Shown here one piece after another: positions 1 through 47,225 of a stretch of 47,225 nt of DNA. The DNA is taken from positions 1 to 47,225 of IMG/VR virus record IMGVR_UViG_3300037225_001400, one strand, 5' to 3'. The notes under the pieces were generated by a model, which saw nothing but the letters and a program-made list of their open reading frames with translations, was not told the DNA's origin and did no database searches. How positions within the stretch are numbered: the stretch's first letter is position 1; each line of letters begins with the position of its first letter. A program made the position numbers and the translations under genes. This DNA comes from a virus.

Positions 1-312
1 CAGGGCGTAACCTGGGCGGGGCCACTTACTTTGGCGCAATTCCAGGCCGCGACACAGATAATTTCAGGCACGACAAATTACGTCTGTCCGTGGATAGATA
101 TTCATTTCAAGGTGCGATGGACGAATACCAGCGGAGTAGCTAAAACGGTAACTCGGGCGGTGCTGGCCGGCTTTATAATTGATTCCAGCTATACCAGCGC
201 GAATACAAGTACGGATGCGAAGGTGAATTTGATGTTGACAGAACAAAATACAGCACAAACAAGTTTAACTGCTTTACAGAATCTTTTAGCCCCGTTACCT
301 TCTAAATATTAA
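1..312 (+). CDS. C-terminal part of an unrecognised, probably structural protein
   Basis: The reading frame is open from base 1 to a TAA at 310-312, so the gene begins upstream of the window; a TTG at 31 is an in-frame codon and need not be the start. About 103 residues are visible, rich in Thr, Ser and Ala (for example SSYTSANTSTDAKVN), with no membrane segment or catalytic motif that I recognise. It lies just before a glycosyltransferase-like gene and baseplate genes, which suggests a virion component. That is inferred from position only. Confidence 0.6.
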   Translation, partial: QGVTWAGPLTLAQFQAATQIISGTTNYVCPWIDIHFKVRWTNTSGVAKTVTRAVLAGFIIDSSYTSANTSTDAKVNLMLTEQNTAQTSLTALQNLLAPLPSKY

Positions 313-324
313 AAGGATGAGCAA

Positions 325-1308
325 ATGAAAATAGCGCACTGGGTTATGAAGAATAACAGCGGGATGCATCGAGTAGCAGAATCTATGGTAGAAGCTGAAA
401 AGAAGCAGGGCATAGATGCTATCCTTTATGATGTACAAAAGAATGATAATTGGGATGCTTCTTTAGATGCAGATGTTCATGTAAGCCATACGCATTTTCC
501 TGACGAGTTACGAAAGAAAGTGACCAAGCCGTTAAAAGTGGTTTGGATAGCCCACGGTACACCAGAACATGTATTTCAGATGGCTGTAGAAGAAGGGCAG
601 AGAGGGGGATATGGTCATGCTGATGGTTGGATGCTTTGTCAGAATTGGTTGAAGACCGCCGATGCTATCATAACCTTCTGGCCACGTCATCAAGCTATTT
701 GGAAGAGTCTTTGTGATAAAGCCACTATAGTGGATTTCATACCGTTAGGTGTTGATAAGAGCTTTTGGAAGCCGACACCTACTAAAGGTAAGTTTTTAGG
801 AGAACCTAGTGTGTTTACTTGTGAGAATGCTCACTACATTAAATGGCCTCTTGATTTGTTTCTTATGTGGCCTTGGGTAGTGCCTGAAGTGAAAGGTAAG
901 ATGCCGAGATTGCATGCTGCTTATTTGCCTAGAGATGTACATCGTTATTTCTTTCCTTTGGTTAATAGGAATGGTTGTAGCTATAGTGGCTTTATTTCAC
1001 AATTAGCGTTTAGCCATACAGAGTTGTTAAATGTATTTAATTCAGTAGACTACTACATAGGTTTGGTGAGGTATGGTGATTTTAATCGGGTAGCTTTAGA
1101 AGCTAACGCTTGTGGCACAAAAACTATATCTTATAAAGGTAATTCTTATAGTGATTATTGGATAGAAGAAGGAGATCAAAGGGAAATGGCAAAGCAGTTG
1201 ATTGCTATATTGAACGGGGAAGTAGAAGCTAGGAAGAAGGAAATAGTTCCTGATATAGAAGAGACGGCGAAAGCGATGTTGAAGATATACGAGAGATTAC
1301 TCGGTTAG
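325..1308 (+). CDS. Glycosyltransferase-like protein (GT-B fold, GT4-like)
   Basis: 327 residues from an ATG preceded by AAAGGATGAG. The N-terminus (MKIAHWVMKNNSGMHRVAES) matches the Rossmann start of GT-B sugar transferases, where a Gly-rich loop follows the first strand. Near residues 250-275 the segment VALEANACGTKTISYKG matches the C-terminal nucleotide-sugar region of GT4 enzymes (E-A-x-A-x-G). The expected activity is sugar transfer from a nucleotide-sugar. The target is not shown by sequence. Candidates are a virion protein, such as the Ser/Thr-tailed protein at 8451-9236, or a host surface molecule. The location inside the tail gene block favours a virion target. The family call is fairly secure; donor and acceptor are unknown. 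Confidence 0.7.
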   Translation: MKIAHWVMKNNSGMHRVAESMVEAEKKQGIDAILYDVQKNDNWDASLDADVHVSHTHFPDELRKKVTKPLKVVWIAHGTPEHVFQMAVEEGQRGGYGHADGWMLCQNWLKTADAIITFWPRHQAIWKSLCDKATIVDFIPLGVDKSFWKPTPTKGKFLGEPSVFTCENAHYIKWPLDLFLMWPWVVPEVKGKMPRLHAAYLPRDVHRYFFPLVNRNGCSYSGFISQLAFSHTELLNVFNSVDYYIGLVRYGDFNRVALEANACGTKTISYKGNSYSDYWIEEGDQREMAKQLIAILNGEVEARKKEIVPDIEETAKAMLKIYERLLG

Positions 1309-1356
1309 ATTTATATTATTTGTGGGCGGCAGGTATATTAAATATAGGATGGAAAC

Positions 1357-1761
1357 GTGGCAGTAAGCACAGCTGTTTTAAATGATAGTCGTTATGTTGA
1401 AACGATTTTCAACATAGTGGGCGTACAAAATGCGGAGTTTTTGGAAGAAGTAGTAAGTAGTGGGTTGATAAAGAAGAACGAAGTATATTTTGCGCTTCTT
1501 GTTAATGGTTTAGCTGGTGAGCCTGATTTTGGAGTTGGCTTGTCAACGATGGTTGGGGAGTTGAATGTGCGTCAATTGAAAAGGTTTATAGAAGATAAAA
1601 TTGAAAACGGGTTGCCTGATTTAGTAGACGGAATTACGTTGAATGATTATGTTATAAATCAAGACGTTAAAAATCAGTTAATTGCTGTAGATTTGGAATT
1701 AACAGATAATGATAGTGATGAACCGATTTTGATACCCGTAGGTTTTAAGTTGAACAAGTAA
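1357..1761 (+). CDS. gp25/GpW-like baseplate wedge protein (candidate)
   Basis: 134 residues. The start is GTG, because the nearby ATG at 1350 runs into a stop after five codons. The middle (EPDFGVGLSTMVGEL, then a helix with IEDKIENGLPDLVDG) follows the pattern of the gp25/GPW family: an acidic-Phe-Gly-x-Gly-Leu segment, an amphipathic helix, then beta strands with polar linkers ending in a hydrophobic strand. The length suits that family (about 115-140). It comes shortly before a J-like and an I-like gene, the same order as W-J-I in P2-type phages. gp25-like proteins nucleate sheath contraction at the baseplate. The assignment rests on pattern and gene order. Confidence 0.5.
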   Translation: MAVSTAVLNDSRYVETIFNIVGVQNAEFLEEVVSSGLIKKNEVYFALLVNGLAGEPDFGVGLSTMVGELNVRQLKRFIEDKIENGLPDLVDGITLNDYVINQDVKNQLIAVDLELTDNDSDEPILIPVGFKLNK

Positions 1762-1770
1762 GAGAACAAG

Positions 1771-1920
1771 ATGAGAGAATATACAAAAATATTGTTTATC
1801 ACAAAGAATAACAGTGTAATAGAGTTGAACGATCTTCCAAGAGAAGACCTGCTTTATTTTTTGGAGTTCTTTAATCAATTGCGTATAAGACAAATACAAG
1901 AAATGGCTAAGCAGAATTAA
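1771..1920 (+). CDS. Small hypothetical protein (49 aa)
   Basis: ATG to TAA, 49 residues, starting with MREYTKILFITKNN and ending EMAKQN. It fills the gap between two tail genes and is followed by AAGGAGTT for the next gene. The second half is a charged, probably helical stretch (DLPREDLLYFLEFFNQLRIR). No family is recognised; position suggests a small tail or chaperone protein. Confidence 0.5.
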   Translation: MREYTKILFITKNNSVIELNDLPREDLLYFLEFFNQLRIRQIQEMAKQN

Positions 1921-1929
1921 GGAGTTATT

Positions 1930-2112
1930 ATGCCGGAAACACTTAAAAGATGGAAATGTGATAAGTTGCGTGAGGACGGGTGTCTTGATTTAGTTGAAGA
2001 ACTTCCCGGAGCAAACGGCGGAGTAATTAGATTTATGAAATGGTGTCCGCGTTTGTGTGGGGATAATAAGGTTTATGGATATAGTTGTCCGAAAGAAAGA
2101 TCAGGTGCATAA
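1930..2112 (+). CDS. Small Cys-containing protein (60 aa)
   Basis: 60 residues with ribosome site AAGGAGTT before the ATG. It has five cysteines: a C-D-K-L-R-E-D-G-C pair near the start and a W-C-P-R-L-C pair plus Y-S-C-P near the end, which could bind a metal. Its TAA overlaps the ATG of the large baseplate gene (TAATG), so the two are probably translationally coupled. Function unknown. Confidence 0.6.
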   Translation: MPETLKRWKCDKLREDGCLDLVEELPGANGGVIRFMKWCPRLCGDNKVYGYSCPKERSGA

Positions 2113-5100
2113 TGTCGATAAATAATCTTGATGAAGTTGCTCTTGGCGTAAATGAAGCAAAGATTGCCGTCTATGCTATAATGCGAAAGTATTTTCCGAA
2201 GATTGAACAAAGTCGTAGTTCTCTTGTCAATGCTTTTGTTTCTGGTGTCTCCTATATTTACGCCATGTTTCAAACATTTGTTCGCCTTATTCAGAACGAG
2301 CTATATGTTTCCCAAGCAACTGAGTTGGAAAGTCTTTATAAGCTTATACCCTTTGTTGGAATAACCCTTTATCAGCCCACAACCTTAAAAACAGATTGTG
2401 TTGCCACAATTCAGAATGATGCCATGACTATTGATTCTGATCCGGAGTTGTATTTGACTGGTACCGACCCTTTTACTGATACTGACGGAAATAAATTCTA
2501 CATTAGAACGCAAACGTATTTGAATAAGAAAGTATTTGAGTTTGATTATACATATACCCAGTTTAGAGGAAGAACTGGTGGGGGTTTAGTGTTGGAGTTG
2601 TCTTTAAGTAAAGAACTTGATGAATTGATTCCGATTTCTTTTTATAACATAGACGATCTTGTTGTAGAAGCGCCATATTGGCTTGCAACAAGTAGCGCCA
2701 GTGTAAAGTTGCGTGTTCGCTTTAATCGTACTGGTATTAATACAGATGCAGGCAGCGATAACCCTGCGCAGGTCGATCTGCCTAACTGTTATTGTGATTA
2801 TCGTACTGGGCATATATTGTTGAAGTTGCTTACAGGAACGTTTAATAGTGATAATCTTGATACGCTGCCTGTAAATGCTACCTATACTGTACGGTCGGTA
2901 TTTAGAAAAGATATTGATCGTGCCGCGGCTTTGGTTACAACTGCCGAAGGTTCCGAAGCGTATAACAAGTTGAATATTTATGGTTATGCTACTTTAGCCG
3001 GTCAGCCTGCCAGCGGTTCAGTTATTGATTTGCCTTTAGGTACAGCTTTGCAGCATTTGTCGATAAATGCCGGTGAGGGTATTAAAGTAGATACGCTAAA
3101 GGTGCAGCATACAGTAACGTCTGCCATGTTATTTGATTTTAGTACTGCAGTGCAGCTTGATGATGTATTTTGGGGAACGGTTTATAAAGCGACTTGTAGT
3201 TATCTTGGTATTAATTATTATGCGTATTTGTTAGATGAATGGCTTGGCATAGTAATTTTTCAGGCAATAGATAAAATAGTCGGGGGCGGTTCTGCTGTTT
3301 CCACGCTTTGGACGTTTGAATATACATCGAAGTTTAATTCTAAAGTATTGTTAGACCAGCATGAAGAGAAGTTGAAAGTGTTTACACCGCCAACAGAATT
3401 AGATTTTGATTCTTACAGTTATGTTCTGGAAGATACTGATCCAATTCTTTTTGACGACTTTTCGATACAAATTAATGATACTGGTTTTACAGGTGCAACC
3501 TTTACCCAAGTTGACAGCCTTTCTACAGTGCAGGGCAGTACGTCTGCAACTTATTTTGAAGTTGTTTTGTTGTCCCCGACAAAAGTACAAGTTAAGTTTG
3601 AAAGTGTCATTCCTTGGGATACGTTGGACAGCGTTTCAATAAGCTACCAAACTGTAAAACAGTTAACAAGTTATGTTGCGGGAAGTATTGCCAGTGGGGC
3701 GTCTACGTTGGAAGACGTCGCTACGGTTCCGCATAATGTAAGCGGCATTACGAGTTTTAATTTTGACGCGGTTAATTCCACAAGTCAAGCGGGCTTAGCA
3801 GGCATTCCTACAATTGAATCGTTGAGAAGTGCATTAGAGAAGGCAGCCTATACGCTCACTAACATAATTAATCAGGTGAACTATGAAGCCGCTTTGCAAG
3901 CGTACTTTGTCAGCCAGGGTTGGGATGCCTTAATTAAAGTGTTTAAATATGAAGATTTTGGTACTCTTTTCATAAATTGGACAAAAGGAAATTTGATATA
4001 TTTTGTCGGGCTTGTAAACAAATATGCTAATGCGAATTATGTATTAACAGTTCCTAGCGAACTGCCTAGTTTATATACCGGGACAAGCCATGAGGGGGAG
4101 TATACACGATCAGAGTTAGCGTTAGCTTTTGAAGAAACATTAACTGATGTTTCATTGACGTATGTAAATGCTGTTGATGATGTGATGACTGATACGTTAA
4201 ATAGTGCCCTTAGGGGTGATATGGTATTATCAAATTATCTCTTGTCTGCTTCTGATTTTATTTTGATGTATGCGGTATATTTTAAAGTAAAGATTCGTCC
4301 GAAGAATGGGTACACGTTTACGCAAGCGTCTGCTGAAGTGAAGAGCGCCTTAGCAACATTGTTCTCTTGGCAAGATATCCAGTTTGTTCGGGATATAAAT
4401 GTATCAGATGTGTACAATGTTTGTGATAATTTAACGTCTGTGGATAAGTTGCTATTTACGAATTTTAGTCATTATCATAATGATAGTCCGTTGATCAAGG
4501 TGCATGATATAGAGTACAAGTCTATTTATCAGGCAATAGCTTCGACAATAAAACTAAGTGCCATAGCCGCTACAATGTCTACGCCTCCGATGTTTTCTTT
4601 GCGTAATGTAACGAGTACAAATAGTAGTAAGTATTCTTGCGCTACGCAAACGATCACCGCTTCGTCTGGCACGCCTTTTTCTATTTTCACGAACACAGAT
4701 ACCGTAAATATTTCTGGGTTTGCCGCTGTAGGAAATAACAAAGCGAATGTGCGGGTAGCTTCCATAGGGGGCGGGGGTGCGTCGATTACCTTTAATTCAG
4801 CTGATATTACTTTTAGTGTAGAGAGTCTTGTAGTTGGAGTACTGGTTCGGGATGCTACAAGTTTAACAGCACTGGGTATGGTTGCCGGACGTAGAATTAG
4901 TATAACAGGATTTTCAACAGCAGCAAATAATGTTGTAAACGCAAATATTGTTTCAGCGACGTCGCTTGATTTAGTTATGGATGATCTTGAAGTTGATTTA
5001 GTAAATGAAACTTATAAGTCCGTATCCGTGGATGACGATCAAGAGCGGTTCGAAAATCCGCTTTGGGATTTTTCTACAGTTAGTACGAATGCAAGAATAA

Positions 5101-5150
5101 AAGTAGACATACTTGCTTTAGGTGGGGTAGCAACGGAAGAGTATGCGTAA
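2112..5150 (+). CDS. Large baseplate protein, J/gp6-like, with beta-repeat modules
   Basis: 1012 residues. I chose the ATG at 2112 (MSINNLDEVALG), which overlaps the previous stop; a TTG 27 bases upstream is also in frame but lies inside that gene. The N-terminal 100 residues are helical and resemble baseplate wedge proteins. At about residues 585-625, SLRSALEKAAYTLTN followed by QVNYEAALQ resembles the segment of the gpJ/gp6 family where xxDYExxA precedes the C-terminal domain. The C-terminal 170 residues hold two beta modules of the pattern hydrophobic-x-h-SGF-x4-NN, also found three times in the next large protein. The size is two to three times that of P2 gpJ. It probably forms the baseplate ring around the tail tube. 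Moderate confidence in the exact family. Confidence 0.6.
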   Translation: MSINNLDEVALGVNEAKIAVYAIMRKYFPKIEQSRSSLVNAFVSGVSYIYAMFQTFVRLIQNELYVSQATELESLYKLIPFVGITLYQPTTLKTDCVATIQNDAMTIDSDPELYLTGTDPFTDTDGNKFYIRTQTYLNKKVFEFDYTYTQFRGRTGGGLVLELSLSKELDELIPISFYNIDDLVVEAPYWLATSSASVKLRVRFNRTGINTDAGSDNPAQVDLPNCYCDYRTGHILLKLLTGTFNSDNLDTLPVNATYTVRSVFRKDIDRAAALVTTAEGSEAYNKLNIYGYATLAGQPASGSVIDLPLGTALQHLSINAGEGIKVDTLKVQHTVTSAMLFDFSTAVQLDDVFWGTVYKATCSYLGINYYAYLLDEWLGIVIFQAIDKIVGGGSAVSTLWTFEYTSKFNSKVLLDQHEEKLKVFTPPTELDFDSYSYVLEDTDPILFDDFSIQINDTGFTGATFTQVDSLSTVQGSTSATYFEVVLLSPTKVQVKFESVIPWDTLDSVSISYQTVKQLTSYVAGSIASGASTLEDVATVPHNVSGITSFNFDAVNSTSQAGLAGIPTIESLRSALEKAAYTLTNIINQVNYEAALQAYFVSQGWDALIKVFKYEDFGTLFINWTKGNLIYFVGLVNKYANANYVLTVPSELPSLYTGTSHEGEYTRSELALAFEETLTDVSLTYVNAVDDVMTDTLNSALRGDMVLSNYLLSASDFILMYAVYFKVKIRPKNGYTFTQASAEVKSALATLFSWQDIQFVRDINVSDVYNVCDNLTSVDKLLFTNFSHYHNDSPLIKVHDIEYKSIYQAIASTIKLSAIAATMSTPPMFSLRNVTSTNSSKYSCATQTITASSGTPFSIFTNTDTVNISGFAAVGNNKANVRVASIGGGGASITFNSADITFSVESLVVGVLVRDATSLTALGMVAGRRISITGFSTAANNVVNANIVSATSLDLVMDDLEVDLVNETYKSVSVDDDQERFENPLWDFSTVSTNARIKVDILALGGVATEEYA

Positions 5151-5238
5151 GAAGAAAATGAAAAAGCTTAAATTAGATATAGTGGATGAAAAAGGAAAGC
5201 CGTTAAAGCGTAAAGGTAATTTCTATGTCAGCAGATAA
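5143..5238 (+). CDS. Very small basic protein (31 aa)
   Basis: The frame runs MRKKKMKKLKLDIVDEKGK to a TAA at 5236-5238. It overlaps the end of the J-like gene by 8 bases and the start of the following tail gene by 14. GGAAG lies just upstream. Eleven of 31 residues are Lys or Arg. It may be a real coupled micro-gene, or simply the leader of the next gene; nothing else supports it. Confidence 0.35.
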   Translation: MRKKKMKKLKLDIVDEKGKPLKRKGNFYVSR

Positions 5239-7300
5239 ATTCATAAATTCGTTGCTTCCAAGAAACATCTTGTTAGCTGATACGTATGAAAAGCTGACTG
5301 GAATTATGCTTGATATAAAAGGCGAGTGGCGTACGCTTATGGATAAGGTGCGTAACGGATACACACTTGATCAGCTTGATGAAACAGAGCTTTTATACCT
5401 TATAAAGTCGTTTAGTTTACGGGAAGTATACGATGCAATGCCTCCATTTTATCATGGCAGTACAACGAATTTAATAGGCGCCACGTATATAGTAGCCCCC
5501 GTAAATAAAATTGCTTGGATGAGGATGTTTCTTGATGTAATGTTGAAGCTCCGTGCCTATATTGGTGTTCCAAATATGATGGATATGGCTATGGGGTTAT
5601 TAGGGGTTAAAGCAGATAAATATGTTATCCAGCAAAATTTTTCTTTTTACGATCATTTAACAGGACAGTATACAATATTGCCGCGTTGGATTTTTTCTAA
5701 GTTAACGCTTGCTGAATTGCTTGTCCTCGGTTATGTTTATTCTCCGGCGCCCACAGTAGCTGAGTTGGCTGATTTAAGTACACCGTTACATTTGCCGACA
5801 GGCGATCATTATGATGTAACGCAAACTATTTCGCTTGATATTCTGGGGTTATCTGTTGCTGATCAGTTAGGCGCAGAGTTTATGCAAGCGTTGAAAACGA
5901 TTGTTTATTTTTTGAAGCCCGTGCATGTAATTATTGAAGATATTAGCCAGGCTGTTTTTCTTTATACAGATAAAATGTATAATATCAATTTGTCACGAAG
6001 AGGCGATTTCTTTAATACAGAATATCGGTTTACTACTTACAAGTTGTTAACGTTAGATGCAGCGACAAATAATGTAACGTGTGCTTCGGGCAGTTTTATA
6101 TCAGATGGGTTTAAACCAAGCATGGTTGTATCTGTGTCTGGGCTTAGTTTGAACACGATTGCAAGTGTAAGAATTACTGCGGTGGGGAATACGTATATGA
6201 CGTTGGAATTAGCTGATGTTGTGTTGTTAAATGAAGGTCCGTTGTGGTGCGGCTTAATTGGAGATTATGATCATAGTTTCCAAGATGCTTTGGTGCCTTT
6301 TGTTGGTAAGTCTGTTATGCTTCATAATAGTTTTCATGTTGTTGGGCCGAATGAAATAACCAGGGGCGTTGGCAGCTTTATTACCGACGGGTTTAAAGTT
6401 GGGTGGCGCGTGATTTCAGCAGGGTTTGCTATAGATGCTAATAATCTTACAGAGAAGCAAGAAGTACATATAACAGCGGTGCATACTATGTCGATTACAG
6501 TAGATAAGTTGACATTAGTGAATGAAGCCATTACAGGTGTAGTTACATTAACGTTGTACGACATTGATGATACTGCCGAGCATACGTTGACCTTATCAAA
6601 GCCTGTAGTAGAAAATACTAGTAATACATTACATCCAGTAGTACATCAGCCAGGAATGGTGCCTACGTTGGCGACAGACGGTTCTTATTTTAGGAAAGGG
6701 CAAGCAAGCAGCCGGTTAGATATTCTTGACACCAGTCATTATAATACGTTAAACGCAAGAGGTGGTGGGCAAGCGTATTTTGGCTTTTGCGTATCTGGAA
6801 GTTTTTCTGTAGCAGCCCCAAATATGGTTTTAAGAAGTACCGGGAGTTGGTTTGATGACGGCTTTGCCATGAGTTTCCTTGTATCAACTAGCGGTTTTGT
6901 TGGCGGGACAAATAATGTAGAGTTTGCTAAAATTATTGCAATGAATGCCACACAGTTGTTTTTAGATGGTGTTAGCTTTACAAGCGAAGGCCCCGTAGCA
7001 AATGCTCAAGTTTGTGTTGATATGATGCCGATTTTGACGCCAATTCCTGCGCCAGTTTCACCTGTGACTTATTATTTTACAGGGGGTCTTGATAGTGATC
7101 CTGCAAAAGACGGCAATTGGAGTACTGTTTCCGGTGGTGTGGGTGATGGAAGGCGACCGACAAGTATTGATACAGCTATCTTTGATTTAGCGTCTCCAAA
7201 TTGTACGCTGACTGCCAATGAAGATTGGTATTATTTGGATACGTCTATGTATGCTTGTATTTTAGATGTAGGTAGTTTTACGTTAAAGTTGGAAGCATAA
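5225..7300 (+). CDS. Tail/baseplate protein, I-like N-terminus with three beta repeats
   Basis: 691 residues. The N-terminal 240 residues are mostly helical; the opening MSADKFINSLLPRN resembles tail protein I (LLP motif), which fits its place after the J-like gene. Three repeats follow, with cores GSFISDGFKPS (about residue 289), GSFITDGFKVG (383) and GSWFDDGFAMS (540). Each is followed by SGF or a similar turn, NN or its equivalent, and a conserved V-N-E-x or S-E-G-P strand about 50 residues later. The C-terminus (TYYFTGG, then DGNWSTVSGG and PTSIDTAIFD) is a module I know from phage tail proteins. In relatives it is followed by beta-solenoid sequence of the kind found here in the next gene. 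It probably links the baseplate to the fibres. Confidence 0.55.
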   Translation: MSADKFINSLLPRNILLADTYEKLTGIMLDIKGEWRTLMDKVRNGYTLDQLDETELLYLIKSFSLREVYDAMPPFYHGSTTNLIGATYIVAPVNKIAWMRMFLDVMLKLRAYIGVPNMMDMAMGLLGVKADKYVIQQNFSFYDHLTGQYTILPRWIFSKLTLAELLVLGYVYSPAPTVAELADLSTPLHLPTGDHYDVTQTISLDILGLSVADQLGAEFMQALKTIVYFLKPVHVIIEDISQAVFLYTDKMYNINLSRRGDFFNTEYRFTTYKLLTLDAATNNVTCASGSFISDGFKPSMVVSVSGLSLNTIASVRITAVGNTYMTLELADVVLLNEGPLWCGLIGDYDHSFQDALVPFVGKSVMLHNSFHVVGPNEITRGVGSFITDGFKVGWRVISAGFAIDANNLTEKQEVHITAVHTMSITVDKLTLVNEAITGVVTLTLYDIDDTAEHTLTLSKPVVENTSNTLHPVVHQPGMVPTLATDGSYFRKGQASSRLDILDTSHYNTLNARGGGQAYFGFCVSGSFSVAAPNMVLRSTGSWFDDGFAMSFLVSTSGFVGGTNNVEFAKIIAMNATQLFLDGVSFTSEGPVANAQVCVDMMPILTPIPAPVSPVTYYFTGGLDSDPAKDGNWSTVSGGVGDGRRPTSIDTAIFDLASPNCTLTANEDWYYLDTSMYACILDVGSFTLKLEA

Positions 7301-7301
7301 T

Positions 7302-8429
7302 ATGAGTTTATTAACAGGCGGAAAATTGACCATGAGTTCCGGCACACTGATTTTGAATAATTCCGTAGCCGGGACGTCGTCGTTAAATGGTTTGGTTTTG
7401 ACATGCGGCACTGGAACGATTCAATGTAAGAAAACAACGGCAATAAATTTGTTAAATCAAGTTTTGTTTAATTTGACAATAGCTGATCCAAGTACAAGTT
7501 GTACGATTTCTGCTGGTCCTAATATTGTGTTAAATGAATTTAAGGTTAATGGTGGTACGTTTAATAGTACCGGTACTTTAGTATTGAAGAAAATCGGCGG
7601 ATTGACGACGACAACAAGTCCGTTGCAGTTTGTCGCTGGTTCGGATATTACAGGCGGGGTTGCCATTACGATTAGAGAGTATGCTGTAATTATTACACCA
7701 GAGTTGAATGGTGCCACAATGGCCTGTTCGTTGTATTTTAGATATGGAACGTCCCCAAGTTTTGCTGGAAAAATAACGTGTGCTTATGCGGAGTTGACAG
7801 GTGATGGGCATGATGCCACACTAACAAGTAATGGTTATAGTATGGCTTTTACTGGGGGCGCGGGGTATGCTTTTTATTGTCATAGAAATGCAGATGCCTG
7901 TAATTTGAATTTAAGTTCCGGTGTTGGCGGAAGTACTGTAATAACGACAAATGGTGTAAAGCTTTCCTGTACCGGTGGGGGAAGTACGTATACGTCAGAT
8001 GGATCAGAACAGTTTATAATAACAGGCGGAAATGTAACAATGTCTGTTGCCGGTACTGTTGCTTGGTTGCAATTGCCAGACCATGCTCATGTTAATTTGT
8101 ATAATGGCGCAACAGTAGGTTCAGTTACTACAGTAGATTGGTTTATTGTTCCAAAAGGTTGCACTGTGCATGGATTAGGACAATGTGGTTGGGATAGCAC
8201 AACGCCGCCAGGACCGCCCACAAGTACTACAAAAACAGTAATTACGTTTTCGAATTTGGAGTGCTGGGGTGGGGCAGGTGCTGATCAGATAACATTTATA
8301 ATGCCTGATTTAGCTGGAGGAAATCCGCATTATTGGAATATTCCATTTCAGTTAGTTGGTGATCATAGTGGTGCTACCGGGTATGTAAACACAGTTGTTG
8401 GCGGAGTTGCTTCAGTATTAGGTTGGTAA
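7302..8429 (+). CDS. Beta-rich tail fibre-like protein
   Basis: 375 residues starting one base after the previous stop (TAATATG). The sequence is almost entirely short beta-strand units with Gly, Thr, Ser and Asn turns (GGKLTMSSGTLILNN, then repeated G-T-V/I-x-C patterns), typical of a beta-solenoid. A Pro-rich hinge (TPPGPPTSTT) near residue 305 precedes a C-terminal domain with PDLAGGNPHYWNIPF. The start reads like a continuation of the module that ends the previous protein, so the two genes may be a split fibre. There is no lyase or hydrolase motif that I can see. Receptor binding or fibre structure is an inference. Confidence 0.55.
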   Translation: MSLLTGGKLTMSSGTLILNNSVAGTSSLNGLVLTCGTGTIQCKKTTAINLLNQVLFNLTIADPSTSCTISAGPNIVLNEFKVNGGTFNSTGTLVLKKIGGLTTTTSPLQFVAGSDITGGVAITIREYAVIITPELNGATMACSLYFRYGTSPSFAGKITCAYAELTGDGHDATLTSNGYSMAFTGGAGYAFYCHRNADACNLNLSSGVGGSTVITTNGVKLSCTGGGSTYTSDGSEQFIITGGNVTMSVAGTVAWLQLPDHAHVNLYNGATVGSVTTVDWFIVPKGCTVHGLGQCGWDSTTPPGPPTSTTKTVITFSNLECWGGAGADQITFIMPDLAGGNPHYWNIPFQLVGDHSGATGYVNTVVGGVASVLGW

Positions 8430-8450
8430 ATTAAATAAAAAGGAGTTGTT

Positions 8451-9236
8451 ATGAGTCAATTATTGTTAACGCCCCACGGAATTTATAAGTATTTTCGCCA
8501 GCTTGTGCAAGGATACACTGGTGCTGGTGTAGAAGCCGACGGCTTTTATATAAATAAGACTGTAGGTACGACTGCAATCAAACAGTTAAAGTATTTTAAA
8601 ATAGGTGTAGGTGGTCCAAATGTTGGAGGAATAACCGAAGAGTTGACTCGTAACTTTTTTGATGCCTATATAAAAAATGGCAACGGTGGAAAAGGTGATT
8701 TGCATGAAGCCGTTTATATTTATGCCATGGGTTCGGGTACAGGCTATGGCGGGGATGATCATAAGAAGGCGTTAGCTGCCGGGAATTTTTATTTATATGG
8801 AAATAGCGTTGATTCAAAAGTTATAGGTGTTCTTGGTATTGAAGCGAATGCGGGAGGAACAGAGTATTGGAATATTCCTGGGGTTGCCTTTCAGGTTGGC
8901 TGCCATCTTTCTTCTGGTGAGGGTAACTGGGACAGCAGCGGAGGTGTGGTTACTCCGCCCGCCGTAAATGCCTTAAATGAAATAGGAATTTATGATGAAG
9001 ATGATATTCTTGTTTTGTACGGTGTATTTCCTGTACAGAATAAGAATGCTACGCTTACTGTAAAAGTAAATAATATATGTATGTTGAAGACGTTGGATTA
9101 TCAGTTGGTAATAAGTGCTGCCCCGACGACTACAAGTTCAACGACATCAAGTTCGACTACAAGTACAAGTTCCAGTAGTTCGACCTCGAGTACAAGTAGT
9201 TCGTCTTCGAGCAGTTCCAGTTCGACAACGCCGTAA
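8451..9236 (+). CDS. Virion-type protein with a Ser/Thr-only C-terminal tail
   Basis: 261 residues with AAAAGGAGTTGTT before the ATG. Residues 1-225 form a Gly-rich beta domain (IGVGGPNVGG, AMGSGTGYGG, TEYWNIPGVAFQVG). The last 36 residues are only Ser and Thr except for the final Pro. The DNA uses many different Ser and Thr codons (tcg, agt, tca, tcc, agc, tct, aca, act, acg, acc), so the tract is not simple slippage and looks selected as protein. Such tails are usually extended and are possible O-glycosylation sites, and a glycosyltransferase-like gene lies 7 kb upstream. Neighbouring fibre genes suggest a virion decoration or fibre. Function unknown. Confidence 0.6.
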   Translation: MSQLLLTPHGIYKYFRQLVQGYTGAGVEADGFYINKTVGTTAIKQLKYFKIGVGGPNVGGITEELTRNFFDAYIKNGNGGKGDLHEAVYIYAMGSGTGYGGDDHKKALAAGNFYLYGNSVDSKVIGVLGIEANAGGTEYWNIPGVAFQVGCHLSSGEGNWDSSGGVVTPPAVNALNEIGIYDEDDILVLYGVFPVQNKNATLTVKVNNICMLKTLDYQLVISAAPTTTSSTTSSSTTSTSSSSSTSSTSSSSSSSSSSTTP

Positions 9237-9251
9237 TAAAAGGAGAATACA

Positions 9252-11573
9252 ATGGCTGCACCAAGTAATGTAACATCAACTGATTTAACTGCGGAAATAC
9301 TTACACAAAGTATGCCGCTTTCGGATGCTTTTAATAAAGCAATATCCGCAGAAGTAAAAATTGGAGTACATCATGGTTTGAACTTGAGCTTTGATGATGT
9401 ACTATGGCCAAACGGAAATTTTAGTTCTAAGACGATTAAAATTTCAGCTGGGAAAGCTGTAGTGCCGGCTATTGAGTTATCAAGTAAATGTGATGAGAAT
9501 GTCTTTGTAAGTGTAGTGCTTGAAAATGATTTAAGTATTGATTTAAGTGCTATTACGAATCCGATTGGTGGAGCAGACGCGTCGATTTATTATGTGGCTT
9601 TAGTAATAGATTACACAGCCTCGTCAGTTAATACGTTGACTGGTCTTGTTACAAATACTGGATTGAATAGTGCTTATATTAGAATAGCTGTACAAGTGCC
9701 CGGTTCTGGTTATAATAACAAAGGGCTTGTGCTTGGAAAGTTCTGTCGGGTAGATAAATATATTGAAAGCATTGGTGAAAGTCCTATTGAGTTTTCTAAT
9801 ATCGCAGCGAAAAATGGTTACGGTTGGTCTGAGAATACTATAGCAAGAGATAAAAACCGGTGTATGACAGAATTCAAAACAGCAGTCAGTATTGATCAGT
9901 TTGCTAATTTGAAAAAGCATGTTACCATTGAGGGCGTGACCGATCTTGGAAATACACCAGATAATAATGTTTCAGTAGGTTCTGAAATAATGCCTTTGGA
10001 TGATATTACTGCGTCTGTTGCAACAGCGACAAGTGCCATTAATGGTTGGGCGAAGCCTGTTGATTGGACAGATAATACGCTGGCAAATATTTACGGTGGT
10101 GCTACCGGTAAGCCCGGTATTTGGAAAGATGTAGAAGTTTTTGAATTGTTTAATTCCTATTTCAGAACTGACATGGGTATTGCTTTTCATAGAACGTCAG
10201 GTAATGGTAAGATATACGCAATGACGTTACTTGATAGAGCGAATAATGCGTTGATAACACCGTTGAATGATTATGGATCAACAAAGTTTGTGTTTGATGG
10301 CAAAGGGTCAACTTGGGAAGGCGACCTAACAATTGATCTTGTTTTGGATTTTGTGGGGAAAGCTGAAGACCACATTTACAGAATTAATTTGCGTAATCTT
10401 GAAGTGAAAGGTAAGTTGAAAATTAATTATGGGCAAAGCTATTTAGGCCAGGCTGGCGGGGCCTTTGGGAAAATTGTTTTAGATAACGTGCATGCTGATG
10501 AAGGAATTGTAATGCAGCCTTGGCCGCAGGTAGATGGTTTAACGTTAGCTGATCCTATTGTTTTTGGGCCATACATTGGCTACGTTGTGTCTCAATTGTT
10601 AAATAATGCTGCTGGTATTGATTTAGTAGCTGGTGGGTATAGTACAACACCGAGTAGCTTAAAATATTGGCAGTATGGTGTTGGTACAAAGGGTTGGACA
10701 AAAGGTGTGATTATACCAATTCGTTTGATTTCGTCTCGTACGGGCGGTGGGGGCGTGCCTCCGGCGATGGGTGCTCCGTATTTGGAAGAGCTTGCCGACG
10801 GCGGAATAATTTTTAGAAAATCTTCTGCTTATGGTATTTTGTTTGGTCAAAGTGTTGTTAATTGTACTGATGTTGATTATGGTGCTGAAATAAGAATCCA
10901 GTTGCGGGAATGTTCGTTATATGTGAAGCAAGGAACGTCTGGAGGGTATAGAAGTATCCCCCGAGTGTATAAAACTAGTAATGTTGTTGTAACATTAACT
11001 GATTTTATTGCAAATACGTGGTGGGATATTGAAAGTGCAAATGATTTGCATGCTACTACCGATGTAAATGCGAATGCTAGTGTTAATGCTGGTACTAATA
11101 TCGTTGCCGGGGGTAATGTAGTTGTTGGCGGAACTATTGCTGCAGCAACCGCCGCCATTCCATCGTTGCTAGGAAGTATTTCGGTAGCTGGAAATATAGC
11201 TGCGGCGGGGGGAGTGACCGCAAGCAACACAGTACAAGGTGCTATAGTTAAAGCTACCACGTATTTGCAAGCAGTTACCGGAGTATATTCAGGTACTGTT
11301 GTTGGTGTAGGTTCTGGTTTGCTAAAGTGGGTAATGTATACAGGTAGTTTAGGAGGTGCTGGAAATACGTTTATTCCAATTAGCTCGTTGATTTTTGATG
11401 TTAATGTGTTTGGTTTTTCTCTTGTTCTTGAAGGAACCGATTTAGTGTGGTATATTCCTTATAGTGCCTATGCTGCTACGTTAGATGCTGTTAGTCATAA
11501 AGTATTAATTACAAGTCGTGGCGGAACCGTTAACACCACAAATAGTTATCGTTTGCTTGTTTGGTATTATTAA
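9252..11573 (+). CDS. Large tail fibre protein
   Basis: 773 residues; AAAAGGAGAATACA precedes the ATG. The N-terminal third looks like an attachment domain (IKISAGKAVVPAIEL, IYYVALVIDY). Residues about 590-690 are a regular repeat of short Gly, Ala, Asn and Val units (VNAGTNIVAGGNVVVGGTI, then SISVAGNIAAAGGVTASN), which fits a trimeric beta-helix shaft. The last 100 residues (YTGSLGGAGNTFIPI ... SYRLLVWYY) form a compact hydrophobic tip, a likely receptor-binding or trimer-closing domain. The size and position as the last large structural gene match a receptor-binding fibre. No depolymerase motif is seen. Confidence 0.6.
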   Translation: MAAPSNVTSTDLTAEILTQSMPLSDAFNKAISAEVKIGVHHGLNLSFDDVLWPNGNFSSKTIKISAGKAVVPAIELSSKCDENVFVSVVLENDLSIDLSAITNPIGGADASIYYVALVIDYTASSVNTLTGLVTNTGLNSAYIRIAVQVPGSGYNNKGLVLGKFCRVDKYIESIGESPIEFSNIAAKNGYGWSENTIARDKNRCMTEFKTAVSIDQFANLKKHVTIEGVTDLGNTPDNNVSVGSEIMPLDDITASVATATSAINGWAKPVDWTDNTLANIYGGATGKPGIWKDVEVFELFNSYFRTDMGIAFHRTSGNGKIYAMTLLDRANNALITPLNDYGSTKFVFDGKGSTWEGDLTIDLVLDFVGKAEDHIYRINLRNLEVKGKLKINYGQSYLGQAGGAFGKIVLDNVHADEGIVMQPWPQVDGLTLADPIVFGPYIGYVVSQLLNNAAGIDLVAGGYSTTPSSLKYWQYGVGTKGWTKGVIIPIRLISSRTGGGGVPPAMGAPYLEELADGGIIFRKSSAYGILFGQSVVNCTDVDYGAEIRIQLRECSLYVKQGTSGGYRSIPRVYKTSNVVVTLTDFIANTWWDIESANDLHATTDVNANASVNAGTNIVAGGNVVVGGTIAAATAAIPSLLGSISVAGNIAAAGGVTASNTVQGAIVKATTYLQAVTGVYSGTVVGVGSGLLKWVMYTGSLGGAGNTFIPISSLIFDVNVFGFSLVLEGTDLVWYIPYSAYAATLDAVSHKVLITSRGGTVNTTNSYRLLVWYY

Positions 11574-11574
11574 G

Positions 11575-11934
11575 ATGGAAGCTTCTTGGGTAAAAGATAT
11601 AAAAGCTGTTGATAGAGTTATCGACGGCAGTACGTTTATCATTGAGCTTGACTTAGGTCTTGATGTCTTTGTGCGTAAGAAATTGCGGTTAATAAATGTC
11701 CGGTGCCATAGTCCAAATGTACCCCAAGGGATAGCTGCAAAAGAGTATGTTGAACAGTTGATAAAAGATAAGCGTATGACGGTAAAAATATTTCCAGACC
11801 GTTTTAGAAAATATTCTACACTGCTTGGCGTTCTCTATATTAATAATGGATCAGGGTGGTTGAATTTGAATGATTTAATTATCAAAGAGAATTTTGGGTG
11901 GCTGATGAAGAACGAAGACAATCCAGAGGCGTAA
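11575..11934 (+). CDS. Staphylococcal-nuclease-like (SNase/TNase) protein
   Basis: 119 residues from the ATG two bases after the fibre stop; a GTG-initiated extension upstream would lie inside the fibre gene. The SNase fold pattern is visible: V-x-RVIDGSTFIIELD (family V-x-DGDT), KKLRLINVRCHSP (family RL-x-GIDAPE), GIAAKEYVEQL, and a C-terminal G-x-L/V-Y-I-N-x-G segment with NDLIIKENFGWL. The usual catalytic Asp and Glu of DGDT and APE are replaced by Gly-Ser-Thr and Cys-His-Ser, while RL is kept. It may therefore be weakly active or only bind nucleic acid. There is no signal peptide. It overlaps the next gene by TAATG. Confidence 0.65.
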   Translation: MEASWVKDIKAVDRVIDGSTFIIELDLGLDVFVRKKLRLINVRCHSPNVPQGIAAKEYVEQLIKDKRMTVKIFPDRFRKYSTLLGVLYINNGSGWLNLNDLIIKENFGWLMKNEDNPEA

Positions 11935-12521
11935 TGCAAAAAAAGATACAAATAACAGACCAATTTAATTTTGATTATTTCACGTCAAGAACGAATGCTC
12001 GCCATCAGTTCTCTGTTGTTCAAAGATTTATGATGCGTCAATGGCACGAAGAATTTAAAAAAGTGTTGAAGTTATTCCCTAAAAATCAGTTCTATAAAGA
12101 CATCGGAATTTTGTTGCCTGAAGATCGTCGGTTGTATGATGTAGAAGGCAGGAACATTCCTGAAACTATTGATCTAAGTTTTGGTCTGCCTGTACGTTTG
12201 AATAAGCCAGATAACAAACAGCTATATGGTGAATGGTTTACGCATGGTGTTGGGGGTGTTCAACTATACACAGAAGGGGCGCAGCCGTTAGCTGACGTGT
12301 TTAAATCCCTTGCAAAGAGGATATATGGGCAAAAGCTCCAGTTCGGTGATCTCTATTATACCAGTGGGGGTAAATTGAAGTTGCCCGTCTTATCTATTGG
12401 TAATAGCAAGTATCTGTTATATCGAGAATATTTTACTTCGAAGTATCTGCCGACTCCCCAGTTTTGGTATTCTACCAATGGCGGCTATACCTTGAAACGC
12501 TATTTGCAATACGCAATGTAA
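11934..12521 (+). CDS. Hypothetical protein (195 aa)
   Basis: The start is taken as the ATG that overlaps the previous TAA; the frame can be extended to a GTG at 11898. The protein is rich in Tyr, Phe and Lys (FNFDYFTSRTNARHQFSVVQ; YLLYREYFTSKYLPTPQFWY), soluble-looking, without Cys motifs. It is the last gene before the first TATTAATA promoter element, so it probably ends the virion transcription unit. No family recognised. Confidence 0.6.
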   Translation: MQKKIQITDQFNFDYFTSRTNARHQFSVVQRFMMRQWHEEFKKVLKLFPKNQFYKDIGILLPEDRRLYDVEGRNIPETIDLSFGLPVRLNKPDNKQLYGEWFTHGVGGVQLYTEGAQPLADVFKSLAKRIYGQKLQFGDLYYTSGGKLKLPVLSIGNSKYLLYREYFTSKYLPTPQFWYSTNGGYTLKRYLQYAM

Positions 12522-12531
12522 AAAGTTGTCT

Positions 12532-12557
12532 CCGAGTAGAAACTGCTCCTATTAATA
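12532..12557 (+). promoter_or_regulatory. Candidate phage promoter: AGTAGA-N9-TATTAATA (copy A)
   Basis: CCGAGTAGAAACTGCTCC followed by TATTAATA, directly after a stop codon and 22 bases before the ATG of the next gene. The same arrangement, with identical 18-base spacing from CCG to TATTAATA, recurs at 13008 and 45466, and a variant at 26201. The core resembles the T4 late promoter TATAAATA. Confidence 0.6.
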
Positions 12558-12578
12558 TGGTATAAGGAGAAGTTGTAA

Positions 12579-12989
12579 ATGCCTCAAATAGTTCCAGTCA
12601 TCGGAGATCGAATACACGTTAGAACAATAAATCCCCGGCGGTCCCGTGAGTGGGAAGTTAAAGGCGTAGTAGTTCAGATAGCTTCCTGCTTTCCAGAGAC
12701 TCGTTTTTTTACGTATCCCGGATTTTCTCATGTTATCCGTACGCGGCCAAATACACGAAAGTTTGTGCTTAAAAAAGAGGATGGTTGGTCTGTATTTTCG
12801 TATTTGCCGGGTTGGTATTCTATTACCATATTGTCGCATAGTGAGGTGCCTATTTTCGATTTGATTCCTGTGGACTATCTATATGTATATGATCGGCCGG
12901 TAGAAGACAGGCCCGCACCAAGAGAAGAATATGTTGACAATTCAGGCTTGCCTGAGTTTCCGAAAACAATTTACGATGCTGATGAATAA
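12579..12989 (+). CDS. MPQ-family small protein, SH3/KOW-like (136 aa)
   Basis: 136 residues; TAAGGAGAAGTTG precedes the ATG, and candidate promoter A lies just upstream. It starts Met-Pro-Gln, like the genes at 13081, 13651 and 13905. The N-terminus (IGDRIHVRTINPRRS, then EVKGVVVQI) matches an SH3-like or KOW-type barrel. It ends in KTIYDADE, almost the same last eight residues as the protein at 13651-13893 (KTIYDADF). Function unknown; it is probably a paralogue in a family expanded by tandem duplication next to the amidoligase gene. Confidence 0.65.
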   Translation: MPQIVPVIGDRIHVRTINPRRSREWEVKGVVVQIASCFPETRFFTYPGFSHVIRTRPNTRKFVLKKEDGWSVFSYLPGWYSITILSHSEVPIFDLIPVDYLYVYDRPVEDRPAPREEYVDNSGLPEFPKTIYDADE

Positions 12990-13007
12990 AAATAAAAAAA
13001 GTAGAGT

Positions 13008-13033
13008 CCGAATAGAAAGTTGTCATATTAATA
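13008..13033 (+). promoter_or_regulatory. Candidate phage promoter: ATAGA-N9-TATTAATA (copy B)
   Basis: CCGAATAGAAAGTTGTCA followed by TATTAATA. It lies 18 bases after a stop codon and 47 bases before the next ATG. The spacing matches copies A and D exactly. Confidence 0.6.
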
Positions 13034-13080
13034 TGTAAAGGTAGTAAAGAAGAAGTTGAAAATAAAATAAGGAGTAGCAA

Positions 13081-13605
13081 ATGCCACAGTCTCTAAAAAA
13101 TCTTTTCAAACGTGTTCGAGTTTCTCTTTTTGGCTTCTGGGTCGGTGATCTGTTAGTTTTTACAGATAGTACGTGTGTAGTATTAGATTGGTGTTTAGGT
13201 GATTGTTGTTTAGTTGTTCCAAGTGATTATACCCATTTGATATTGTTGAAAAATTTGCGTACTGGTAAAACTGGTTATTGGGAAAATAATAATGAATTTT
13301 TTGATTTATACAAAAAGTGTGCTAATTTTAACAGATCTGAAAAGGAGGTGAAGTATATGAAGCTACGGATTTATGATGCAGCGGCTGCGTCCCGTAACGG
13401 TCACCTGACCGGTATTGTTCGCATTCGGCTGATTCGTGATAATCCGCAAACGATCGGGTTGTACGCCGTGAATCATTTGGGCGAAAAAGTGAGTCAGGGC
13501 GGACTGCTGAAGATCAATGCGGACGGATCAATTGTCCGGTGCGCTGGGGTGAATACCAGCCTGGGCCTGAATCTAGAAGCCCCCGGCAAGTTGTCCATCT
13601 CCTGA
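13081..13605 (+). CDS. MPQ-family protein, apparently fused in frame to a GC-rich segment
   Basis: The open frame codes 174 residues from an ATG with AAGGAGTAGC. Residues 1-92 start Met-Pro-Gln and contain WVGDLLVFTDSTCVVLDW, an SH3-like pattern shared with the neighbours; this DNA is AT-rich (18 of 60 G+C at 13201-13260). From about 13370 the base composition changes sharply (35 of 60 G+C at 13381-13440; 34 of 60 at 13501-13560). A perfect ribosome site, AAAGGAGGTG, stands before an internal in-frame ATG at 13357. The 3' part may therefore be a separate gene inserted into, or replacing the end of, this one. The long frame may or may not be translated as one protein. Confidence 0.5.
   Translation: MPQSLKNLFKRVRVSLFGFWVGDLLVFTDSTCVVLDWCLGDCCLVVPSDYTHLILLKNLRTGKTGYWENNNEFFDLYKKCANFNRSEKEVKYMKLRIYDAAAASRNGHLTGIVRIRLIRDNPQTIGLYAVNHLGEKVSQGGLLKINADGSIVRCAGVNTSLGLNLEAPGKLSIS
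13357..13605 (+). CDS. Probable inserted GC-rich gene (82 aa)
   Basis: This internal start has the strongest ribosome site in the area (AAAGGAGGTG, 8 bases before ATG). The 82-residue product begins MKLRIYDAAAASRNG and ends APGKLSIS, with a regular beta-strand pattern (GIVRIRLIRDNPQTIGLYAV). G+C content and codon choice (ctg, cgt, ggc, gcg) differ from all neighbours. It is followed directly by a stem-loop terminator, and the next gene has no visible ribosome site. Own ribosome site plus own terminator is the layout of a recently acquired moron-like cassette. Function not recognised. Confidence 0.55.
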   Translation: MKLRIYDAAAASRNGHLTGIVRIRLIRDNPQTIGLYAVNHLGEKVSQGGLLKINADGSIVRCAGVNTSLGLNLEAPGKLSIS

Positions 13606-13613
13606 TAGTCAAG

Positions 13614-13645
13614 TGCCCGGACGTGAAATACCGGACGGGCATTTT
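13614..13645 (+). terminator. Stem-loop terminator after the GC-rich cassette
   Basis: TGCCCG (13614-13619) pairs with CGGGCA (13636-13641), followed by TTTT. CCGGACG is present as a direct repeat in the stem and loop region. The short T run makes termination strength uncertain. Confidence 0.5.
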
Positions 13646-13650
13646 AAAAT

Positions 13651-13893
13651 ATGCCACAGAATCAAGAACAAGATTTTCAAGTAGGACAAGAAGTCATTTT
13701 TACGGAAGTTGTCCAAGGTGCAACAGATGGTTGGACTGAAGGTGATACTGGTATGGTACTTGAGATTGAACCGCGGTATTTAAAAGTAAAAAGATCAAAA
13801 GATGGCCATATAGAAACGTATTATAAAGAACGTTTTATTAAAGGTGTTCCGCTTCCCGAACCTATAAAAACCATTTACGATGCGGATTTTTAA
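13651..13893 (+). CDS. MPQ-family small protein, KOW/SH3-like (80 aa)
   Basis: 80 residues starting MPQNQEQDF. It contains VGQEVIFTEVV and EGDTGMVLEIEPRYLKVKR, a KOW/SH3-like strand-turn-strand pattern that could bind nucleic acid or peptide. The C-terminus LPEPIKTIYDADF shares KTIYDAD with the protein at 12579-12989. There is no ribosome site between the upstream terminator and the ATG, which fits disruption by the inserted cassette; translation may depend on coupling or be weak. Confidence 0.6.
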   Translation: MPQNQEQDFQVGQEVIFTEVVQGATDGWTEGDTGMVLEIEPRYLKVKRSKDGHIETYYKERFIKGVPLPEPIKTIYDADF

Positions 13894-13904
13894 AAGGAGA
13901 AGAA

Positions 13905-15494
13905 ATGCCACAAGATCGTTGTCCTACGTTTTCAGTTGATGTGGATTCAAGTTGGCCGCCTTCTGCAGCAGCTATGCTTGAGGCGCATTTGCATTGCCCG
14001 CGAGAATCATCAGTGCAGCCAAAGTGTCGTTATTTTGGTTTGCGCCCTGATTATATTGATCCTTATTATGATAATACGAATGTGTATAGCGACATATTTA
14101 GTAATGCTGTAAACTACGGTATACAAGTAAAAGAAGTAGATTCCATATATAATTTTGTGACTCGTGAAGATCATATTTTATGTAATATACATGTAAATGA
14201 TCGGGTACATTTTATAAGTTTTTATGATGGTCAGTGGACACGAGAGGTAGCTAAAATTTGTGCTTGGTTTCCCTTTTATGTAGAACTGCGTCATGGTGGG
14301 TATGAAATCTATACAAAAAGTATGCATAAGTTTGTGCCAGAAAAAAGTACTTGGGTATATGATACAAGAACCGGAGAAATAATTACTCCAGATCGTTGCT
14401 GTTGCGGCGAGTTTGTTCGTTGTTTTGTAGATACCGCATACGGGGAAGTTAGGTTGCGTTACTATTGTCCGAAATGCGATTGTCAACGTGTATGTAGTCA
14501 TTGTGGTAAGCCGTTGCATACAATAAAAAATGTTTTAAGTGTACCGCAAAAGCATAAGAAGCTATGCGATGAATGTCAAAAAAGTTTTCGTTTTTGTGAT
14601 TCTTGTCGAGAGTTGTATAATTATAAAGATATGGGCGGCGATGATGTCTCCCGATGTTACTGGTGTAAGCCTATTAGGGATTATAGCCATAAGCCTAAAG
14701 TAGTGTTGCACGGTTCCGAAGAATTCCAATGCGGGATAGAAGTAGAAGCTGAATTGCTTGAAAGTGATAAAGAATTACAAACAATAGATTTACAGTATTG
14801 TGCTGGTTCCGATTCAATTACTGCTATAGCTCGTATGGTGCAGGATAAAAGTAAAGGTTTTCTATTTTGTAAGCATGACGGATCGTTACAGGATGGGCCC
14901 GGTATTGAAATTGTCAGTCAGCCCGCCCCGTTATCCTGGTGGAAAACGTGCCAGGAAAAAGAGATAATTTTTGAGTTACCCAAATATGGAATGCGTTCGT
15001 ATGATACGGTTTGTTGCGGGATGCATATACATATGAGTAAGAAAGCTTTTTCCTCTTGTCATCTTTACAAAATGCAAAAACTTTTGTACGAAAGCCGGGA
15101 GTGGATGTATGCCATATCTCAGCGGAAAAATCGTCCGGAGTTGTCTAGATGGGCACAGTGTTCGGTGGATGAACGTGAGAAAAAAAGGTTAGTGCAAGTT
15201 GCCAAGAAAAAAAGTTCGGAAGGGTATTTTGAACGGCGGATGGGGTTAAATTTGCAGCCCAAGGATACTGCGGAATTGCGTATATTTAAAGGGACGTTGA
15301 AGAAAGAGTCCTTTATGAAGAACCTTGAGTTTGCTGATGCTACGTATAGTTACACAAAACAAGCTGGAATGGAAGAGGTTTCCATAAAGAAGTTTGGCGA
15401 ATGGTTGATAAAAAATAAAAAGATGTACAAATATTTGTATGATTTTATGGATGCTAAAAAAATATTGGAAGGAGTGAAGCCGCCATGTGCCTAA
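13905..15494 (+). CDS. GS-like amidoligase (Amidoligase_2 type) with SH3-like and zinc-ribbon regions
   Basis: 529 residues; AAAAGGAGAAG before the ATG; begins Met-Pro-Gln like three upstream genes. Residues about 85-145 hold an SH3-like segment (VNDRVHFISFYDGQWT). Residues about 165-255 are Cys-rich, with CCC, C-P-K-C-D-C, C-S-H-C, C-D-E-C, C-D-S-C and C-Y-W-C pairs, so probably several zinc ribbons. Residues about 275-480 match the amidoligase pattern: FQCGIEVEAELL (first-strand acidic residues), KHDGSLQ with GIEIVSQP, CCGMHIHMS (CG-x-H-x-H), and a late GLNLQPKDTAELRIFKGT segment. This superfamily joins an amine to a carboxylate using ATP. The class II amidotransferase next door could supply ammonia. 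The substrate is unknown. Family call good, role speculative. Confidence 0.7.
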   Translation: MPQDRCPTFSVDVDSSWPPSAAAMLEAHLHCPRESSVQPKCRYFGLRPDYIDPYYDNTNVYSDIFSNAVNYGIQVKEVDSIYNFVTREDHILCNIHVNDRVHFISFYDGQWTREVAKICAWFPFYVELRHGGYEIYTKSMHKFVPEKSTWVYDTRTGEIITPDRCCCGEFVRCFVDTAYGEVRLRYYCPKCDCQRVCSHCGKPLHTIKNVLSVPQKHKKLCDECQKSFRFCDSCRELYNYKDMGGDDVSRCYWCKPIRDYSHKPKVVLHGSEEFQCGIEVEAELLESDKELQTIDLQYCAGSDSITAIARMVQDKSKGFLFCKHDGSLQDGPGIEIVSQPAPLSWWKTCQEKEIIFELPKYGMRSYDTVCCGMHIHMSKKAFSSCHLYKMQKLLYESREWMYAISQRKNRPELSRWAQCSVDEREKKRLVQVAKKKSSEGYFERRMGLNLQPKDTAELRIFKGTLKKESFMKNLEFADATYSYTKQAGMEEVSIKKFGEWLIKNKKMYKYLYDFMDAKKILEGVKPPCA

Positions 15495-16792
15495 TTATTA
15501 GTAAGCCCAAAGGTGTTGTGTTGGAAAAAAGCCTGTACGAAGCTTGTTGGGATAATAACCCTGACGGCTCAGGTTTCTTTTGGCACGATGGTTGTATTCA
15601 TGTAAGAAAGGCTTTTGGAAAGTTTGAGACGTTTTGGAAGCAGCTAGCTGAATTAAATCAAGTTGATCATAGTATTGTGTTTCATTTTAGGTGGGCGTCG
15701 CATGGGGCAAAGAGTTTAAGGAATTGTCATCCTTTTACGTTAAAGAAGCACGGTATGGTGTTTTGTCATAATGGTGTGATTAATAAAGTTCAATATGATG
15801 CCGTAAAATCGGATACCTTGATGTTTGCCGAAACCATTTTGGAGCAGCTTCCAGTAGGATTTTTATATAATAAAGCAATTGTTTCCTTGATAGAAGATTT
15901 TATTGGGTGGTCGAAATTAGTATTTATGGATTCGACTGGAAAAATTATGGGGGTAAAAGCTAAAGATGGTGTAGAAGATTTAGGTTGTTGGTTTTCCAAT
16001 ACCGGTTATAAAACTAAAAAGTACATATCTCCGGCAGGGGGTTATGCGTCAAAAGAGTTTTGTGTGTGTTGTGGGAAGAACCCGCCCATGACAAAATACG
16101 CTTCTTTGTGCGCTTGGTGTAATAAGTACGCGGTTTGGGATGCCGTAAATTATGGGTACATGTTACCAGAAGATAAACCGTTGCCCCTATGTCCTGTTTG
16201 TAAGAAAGCTCCAGTTCCCGAGCCCGAACGTTGGTGTTCTGCTTGTTTGAAAACTATACAGCCTGTTGTAAAAGAAGGTGAGCAAGGAGAAGTTAAGCAT
16301 AATGATACCCTTTGGTTTGTTGCCCATAAAGAAGACTCAAAAATACAAGGGTGGCTTATTGGGGAAGAGGTGTGGTTGGATGCAGCAGATACAGGTTATT
16401 ATCAAGTACAACGGAAACGGGATATGTTGCGTTTTGGTCTCCCCAAAGAGTGTTTTAGCATCGTTCCGTTGTTGGAAAAAGAAAATAAAATGTTGGATAA
16501 AGAAGATGACTTAGCCCCAGGCACGAAAATATATTTCCAGAAACATTTAGGTGATTCTGTTAAGCAAGGTTTTGTAATTGGGGAGGAGTTGTCGTATCAA
16601 GGTGTTTTACGTTATGAAAATGGTTTGGTGGAATGGCTTGTAGGGAAGTTGTCCGGGGGCGAATTTCTTTTTGCTAATAAAGGTTGCTTTTCTTTGTCCA
16701 AGCCCACAGAAAGTTCAGTTTTGTTATTAACTGAAGATGCGATTGCCCAGTTGTCGAAGGAAACAAGTCAGCGTTATGAAGGGGATGTATGA
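15485..16792 (+). CDS. Class II glutamine amidotransferase with zinc ribbons and SH3-like repeats
   Basis: 435 residues, overlapping the amidoligase gene by 10 bases, with AAGGAGTGAAG upstream. The protein starts MCLIIS, so removal of Met exposes the Cys nucleophile of an Ntn-type glutaminase. DNNPDGSGFFWHDG, FHFRWASHG and FCHNGVI match the class II GATase core (residues 1-180). Two CxxC pairs follow (FCVCCGKNP, LCAWC) and two more (LCPVCKKAP, WCSAC). The last 180 residues have two SH3-like segments (NDTLWFVAHKED; GTKIYFQKHLGD). It is expected to release ammonia from glutamine for the adjacent ligase. GATase domains also occur with QueC in phage deazaguanine pathways, an alternative partner. 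Confidence 0.72.
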   Translation: MCLIISKPKGVVLEKSLYEACWDNNPDGSGFFWHDGCIHVRKAFGKFETFWKQLAELNQVDHSIVFHFRWASHGAKSLRNCHPFTLKKHGMVFCHNGVINKVQYDAVKSDTLMFAETILEQLPVGFLYNKAIVSLIEDFIGWSKLVFMDSTGKIMGVKAKDGVEDLGCWFSNTGYKTKKYISPAGGYASKEFCVCCGKNPPMTKYASLCAWCNKYAVWDAVNYGYMLPEDKPLPLCPVCKKAPVPEPERWCSACLKTIQPVVKEGEQGEVKHNDTLWFVAHKEDSKIQGWLIGEEVWLDAADTGYYQVQRKRDMLRFGLPKECFSIVPLLEKENKMLDKEDDLAPGTKIYFQKHLGDSVKQGFVIGEELSYQGVLRYENGLVEWLVGKLSGGEFLFANKGCFSLSKPTESSVLLLTEDAIAQLSKETSQRYEGDV

Positions 16793-16998
16793 TACAAGAA
16801 ATAGAAGCAACAGATGTAATAAAAGCGGCGTTGTTGTTGCATGCCAAAGTATTTATAAAGTATATTAAGGATCAAAATGTTGTTGGGTGGGTTGTTTGTT
16901 TGAAAAGCGAACCAGCTATTTATTTTGATATTTTTGAGAAGAAGAAAGAAGCCAAAAAGTATGTAAAAGAGCATGGTTTAATTTTAGTAAAGGAGTGA
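16789..16998 (+). CDS. Hypothetical protein (69 aa)
   Basis: 69 residues; its ATG overlaps the amidotransferase stop (ATGA). It begins MIQEIEATDVIKAALLLHAK and ends with a Lys-rich helix (EKKKEAKKYVKEHG). It could be a small partner of the amidoligase pair, given the coupling. No family recognised. Confidence 0.6.
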   Translation: MIQEIEATDVIKAALLLHAKVFIKYIKDQNVVGWVVCLKSEPAIYFDIFEKKKEAKKYVKEHGLILVKE

Positions 16999-17001
16999 TG
17001 T

Positions 17002-17841
17002 ATGAAGTATTTACTTTTCTTGTTTTTGTTTGTGGCGCGGTTGTTTAGTGCGACGCAGCATATTTGTTATGAAGATAGTATGCAGGTGCATGCTTTTTTA
17101 GTAGCTAATAGTATGAATTCTGTTCCCGTTAATACCGTGGCTTTGCCTAATTCATTTTTTACAACATGCACAAAATGTGGGGGTTGGAGGATAGCTAAGT
17201 TGTATTTGTCTCCAGGTAAAGTGTATGCGTCCGATGGCGCTATAAAAGCGTTGCCTGCAAAATTAACGAATGTTGACATGCACCAGATATATGTATATTG
17301 TACGTTTTGTTGGGAAATACATTTAAGAAATAACAGCTTAACAGCAATGCCCGATGCTTGGTGGGAATGGCCATATGCGACTAATGGCATGTATATGGAT
17401 GTACGGAATAATAATTTGGTTGATACTACGTTGCTGCAGGGAATAGGTTGGATATATACAAATCATTCGTTTAAAATAGATGTAGATAGTAATAATTTGT
17501 GCAGTTCTGATAGCATTGTTCAACAGTGGTTAGCCAGTTGTTCGCGTGACCCTAATTGGCAAGCAACGCAGTTAGGATGCGTTTCCAGTAACGAGCGGCC
17601 AAGTAAAAATACAATCCAGTTTTTTGTAGGTAGCAATGTACAGTATACCTTGCAAGAAAGCGGCCCGGTTAGCATTCTCCTATCAGATATACTTGGAAAG
17701 AAAACCATGTTGTTTGATCGGTATCAGCAGAAAGGCCAGTATGAAATAAGTTGGCAAAAGCCCAGTACTGCAGGTGTGTACTTTATAAAATATACTGCGG
17801 GGAAAAATAGCCAAGTTGTAAAGTATGTTAACGTAAAATAA
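17002..17841 (+). CDS. Secreted leucine-rich-repeat protein with a T9SS (Por) C-terminal sorting-like domain
   Basis: 279 residues with AAAGGAGTGATGT before the ATG. MKYLLFLFLFVARLFSATQH is a typical signal peptide, with cleavage likely after FSA. Residues about 70-165 contain LRR-like units (LHLRNN-type: IHLRNNSLTAMP, MDVRNNNLVD, IDVDSNNLCSSD), with four Cys in two C-x2-C pairs (CTKC, CTFC). The C-terminal 75 residues (VQYTLQESGPVSILLSDILG, then GQYEISWQ and AGVYFIKYTAG, ending VVKYVNVK) match the Por secretion tail/FlgD-like beta-sandwich used for export by the type IX system. The protein would be exported by the infected host, perhaps altering its surface. It is the last gene before a strong terminator. 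Confidence 0.7.
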   Translation: MKYLLFLFLFVARLFSATQHICYEDSMQVHAFLVANSMNSVPVNTVALPNSFFTTCTKCGGWRIAKLYLSPGKVYASDGAIKALPAKLTNVDMHQIYVYCTFCWEIHLRNNSLTAMPDAWWEWPYATNGMYMDVRNNNLVDTTLLQGIGWIYTNHSFKIDVDSNNLCSSDSIVQQWLASCSRDPNWQATQLGCVSSNERPSKNTIQFFVGSNVQYTLQESGPVSILLSDILGKKTMLFDRYQQKGQYEISWQKPSTAGVYFIKYTAGKNSQVVKYVNVK

Positions 17842-17886
17842 AAACAACATTACGTACGGTGCCGTTCTTGCACCAGTAGTGTGGTT

Positions 17887-17933
17887 CCTCCGTTGGTCGT
17901 GGCATTCCAGCGGAGGTTTTTTATTTTATTTTT
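17887..17933 (+). terminator. Rho-independent terminator
   Basis: CCTCCGTTGG (17887-17896) pairs with CCAGCGGAGG (17907-17916) over 10 positions with one G-T pair; a 10-base loop TCGTGGCATT separates them. TTTTTTATTTTATTTTT follows. It closes the accessory block that ends with the LRR gene. Confidence 0.88.
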
Positions 17934-17959
17934 CTTTAGTTCCTATATTCATTTATTGC

Positions 17960-18781
17960 ATGCGAAGTTATATCATAAGAGTGCCGTTACCGACGTTAGT
18001 GCGTTTGCACAAGGATGCAAATACGTTGCTTCCCAGCACACGCAGTTTTACCGAGAATGTCTTTGTAGATTTCTTTACGCAAGAATGTGCCTTTCGTTAC
18101 AATGTGCAAAGAGACCCGTATCTTGAGCGTCAAATAAAGTACATGAAGTTGTTGGAAAGGCAAGCCAAAGTAATATGGGAGTTCAGTAAGCGCTATAAAA
18201 AGAGTGCCGTTAATGTAGCTTTCATATTTTTAAATCGCTATTTTGCCCTATTCAGTGGTCCTGCAAACCCCTTGCCAAAAATGAGCTATTATTGGAGCAC
18301 TTTTGTCATTGAGATTATGAATGATAAGTTACTCTGGCCCCTAATGAATTATAATGAAGATCGCAGAAGAACTGTAACTGGGATAATTAGGGAGTTTATA
18401 GAAACTACCCATAGCAGAAAGTTTCATAATTTTGTAGGGCGCTATTGTAAGGGGTATAAGGTAGTCTGGCCAAGCCATTTCAGTGAAAGAAGCAAAGTAT
18501 TTGAAATAGTGCTGATAATGTTAAATCAGATTGAAGATGCCAAGCTGAAATATTTTTATGAAAATCATAGTATGGAAGTGCTGAAAGCTCATGTATGGGC
18601 ATTGCAAAAGTTTGGTGATCCTGTAGTAATTCATTTAGGACACCTGATTGGTGAAGTTGCAATGGGAAGATTGAAGCAGTATAAAAACTGGTTAAGAAGA
18701 GAAGGGTTAATCAGCGATTCTGATTATGTATTACCAGAGGAAAACATAGGGGAAAGAGGGATAAGAAAGCTTATATTCTGA
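17960..18781 (+). CDS. Hypothetical protein (273 aa), first gene of the replication block
   Basis: The frame is open from 17879, but that would place the terminator inside the coding region, so I take the first ATG after it, at 17960 (MRSYIIRVPLPTLVRLHKDA). There is no clear ribosome site. The protein is helical, basic and aromatic (KYMKLLERQAKVIWEFSKRYKK; GHLIGEVAMGRLKQYKNWLRREG), ending in GERGIRKLIF. No family recognised. Position before the replication genes suggests a DNA-related or early role, an inference only. Confidence 0.55.
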   Translation: MRSYIIRVPLPTLVRLHKDANTLLPSTRSFTENVFVDFFTQECAFRYNVQRDPYLERQIKYMKLLERQAKVIWEFSKRYKKSAVNVAFIFLNRYFALFSGPANPLPKMSYYWSTFVIEIMNDKLLWPLMNYNEDRRRTVTGIIREFIETTHSRKFHNFVGRYCKGYKVVWPSHFSERSKVFEIVLIMLNQIEDAKLKYFYENHSMEVLKAHVWALQKFGDPVVIHLGHLIGEVAMGRLKQYKNWLRREGLISDSDYVLPEENIGERGIRKLIF

Positions 18782-18782
18782 A

Positions 18783-18798
18783 AATAAAGATCTTTATT
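18783..18798. repeat. 16-bp perfect palindrome in an AT-rich intergenic region
   Basis: AATAAAGATCTTTATT is its own reverse complement. It sits just after a stop codon in an 88-base gap (18782-18869) that is nearly all A and T and has runs of AATAA. It could be an operator or part of a promoter region for the replication genes; no ribosome site is visible before the ATG at 18870. Confidence 0.45.
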
Positions 18799-18869
18799 AT
18801 GTTACAAACAATTGCACTTATATGTATTAATAAATAAATACAATTAAAAACAATAATAAATAAAAGATA

Positions 18870-19424
18870 ATGATAATAAATAAACTCCAGTTCGAAGAAG
18901 GAAATCAATTTACCCCGAATATGCTCTTAGTTCCAGCTCAATGGGATAAGAACAGTTTTGATACGGTTGACTTTACGGGTAAGGAAAAGCTGAAGGATTT
19001 TCTTGAGCTATACCTTTCCAGATTTGACTACGACGGGGCTGATTCCCTGATCCTTAGGAGCACGGATTTTGCGTACCAATTATTTGTTGCCTTGTACAAA
19101 GAAATTGGAAGCAGAATTTCAGCGGATAGTTACCGGTTTTATAACTGGTCGGAATATGTTGCCGGCTTATCAGCAAAGGGGTATAAGGCGGAAAGTGATA
19201 TGCTGGAAGACTTATTTGATACCAGTTTCGTGTTTATGTTTGATGTTACATTCAGCCAGAAGCAGAGTTTCGATTACTTTTCTAAGATTGTGCAGTATGT
19301 TTATATTAACGGCATAAGGATGTTTATTTGTACAAGGGTAAATACTGCGGATGTAATTGAGCAGTTTGATAAAGAGACGCAAAGATTGTTGAAATCCAAA
19401 TTTGTTGAGATTGAGATAAAGTAA
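18870..19424 (+). CDS. Possible helicase-loader-like protein lacking the Walker A motif
   Basis: 184 residues from an ATG without a clear ribosome site. The order of the second half resembles the DnaC/IstB-type ATPase core: YRFYNWSEYVAGL, a segment ending in FVFMFDVTFSQKQ at the Walker B position, then IVQYVYINGIRMFICTRV where loaders have the Arg-Tyr-x-x-x-x-x-T-I-x-T-T-N sensor. The usual DD is only one Asp, and no GxxGxGK(T/S) is present in the N-terminal half. Placement two genes before the DnaB-type helicase supports a loader. The match is weak and could be coincidental. Confidence 0.4.
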   Translation: MIINKLQFEEGNQFTPNMLLVPAQWDKNSFDTVDFTGKEKLKDFLELYLSRFDYDGADSLILRSTDFAYQLFVALYKEIGSRISADSYRFYNWSEYVAGLSAKGYKAESDMLEDLFDTSFVFMFDVTFSQKQSFDYFSKIVQYVYINGIRMFICTRVNTADVIEQFDKETQRLLKSKFVEIEIK

Positions 19425-19425
19425 T

Positions 19426-20022
19426 ATGTATTTAATGTTTGACACAGAGACCAGTGGGTTGGCGAAAAATTTTAAAGCCTCGGTAACGGATATTGATAAC
19501 TGGCCCCGTATTGTTCAGCTTGCATATCTGTTGTATGACGAAGACGAAAAGCTTTTGTACGGCTATAATGATCTTGTCAAGCCAGAAGGCTTTATTATTC
19601 CAGAGGAAGCGACAAAGATTCACGGCATTAGTCAGGAGAAAGCAGAAAAAGAAGGATTAGAATTAAAAACAGTTTTAAAAAAGTTTATTGCCACAGCTCG
19701 TTATGCTGAGTTGATGATTGCGCATAATATTGATTTTGACATGAAAGTTATTTTGTGTGAAGTCGTCAGAGTTTTCGGTGAGGATAAATGCAATGAAGTA
19801 AGTGCTGAAATCTTTGCTAAAGAGCGGATTGCTTGTACGATGCACAAAGGTGTCAGTGTTTGTCAAATTAAAAATTCTTGGGGCGGTTTTAAATGGCCTA
19901 AAGTAGCAGAGTTGTATGAAAAGCTTTTTAATAAACCGTTCGAAGGCGCGCATAACGCGGCATGTGATGTCCAAGCTACTGCGGAAAGTTACTTTGAAAT
20001 GAAACACAAAAGGTTGCTATAA
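19426..20022 (+). CDS. DnaQ-like 3'-5' exonuclease (DEDDh)
   Basis: 198 residues, starting one base after the previous stop. Exo I motif MFDTETSGL (Asp and Glu), Exo II HNIDFDMKV (Asp), Exo III HNAACDVQAT (His five residues before Asp), together DEDDh. AT-KIHGISQEKA between Exo I and II is the usual DnaQ-family segment. Role: removal of mismatched 3' ends or single-strand degradation. The phage polymerase at 34752 has its own exonuclease domain, so this one may act in trans or in nucleotide recycling. The next gene starts directly after the stop. Confidence 0.88.
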   Translation: MYLMFDTETSGLAKNFKASVTDIDNWPRIVQLAYLLYDEDEKLLYGYNDLVKPEGFIIPEEATKIHGISQEKAEKEGLELKTVLKKFIATARYAELMIAHNIDFDMKVILCEVVRVFGEDKCNEVSAEIFAKERIACTMHKGVSVCQIKNSWGGFKWPKVAELYEKLFNKPFEGAHNAACDVQATAESYFEMKHKRLL

Positions 20023-21468
20023 ATGACCCGAAATTTAGATATAGAAAAGCTTCTTAGTGTTGTAGTCCAGAATAAAATACTGTTCCAAGAAATATGTCTC
20101 AGATTTGAGCCGAATCTGTTTGATGAAATTCTGTATAATAATTTTGTAGTGCAGTGTCGTGAATTCTTTGCTCAGAATAAACGCCCGCCCAGCTTTGAAG
20201 AATTCAAATTATTTAGCGGAAAAAATTATGTAGAATTTGCTGATTTTGCGCAAGATGTGTTTACCCAAAAGCCTGAAATTTCAGCAGAGTACGCAAAGAA
20301 AGAGATGTACCAATGCTATCAGAAACAAAGCGCCAAGCTTTGTATTGAGAATATTATCAATAATGCGGAGCGGGGGCATTTCGATATTAAGGAGGAATTA
20401 GGGCGTTGGCGCGAGCTTGCCATGAAGACAAGTCCCCAAGAAGAAGATGATATTGATGTAAGCCTTTCAGATCTATACTTAGAAGCCCGCGATTATCGTG
20501 CTGAGGGCCTTGCGCCCCTGGTGTTCAAGGATATTAACAAATACTATGGGGGACAAGCAAAAGGCGAGCTGCTGATCTATATAGCGCCCCCAAATAGGGG
20601 CAAGACGTTGTATCTGATTAATGAGCTGCACAATGCTGTGTTGCATGACGAGCATACTCTTTATTTGAGTATGGAGAATGTAAAGAAGAGTATTGTTGCC
20701 CGTTGGACGACCAGAATGTTGTATATGACAAAAAAGGAGCAGCGTCGTAATGAAGGAAGTTGCTTAAAGTTTATAAAACGGTTTGAAAATTATACCAGAA
20801 AGCCCGTTATCATTTATAGGCCTGCGAATTCTTTTACCGTTGACGAGTTAGGCCTTTGGATTGATGATTATCAATACAGGACGGGAAAGCAGTTTGATCG
20901 AGTGATTATTGACTACATGTTGAAATTCCGGCGAAAAGAAAAGAAGTCCTGGTCCGAAGCTGACAGTGATCGAAAATGTGCTGATGATCTGCGTGCTCTT
21001 GCTATTGAAAAGAATCTGCGGGTGCAAACAGCAGCGCAAACGAACCGGTCGGGAATTGTTAATAAAGAAGGTAGTTTGACGGAGACGACAGATGAAAGTA
21101 TGATTCAAGGTGGGTTCGGGCAATTTGAGACGGCTGATATAGTTTTGTCCTTTTCAGAGACCCCAGCCGAGAAGTCGAAGGGCGGGGGTAGGGTAACTAT
21201 CCTAAAGTTCCGCGAAGAGGGCGGAAGGGGTACGCAATCAGTCGTAACGGTAGCGCCTTGGATACAGTTAATAACAGATCATGCTGAACAATTAATTCCA
21301 GAAGATCGAAGGGAGAAGATGTTGCAAAGTCCAGATAAAGAAAGAAGCCAGTTGCCCGGATTGCATGTAAAACGTCCCGTACAAAAAGAAGAAAAAGGTC
21401 AAGATGTTGCTCATTTGCCTGATAGTGCCTCTATTAATATCGGTAAAATAGAAGGAGTTCAAATATGA
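20023..21468 (+). CDS. Replicative DNA helicase, DnaB/RecA-fold type
   Basis: 481 residues. The N-terminal 130 residues are helical, as in DnaB (FEPNLFDEILYNNFV). Walker A is IAPPNRGKTLYL (about 188-199); Walker B is FDRVIIDYM (about 295). AAQTNRSG is the sensor segment equivalent to the family QLNR, with an Arg. GGFGQFETADIVLSF and LKFREEGGRG are the last core strands. The C-terminal tail of about 60 residues is charged and less conserved. It unwinds DNA at the fork as a hexamer, with the primase encoded 300 bases downstream. Confidence 0.88.
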   Translation: MTRNLDIEKLLSVVVQNKILFQEICLRFEPNLFDEILYNNFVVQCREFFAQNKRPPSFEEFKLFSGKNYVEFADFAQDVFTQKPEISAEYAKKEMYQCYQKQSAKLCIENIINNAERGHFDIKEELGRWRELAMKTSPQEEDDIDVSLSDLYLEARDYRAEGLAPLVFKDINKYYGGQAKGELLIYIAPPNRGKTLYLINELHNAVLHDEHTLYLSMENVKKSIVARWTTRMLYMTKKEQRRNEGSCLKFIKRFENYTRKPVIIYRPANSFTVDELGLWIDDYQYRTGKQFDRVIIDYMLKFRRKEKKSWSEADSDRKCADDLRALAIEKNLRVQTAAQTNRSGIVNKEGSLTETTDESMIQGGFGQFETADIVLSFSETPAEKSKGGGRVTILKFREEGGRGTQSVVTVAPWIQLITDHAEQLIPEDRREKMLQSPDKERSQLPGLHVKRPVQKEEKGQDVAHLPDSASINIGKIEGVQI

Positions 21469-21599
21469 GTCAAGATGACAAAGTTCGGATAGCGTTATTT
21501 ATTGCGGTAGTTTTGTTTGTACCGATTGGTCTTTGTTTAGGCCGGTTGCTGGTAATGTTTCGGGATTGGAGAATCAAAAAGAAATACGGAAAGTTATAA
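21465..21599 (+). CDS. Small single-pass membrane protein (44 aa)
   Basis: The ATG overlaps the helicase TGA (ATGA), with AAGGAG upstream. Residues 8-31 (RIALFIAVVLFVPIGLCLG) are one clear membrane helix, followed by a basic tail RDWRIKKKYGKL. Positive residues after the helix suggest an N-out, C-in orientation. Its function is unknown; membrane proteins this small are often missed. Confidence 0.6.
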   Translation: MSQDDKVRIALFIAVVLFVPIGLCLGRLLVMFRDWRIKKKYGKL

Positions 21600-21769
21600 T
21601 GAGTAACCCTTGCGATAAGTGCCTTGCTAATTTGCGTAAAACGCATAGAGTTTTGTTTCAAGCTTTTAATAATCAAGTAGAAATTTTAGAAGTCCTTGCC
21701 AAACAGCCCATTGAACTATGTCCCAGTTGTCATGGATATGGCTTGAAGAAAAAAGGTAAAAAGCAATGA
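21599..21769 (+). CDS. Small zinc-ribbon-like protein (56 aa)
   Basis: I take the ATG that shares one base with the previous TAA. The product starts MSNPCDKCLANLRK and ends with CPSCHGYGLKKKGKK; the two CxxC pairs are about 38 residues apart and could bind one zinc. CPSCHGYG resembles a DnaJ-type CxxCxGxG unit. It lies between helicase and primase genes and overlaps the primase start by four bases. Confidence 0.6.
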   Translation: MSNPCDKCLANLRKTHRVLFQAFNNQVEILEVLAKQPIELCPSCHGYGLKKKGKKQ

Positions 21770-22677
21770 CCCCTCTTTGGGTTCGCTCTATTCAGCGAAG
21801 TTTTATTCATAAAATCAAGGATGACGAAGTTCTGATAAAAACCTGTCCGTATTGTAACAATACGAAATGGAATTTACAGTTAAATTTTAGTGGCATTTAT
21901 CATTGTTGGGCGTGTGGGTCTGGCGGTCATATTACCCGGTTTTTTAAAGATCAGGATATTGAATATGATTCTGAAGATCTTGCCTATACACCAAGTAAGA
22001 AGAAGGAAGCGCAAAAAGGAACCATACAGTTGCCCGCAAACAAGCCCCTAAGGGATTACAGCGACAGTCGGGTCGCCTTGATTGCTAAAGAGTATTTAAT
22101 ATCTCGTCATGTATCCAGTAATATAATAGAAGAGTGGGATTTTCGTTTAGCTACGGGGGAAGATGAAAAAGAACTCGGTTTTAATTATTTTGGATATGTT
22201 GTCGTTCCCCTATATGGCGAGCAGGGTCTTGAATATTATGTAGCAAATACTTATTATCGAGATCGGCAATATAAATATCGCCTCCCGGATAAGGACAAAA
22301 ATTCAGTTTTTCTGCCAAGAAAAAGAGGCAGCGATTCGATTGTAATTGTCGAAGGCCTTTATGACGCCATTTCAGTTTGGCAGAATACGCAGTATGACGT
22401 GATAATGCTGCTTGGAAAATTCCTTTCGGATTTTCAGACGGAAAGTTTGGCGAAATGTAACTATAAAAAAGTATTTTGTTGCCTTGACGGCGATGCCTTG
22501 AAGGAGAATTTAGCGTTGGCAAATAGATTGTATAGATATCAAATGCCTGCGTATGTTGTAAAGCTCCCAGAAGACAAAGATCCAGATGATTGCCAAAAAG
22601 AAATTAGTTCACATATTAATAACGCGGTGCAAGTAAAAACAGGAACCTTTTTGAAGGAGCGATTAAAGTGCTTATAA
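21766..22677 (+). CDS. DnaG-type DNA primase
   Basis: 303 residues. The zinc-binding domain is CPYC, 16 residues, CWAC (about residues 27-50). The Toprim core has SIVIVEGLYDAIS (catalytic Glu), CCLDGDALKENLA (DxD) and KLPEDKDPDD. It is shorter than bacterial DnaG (about 600) because it lacks the C-terminal helicase-binding domain, as is common in phage primases. It makes RNA primers for the DnaB-type helicase complex encoded next to it. The start overlaps the preceding gene. Confidence 0.9.
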   Translation: MTPLWVRSIQRSFIHKIKDDEVLIKTCPYCNNTKWNLQLNFSGIYHCWACGSGGHITRFFKDQDIEYDSEDLAYTPSKKKEAQKGTIQLPANKPLRDYSDSRVALIAKEYLISRHVSSNIIEEWDFRLATGEDEKELGFNYFGYVVVPLYGEQGLEYYVANTYYRDRQYKYRLPDKDKNSVFLPRKRGSDSIVIVEGLYDAISVWQNTQYDVIMLLGKFLSDFQTESLAKCNYKKVFCCLDGDALKENLALANRLYRYQMPAYVVKLPEDKDPDDCQKEISSHINNAVQVKTGTFLKERLKCL

Positions 22678-23345
22678 TCAAGCCAAGTTTTGAATTTGTT
22701 TCCCCTGACCTTAGAACGCTTTGGGAAAAAGGAGAAACAAAAGTAGGTGCCCATATGTTGCAGATGATTGAAAAGATTGGTAGAGTTTGTTATAAAAGTG
22801 AAAGAGCCATTACGGATTTTACTTGGCAAGCTTTTATTGAAATGCTCAGAGATAGACAGCACGATTCGGTATTGGAGCATGAAAAAGTAACTGTAAAAGT
22901 TATATGTGATCGTGGTGTAAGTCATGAAATAGTCCGTCATCGCATAGCAAGTTATAGTCAAGAAAGTACGAGATTCTGTTCGTATGCTAAAGGTAAGTTT
23001 GGAAATCAAATTACAGTCATTGATCCAAATTTTGAAGATCAGCCTGATTTAACGGAGAAGCAAGCAAAAGTTTGGTATGATGCAATGACACATGCGGAAG
23101 AAGCCTATATGAAATTAATTGAATTAGGTGCGGCCCCGCAAATGGCCCGAAGTGTCCTTCCGAATTCTTTAAAGACGGAAATAGTCATTACATACAACCT
23201 TAGGGAATGGCGCCATTTTTTCAAGCTTCGTACCGCCCCAGCAGCGCACCCGCAGATGCGTGAGATCACAATACCCATGCTAAAAGAGTTCCAGAAATAT
23301 TTTCCGATTCTTTTTGATGATATTAAAATAAAGGAGTCAGTATGA
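22668..23345 (+). CDS. thyX: Flavin-dependent thymidylate synthase
   Basis: 225 residues from a GTG with AAGGAGCGATTAAA upstream, overlapping the primase end. The ThyX signature RHRxxSxxxxSxR is present as RHRIASYSQESTR. LEHEKVTVKV and RSVLPNSLKTE (substrate and FAD contacts), and HPQMREI near the end, also match the family. It makes dTMP from dUMP using FAD, NADPH and methylene-tetrahydrofolate, supporting phage DNA synthesis. Confidence 0.93.
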   Translation: MLIIKPSFEFVSPDLRTLWEKGETKVGAHMLQMIEKIGRVCYKSERAITDFTWQAFIEMLRDRQHDSVLEHEKVTVKVICDRGVSHEIVRHRIASYSQESTRFCSYAKGKFGNQITVIDPNFEDQPDLTEKQAKVWYDAMTHAEEAYMKLIELGAAPQMARSVLPNSLKTEIVITYNLREWRHFFKLRTAPAAHPQMREITIPMLKEFQKYFPILFDDIKIKESV

Positions 23346-23632
23346 AAGAAAATTTTTGGAGGCAGCTGTGTGTATTTATAAATGAGAATGCTCGTTTTGT
23401 TTTGCTATACAGGCAGGATTTAATAAATCAGTTTCCTGAAAAATTTTTAGTAAAAAAGAACGGCTGCCTTATGGGCAGTTGGTCTGGTGATACCTATAGA
23501 AGAAAATTAACTGTAGCGGGATTTTTAAAAAGTACGAATTTGCTCGGGGTGTATAAGATAGTAAAAAAGATTCCTGAGGATTTAACAAAAACAAAATGTG
23601 AGCAGCTTGCTTACGGAAAGAAAGGAAATTAA
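23342..23632 (+). CDS. Hypothetical protein (96 aa)
   Basis: The ATG overlaps the thyX TGA region (ATGA), with AAGGAGTCAGT upstream. The product begins MKENFWRQLCVFINENAR; it is basic and soluble-looking, with a conserved-looking LMGSWSGDTYRRKL segment. No family recognised; co-expressed with replication genes. Confidence 0.55.
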   Translation: MKENFWRQLCVFINENARFVLLYRQDLINQFPEKFLVKKNGCLMGSWSGDTYRRKLTVAGFLKSTNLLGVYKIVKKIPEDLTKTKCEQLAYGKKGN

Positions 23633-23633
23633 T

Positions 23634-24083
23634 ATGGAAAAAGTAGTGTTGGATTTTGAGGGTATTCTGGACAGTTCATTGATTAAGACGAATAAGAGTA
23701 CAGCTAGTTCGATTGTTGTGAATCAAATTTCTACTGTGTATGTAGAAGGTTTGTTTAAGGATTATAGTCTGACAATAGAGGACTATTTGAAAAGCGATCT
23801 TTGGCAGTCTATCAAGTTTAAGGGTTTGCCCACCGCTTGGCTGCTCCGTCTAATTATCCCGTCTTCCGGTGAAGTTGCTACTGAAGTTGGCCCGAGTTTT
23901 GTCACGTCTGTTGATGTGCGTAGTGCCAAAAAAGCTAAAAAGCCGATAACGAAAGTTGGCTTTAAGTTTATGTCGCTTATTACAGAAAAGCAAAATGTAG
24001 TAGGGATGCTTGTCAGTCAAAAGGTTCGAGTTCAAGTAGTCCAGTTTGTAGAACCGCCCAAAGTAGAAAAAGCCAAGGAGTAA
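23634..24083 (+). CDS. Hypothetical protein (149 aa)
   Basis: The start is the ATG after the previous TAA, preceded by AAAGGAAATTA. The product is rich in Val, Ser and Lys (FEGILDSSLIKTNKSTASS; VGMLVSQKVRVQVVQF), with beta-strand periodicity and no Cys. It is immediately followed by the UvsW-like helicase in the same reading frame, separated by a single stop and six bases. Function unknown. Confidence 0.6.
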   Translation: MEKVVLDFEGILDSSLIKTNKSTASSIVVNQISTVYVEGLFKDYSLTIEDYLKSDLWQSIKFKGLPTAWLLRLIIPSSGEVATEVGPSFVTSVDVRSAKKAKKPITKVGFKFMSLITEKQNVVGMLVSQKVRVQVVQFVEPPKVEKAKE

Positions 24084-24086
24084 GAT

Positions 24087-25559
24087 ATTCAGATCCAAGC
24101 TAAAATAGAGAATGGCCGGGTCTGGGTAGCTGATAAAGTAGCTGCCCAAAAGCTATACGATTGTCTTGCAATTCCGATACCAAATAGAGAGCATATGCCC
24201 CTGTATAAGAAAGGTGCCTGGGATGGCGTAAAAAAGTTCTTTAACTGGCGTTACGGTTATTTTGCTCCCGGCCTTATTCCCTATGTCGAAAAGAAGCTGA
24301 ATGCGAAAGTTGTAATTGAATCTGACGACCGATTGAAGTTGAAGCTCGATTATTATCCTGTGCAGGTGAACGGAAGTCCGTTAAGGGATTTTCAGGAGTA
24401 TACAATAAAAGAGCTTTTAAAAAATAACGGCGGCCTTGCTGCTCTTGCTACAAATGCTGGAAAAACAGCCTGTATTGCTGGTGTCATAAAATCACTAATA
24501 GCGCAAGAAAAAAAGGTAATGGTTGTGGTAATGCGCAGCGATTTACAGCGTCAGATTAAAGCTGACTTGGAGCAAATGCTCGGACTGTCGATTGGCGTAA
24601 TTACCCCAAAGGAAAAGGAGTTGCAAGACGTATCTGTTGCCATGGTGCAAACGCTTGATCGAGTGTTGAGTCGTTTAGACAATGAAACAGATAAGGGAAA
24701 AGATATTGATATTTTCGATTATATTCAGCAAGTAGACGCGATCATTATTGATGAAGTGCATCATGCTACAAGTGATAGTTATGAAAAGATCTTCCAGTTG
24801 AATAATCGAGCTTTAAGGTTTGGTTTTTCTGGAACGATTCCTGAAGACACTTGTATTGAAGGATTGCATATACGGGAACAGCTTGGTGAAGTTGTCTGTC
24901 GAGTCTCAAATAAAGAGCTGATTGAAAAAGGGATAAGTGCTACGCCAAAAATAACCTTTGTTGAATACGAGACTGATTTTGCTGGTAGTGGACTTGAAGC
25001 AGTAAAAATAGCTGCCCGGAAAAGTAGCATGATTAAAGGGAAATTTTCAGTGCCTACATATACGAATAAAGTGCGTCATTGGGTCTTGGATTACGCCATT
25101 AACAAGAATAAAGAGTATTGGGAAATATTGAAGAAGCTTGTTGAAAAGTACAAAAATGAAAGTGTCATTATAATGGTGGATTGGAAAGAGTTTGCGGATA
25201 ACTTGTCGGCTTTTTTGAATATTCCTGTCTTTTATGGCGAAACAAAAACGAAGGAGCGCATTCAGTTGATTCAAGATTTTAAAGATCGAAAAATAAAGCA
25301 TCTGATTGTGACTTCGGTTTTGGATGAAGGCCTCAGTATAGATCAGATCCAGGTAATTATTTTAGCGACTTGCGGCAGTAGCCCCCGGCAGTTTCTCCAG
25401 CGTCTTGGTCGTGGGTTGAGAAAGAAAGTAGGGGAGAATATTTTAACGTTAATTGACTTTTGTCGGTATGGGCATAAGTACCTTTTAGAGCCCTCGAAAA
25501 AGAGATTAGCCCTATGGAAAAAAGAGGGTTTTGACATTAAATTTGAGGAGGTTATATGA
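24087..25559 (+). CDS. UvsW-like superfamily 2 helicase with a probable ATT start
   Basis: The first ATG in frame is at 24195, but the frame is open and protein-like from 24084. AAGGAG (24075-24080) stands six bases before an ATT at 24087, giving IQIQAKIENGRVWVADKV before the usual KGAWDGVKKFFN, which matches the T4 UvsW N-terminal RYGNWDGRIRL segment. Product 490 residues. Motifs: LRDFQEYT (Q-like), TNAGKT (Walker A-like), MRSDLQRQI (Ia), IIIDEVHHA (DEVH, Walker B), GFSGTIP (III), TSVLDEGLSID (V), QRLGRGLRKK (VI). UvsW-type helicases remodel forks and R-loops and drive branch migration, fitting the recombination genes here. Confidence 0.82.
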   Translation: MQIQAKIENGRVWVADKVAAQKLYDCLAIPIPNREHMPLYKKGAWDGVKKFFNWRYGYFAPGLIPYVEKKLNAKVVIESDDRLKLKLDYYPVQVNGSPLRDFQEYTIKELLKNNGGLAALATNAGKTACIAGVIKSLIAQEKKVMVVVMRSDLQRQIKADLEQMLGLSIGVITPKEKELQDVSVAMVQTLDRVLSRLDNETDKGKDIDIFDYIQQVDAIIIDEVHHATSDSYEKIFQLNNRALRFGFSGTIPEDTCIEGLHIREQLGEVVCRVSNKELIEKGISATPKITFVEYETDFAGSGLEAVKIAARKSSMIKGKFSVPTYTNKVRHWVLDYAINKNKEYWEILKKLVEKYKNESVIIMVDWKEFADNLSAFLNIPVFYGETKTKERIQLIQDFKDRKIKHLIVTSVLDEGLSIDQIQVIILATCGSSPRQFLQRLGRGLRKKVGENILTLIDFCRYGHKYLLEPSKKRLALWKKEGFDIKFEEVI

Positions 25560-25783
25560 GTTGGACAATGGAAATGCCCATAAATCCGGAAAAGATAAAT
25601 CCGTTTATGGATAGAAAAGCTTTTAGGTTTACGGATAAAGAAAGAAAAGAAATAGAGTTTACTTTTGGAAGCGGTTGCGTGGTGGGTGAATGCAAGCGCT
25701 GCAGGGATGAGTATAAAATGTACGGGACGAACGGAGGGCAGCTTTGCCCAGTATGTAGACGGGAGTTAGGTATTGTATGCTAA
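25556..25783 (+). CDS. Small zinc-ribbon protein (75 aa)
   Basis: The ATG overlaps the helicase stop (ATGA). The C-terminal half has CVVGECKRC and CPVCRREL, a probable zinc ribbon with one extra Cys at the end (GIVC). The N-terminus (MSWTMEMPINPEKINPFMDR) is unremarkable. It may help the helicase or bind DNA. Confidence 0.55.
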   Translation: MSWTMEMPINPEKINPFMDRKAFRFTDKERKEIEFTFGSGCVVGECKRCRDEYKMYGTNGGQLCPVCRRELGIVC

Positions 25784-26202
25784 TCTTTGGCTTAAATCTT
25801 ACAGTTATTTGTAGCGAAATGTCGCTTCCGATTGAGAAGCTAAAGACGTATAAGTTTACCAGTGAGCAGCCAATTACGTTGTATAATATCAAAAGTCCTG
25901 TTCCCCTTTTAAACCAGCCCCAAGAGAAGTTGCAAAATTTTAATTCATGGCTGACGGTTCCTGGGGAATATTTGGGTTGGTTAAGTCACGAAACAGAAAA
26001 AGAAACCATTAAGAAGCAAGAAATTCAGTTGCCAAAGTTTAATGCCAGAAAGCCGAATAGAGAAGATATCTTTTCGTACGCCTGGAGTACTTATGGGAAA
26101 GAGAATAAAAGCACTCGAATTCCAGATCTTATATGGACGTTTGCTCGGATAAATAATTCAGCGTTGCCCCAGTTTTTAGAAAAGTACGCAATAGAATGGT
26201 AA
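25777..26202 (+). CDS. Hypothetical protein (141 aa)
   Basis: Overlaps the previous gene by seven bases (ATGCTAA). The product begins MLIFGLNLTVICSEM and contains IKSPVPLLNQPQEKLQNF and PGEYLGWLSHETEKE. No motif recognised. The stop is followed immediately by candidate promoter copy C, so it may end a transcription unit. Confidence 0.55.
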   Translation: MLIFGLNLTVICSEMSLPIEKLKTYKFTSEQPITLYNIKSPVPLLNQPQEKLQNFNSWLTVPGEYLGWLSHETEKETIKKQEIQLPKFNARKPNREDIFSYAWSTYGKENKSTRIPDLIWTFARINNSALPQFLEKYAIEW

Positions 26203-26226
26203 AAGTACAGTTTGGTCCTATTAATA
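26201..26226 (+). promoter_or_regulatory. Candidate phage promoter: AGTACA-N9-TATTAATA (copy C)
   Basis: AGTACA at 26204-26209, nine bases, then TATTAATA at 26219-26226. The ATG of the next gene follows after only GGTT, so a transcript starting a few bases after the core would be leaderless or nearly so. The spacing is the same as in copies A, B and D. Confidence 0.55.
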
Positions 26227-26230
26227 GGTT

Positions 26231-26413
26231 ATGAAAAAGAAAGAACAAGTCTTTTGTAATGAAGATACAAAATGGACAGATTGTATGGATAAGTTAATGG
26301 TGCGGGTGAATGAGTTAGCAAAGAAGGGGTGTTATTTGACGGGTATAGAGAGAAAAGTAATCGCGGGAATACTGCGTTATAGATATACATTTACTTTTAA
26401 GGAGGATTTGTGA
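26231..26413 (+). CDS. Small hypothetical protein (60 aa), possibly leaderless
   Basis: Starts MKKKEQVFCNEDTKWTDCMD. No ribosome site is visible; the bases before the ATG are TATTAATAGGTT. The C-terminus YRYTFTFKEDL overlaps the next start by four bases (GTGA). The position directly after a promoter-like core suggests a short early or late product of unknown function. Confidence 0.5.
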   Translation: MKKKEQVFCNEDTKWTDCMDKLMVRVNELAKKGCYLTGIERKVIAGILRYRYTFTFKEDL

Positions 26414-26631
26414 AAGTTGCCGTAGTTTTGTTTTTGTTAGGCTTGTGCGGTTGTTCTGGTACGGGGTTTAATCCGCCCAGCGCGCAGCCGCTGCCCACGG
26501 TTAGTGCAATTTCCGAAGAGTGCCGGGGTTATATAAGTAATGAATATCAGCTGAAATGCGAACAAGTTCATGTTCAAAAAGAACAGAATAAAATACTTGC
26601 TGAATTAGTACAAGCTTTAAAAAATAAATAA
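26410..26631 (+). CDS. Small lipoprotein (73 aa)
   Basis: GTG start with AAGGAGGATTT. The first 18 residues, KVAVVLFLLGLCGCSGTG, form a signal peptide with a lipobox-like L-C-G-C, so the mature protein would begin at Cys16. The mature part has a Pro-rich linker (FNPPSAQPLPTV) and a helical C-terminus (QVHVQKEQNKILAELVQALK). This layout fits an outer-membrane-anchored phage lipoprotein such as a superinfection-exclusion protein or an o-spanin. No inner-membrane spanin partner is adjacent, which favours exclusion or another role. Confidence 0.65.
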   Translation: MKVAVVLFLLGLCGCSGTGFNPPSAQPLPTVSAISEECRGYISNEYQLKCEQVHVQKEQNKILAELVQALKNK

Positions 26632-26641
26632 AGGAGTTAAA

Positions 26642-27373
26642 ATGAAAGTTTCAAAAACAGATTTTGTTGATTTCCTACAGAAGATTAGTCTAAAGGGTCT
26701 GATTCAAGAAGTCGTTATAGAGGAGAACGGTATGGTCGCCACCGTACCGCAATCAAAGGAGCACAATCAGGACTGTACGATCTTTGGTACGTTTGACGGT
26801 CTCGGAATTAAGGCACGAATTGGTCTTGGTGATGTAGCTTTGCTTGCCAAGATTGTTGGAAGTCTTGAAACAGCAGACAATCTTGTAAACATCGATTTGC
26901 AGGATAAGAGCCTCATTATTGCTGCACGCAACGGAAAGTATCAGTATCGCCTTGCTGATCCGGATGTTATTACGTCTATAAAGGACAGCTATCCGGCTGC
27001 CTGCACTCTAATGCAGTCGTTTGAGGGCCTTGAATTGTCTTTATCAGGTATTGTCAACCTTAAAAAAGCGATCTCGAATCTGATGTCGGATCGGGTGTCT
27101 ATGTATGCCCATGACGGCGTGTTGGAAGCGGTTGTGCACGATGATGGTACGAAGTCGAGTGCTACAATTGAGTTAGGTGCCTCGAAAAAGAATTTTAAGA
27201 ATGACTATGATGCCAGCCTGTTGTCGAAGGTTTTAGACACCGTAGATAGCGACGGTACGCTGCTATTTGTTCAAGAACCAAAGGATGAAAAGCCGCAGCC
27301 GATTTTTATTCAGTTGAAAAGTAAAAAGTTCCTTTATATGGTTAGCCCTTTTGTTGAAGTTAAAACAGAATAA
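26642..27373 (+). CDS. DNA polymerase sliding clamp (PCNA/gp45-like)
   Basis: 243 residues with AAAGGAGTTAAA. The size matches PCNA and T4 gp45 monomers (about 230-260, trimeric ring). The sequence alternates strands and short helices in the clamp pattern: MKVSKTDFVDFLQKIS first helix; LETADNLVNIDLQDKSLIIA; then FLYMVSPFVEVKTE as the last strand. Sequence identity is low, so the call leans on size and on the clamp loader 750 bases downstream. It would tether the polymerase and, as in T4, might support late transcription. Confidence 0.65.
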   Translation: MKVSKTDFVDFLQKISLKGLIQEVVIEENGMVATVPQSKEHNQDCTIFGTFDGLGIKARIGLGDVALLAKIVGSLETADNLVNIDLQDKSLIIAARNGKYQYRLADPDVITSIKDSYPAACTLMQSFEGLELSLSGIVNLKKAISNLMSDRVSMYAHDGVLEAVVHDDGTKSSATIELGASKKNFKNDYDASLLSKVLDTVDSDGTLLFVQEPKDEKPQPIFIQLKSKKFLYMVSPFVEVKTE

Positions 27374-27394
27374 TTTAATTTATAGGAGGTTAGT

Positions 27395-27793
27395 ATGATG
27401 GACGAAGCGAGAGAAACATACGGAGATGGTGAGGATTGTTGTGAAGATGAGGCGACGTCTGATTTTTCTTTTGGCACTGCTTTAGCCAAAATAAAAGGAG
27501 GAAAATATGTAGCTCGTGCCGGGTGGAATGGCAAAGGCATGTTTATATTTCAAGGTTTGCCGAAAGTAGAAGTTAATGCAAAGGTAAAAAACGGTGTTAC
27601 AGCAATGGATGCTGTTTCTTATTTTAATATTGTGTTGGATTGTCCGCACAAAGAAATATTTTATAGTGGGCCAGTTCTTTGCATGATGAATGCTCAAAGT
27701 CAGGTAGTGGTAGGATGGCTTGCTTCGCAAATAGATATGTTGGCAGAAGATTGGGAAGAGGTACAAATAACAACCACAGCTAAGGCGGAATAA
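27395..27793 (+). CDS. Tad2-like (DUF2829) anti-Thoeris protein
   Basis: 132 residues; AGGAGGTTAGT before the ATG. Residues about 25-45 (FGTALAKIKGGKYVARAGWN) and GKGMFIFQG, then residues about 105-122 (GWLASQIDMLAEDWEEV), are the two conserved blocks of DUF2829: F-x-x-A-L-x-x-x-K-x-G-K-x-V-x-R-x-G-W-N-G and W-x-A-S-Q-x-D-x-L-A-x-D-W. Tad2 proteins sequester the glycocyclic ADP-ribose signal of Thoeris, and some bind CBASS signals. A 25-residue acidic, Cys-containing extension (EDCCEDEATSD) precedes the domain. It lies between the sliding clamp and clamp loader genes. Confidence 0.85.
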   Translation: MMDEARETYGDGEDCCEDEATSDFSFGTALAKIKGGKYVARAGWNGKGMFIFQGLPKVEVNAKVKNGVTAMDAVSYFNIVLDCPHKEIFYSGPVLCMMNAQSQVVVGWLASQIDMLAEDWEEVQITTTAKAE

Positions 27794-27991
27794 GTGAACC
27801 AAAAAATTGTAAAGTTGCTACGAAAGAATGCGCGAATTTTGGGCAAGACTCCAAGCGAGTATCGTGCCTTGAAAGAGTGGCACGATAATTTGCCAAGTCC
27901 TAAAAAAGCTTTTGCGCAACGAAATTTAAAAGCGGTAAACAAAAAGTTAGCCGAAGACATCGCCAAAAAGAAAGCGGAGACTGCAGCATGA
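27794..27991 (+). CDS. Small basic protein (65 aa)
   Basis: GTG start directly after the previous TAA. The product is Lys- and Ala-rich (MNQKIVKLLRKNARILGKTP; LKAVNKKLAEDIAKKKAE) and probably helical. It overlaps the next small gene (ATGA). No family recognised. Confidence 0.5.
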   Translation: MNQKIVKLLRKNARILGKTPSEYRALKEWHDNLPSPKKAFAQRNLKAVNKKLAEDIAKKKAETAA

Positions 27992-28134
27992 TCCAGCAAG
28001 TACTTGTACGAATGGAAACACCTTTCAGTCAAGAGGATTTTGCTCGTTGGCTTTTAGCGGTGTTGAAAAATCTTGCCAAGGAACCAGAATTAGTTTCAGT
28101 TGAAATAGTAGGGAATAATAATGACGCAGTCTGA
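27988..28134 (+). CDS. Small hypothetical protein (48 aa)
   Basis: ATG overlapping the previous stop; ends with TGA at 28132-28134, 14 bases into the clamp loader gene. The product starts [20 protein letters not shown] and has a helical core [15 protein letters not shown]. Overlaps on both sides support translational coupling, but the function is unknown. Confidence 0.5.
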
Positions 28135-29020
28135 TATTTTAAATTCCCTCTGGATAGAGAAGTATCGTCCCAAGGAGTTGAGTCAAGTTTCCCTTGATGT
28201 TGATTCTCGGGAAAAGTTTAAAGGATACATGCGTGAGGGTATAATTCCGAATCTTCTATTTGAGGGCGGTCCCGGCAGCGGAAAGACGACATGTGCTCGA
28301 ATTCTTATTTCTATGATGGATGTAGAAGAGCTTGTTATGAACGCTTCGGATGAGCGGGGCATTGATGTTGTCCGGGGGAAGATAAAGAATTTTGCTAAGA
28401 TGGCTACAAGTCATAAATTCAAGTTAGTTTTTCTTGACGAATTCGACAAAATGACGGAAGATGCGCAGGATGCGCTTCGTGCAATGATGGAAACGTTTTG
28501 CAAAAATGTACGCTTTATTTTATGCTGCAATTATTTGAATAAAATTACCGAACCCATAATTTCCAGAGTACAAACAGTTCATTTTAATGCTTTCCCTAAA
28601 AATGAAATGAAAGATGTTTTGGTAGGTATTTTGAAGAACGAAAAGATGGAGTTTAATGAAAAAGATGTTGATAAGCATATTGAAAAGTTTTATCCTGATC
28701 TTAGAAAAGCTATAAATGAAATGCAGTTGAGTATACGTAGCGGTAAGTTTGTTTATATTGATAAAGGGGAGTTGTATAAGCAGATTGCCAGCATGATTTT
28801 AGCCAAGAATCTGAAGGGGATTAGAGAGGAGCTGGCCAGCAGTTCTGTTGATTATGGGCAGCTATACCGTTTCTTTTATGATAATATTACCCTCTTTCCA
28901 GATAAAGCAAAGCTCAGTGTTTTGCTGGAAGCAGCAGAATACCTATACAGGGATAGCCAGATTGTAGACAAGGAGATGAATTTTGCGGCGTTTACCATAA
29001 AAGTGTTTGGGGCGTTATGA
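28121..29020 (+). CDS. Clamp loader large subunit (RFC-small/gp44-like AAA+ ATPase)
   Basis: 299 residues. [14 protein letters not shown] is the classic start of RFC/gp44 proteins. Walker A is [13 protein letters not shown]; Walker B is [19 protein letters not shown]; sensor 1 is [18 protein letters not shown] is the Ser-Arg finger. [12 protein letters not shown] is a family hallmark. The C-terminal 100 residues form the helical collar. It loads the sliding clamp, probably with the small protein at 30118 as the gp62 equivalent. Confidence 0.92.
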
Positions 29021-29934
29021 TAATCATTGACGGCAATTCAGTAGCAGCCCGTTCCTTTTTTGGAACGCATTACAACAGCCCAAGTTTTGACGAGCCTTTG
29101 TTTGTTTCTGCTTTTCTGAAATCGTTGCTAAAAGCATTGACCATTTTGTCCGCTACCGATAATAAAGCCATGATTTGCATAGATTCGAAAAGTTGGAGAA
29201 AAAGTATATATCCGGAGTACAAGCATCGTGATCGCAAACCTGACGAAGAAAGCCTTTACAGCAAGTATATTTTCAGCTATTCTGATATCTGTGCGGAAAT
29301 GAAAGAATTCATGCCCTTTGTTTTTGTGAAAAAAGAGGGGTATGAAGCGGATGATTTAATAGCCTATTATGTAAATAAGTTTGATAAAGTTGTCATAGTA
29401 AGTACGGATAAAGATTTAATGCAGTTAGTAGAAGGGGAAAAAATACGTTATTGGGATTACTCCAAAGAAGCTCTTGTCGGCGTGCCTGACAAAGGCTTGT
29501 TTTTGCATAGGCTTATTTGTCTTGGGGATAAATCCGATAATATTCCCAGTATCGTGCCCCGGGACGAAGAAGGAAAATTGCTGTTTCAGTTTGGTGAAAA
29601 AACAGTTGAAAAGTATTATCGAAAAGAGCTTGTTGGGAAGTGGTGCTATATTGAGCCGACGTTTGTGAATGCTTTGGTCACGTCAACGAAAAAAGGGCCG
29701 GCAAAATGTACTTCGGTGCAAGTTGAACAAATGTACGCAAATTATGAGCGCAATAATAAGTTAATAAATCTTTCCTTAAGTCCGGTACATAAAGAGGTTT
29801 GGCCTATTAATATAGAGACAAAGTACAATGGTTTGTTGGCTTGTAAGTTTTTGCAGCGGTGGATACCGGATATGTGGAAGAATCAGTCAGATAGATTAAG
29901 TACGCTTTTAAATTGGTATGGAGGCCAAGTCTAA
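29017..29934 (+). CDS. 5'-3' exonuclease/flap endonuclease (FEN, RNase H-like)
   Basis: 305 residues, ATGA overlap with the clamp loader. [10 protein letters not shown] gives the first metal-binding Asp; [10 protein letters not shown] and [14 protein letters not shown] hold the clustered acidic residues; [10 protein letters not shown] is the helix-two-turn-helix and metal-site region. T4 RNase H removes RNA primers and flaps. The last residues include LSTLLNWY (294-301), which fits the clamp-binding pattern hxx-h-xx-aromatic-aromatic except for its first Gln. Confidence 0.88.
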
Positions 29935-30116
29935 TGGAAGAGAAAGGATATAGAGTAGAAAGGAGGTACGATAAATATTCTAAAAATTATATGTTGGAGC
30001 AGACAATAATAGCTATTGAATCCGGTAAATGTTATGAAGATGAAAGAGGAAAAGTATACCAACAAGAATTTGGAGAATCGTTTGTGCGTGCTTTAAAGAT
30101 TGCATTAGAGAGTTAA
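29934..30116 (+). CDS. Small hypothetical protein (60 aa)
   Basis: ATG overlapping the previous TAA (TAATG). The product starts [19 protein letters not shown] and is highly charged, ending FVRALKIALES. No motif recognised; the overlap suggests co-translation with the flap nuclease. Confidence 0.5.
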   Translation: MEEKGYRVERRYDKYSKNYMLEQTIIAIESGKCYEDERGKVYQQEFGESFVRALKIALES

Positions 30117-30117
30117 T

Positions 30118-30519
30118 GTGGAACAAAAAAAGAAAAAGTTAACAATAATTGACAAGCTCAATTGCGTTTTTACTAAGCAAAGGCTTACTAAGGAGGAACT
30201 TAGTAGAGACGGTTATATGTTGTTACGTTTCCTGTCAATGAAACCAGAGTATACGGATACGATGAATAAAATACAAAAGTACCAAGGTGTTTTAGGACAC
30301 CGGTTGTTTGTTCTGTTGCAGCATCTTTTTTCAGAGAAGGATCGCGCCCCTTTCTTGGAGTATGTTAAGGGCAAGGAAAAGGAGTACAAAAGCCTTTCAG
30401 AAAAATCGCTACTTATTTTAAAGAATCTTTTTAAAGTGAGTAAAAGTAGGTTGGAAGAGTATATTCCGAACCTTTGGTGCACCGATGAAGAAATTAAAGA
30501 AATCTGGGGATTACAATGA
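30118..30519 (+). CDS. Probable clamp loader small subunit (gp62-like)
   Basis: 133 residues from a GTG; the ATG three bases earlier leads to a short frame. The segment GYMLLRFLSMKPEYTD matches the conserved block of short gp62-like phage subunits (M-x-x-R-x-L-S-x-x-P). SKSRLEEYIPNLWCTDEEIK resembles their C-terminal K-A-x-E-x-L-x-x-L-T-x-x-x-L-x-x-I helix pair. It would join the gp44-like ATPase to load the clamp. The match is from memory of family patterns and should be treated as probable only. Confidence 0.5.
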   Translation: MEQKKKKLTIIDKLNCVFTKQRLTKEELSRDGYMLLRFLSMKPEYTDTMNKIQKYQGVLGHRLFVLLQHLFSEKDRAPFLEYVKGKEKEYKSLSEKSLLILKNLFKVSKSRLEEYIPNLWCTDEEIKEIWGLQ

Positions 30520-31232
30520 ACACACTAAGAGTATCTGAAACATTTTTGTCGATTCAGGGTGAAGGCGCTTCCATGGGCCGGCCCGCTATTTTTCTTCGCT
30601 TGCAAGGATGCAACTTAAATTGTCATGGGTTTAGTGGCGGGTGTGACACTCTATCAGTATGGAAGCAAGGAAAGGAAATGACATTTGAAGAGATTTACGA
30701 TTATTGGAACGAGTCTGGTTGGATAACAGCATATAGCCCTGTTCGTAGGATAATTATAACCGGCGGCGAGCCTTTATTACAAGGTAATAGCGTTGTCGAT
30801 TTTATTCAATTTTTAAATGATAAAGGTGATTGGAAATTTGAAATAGAGACAAACGGAACAGTGTGGAACGATTTGTTGGAATTGTATGATGTGCAGATAA
30901 ACATAAGTCCAAAATTAATTAGTAGCGGTGTACCTTTAGAGAAGCGTTATGATGTTGACGTGTTGAAAGAGTTTGCTTATTTGAAGCATTGCGCGCAAAA
31001 TCCGCAGTGGAAGTTTGTTATTCAAGAACAAACGGATGTAGTTGAAGTGCAAGAGAAGTTTGAAAAGGATTTAGGTATAAGTAGAAGTAATATTTGGTTT
31101 ATGCCCGAAGGCATTGGTTCGCCAAGCCTTAATAGAGTAGCTGAATGGTTAGCGCCTCTTTGCGCAAAGTACGGATATAATTATTCAGATAGAATACAGA
31201 TACGAATATGGGGAAATAAACAAGGAGTTTAA
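30516..31232 (+). CDS. queE: 7-carboxy-7-deazaguanine synthase
   Basis: 238 residues, ATGA overlap. FLSIQGEGASMGRPAIFLRL is the QueE start. The radical-SAM cysteines are CNLNCHGFSGGC, spaced CX3CX6C rather than the usual CX3CX2C. IIITGGEPLLQ is the SAM-binding glycine motif, and FEIETNGT follows. It rearranges 6-carboxytetrahydropterin into CDG. It supplies the deazaguanine pathway together with FolE and QueD downstream. Confidence 0.9.
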   Translation: MNTLRVSETFLSIQGEGASMGRPAIFLRLQGCNLNCHGFSGGCDTLSVWKQGKEMTFEEIYDYWNESGWITAYSPVRRIIITGGEPLLQGNSVVDFIQFLNDKGDWKFEIETNGTVWNDLLELYDVQINISPKLISSGVPLEKRYDVDVLKEFAYLKHCAQNPQWKFVIQEQTDVVEVQEKFEKDLGISRSNIWFMPEGIGSPSLNRVAEWLAPLCAKYGYNYSDRIQIRIWGNKQGV

Positions 31233-31544
31233 ATGACAAAAATTAAAGGTCTTGGCATGAAGAAAGTTCCAGAAATAACAATAGTAATTGATGAAGAAAA
31301 ACGGAAAGGAATTTGTAAACATTGTGGGGCAGATTGTGAGGAGAAGCAGTTTACTATGATAGAGAAGAGAGAAAAAGGTAAAGATAGGTATAGGCGATTG
31401 GTGACAGGTGTTCCAATACCCGCGTTATGTAAGCGATGTTCAACTATGTTTAAGCAAAAAGAAGAATATTTAATCAGGGATATTACGTTAAAGTGTAAAA
31501 AGTATTATGAAGAAGAATTTCATAAAGTAGGTATTTCTGTCTAA
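31233..31544 (+). CDS. Cys-rich hypothetical protein (103 aa)
   Basis: Starts right after the QueE stop, with AAGGAGTTTAA before it. CKHCGADC and CKRCSTM, about 38 residues apart, form a probable zinc ribbon; the first pair is followed by an extra Cys. The protein is Lys-rich. No assigned function; clustered with the modification genes. Confidence 0.55.
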   Translation: MTKIKGLGMKKVPEITIVIDEEKRKGICKHCGADCEEKQFTMIEKREKGKDRYRRLVTGVPIPALCKRCSTMFKQKEEYLIRDITLKCKKYYEEEFHKVGISV

Positions 31545-31692
31545 TAGTTTCAGAACAAAAGATCATAATAAGCCGCCCAAGCATTATAAGGTGATGCAAA
31601 AGAGGAAGAGGCGTGCTAAAATGCGGCAAGCTCTTAGGGTAGGTAAGGAGCCCCAGGAGTTTAAAAAAACTGATACCTGGGATTGGAACTAA
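31537..31692 (+). CDS. Small basic protein (about 51 aa) with an uncertain start
   Basis: No ATG, GTG or TTG begins the likely N-terminal part; the frame is open from a stop at 31531-31533, and a CTG at 31537 or the internal GTG/ATG at 31591-31594 are the options. The product is basic and ends in FKKTDTWDWN, preceded by HYKVMQKRKRRAKMRQALR. This basic helix plus aromatic-Asn end is a pattern I associate with small phage proteins of unknown role. Coding is supported by the pattern only. Confidence 0.45.
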   Translation: MSNSFRTKDHNKPPKHYKVMQKRKRRAKMRQALRVGKEPQEFKKTDTWDWN

Positions 31693-31693
31693 G

Positions 31694-31969
31694 ATGGGAA
31701 TGAGTCCAAGTTTTCGTGAAGCAGGAAATGCAGTAATAACCAGTTACGGACAAAAAGAAAAAACCATAGTTGAGCTGTCTGACGAAAGCCTTTCGTCAAT
31801 GATTGCAGGAACAAGAAAAGTTATTGAGCAAAAGAAAGAATTTTTGAAGGCTAAGTTTTTACCAGGGAGTCTTGGGGAGAAGCTGAAAATGACTTTGGAG
31901 GATACCATTATAAAACGTAAACTAAGACTGCAAGAGTTGTTAAAAGAGAAGGAGAGAAGATGCCTGTAA
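31694..31969 (+). CDS. Hypothetical coiled-coil protein (91 aa)
   Basis: Starts MGMSPSFREAGNAVITSYG. The rest is strongly helical with charged heptads (RKVIEQKKEFLKAKF; LEDTIIKRKLRLQELLKEKE), probably a coiled coil. It overlaps the phosphoribosyltransferase gene by ten bases, which carries GAGAAGGAGAGAAG as its ribosome site. Function unknown. Confidence 0.55.
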   Translation: MGMSPSFREAGNAVITSYGQKEKTIVELSDESLSSMIAGTRKVIEQKKEFLKAKFLPGSLGEKLKMTLEDTIIKRKLRLQELLKEKERRCL

Positions 31970-32400
31970 AAGATAATATGCATTGGGAGATAGTACAAAG
32001 TAAAAGAAAGCGCATATTGAAAGAGCCTTGGGAGAAAATTCCTGTGGTATTAGATCATTTTGTACGCCGGCTTGCTATAGGTACGCCTTTTGCTTGGCCA
32101 GACTGCAAAGGTATTTATGCTGTGCCTCGTGGTGGTCTTGTTTTGGGTGTTGCTTTGTCAAATAGGTTGCATATGCCTTTGCTGGCTGCTCCGACTGATA
32201 ATTGTGTAATTGTTGAAGACATAATTGATAGTGGAACGCAAATGGAAGCCATGTATAATCAGTATATAAAAATAAACAAAGCAATGTTATTAGTTTGGTA
32301 TATTAATCCTATGTGTAAGAAATATTTAAACAGAAAGAATGTAGCTTGTTATGATAAAGTATCAAAAGATACGTGGGTTTCTTTTCCTTGGGAGTCTTAA
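31960..32400 (+). CDS. Xanthine-guanine phosphoribosyltransferase-like enzyme
   Basis: 146 residues. IYAVPRGGLVLGVALSNRL corresponds to the E. coli Gpt segment AVSRGGLVPGALLARELG, VIVEDIIDSGTQM is the PRPP-binding loop, and SKDTWVSFPWES matches the Gpt C-terminal DTWIEQPWDM. It should transfer a phosphoribosyl group from PRPP to a purine-like base. Salvage of guanine or xanthine is the known reaction; in this cluster a deazaguanine base could be a substrate, but nothing in the sequence shows it. Confidence 0.75.
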   Translation: MPVKDNMHWEIVQSKRKRILKEPWEKIPVVLDHFVRRLAIGTPFAWPDCKGIYAVPRGGLVLGVALSNRLHMPLLAAPTDNCVIVEDIIDSGTQMEAMYNQYIKINKAMLLVWYINPMCKKYLNRKNVACYDKVSKDTWVSFPWES

Positions 32401-32628
32401 ATGATTAGATTAAAAAGTTATCGCGTGAATGAAAAAGAGTTGCGGATGTATTACCCCGATTCTCAGTTTACTGTTGTGTGTGCGGAGGAAGTGCTTTCTT
32501 GTTGGATAGCGCTTGTCTTTTTGGATGGTAAGACGTTGGAGATTCCTTGTGAAGATGAAGTTGAGCAAGAAGCGTTGCTACATGAATTGGACTATCTTTA
32601 TTTTGCTGATCGGAGAGAAGAACAATGA
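32401..32628 (+). CDS. Hypothetical protein (75 aa)
   Basis: Starts directly after the previous TAA. Product MIRLKSYRVNEKELRMYYPD onward, acidic in its C-terminal half (EIPCEDEVEQEALLHELDY). Overlaps folE by four bases (ATGA). No family recognised. Confidence 0.5.
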   Translation: MIRLKSYRVNEKELRMYYPDSQFTVVCAEEVLSCWIALVFLDGKTLEIPCEDEVEQEALLHELDYLYFADRREEQ

Positions 32629-33212
32629 AAGTTTTTAATGAATCCCACGTACAGTTTGCCATTAAAGAATTGCTTATAGGTTTAGGGGTTAGTTTACGAG
32701 ATCCAAATTTTAAAGATACCCCAGCTCGGGTAGCTCGTAGTTATGCTGAAATTTTCAGCGGCTTGTATGATACTGAAAATAAGTTGAAAGAGATTTTTAA
32801 AGCCTCGTTTCCAAGTACTTATACAGGCATGGTGATTGTTGATAATATTCATTGTTTTTCTATGTGTCCACATCACCTGCTCCCAGTGGAATATTTTATA
32901 AAAACTGGCTATATAGCTAATAAGAAGATGTTAGGCTTGTCTAAGATTCCGAGAGTAGTTGAGTTGCTTGCTAAGAGGCCGGAATTGCAGGAAACGTTTA
33001 CGCAAGATATATGTGACACGTTGAAGTCGTATTTGAATCCGGCCGGTGTGATGGTGGTTGTTCATGGGTCACATAATTGTTTGCGTATGAGGGGTGCTAA
33101 GAAGGAAGATGCTGTTATGGTTACTAGTAGCATTTCAGGTAAGTTTACGCGGCCGGAAGTGCGCGCGGAGTTTCTTAGTTTGATAAAAAGTAAACAATTA
33201 GAAATTCAATAA
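32625..33212 (+). CDS. folE: GTP cyclohydrolase I
   Basis: 195 residues. CFSMCPHHLLPVEY holds the zinc ligand Cys and catalytic His residues; GLSKIPRVVELLAKRPELQE is the family helix; HGSHNCLRMRGAKK supplies the second Cys ligand, and SGKF follows. It converts GTP to dihydroneopterin triphosphate, the first step toward 7-deazaguanine. The N-terminus is short compared with E. coli (222 aa) but the core is complete. Confidence 0.92.
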   Translation: MKVFNESHVQFAIKELLIGLGVSLRDPNFKDTPARVARSYAEIFSGLYDTENKLKEIFKASFPSTYTGMVIVDNIHCFSMCPHHLLPVEYFIKTGYIANKKMLGLSKIPRVVELLAKRPELQETFTQDICDTLKSYLNPAGVMVVVHGSHNCLRMRGAKKEDAVMVTSSISGKFTRPEVRAEFLSLIKSKQLEIQ

Positions 33213-33221
33213 AGGATTTTT

Positions 33222-33674
33222 ATGTATTTAATTAAAAAGCAATTGAAAGATTTTTCGTATGCGCACCGCTTAACAAAGGGATATAAGGGAAAGTGCGCTG
33301 CAACACATGGGCATAGCGGGCATGTTAAAGTTGTGTTGGCTTCGCAGCATTTAGATGAGTTTGACATGGTAATTGATTTTAACGAGCTTAAGATGTTTGA
33401 TGATTGGATACAAGAAAATTTAGACCATACTTGGTTAGTTCATGATGAAGATGACGCGCCTACGGATAAAGAATATGTTATGCGTTTTAGTCGAATGCCT
33501 ACAGCGGAAGGAATTGCGCACGAACTGTATTGTGTATTTTGTGACATGTTAAATGAAAAAGAAGGTAGTAACGTTGTGCTTATTGAAGTGGAGGTTTGGG
33601 AAACAGACAAATGTTCCGCTGTATATACTGAGCAACAGTATCGAAAAGAATATGAGGATGATAATGAGGAATAA
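33222..33674 (+). CDS. queD: 6-carboxytetrahydropterin synthase
   Basis: 150 residues. FSYAHRL gives the first zinc His; YKGKCAATHGHSGHV gives the catalytic Cys and the His-Gly-His ligands; DMVIDFNELK and LDHTWLVHD are the usual QueD/PTPS blocks. Glu in the C-terminal EVEVWETD binds pterin. It turns dihydroneopterin triphosphate into 6-carboxytetrahydropterin for QueE. It overlaps the DpdA-like gene by 11 bases. Confidence 0.92.
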   Translation: MYLIKKQLKDFSYAHRLTKGYKGKCAATHGHSGHVKVVLASQHLDEFDMVIDFNELKMFDDWIQENLDHTWLVHDEDDAPTDKEYVMRFSRMPTAEGIAHELYCVFCDMLNEKEGSNVVLIEVEVWETDKCSAVYTEQQYRKEYEDDNEE

Positions 33675-34746
33675 ACTATCCTACGTAGTCGCCGGCAGTG
33701 AAGCCCTTTTCCGGAACGGGCAATGGGTTTTTGATCTCAAGACCATGCCCGTAGATGTTTATTTGTATAATGCGACTTGTTACGTGGGCGGTCGTTCCAT
33801 AAATGACGCCCTTGAGCAAAAGAAGCAAGCGAACGAGAAGGGCAAGTTAATGATGTGCGATTCCGGTGGCTTCCAGTTTGCTACTGAAGTTGTTAAGGAC
33901 CTTGATCCAATCGGCATTATAGAAATACAGAATCGCATTGCAGACTTGGGTTTTATCCTTGATATAAGTACCTCGCGAAGGGTGAGAGGAGCCGGAGCAA
34001 GTGGGTTGGAACTGGATAGCTCTGATAGCTGGCACCAGCATTGTCTTGAACGTACGCAAAAGCATATTAGGGCCGCAAAGGATGTTGAAAAGAAGTTCAA
34101 GTATTATGCTGTCATTCAAGGTGCCACGTATGATCAAGCCCAAAAATGGTGGGACGGGATTAAAGATGAAGACACCTACCAGGGTGTTGGCACAAAACGA
34201 GATTTGTTTGAGCAGATTTTGTTCGGTTGTATGATGATTGATAAAATGCCAAGTATAAAGTACCATCATATTTTAGGGTTGGGGGCGACAAATAAAATGT
34301 TGTTGCTTCGGTACTTTTATCTTTGTAGTAAAAAGGATATGGTCTTGATAACGATGGACAATACCAGCCATGTACAATATGCAAAGTATATGCAGTTGAA
34401 GCTGCCTTTTTCTGGTTGTTGCTATTCTAAGACAAATGATCTGAAAGGGTTTGAAGAATTGTCTGGTTTGAAGTTTAATCAATACGATATCGGGGAAGTA
34501 ATGTTTACCAGTATACGAAATATTTATTTTGATGCTTTGCATGTTAATATGATAAATATGTTGGATACTGCCGATTCTGTTAAGGATTTTATTGATAAGA
34601 ATTTCCCCCAGCTCATGACGTATGTCAATGCCATTGACGATTATTTCGACAAAGGTTTTGAGTACGTGACAAAGCGTTACTTTCAAAGTACCGAGAAGCA
34701 TGAAGTCCACAAGCAGAAAAGCAGCGCCTTAAGTTTTCTGAGTTAA
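33664..34746 (+). CDS. dpdA: DpdA-like DNA deazaguanine transglycosylase (TGT superfamily)
   Basis: 360 residues from the ATG at 33664 (MRNKLSYVVAGSEA); a nearby ATG at 33658 is also possible. LMMCDSGGFQFATE carries the TGT-type D-S-G-G-F-Q active-site strand; KYYAVIQGATYDQ matches the V-Q-G segment, and ILGLGATNKM the Gly-rich phosphate-side loop. DpdA swaps guanine in DNA for preQ0 or a related 7-deazaguanine. The call is strengthened by queE, folE and queD immediately upstream. No queC is in the window. Confidence 0.85.
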   Translation: MRNKLSYVVAGSEALFRNGQWVFDLKTMPVDVYLYNATCYVGGRSINDALEQKKQANEKGKLMMCDSGGFQFATEVVKDLDPIGIIEIQNRIADLGFILDISTSRRVRGAGASGLELDSSDSWHQHCLERTQKHIRAAKDVEKKFKYYAVIQGATYDQAQKWWDGIKDEDTYQGVGTKRDLFEQILFGCMMIDKMPSIKYHHILGLGATNKMLLLRYFYLCSKKDMVLITMDNTSHVQYAKYMQLKLPFSGCCYSKTNDLKGFEELSGLKFNQYDIGEVMFTSIRNIYFDALHVNMINMLDTADSVKDFIDKNFPQLMTYVNAIDDYFDKGFEYVTKRYFQSTEKHEVHKQKSSALSFLS

Positions 34747-34751
34747 TTTTT

Positions 34752-36530
34752 ATGCCCATATCTGATTATATTACTTTGTCTGTTAAAGAAAAGCCATTAA
34801 AAGAGGAAAAGAAAAAAGGTGTAAAGAAAAGTGATGGAAAAGTAAAAACTTGTAAGGATTGCCGGGAATTTAAGTTTTTTAAAAACGTTGATCTTGAAAA
34901 GGATTATTATTTCCAGTCTCCAAAGAGTAAAGGTACAATAGCTTTTATTTTGTCTCCGTTGGATTTTTTTAATATTAAAGTGCAGAGTTGGAAGCATATT
35001 GTTTGCTCTTATTTACAAGATTACAATATTTGGTTTTTGCCATATCCAAAATGTTGTGAGAACCCGTTGTTTTCTGAGAAGATTACTCCAAGTACTTATC
35101 GTATTTGTCGAGATCAATTTATTGATAAACATTTAGATCAGTATCCGATTGATCTTGTTGTTGTGTTTGAGGATACAGTAAATATTTTGGGGGAAGATGC
35201 AGATGAGCTGAAGTTTATTGGAAATTGGGCTAATTATAAAACAAGAACAAAAACCTTGAAAATGTATTATGCCAAAAAGTTAATCAGTCCCGGGAAAAGT
35301 GGTTTTGATGTTGTTAATTTTCAGCATACAATTGATAAGGTGAAAAAGTATTTTGATAAACAGTTAATTTGGCAACGTAACCCGAATTTTAAATTGGTTA
35401 CTACAAAAGAACAGTTGGATGCTTTAATTGTTCGTTTGCAGGAACAGGATTCAGTTGCAGTTGATTACGAGAGTAATGATTTTGATGTTCTCCGAAAAGA
35501 TTTTGTTGTAAAAACGATTGGCCTGTTTTTTCCAAATGAGGCATATTGTGTTGCCTATGAGGTGCCCGAAACACCAGACATAGAGTATAGAAAAAATGTA
35601 GAACGTTTTGTGCAAACGCTTTGGGCCGATCCTGGGATTGTAAAAATAGCGCATAATTTGAAATTTGAAATGAAAGTTACGATGGTGAAGTTTAAGCAGA
35701 ATGAATTTAGTAATGTTGAAGACACTATGTTTCGTTCTGGCTTGTTTGACGAAAATCGTCCATCAAATAGCGCCAAGTATCTTGCCGGGGAGTATCTTGA
35801 TGGATATCCCGAGATCGTGCGCGATTTTGAAGCAGCCACCTTGCAAAGCCTATTTCAGTATAACTGTCTGGATTGCTATTTTGAATATTTGTTTTGGGCG
35901 AATACGTTTCATTTTGATAAGTTGCCAAAAGAAGTAAAAAAAGGTGTAGAGTATTGCTATCGTGAAGTCATGCTTCCGGAATGTTATGAAATAGCTTTGT
36001 TGGAAATATTGGGTGTTAAGGTAGATTTGGAATATTTGAAGAAGTTACAAGTAGATTTAGCGACAACGCTTGCTGCGCTTGATGAAGAGATTGCTGTAAA
36101 GTTTCCGCAAACTGTGGGTAAGGATTTAGGTTCCCCAAAACAGTTGGCTGATGTCCTTTTTAGGATGTTAAAGTATCCTGTAATTAAGTCAGGGAAGACT
36201 GGTCCAAGTACAGATGAATCTGTGCTTATTGCTTTGCGGGAAGAGCACGGGTGCCTATTGTCTGATCTTTTATTAAAGAAGCGGCAAAAGGATAAACAGC
36301 TTTCGACCTACGTAACGCCATACATAGAAAATTATGATAAACATTATGGGGGAAGAGTACATTCAAATTATATGCAAACCAAAAATAAAGTAACAGAATA
36401 CGGGCAAGGTCGCGGTGCAATAAGCGGAAGATTGTCCTCGGCCTCGCCAAATCTCCAAAATATACCACGAGATAAAAAGATAAAACGAATATTTATTCCA
36501 GATGTAACGGGGTTGGTTTACAATGGCTGA
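34752..36530 (+). CDS. DNA polymerase I, N-terminal fragment (UDG-like domain, 3'-5' exonuclease, thumb)
   Basis: 592 residues. Residues about 30-200 resemble family 4/5 uracil-DNA glycosylases in order: TCKDCREF, GTIAFILSPLD, WFLPYPKCCENP, then TYRICRDQFIDKHL and PIDLVVVFEDTVN; the active site looks degraded. Residues about 220-400 are a DEDDy exonuclease (VAVDYESND, IAHNLKFEMKV, YNCLDCYFEY). The family A thumb and start of the palm follow, with SGRLSSASPNLQNIPR. The gene stops at VTGLVYNG, before motif A. The catalytic remainder is encoded by the next gene, which overlaps by eight bases. Confidence 0.88.
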   Translation: MPISDYITLSVKEKPLKEEKKKGVKKSDGKVKTCKDCREFKFFKNVDLEKDYYFQSPKSKGTIAFILSPLDFFNIKVQSWKHIVCSYLQDYNIWFLPYPKCCENPLFSEKITPSTYRICRDQFIDKHLDQYPIDLVVVFEDTVNILGEDADELKFIGNWANYKTRTKTLKMYYAKKLISPGKSGFDVVNFQHTIDKVKKYFDKQLIWQRNPNFKLVTTKEQLDALIVRLQEQDSVAVDYESNDFDVLRKDFVVKTIGLFFPNEAYCVAYEVPETPDIEYRKNVERFVQTLWADPGIVKIAHNLKFEMKVTMVKFKQNEFSNVEDTMFRSGLFDENRPSNSAKYLAGEYLDGYPEIVRDFEAATLQSLFQYNCLDCYFEYLFWANTFHFDKLPKEVKKGVEYCYREVMLPECYEIALLEILGVKVDLEYLKKLQVDLATTLAALDEEIAVKFPQTVGKDLGSPKQLADVLFRMLKYPVIKSGKTGPSTDESVLIALREEHGCLLSDLLLKKRQKDKQLSTYVTPYIENYDKHYGGRVHSNYMQTKNKVTEYGQGRGAISGRLSSASPNLQNIPRDKKIKRIFIPDVTGLVYNG

Positions 36531-37341
36531 ATTACCCGATCTTGTTGTAATGAATGAGCATCCCGGTATTGGATTTTTACAAGCTGACTTGTCTCAAGCT
36601 GAATTGCGTATAGCTGCAAGTCTGGCCTTTGAAGATACCATGCTTGCCGTATATAATGCGGATGGGGATATACACAAAACAACGGGATTGAGAATTGCTT
36701 CTAAGTATGCGTTGGCTTTGTATGAGAAGGCTGAAGGGGATGAAAAGAAAAAGTTACTCAAGGATATGCGGCAAAAAGCAAAAGCCGCGAACTTTGGTTT
36801 AATATACGGCGGCAGTTTCCTGGTTCTCCAGCGTATAGCAAAACAGGATTATAATGTAATTATATCCGAAGACGAGGCTCGGGAAGTACACCGGGTATTT
36901 TTTGCTTTGTATCCTAACTTAGTGTCTTGGCATGAATCTGTAGAGGCGTTTGTTCGTGAGCATGGTTATGTTGTAAGTCCCTTTGGCCGGGTACGTCATT
37001 TGCCCGATATTAAGAAATTTTATCCGGATACAAGGGAGTACAGTGAAATAGTTAGGCAAGCGCTAAATTCTCCAGTGCAGGGTGCCTGTGCTGATTTCCT
37101 TGGGCAGGTTTGGGCGTATAGTGCCAAAGAAGTGCGTAAGAGGAAGTTGCCAGCGCGGGTAGTACTTACAGTTCACGACTCGTTGGTTTGGGAGGGGTAT
37201 TCGAAAGTGTTTGGGGAATTACGAGAAATTCAGAATAATGCAGTAAAGGAATTAAATGATTTTCATATGGGGCGTTGGTTAGGTTGTCCCATGAAATTGG
37301 ATTATTCAGAAGGTCCTCATTGGGGGGACTTGGAGGAGTAA
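36523..37341 (+). CDS. DNA polymerase I, C-terminal fragment (palm and fingers)
   Basis: 272 residues. Motif A is LQADLSQAELRIAA, motif B is RQKAKAANFGLIYGG, motif C is VLTVHDSLVWE; all catalytic residues (two Asp, Lys, Tyr) are present. The first 20 residues (MAELPDLVVMNEHPGIGF) replace the usual short linker. A stop (TAA) in this frame lies 12 bases before the ATG, so the split is real in this sequence and not simply an in-frame stop. The two polypeptides should assemble into one enzyme; a +1 frameshift at GGC-TGA could also produce a joined form. Confidence 0.88.
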   Translation: MAELPDLVVMNEHPGIGFLQADLSQAELRIAASLAFEDTMLAVYNADGDIHKTTGLRIASKYALALYEKAEGDEKKKLLKDMRQKAKAANFGLIYGGSFLVLQRIAKQDYNVIISEDEAREVHRVFFALYPNLVSWHESVEAFVREHGYVVSPFGRVRHLPDIKKFYPDTREYSEIVRQALNSPVQGACADFLGQVWAYSAKEVRKRKLPARVVLTVHDSLVWEGYSKVFGELREIQNNAVKELNDFHMGRWLGCPMKLDYSEGPHWGDLEE

Positions 37342-37344
37342 AGT

Positions 37345-37617
37345 ATGAAAAAAGAATTTTTGGTTCAAGATGCACCGTATAAAGTAAATGAAGAAGATTT
37401 CGTTGGCATTGATACATACCGGTTGTCGCTTGCTGAAGAGGATGCTCGGTCGGGTACGTACTGGGATGAAAAGCACAAAGTGTTTAAACAAGTGTTGTTC
37501 GTAGATGGAAAGCCCCTGTTGTATTCTTGGTACCTTGACACTAAGGATAAAGATAAAAACGAATTGATGGATATTCTCCTATGGGGGAAGTTCACAGAAT
37601 TTTTGAAAAAGAAATAA
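37345..37617 (+). CDS. Hypothetical protein (90 aa)
   Basis: Starts three bases after the polymerase stop, with TTGGAGGAGTAAAGT as ribosome site. The product begins MKKEFLVQDAPYKVNEEDFV and is charged and soluble-looking, ending GKFTEFLKKK. No motif recognised. Confidence 0.55.
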   Translation: MKKEFLVQDAPYKVNEEDFVGIDTYRLSLAEEDARSGTYWDEKHKVFKQVLFVDGKPLLYSWYLDTKDKDKNELMDILLWGKFTEFLKKK

Positions 37618-37624
37618 GTTACCC

Positions 37625-37632
37625 TATTCATA
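37625..37632 (+). promoter_or_regulatory. Weak candidate promoter core TATTCATA
   Basis: AGTTACCCTATTCATAAGTAAAGG before the gene at 37648 resembles copy B (AGTTGTCATATTAATATGTAAAGG) over 24 positions with six differences. The upstream AGTAGA part is not clear, so this is only a possible variant. Confidence 0.3.
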
Positions 37633-37647
37633 AGTAAAGGAAGTTAA

Positions 37648-38145
37648 ATGAGTATTCAATTAAAGTTGCAAGTTGCTGATTTTGTCATTGATGTCCTTGT
37701 TGGGGATAAAAGGGAAAAAATTGATATTCGTACGGCAATGTCAATTAATAATGAGGACCTTGTATCTGAGTATACGCAACAGCCCAGTTGGTACGCTTGG
37801 TATGCGTCGCTTTTGGCAGACCAAGAAGACAAAAAAGAACGCATCGGTAGGGAACGGGATGTTTATAAGTCGAAAATAGATATGGAGATCAGGCAAGGAA
37901 AGCGGAAAATTTTAGATGATGAAGGAAAACAAATAAAACTGACAGAAGGAGGAATACAGAATTATACAGCGAGTGACGAAAAAATGCAAGCGTATGAGGA
38001 TGAAATTCAGGAGCAAGAATATATATGTAATAAATTAAAAGTACTGGTGATGGCTAGCGTACAACGTAAGGATATGCTAATACAGCTCGGACTATTGAAA
38101 CGAGACGAGCTAAAACAATTTAGAATGGCGGAAGGCCAAAATTAA
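37648..38145 (+). CDS. Possible UvsY-like recombination mediator
   Basis: 165 residues with AAAGGAAGTTAA. The core (QPSWYAWYASLLADQEDKKE, then RDVYKSKIDMEIRQGKRK) has the Y-x-x-W, long charged helix and K-x-x-x-D pattern seen in T4 UvsY (MLYSKWLNKHSSIKKEM). The C-terminus (VQRKDMLIQLGLLKRDEL) is a helix like the UvsY end. Placement directly before the gp32-like SSB and RecA supports a mediator that loads recombinase on SSB-covered DNA. The similarity is thin. Confidence 0.4.
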   Translation: MSIQLKLQVADFVIDVLVGDKREKIDIRTAMSINNEDLVSEYTQQPSWYAWYASLLADQEDKKERIGRERDVYKSKIDMEIRQGKRKILDDEGKQIKLTEGGIQNYTASDEKMQAYEDEIQEQEYICNKLKVLVMASVQRKDMLIQLGLLKRDELKQFRMAEGQN

Positions 38146-38157
38146 AAGGAGTGTCTT

Positions 38158-39156
38158 ATGGGCATAAACAGAAATGCAATGGAACAGGATGCAAAACAGG
38201 AACAAGGTACGCGTGACCCAGAACCCGGCGAGTTTGTACCCCAGTCTGGAAAAACGTATATTGTAAGGATACTGCCTCGTGATATTGATGAGCAGGAAAG
38301 TGCTGCCGGCGCCCGGGATTTTGGTTGGGGTTATAGAACGCATTATTCCTATACCCGTATGGATGGCACAACTGCCCGAGATATTTCTTGTCCGAAATCC
38401 TATGGTATGGATCAGCCTTGCCGCATTTGCGAAGAGGGCGAAAAGTTGTATAAGAGTCCGAATGAAGAAGACAAGAAACTTGCCAAGGATTTTTGGCGTA
38501 AGCTTAAGGTGCTTGTTAATGTTCTTGATTTAACGGACCAAGAGAGTGTGAAGAAGGGTATTCAGTGGTGGAGAATTCCCAGAGGGTTTAATCAGCCGTA
38601 CGATAAGATTCGTGAGTATGTGTTGAATGCGAATTGGGATACGAATGGTAAGGATATTCTTGACTTGGTTGTTGGGAAGAATTTTGAGCTTAAGGTTGTT
38701 GGGAAGAAGGAAAGCGCTTCTGGCTACCTTGAAAATAACCTGACTCCGCTTCCCCAGCCATACGATGTTATGCCTTATTTGCAGCTGACTCCAGATTGGC
38801 GGGCGCGCATTAATTCCTTGAAAACGCATATGCCGAAGAAGCTATCTCGGGAGGATATGGATGCGATCCTTGGTCCGGTTGCAGGTAGCCATCCTGCGCC
38901 AGCTTCCCCAGCTCCGCTTCCCGGTAACGCAGCCCCAGTGGCGGCCAGCTGTCCCGCCGCAGCGCCTGCCGGATTGCCCCCGCTTCCCAGTGGCCCAGCC
39001 ATAGCCCAGTCAGCGGCTCCTGCTCCAAGCGCTGCCCCCGCGGTGTTAGCAAATAAACCAGAGTGTTTTGGAAATGAGTTTAAGCCTCGAAGTGACAAGT
39101 GTAAAGCATGTACCGGATTTAGGGATGCTTGTCGAACAGAGTATCTTGAAAAATAA
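38158..39156 (+). CDS. gp32-like single-stranded DNA-binding protein
   Basis: 332 residues with AAAAGGAGTGTCTT. Residues about 55-90 hold a zinc site: a His (THYSYTR) followed by CPKSYGMDQPCRIC. The C-x9-C-x2-C spacing equals T4 gp32 Cys77, Cys87 and Cys90. GKTYIVRILPR is the first OB strand. Residues about 240-300 form an Ala/Pro-rich linker, GC-rich because of Ala and Pro codons. The C-terminal 30 residues have a second Cys group (ECFGNEF, CKACTGFRDAC) in place of the acidic tail of gp32. Confidence 0.78.
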   Translation: MGINRNAMEQDAKQEQGTRDPEPGEFVPQSGKTYIVRILPRDIDEQESAAGARDFGWGYRTHYSYTRMDGTTARDISCPKSYGMDQPCRICEEGEKLYKSPNEEDKKLAKDFWRKLKVLVNVLDLTDQESVKKGIQWWRIPRGFNQPYDKIREYVLNANWDTNGKDILDLVVGKNFELKVVGKKESASGYLENNLTPLPQPYDVMPYLQLTPDWRARINSLKTHMPKKLSREDMDAILGPVAGSHPAPASPAPLPGNAAPVAASCPAAAPAGLPPLPSGPAIAQSAAPAPSAAPAVLANKPECFGNEFKPRSDKCKACTGFRDACRTEYLEK

Positions 39157-39183
39157 GGTAAGAGAACCAAGGTAAGTTAAAGA

Positions 39184-39213
39184 GGGCGCAGGTCATGCTG
39201 CGCCCTTCTTTTT
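39184..39213 (+). terminator. Rho-independent terminator between ssb and recA
   Basis: GGGCGCA (39184-39190), loop GGTCATGC, TGCGCCC (39199-39205), then TTCTTTTT. A seven-pair GC-rich stem. It probably sets the SSB to RecA transcript ratio. Confidence 0.85.
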
Positions 39214-39227
39214 ACCAAGGAGAATAC

Positions 39228-40280
39228 ATGGCAAAAGCAGAAGAAAAAGTAAACGATAAGTTGGAAGAAGCCCTAAAAACCATAGAAAAGGATTATGGAA
39301 AGGGCGCGATAATGTACCTTGACGATGAGCGTATCAATGAGAAGATTGACGTTATTCCTACAGGCGCGTTGAGTTTGGATTTTGCGTTAGGTGTGGGCGG
39401 TGTTCCAAGAGGGCGTATCATTGAAATATTTGGTCCTGAGATGTCTGGTAAATCTACACTTTGTTTAGAGATAATTGCTATGGCGCAAAAGCTTGGTGGA
39501 GTTGCTGCTTATGTTGACGCTGAGCATGCCTTTGATCCCGGATACGCGCAGAATTTGGGCGTGGATGTAAAGAAGCTGCTATTCTCCCAGCCCGATACAG
39601 GGGAGCAAGCCCTTGAAATAACAGAGACCCTTGTAAAAAGTACCGCTGTAGCTATAATTGTAATAGATTCTGTTGCAGCACTTGTACCAGAGGCGGAGTT
39701 AGCCGGGGATATGGGAGACGCTCAGATGGGTTTGCAGGCGCGCTTAATGTCGCAAGCCATGCGTAAACTTACAGGGATAATTGGGAAAACCAATACAGTT
39801 GTCATATTTATAAATCAGATCCGGTCGAAGATAGGTGTAATGTTTGGGAGCCCTGAAACCACGACCGGTGGAAACGCGCTGAAGTTTTATGCTTCTGTGC
39901 GTATTGATCTACGAAAGATTGGGGTTATTAAGGATGGTGACAATATTATTGGAAATAAGTGCCGGGTAAAAATTGTAAAGAATAAAGTAGCCCCGCCGTT
40001 TAAAGAAGTAGAAGTAGACATTATTTTTGGCAAAGGTGTTGATAAGGAAGGTGTTGTGCTGGACCTTGCTGTTGATTGCGAGATAATTAAAAAGTCTGGT
40101 ACTTGGTTTGTGTATAAGGAAGAGCGCCTTGGCCAAGGTCGGGAAAATGCTGTAGCCCTTTTACGGAGTAACCGGGGGTTATTTGATACAATAGTTGCTG
40201 CTGTAAAAGAAGACCATAAAAAGGACAGCGCCCCTGCGGCCGTTGTTCCGGAAGAAGTAAAAAGAGAACCGAAAACATGA
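39228..40280 (+). CDS. recA: RecA recombinase, full-length bacterial type
   Basis: 350 residues from the ATG with CCAAGGAGAATAC; an in-frame TTG or ATG upstream would overlap the terminator. [15 protein letters not shown] is Walker [14 protein letters not shown] is Walker [21 protein letters not shown] is loop L2 and nearly identical to E. coli. [20 protein letters not shown] is loop L1. Many phages use the shorter UvsX; this is closer to cellular RecA in length and sequence, suggesting acquisition from a bacterium. It acts with the SSB and the nuclease fusion downstream. Confidence 0.95.
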
Positions 40281-43200
40281 TCACAATTTTTTCAGACGCC
40301 CACGCGCATAATTTTAAAAAGTTTGCTAAAATTTTGCCGAATGGGTTGAATTCCCGGCTCGTTGATGTCTTTACTGTAATGGAAAAGATCAATGAGTATA
40401 ACAAAGCGAATAAGATAAAATATACGCTTTACGCCGGGGATTTAGTGCATACGTTTCAATACATCGAAAATGATGTATTGAATGGGCTTGCTGAAATTTT
40501 GGAAAATTGGTATGGGCAGTTTATTTATATTCCTGGAAATCACGATGTCAAAGCTAAGGTGAAATATGCAAAACATTCTGTAGCCTCTGCGGTTTTTGAT
40601 CGTTTAGCGAGCGAGAATATCCAGTATTTGCATGAGAATGTAATTGATATTGGAGTAAAAATATTTGGTGTTGGCAATCGTAGTAACGAAGAATTTTTAG
40701 CTACAAAATTTGAGTCCGCCGATATTTTGCTTGCGCACCAGTTTATTGAAAATTCTGCTGTTCCTGGTGGGCTTGAAGTATCTAAAAAGTTAAAGGATAT
40801 GTACAAGTTGTTAATCTTTGGTGATGTGCATAAGCCTGAGCTTAGAGGAAATGTTTTGATTCCCGGTGCACCGCTCCAGCATAATTTTAATGATGAAGGG
40901 CAGAACCGGGGATTTTGGACCGTAGATGAAGCGTTGTGGAAATGCGAATTTCATGTGTTGCAATCGCCCAAATTTATTTCAGTTCAAGATATTAAAGATG
41001 TTCAGGATGATGGTAACTATTATAGGGTGCAAGGGCACGTTAAGAAGGGGGCGGTAGTAGGGGCGAATGTCCTCGTGCAAGAGTGTATGAAACAGGAGTT
41101 TAGGGAGTCCGGTCTGGATATCTCAATGTCGGATGAAGCCCTTGTAAGGGGTTATATCGCCTTAAATAAACGGGACGATTTGAAGGAAGAAGTTTTAGTT
41201 GCCAAAGGCTTGGAGTTGCTAAAGGGTTGCGAATCTCAAGCTGTAACGCCAAAGGATTGGGAGATTGTTCAAGTTGAAGTAAACAATTTTATTTCCTTTA
41301 TTGGACGTCATGTACGTAAGTTTGAGAAGGGCATGTATTTGGTAAACGGCGCAAATGGTTGGGGAAAGACTACGATGTTTGAAGCCATTTACTGGTGTCT
41401 GTTTGGCGAGACTACTAAGGGGATGGCTGTTGAAGATGTAGTAAATGATACAGAGAATAAAGATTGCTTTGTTAACGTGCTTATGCATAACGCTCGCGGA
41501 GAAATTATTAATGTTACTCGTACAAGAAAGCACGAACAGTATGGGAATGATTTTTGGTTTACAATAACACAAGATGTAGCTGACGTAATAGTGAAACGTG
41601 AATCTGTAAAAGAAACACAAAAAGAATTGAATCAAGTCTTAGGCACTACAGCGGGATTTTTTAAAAATGTAAATTATTTTGCTCAAGAGAATTTTGAGTT
41701 CTTTTCCACAGTAACCGATGCGAATCAAAAAGATATTTGTAAGAATTTGCTCCAGTTGGATAAGTTTGAGCAAGCTGAAAATAAAGCGCGGCTCGTTGTA
41801 AAAGAGCTGCTTACAAAATACGAAGAAATGCAGAAGAGCTTGTCGGTGAAAGAGGCCCTGCTGTTGCAGACGAAAAGCACAATAGAGTCGTTAGAATTTC
41901 AGAAGGGGGATTGGGAAATAAAACGTAAGGAAAAGTTAGATACGTTGCAAAATTTGGTTGCGGAGTTGACAGCAGAGATAAAAAAATTAACTGCTAACTT
42001 GGAGATTGTAAATCTGCAGATAGCCAAAAAGATAAAAAAGCGGCAAATGATTGAAGATGATCGTGCCAATGTTGTTTTAGATACTGCTCCGTTTGATCTG
42101 AAAATAAAGTCGCTTGAAGAGGAAGAAGTGAAAGCAAGAGAAGTAAGTGTTTTAGATGACAAAATAAAACATCTGTTGGAAAAAGGAAAGCAACAAGTTC
42201 AAGTACACAAAGTGAATACAGAAAAGTATGAGTTACAAACAACAGCTTTGCAAACCGAGATGCAACAGATTGATGAAAAGGTAAGTCATGTTGGGCAGGA
42301 AACGTCTATGTGTCCGGAGTGCGGCCAGTTGCTTCCGATAGAGAATAAAGGCGCCCTACTTATCAAATATAAAAATAGCTTGCAGATGGTAACGTCTCGT
42401 CTGGATATAGTGAAGGCAGGTGTTGCGGAGTACAATAAAAAAGTAACCGCTGAAAAAGAGGCCATGGAAAGAGAACTAAAGGAAGCGAACGATGCACGTA
42501 AGGCTGCTGGAGATACGCGTTCAATACCGGATATACAAGTAGAGAAAATTAACTTGAAAAAGGATAGGGATTATTACATTCAGGAAACGCAAAAAGATTA
42601 TAAGGAAATGACTGCTACGTTGAATACGCAGATTACCGAGTTGCAAAAGAAAAGTTCTGATATTAATTCTCAGTTAACAGCTAAAAAGCGTGAAGAAGCA
42701 ATGCGTGGCTTGGATAAGGATGATTTGGAAACGTCTGACAATCCTTATGTGCAGCAGTTGAAAGACCAGGGTATTGTAAAAGAGAATCTTGAAAAAGAGG
42801 TAGCGAAAATTAGGGAGGATTACAATAAGCTGGATGAGGAAGATCGCTTGATGAAGTATTGGCAAAAGGGATTTAGTAATCAAGGGTTGGTGTCCTATTT
42901 GTTGGATCAGTTTGCCCGCCAGTTTACAGAGATAATAAATACTGTTTTATTAGATATTGGTAACGGAAAATATTCAGCGGTGTTGGTAACGCAAAAAAAG
43001 CTTCGCGGTTCTGATGAGTATCGAGAAAAGTTCGATTTCCTTATTACTGTGCACGGAAAGAAGCGTAGTTATAAAGCGTTATCTGGCGGGCAGAAAGCCC
43101 GGATAAATTTAGCCACGGTTTTGACGTTGATTAAGTTGATAATGCAGTATTATAAGATAACCTTTTGTCCTTTTAATCTATTAATATTAGACGAAATGTT

Positions 43201-43366
43201 TAAGGAATTGGATGAAGTTGGAGTAGAGTCCGTATATAATGAATTGGAGAAGCTTTCCCAGCTTTGCAGTATAAATGTTGTAGAGCATAAGTTGGAATTG
43301 AAAAGCTTTTTTGAGAATGTTATCGAAGTAAGTTGGTCTGAAGAAACAGGTACAGTGTTGAATTAA
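40277..43366 (+). CDS. Fused SbcD-SbcC (Mre11-Rad50; gp47-gp46) nuclease-ATPase
   Basis: 1029 residues, ATGA overlap with recA. Residues 1-300 carry metallophosphoesterase motifs: [37 protein letters not shown] and IFGDVHKPE. Residues about 335 onward are Rad50-like: [11 protein letters not shown], Walker [15 protein letters not shown], long coiled coils, a zinc hook CPECGQLLP near residue 675, signature [10 protein letters not shown] and Walker [13 protein letters not shown]. In T4 and bacteria these are two genes; here they form one chain with no internal stop. Role: processing of DNA ends for recombination. Confidence 0.93.
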
Positions 43367-43401
43367 TTTACATTTAACTAAAATTAACCTATATTGTAAA
43401 T

Positions 43402-43944
43402 ATGAAAAGACCTGGGGGCGGAAAAGCAAAAGGCAGCTCATTTGAGCGGGAAATATGTAATATGATTTCCTTGTGGTGGAGTAGAGGGACAAGAATAGAC
43501 TTATGTTGGCGATCAGCCAGCTCAGGTGCGCGTGGTACAATTACAAAAACAAAGACGATAGGATACCATGGGGATTTAGTCGCAGTTGACGATGATATCA
43601 AGCCCCTGTTTAAAAAGTTTTGTTTTGAATGCAAAAGCTATAAAGATTTACAGATTCTTAGTCTTTTTAAGGATGTGCATAATCAATTGTTTGCTTGGTG
43701 GAAGCAAGCTACAAAGGAAGCAATCCAGTCAAATCGTCAGCCTATTTTGATTTTTAAAATAAACACGTTTCCAATAATGTTGGTTTGTAAAAGTTCTTTA
43801 TTTTTTAGGGATAGTTTGGATTTTATTGCGGAGAAGAAGTTTGTAAAATTTATTGGTGTAGGAAATAAATTAATGATTTGTAGATTGCAGGATGCTTTTG
43901 CCTCTATTGATTTAGAGAAGTTTAAAGAATGGCTACAAAAATAA
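43402..43944 (+). CDS. PD-(D/E)XK nuclease, possibly a Holliday-junction resolvase
   Basis: 180 residues. KGSSFEREICNMISLWWS, then WRSASSGARGT, YHGDLVAVDD (Asp) and FCFECKSYK (E-x-K) give the order of a PD-(D/E)XK core as in archaeal-type resolvases. No ribosome site precedes the ATG; instead CCTATATTGTAAAT stands before it, a distant relative of the TATTAATA elements. It lies between end-processing and sigma-like genes. Resolvase is the favoured role; a restriction-like or repair nuclease is the alternative. Confidence 0.6.
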   Translation: MKRPGGGKAKGSSFEREICNMISLWWSRGTRIDLCWRSASSGARGTITKTKTIGYHGDLVAVDDDIKPLFKKFCFECKSYKDLQILSLFKDVHNQLFAWWKQATKEAIQSNRQPILIFKINTFPIMLVCKSSLFFRDSLDFIAEKKFVKFIGVGNKLMICRLQDAFASIDLEKFKEWLQK

Positions 43945-44555
43945 ATACCACCTTTGACGAGCTTGGTAAACCAATTATGTTGGCGCTTGTCAAAACACGG
44001 ACGTCAGCAGTAATGAAAAAGTTGCTGCAGTTGTTTTTGCCTATTTGGGAGTATTACATCAGTTACCATTTGGGCAGGTATCGGATTTATAGTGAGCATG
44101 CGGATTTTCCGGAGTTGCATCAAGAGATTTATCTCTATTGTATAGAGGTTTTAAAACGGGTAGAAGGGGGAAAAGGCAACGAGTTTAATAGGATTAAGCG
44201 TTACTTTAATCGTTCTATTCAAGGTTGGTTGATTAATCGTATATATACGAAGCAAAAGCGGGATATAGAATTGACAAAAGATGATGTGAGTTTAATGATG
44301 TATCCGGATCAGGATAACCAATATAAAGTTGTTGAGTTGACAACCGACTTGTGTACGTTGGAAAAGCATGTGGATAAGGAGTACGGAACGTACCAAGAGC
44401 TTTGTGGAAGTTTGCTTGGTGATGTAATTTATAAAGAGAAGAAAACGTATTTTAATAGGTTCCGAAAACAAGTATATGATCAGTATAGAGAGACGGGTAA
44501 ATTGTTGACTGCGCAAGAAATATTTAAAACTCGTTTTGGTGTCTTTGCAGAATGA
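43929..44555 (+). CDS. Sigma-like factor, gp55 type (candidate late sigma)
   Basis: 208 residues. The segment ELHQEIYLYCIEVLKRVEGG, then NEFNRIKRYFNRSIQGWLIN and RIYTKQKRDIE, matches sigma region 2: an acidic helix, a helix with buried hydrophobics, then Y-F/R-N/W-L-I-N with basic residues, as in T4 gp55. There is no region 4. A late sigma that recognises only a -10-like element would fit the TATTAATA sites. The alternative is another helical DNA-binding protein. Confidence 0.5.
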   Translation: MATKINTTFDELGKPIMLALVKTRTSAVMKKLLQLFLPIWEYYISYHLGRYRIYSEHADFPELHQEIYLYCIEVLKRVEGGKGNEFNRIKRYFNRSIQGWLINRIYTKQKRDIELTKDDVSLMMYPDQDNQYKVVELTTDLCTLEKHVDKEYGTYQELCGSLLGDVIYKEKKTYFNRFRKQVYDQYRETGKLLTAQEIFKTRFGVFAE

Positions 44556-44983
44556 AGAAAGTAAATGAAATTGATTTGATGTTGTACTGTCTCTGTATTG
44601 AGATGGGTTATTTTGAATTGTTAGAGTTGTACGGAGTATTATTTTCTTATTCTAAATGCCCAAAATGCGGGCACGCCAGCGGGATGCATTTTAAAGTTAT
44701 CAAGGATATAATCAGTAGTTTTGGCGGGGTAGTTTCTGGTATAAAGATTCCTACATTGAAAGAATTGAATCAAGTAAGTAGGGATATAACTATTTGGAAG
44801 GGTTTGCAGGGTATTCAGGAACGGGATTTTTTAGCTGAACGTGTTAGCGAGTACGCGAAACGGTTTGAATTAACAAATGACGCCATTTACAGAATAAAAA
44901 GAAAAATCAATAGTATGATTGAAAAATTTGCGCAAATGAAGAAGGTGTTTAGGCAATATGGAAATCGAACGAATTCCAAGTAA
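44552..44983 (+). CDS. Mor-like transcription regulator (candidate)
   Basis: 143 residues, ATGA overlap with the sigma-like gene. Residues about 60-125 follow the Mor/C pattern: VVSGIKIPTLKELNQVSRDI, then LAERVSEYAKRFELTNDAIY, a helix-turn-helix ending in RIKRKI. A CPKCGHASG pair near residue 36 could bind zinc but lacks a second pair. Mor-type proteins activate middle or late promoters. Assignment by pattern only. Confidence 0.42.
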   Translation: MKKVNEIDLMLYCLCIEMGYFELLELYGVLFSYSKCPKCGHASGMHFKVIKDIISSFGGVVSGIKIPTLKELNQVSRDITIWKGLQGIQERDFLAERVSEYAKRFELTNDAIYRIKRKINSMIEKFAQMKKVFRQYGNRTNSK

Positions 44984-45473
44984 CTACCAGACGTTTGAAA
45001 CGCCTGTAGAGGACGCTTCTGAGGCTGTAATAGCGAACGAAGAGTTCTCCCAGTTTATTCTGGGACAGAAAGAAACTGTTTCTGATGCTACAAAGAAGCA
45101 AGTGGCCCGCGCCTTTTCTCGTTCTGGCGATAAGTTGAAGTTGTTTTTTGGTGCCTATCGACAAAAGAATATGGGCCGGCTTGCGAAATTAATGCAGGTG
45201 CTTGGTTCAGTGGAAGATAACCTATTCCAGGATTTTCGTATTAACACAATGTCAAATGAAGATTTGATTGATCTGTTTGGAGAGTTGGGTGCGGAAAAGA
45301 GTAGGGTGTTAAAGGAAATTGTTGATATGTCGACTACGTTGCAGCTTGATGATCCGCAGCGGGTATTGGAACCGGAGGCGGTTGTTGAAGATGATGGTAC
45401 TAAAGAGTTGTCTAAGAGTTCAAAAAAGAATATCATTTCGTTTTTCAAACAAAAAGTAGTTGGTGCCGAGTAG
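44958..45473 (+). CDS. Hypothetical protein with a clamp-binding-like C-terminal motif (171 aa)
   Basis: Overlaps the previous gene by 26 bases. The body is helical (DATKKQVARAFSRSGDKLKL; MGRLAKLMQVLGSVEDNLFQ). Residues 156-163 are KKNIISFF, which fits the PCNA-interacting pattern Qxx-h-xx-FF apart from the first Gln, and the tail KQKVVGAE follows. T4 late co-activator gp33 and gp55 also end in clamp-binding motifs. With the sigma-like gene 400 bases upstream, a late-transcription co-activator is a reasonable guess, not shown. Confidence 0.5.
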   Translation: MEIERIPSNYQTFETPVEDASEAVIANEEFSQFILGQKETVSDATKKQVARAFSRSGDKLKLFFGAYRQKNMGRLAKLMQVLGSVEDNLFQDFRINTMSNEDLIDLFGELGAEKSRVLKEIVDMSTTLQLDDPQRVLEPEAVVEDDGTKELSKSSKKNIISFFKQKVVGAE

Positions 45474-45491
45474 AACTTTGTCATATTAATA
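45466..45491 (+). promoter_or_regulatory. Candidate phage promoter: AGTAGA-N9-TATTAATA (copy D)
   Basis: CCGAGTAGAACTTTGTCA then TATTAATA. The first bases overlap the last codons and stop of the upstream gene. The ATG of a small frame follows four bases after the core, as in copy C. Confidence 0.6.
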
Positions 45492-45495
45492 GTGT

Positions 45496-45585
45496 ATGTT
45501 TAATAAGGGAATTGTAGCGATAGTAGTCATTCTTTTATTTACTGTTTGTCTCTATTTTGTATTAAACTATTTGGGGTATTTATGA
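45496..45585 (+). CDS. Micro membrane protein (29 aa), possibly leaderless
   Basis: MFNKGIVAIVVILLFTVCLY and nine more residues to TGA. One membrane helix spans nearly the whole product, so it would be a single-pass micropeptide. No ribosome site; TATTAATA-GTGT precedes the ATG. The stop overlaps the next start (ATGA). It may be a real leaderless gene or only a leader segment for the following gene. Confidence 0.4.
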   Translation: MFNKGIVAIVVILLFTVCLYFVLNYLGYL

Positions 45586-45917
45586 GCTTTGAAGGCTTTT
45601 ACCAGCTGCTTTGCCGTAATGGTCATTATCATGAAGAAAATGTACATGTTATCGGTTATATGCCAATAGAGGAATGGCGATGTCCTGTTTGTGATGAACC
45701 TGTCAAATGGTGGAACATAGTTGATGAAACAAACGGAATGTATGATACGGATGATGAAGGAAATGAGAATGCTGATATCCGGATAGATGGGTATATTGAA
45801 TTAGAAATTGATAAGCTTGCTGTTATTTGTGAAAAATGTCCTTGCGGAGTAAAGCATCAAGTTGCCCCGCCGACTTATAAAATACCAGCAATAGACGATG
45901 TAGGCCATAGATTATGA
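45582..45917 (+). CDS. Zinc-ribbon protein (111 aa)
   Basis: The start is the ATG at 45582 (MSFEGFYQLLCRNGHYHEEN); a longer frame upstream would cross the promoter-like region. Metal candidates are LCRNGHYH and WRCPVCDEP near the N-terminus, and VICEKCPCGVKH near the end, giving a likely two-part ribbon. The middle is very acidic (DTDDEGNENADIRIDG). No family recognised. Confidence 0.6.
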   Translation: MSFEGFYQLLCRNGHYHEENVHVIGYMPIEEWRCPVCDEPVKWWNIVDETNGMYDTDDEGNENADIRIDGYIELEIDKLAVICEKCPCGVKHQVAPPTYKIPAIDDVGHRL

Positions 45918-46189
45918 CAAGTATTAATTCAGTGGATTTTAGAGAAGGATATGGTAGTTTAATATGTTTGTGTAGCAATGTTTTGAATATGACCGGGTTT
46001 GCTGGAAGTGAGGTGGATGGAGGGAAGTATTTACGTTGTGGGAAATGTGGGCGGGAATACACGTTGTTTTTAGGGCATGTTAAAAAAGAAGCGTCTCGTA
46101 GGTGCGGCCTTTGTGGAGGATCAGGAGGATCGATGTCGGAGCAAGGGGAGCCTTGTTTTGCTTGTCATGGAACAGGGGTAGCTAAATAA
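45914..46189 (+). CDS. Small DnaJ-type zinc-finger-like protein (91 aa)
   Basis: ATGA overlap with the previous gene. LICLCSN and LRCGKCGRE form one Cys group; RRCGLCGGSGG and PCFACHGTG give two CxxCxGxG-type units as in the DnaJ central domain. Possibly a chaperone-like or nucleic-acid-binding protein. No known phage function. Confidence 0.55.
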   Translation: MTSINSVDFREGYGSLICLCSNVLNMTGFAGSEVDGGKYLRCGKCGREYTLFLGHVKKEASRRCGLCGGSGGSMSEQGEPCFACHGTGVAK

Positions 46190-46190
46190 A

Positions 46191-46724
46191 ATGATCCGAA
46201 TGACCGTTAAAGAAGTCGCCTCTTTCTTAGGTAAGCGCCCAAGTTGGGTTTATAACATTTTAAATAAAGCCAAAATTCCCGTAAAAAGTTTCCTTGAGTA
46301 TCCCCAAATTAAGTTGTTAGTAAAAGCGCGGTTTAACGCATTGGGTTATGAAGATTTAAACTACGATTTTTTGTTGGATGCTCATGTTGTAAATCTTGTG
46401 GCAGAAAGTCCGAATATTAGTTCCCTTAAAATGTACGTAAATCTTGTTGATGATTTTGCCTTTTGTAAAATAGCTGTTGCCTATAAGGAACTGCGTCCTC
46501 GCAGTTCTATGTTGAATATCGTACATTTGTTATCTAAAAAGTTAGACTATTCTTGCGATTTTCTTTCCATAGTTAAAAAGCAAACAATTCTGTATATATC
46601 AGTTTATACGGATTTTTGTGTATTGGGCAGGTATAAACTCATTGCGGAAAAAGGTGTTTATTCTCCTATAGAAATGGAGGTGGGTAAACACCTATTAAAA
46701 GATATCCAAAGTTTCGATATTTAA
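46191..46724 (+). CDS. HTH DNA-binding protein, candidate origin or operator binder
   Basis: 177 residues. The N-terminus MTVKEVASFLGKRPSWVYNI, then LNKAKIPVKSF, is a MerR/excisionase-like helix-turn-helix. The C-terminal 120 residues (VNLVDDFAFCKIAVAYKELR; LYISVYTDFCVLGRYKLI) are unrecognised. The gene ends in the palindromic AT-rich region and sits just before the repeat cluster. An initiator or repressor role is an inference from position. Confidence 0.5.
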   Translation: MIRMTVKEVASFLGKRPSWVYNILNKAKIPVKSFLEYPQIKLLVKARFNALGYEDLNYDFLLDAHVVNLVAESPNISSLKMYVNLVDDFAFCKIAVAYKELRPRSSMLNIVHLLSKKLDYSCDFLSIVKKQTILYISVYTDFCVLGRYKLIAEKGVYSPIEMEVGKHLLKDIQSFDI

Positions 46725-46776
46725 TATATTAAACAAGGTATAGTATATTAAACATATACTATACTTATATAAGTAT
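46721..46776. repeat. Nested AT-rich palindromes
   Basis: TTAATATATTAA (46721-46732), then GTATAGTATAT (46738-46748) and its exact reverse complement ATATACTATAC (46754-46764) around loop TAAAC, then the 16-bp palindrome ATACTTATATAAGTAT (46761-46776), overlapping the previous arm. They begin in the stop codon of the HTH gene. No T-rich tail follows the second stem, so this is unlikely to be a simple terminator. Confidence 0.8.
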
Positions 46777-46792
46777 CTTTATTATTCTATTT

Positions 46793-46825
46793 ACTTTTGT
46801 CTATTAAATGTATATCTTTATAGTA
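46793..46825 (+). promoter_or_regulatory. Possible promoter downstream of the palindromes
   Basis: ACTTTTGTCTATTAAATG resembles the TTTGTCATATTAATA core of copy D with changes, and TATAGTACAAT follows. The gap between the HTH gene and the next start (46725-46866) otherwise holds only AT-rich sequence and the palindromes. Weak. Confidence 0.35.
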
Positions 46826-46830
46826 CAATC

Positions 46831-47132
46831 AAAAACCATTTTTACCACTAACCAAAGGAGTCGCAAATGAAGCTAAGGTTAATACACCAGTCAAAGAAAG
46901 TAGGGATAGCAGAACAACTTTATTTTACTGAGGATTTTGATTCTCCTGCCGATGATTTCGTTACTCCTGGATACGAATTAAACAGCGACACCGTAGTAGA
47001 ATTTCCAGGGAAGTTTTCTCCCAGCGGTTTTCCGATAGAGACTTCATTTTCTTATCAAGGGTAGTTTAATCAATAACCATTTTCACCTAATAACCATATA
47101 ACCCACAATAACCACTATTAACCCACTAACCA
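46831..47132 (+). repeat. Iteron-like (A/C)(A/T)AACCA repeats in two gene leaders
   Basis: In the second leader, AATAACCA or ACTAACCA starts at 47072, 47089, 47107 and 47125, intervals of 17, 18 and 18 bases. In the first leader, AAAAACCA (46831) and ACTAACCA (46847) are 16 apart. Both leaders end in the same ACTAACCAAAGGAGTCGCA before the ATG, so the leaders are duplicated, with more repeats in the second. Confidence 0.7.
46867..47064 (+). CDS. Hypothetical protein (65 aa)
   Basis: MKLRLIHQSKKVGIAEQLYF onward, acidic (EDFDSPADDF) with a Gly/Ser/Pro-rich end. Preceded by AAAGGAGTCGCA. It stands between the two repeat-bearing leaders. No family recognised. Confidence 0.55.
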   Translation: MKLRLIHQSKKVGIAEQLYFTEDFDSPADDFVTPGYELNSDTVVEFPGKFSPSGFPIETSFSYQG

Positions 47133-47144
47133 AAGGAGTCGCAG

Positions 47145-47225
47145 ATGAAAAACAATCAACCTAGTTTGAGTTTAGATGCTATCCGTGCTCAAAAGCTTAC
47201 GGCGGATCAAGCCAAAATTTTCGTT
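47145..47225 (+). CDS. Start of a gene cut off by the window end
   Basis: ATG with the same ribosome site AAAGGAGTCGCAG as the previous gene. Only 27 codons are visible, MKNNQPSLSLDAIRAQKLTA onward, without a stop. Nothing can be said of function. Confidence 0.6.
   Translation, partial: MKNNQPSLSLDAIRAQKLTADQAKIFV

Follow-up and report, generated by a model that had tools for sequence, protein, structure and literature searches.

Two overlapping genes in a 47,225-base virus contig (the window, meaning the whole stretch of DNA that was analyzed) encode a predicted amidoligase and a predicted glutaminase. Do they form a working two-subunit enzyme, what might it act on, and is such a system new to phages? 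The genes concerned are as follows.

13905..15494, + strand: P0001, predicted amidoligase; 529-aa ORF with an N-terminal region (1-185), zinc ribbons, and a GS-fold domain (about 270-529)
15485..15494, + strand: P0001/P0002 overlap ATGTGCCTAA, 10 nt
15485..16792, + strand: P0002, predicted class II (Ntn) glutaminase; 435-aa ORF with a catalytic domain (1-180) followed by a C-terminal extension
16789..16998, + strand: 69-aa gene, joined to the glutaminase end by an ATGA overlap
17002..17841, + strand: 279-aa protein; its start resembles a signal peptide, its repeats look LRR-like by eye, and its C-terminal sorting domain (Por/T9SS) is a weak match

An earlier note on this DNA had described three ORFs, an overlap of the first two, and an ATGA link to the 69-aa gene, and a check of the coordinates bore this out. 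Within the 10 nt of the overlap, ATGTGCCTAA, the glutaminase starts (ATG-TGC) and the amidoligase ends (TAA stop); an overlap of this length is found at 16 related loci. A ribosome-binding site of the AAGGAG/AAGGGG type lies directly 5′ of each of the three genes (13905, 15485, and 16789). The 279-aa gene is probably on the same transcript, because it begins only 3 nt after the 69-aa gene. No close relatives of P0001, P0002, the 17002 protein, or the 20023 gene were found in viral contigs.

P0001 is a PF12224 amidoligase, predicted to be an ATP-dependent carboxylate-amine ligase with a glutamine synthetase (GS) fold. It scores 27.6 bits against the Pfam profile PF12224 (Amidoligase_2; curated cutoff of 22) and also matches PHROG families, among them one annotated as amidoligase; 30 of 37 members of the amidoligase family match PF12224 at E ≤ 0.01. 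In an AlphaFold2 model built from a 37-sequence alignment, the catalytic domain (about 270-529) is mostly confident, and its best PDB matches by Foldseek are GSs and YbdK. Whole-chain TM-scores are low because both proteins of the pair have long low-confidence parts (P0001, 1-150; P0002, 245-415). The family profile aligns weakly to GS (E about 0.1) over the GMHxHMS...IExRF motifs, which in GS contain metal and phosphate ligands; E, H, and E-x-R motifs of this metal/phosphate type are present in the P0001 GS fold (E279, E281, E335, H374, E457, and R459). Within residues 188-254 are CxxC pairs that resemble zinc ribbons, starting at 188, 197, 221, 231, and 251. The description of P0001 as a GS-like amidoligase with zinc ribbons, offered earlier from the sequence, agrees with the profile score, the GS/YbdK fold match, and the CxxC pairs.

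The partner protein, P0002, is a predicted class II (Ntn) glutaminase beginning Met-Cys, as had also been proposed. Its match to PF13230 (GATase_4) is a marginal pass (23.2 bits; cutoff of 23), and its matches to GlmS models reach 3e-10 yet fall far below their curated cutoffs. Residues 1-180 are predicted with a pLDDT of about 96, and the top Foldseek matches of this catalytic domain are the glutaminase domains of GlmS, EgtC, and PurF; the C-terminal extension is modeled without confidence. The catalytic residues are Cys2, Arg69, His73, Asn96-Gly97, and Asp110. Two zinc-ribbon-like CxxC pairs lie in 193-254, and such pairs recur in both families: 77 of 97 amidoligases and 60 of 106 glutaminases have at least two. 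A crude hydropathy test showed no transmembrane-like segment in either protein.

Loss of catalytic residues had been named beforehand as refuting the proposal; instead, the recognized residues are intact and invariant in 37 amidoligases (G277, E279, E281, D325, E335, G372, H374, R407, E457, and R459) and in 43 glutaminases (M1, C2, R69, N96, G97, and D110), the latter aligning to the GlmS glutaminase. Judged by these residues, both enzymes of the pair look active.

The second finding that the earlier note had asked for was co-occurrence of the two genes in other genomes. Viral contigs were scanned with the glutaminase alignment only, and the amidoligase was sought afterwards. A first scan yielded 80 glutaminase loci, 79 of them with an amidoligase, and a second scan yielded 67 additional loci, 64 with an amidoligase, for a total of 143 of 147. 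At the four viral loci without an amidoligase, the glutaminase lies 36 to 333 nt from the contig end, i.e., the locus is cut by the edge. The two genes are on the same strand and ≤150 nt apart at 133 of the 143 viral pair loci, and the amidoligase comes first at 129. Contigs from bacterial genomes carry the pair at 18 of 21 glutaminase loci; the only exception not obviously due to a contig end or a chimeric match is L110 (bacterial, 1xD8-48), where a glutaminase at 7887-8915 has no amidoligase. The converse was seen in at least one phage, AR1086-1, which has an amidoligase and no detected glutaminase of the P0002 family. At locus L109, from an Atopobiaceae MAG, both domains lie in one 681-aa open frame (5173-7218) with an internal ATG-TGC; either gene fusion or loss of a stop codon could explain this.

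Such near-obligate co-occurrence, together with overlapping frames, argues for functional coupling of amidoligase and glutaminase. Pairwise distances in the two gene trees are correlated beyond permutation yet weakly (r = 0.30; rho = 0.17), with long branches; partners may therefore sometimes be exchanged. In relatives the pair lies in early/replication regions. Clustering of neighbors revealed no substrate gene conserved beside the pair, nor any conserved biosynthetic neighbors apart from ATP-grasp and gamma-glutamyl cyclotransferase (GGCT) genes.

The pair had been put forward as an undescribed system. This does not hold: proposals and annotations from 2009-2013 onward already place it in a phage peptidoglycan-modification cassette, and it is present in the LUZ24, RIO-1, and phiEco32 records. 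It was described in LUZ24-like phages (PMC3890496, PMC3517423) and, in RIO1-like phages, within a named "Peptidoglycan Modification Cassette" (PMC5498523); the citing literature traces the proposal to Iyer 2009 and Hardies 2013 (PMC5498523, PMC3890496). Iyer et al. 2009, as cited in PMC10580990, saw in the phiEco32 genes a cell-wall modification against superinfection; the Marvin paper, as cited there, suggested a different role (secondary metabolite or nucleotide precursor). Marvin itself carries the annotated pair, as do OM43 phages (PMC10580990).

Our results indicate that the window copy is a divergent, reduced member of this known phage module, catalytically intact as far as its sequence can tell. 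As in the window, the cassettes of phiEco32, LUZ24, RIO-1, and PSA-HP1 hold both enzyme classes in one cluster near early/replication genes, although the sequence similarity of the window pair to those of phiEco32, LUZ24, and RIO-1 is remote. A second amidoligase (PF14395, COOH-NH2 ligase), an ATP-grasp enzyme, and GGCT complete these three full cassettes; none of them was detected in the window. PF14395 had no match in the window or in 35 relatives, with a model that recovers just two of three positive controls and misses RIO-1. A Pfam search of the window found neither GGACT nor RimK, and more sensitive ATP-grasp and GGCT profiles built from neighbors found no match near its pair. Pfam GGACT was found in all three full cassettes versus 2 of 36 pair records; with the neighbor-built profiles, an ATP-grasp homologous to LUZ24 gp21 lies within 2.5 kb of the pair at 40 of 171 loci, and GGCT at 9 of 171. 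This patchiness suggests that the pair is a shared core and that accessory enzymes come and go.

Methylophilales (OM43) phages MEP401 and MEP402 and their marine relatives have the same gene order, and the 10-nt overlap of MEP402 is exactly that of the window. Identity in the glutaminase domain is 35 to 38%, but the glutaminases of this group are about 290 aa and lack the long C-terminal extension, and some members, unlike the window, have GGCT or ATP-grasp next door. In Mycobacterium phage Marvin and its kin, too, a PF12224-type gene lies next to one for a class II GATase, and the invariant residues are the same as in the window; however, these genes are 25 to 28% identical to the window pair and have an 81-nt gap in place of the overlap.

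The 69-aa gene, which the earlier note had listed after the pair, has no homologue beside the pair in the related loci compared, the LUZ24, RIO-1, and phiEco32 cassettes included; LUZ24 and phiEco32 also have a small gene after the glutaminase, but these look unrelated to it, and we dropped the gene as a third component. The same note had seen an SH3-like family around the pair (12579, 13651, and the P0002 C terminus) that might supply substrates or adaptors: the likeness is plausible by eye, but we detected no significant sequence relationship, so neither the family nor that role was retained. A profile of the small downstream proteins of the marine relatives did not reach the window proteins convincingly. 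The small proteins encoded at 12579-12989 and 13651-13893 both start MPQ and end PKTIYDADE and IKTIYDADF, respectively; sequence around the ends of their genes recurs (76% over 38 nt), and an intergenic repeat of 45 nt (78%) occurs at 12515 and 12991. These repeats around 12515-13893 are possibly shared regulatory DNA. The 279-aa protein is not part of the conserved module; its Por/T9SS C-terminal sorting domain scores 17.4 bits, below the cutoff. It hints at a surface-exposed product, and the weak T9SS tail and secreted look suggest a Bacteroidota- or Fibrobacterota-type host. PADLOC gave no match to a known defense system.

What, then, does the pair do? Amide-ligase chemistry is well supported by the profile matches and predicted structures. 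Because of the two enzyme classes, we infer a path from glutaminase to ammonia to an ATP-activated carboxylate to an amide; coupling of ammonia to carboxylates, already suggested as the likely chemistry, is supported by the folds, the retained catalytic residues, and the co-occurrence. We favor, with a probability of about one-half, a two-subunit glutamine-dependent amide ligase whose ammonia caps an ATP-activated carboxylate of host peptidoglycan precursors. The N-terminal Cys of P0002 would hydrolyze glutamine to ammonia, presumably passed on to P0001; P0001, with Mg-ATP, would phosphorylate the carboxylate, and ammonia would displace the phosphate, turning -COOH into -CONH2 (or a related amide). 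The acceptor would be a D-Glu or diaminopimelate carboxylate on cytoplasmic precursors, and the modified envelope would act against rival phages or tune lysis.

A peptidoglycan-precursor acceptor is suggested by the published proposals and by the linked ATP-grasp and GGCT genes: accessory enzymes of gamma-glutamyl/peptide chemistry occur near the pair, evidence that is contextual. The lack of transmembrane-like segments in either protein is consistent with cytosolic precursors. Bacterial precedents exist for glutamine-dependent amidation of wall carboxylates (AsnH, LtsA, AsnB, and MurT-GatD); AsnH and LtsA share with the window an N-terminal-Cys class II glutaminase, but all of these are chromosomal and have an asparagine-synthetase or Mur-ligase fold rather than that of GS (general background; see also PMC3885529 and PMC3267633). 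In L. casei, cell-wall acceptors are the targets of AsnH, which carries a class II glutaminase domain at its N terminus; loss of AsnH confers 10^4-fold resistance to phage J1 (PMC3885529). Against peptidoglycan, zinc ribbons occur in both subunits and would fit a macromolecular partner equally well, and the hosts of the pair (which include mycobacteria, Coriobacteriia, and Gram-negatives) differ in wall chemistry; a further point against it is that no ATP-grasp (RimK), GGCT, or PF14395 match was detected in the window.

The same chemistry could instead be directed at a host or phage protein, docked by the zinc ribbons and extra domains, with amidation of a Glu, Asp, or C-terminal carboxylate serving host takeover. 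We regard this as a tentative second choice: besides the recurrent zinc ribbons, the extensions differ between lineages, as docking regions would, the ATP-grasp of RIO-1, LUZ24, and phiEco32 carries the annotation S6-type (RimK-like) glutaminyl transferase, and the pair occupies early/replication regions of relatives; however, no substrate gene is kept beside the pair, and GGCT is harder to explain with a protein as target. Somewhat more doubtful is its extension to a widespread phage system in which zinc-ribbon docking would let the pair amidate specific carboxylates (Glu/Asp or C-terminal) of a host protein in the course of infection. To our knowledge, glutamine-fed protein amidation has not been described in phages. 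Amide or gamma-glutamyl bonds might also be made on a small metabolite (a secondary metabolite or nucleotide precursor), as suggested for mycobacteriophage Marvin (cited in PMC10580990) and in keeping with YbdK-like (carboxylate-amine ligase) fold matches and GGCT neighbors; we think this unlikely, given that conserved biosynthetic neighbors other than ATP-grasp/GGCT are lacking. It is quite improbable that P0001, P0002, or both have lost catalysis or moonlight, e.g., as a scaffold or decoy: similarity to characterized enzymes is low (27.6 bits for P0001 and 23 bits for P0002), but the catalytic residues are invariant across very diverged relatives.

If the favored peptidoglycan proposal is true, phages would have in this pair their own equivalent of MurT-GatD or LtsA, deployed in phage-phage competition. 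The two genes are linked at more than 140 diverse viral loci, and their role so far is a proposal first made in 2009. Stripped to two genes, the reduced form presents the core reaction on its own and offers a simpler target for reconstitution than the seven-gene podovirus cassettes.

The window also carries 7-deazaguanine pathway genes (30516-34746).

30516-31232: QueE
32625-33212: FolE
33222-33674: QueD
33553-34746: diverged TGT/DpdA-like gene

QueC (PF06508) was not found in the window record, so the window DNA may carry 7-carboxy-7-deazaguanine (CDG) or depend on host QueC. Conceivably the pair replaces the missing QueC by amidating CDG, a carboxylate, to ADG for 7-deazaguanine DNA modification; in archaeosine synthesis, class II GATase domains do function in the form of Gat-QueC (PMC6884629). 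We consider this reading very improbable, since 14 kb separates the pair from the que genes, QueC could come from the host, and QueD was found in only 1 of 36 pair-bearing records, namely the window, many of the records being fragments. The QueD count is a strong, not absolute, indication that the pair family cannot depend on QueD, and we rejected deazaguanine DNA modification as a general role. The TGT-family search misses even the window's own diverged TGT-like gene. Close to that gene, the family A DNA polymerase looks split, judging by translations only, into adjacent overlapping ORFs at 34752-36530 and 36523-37341.
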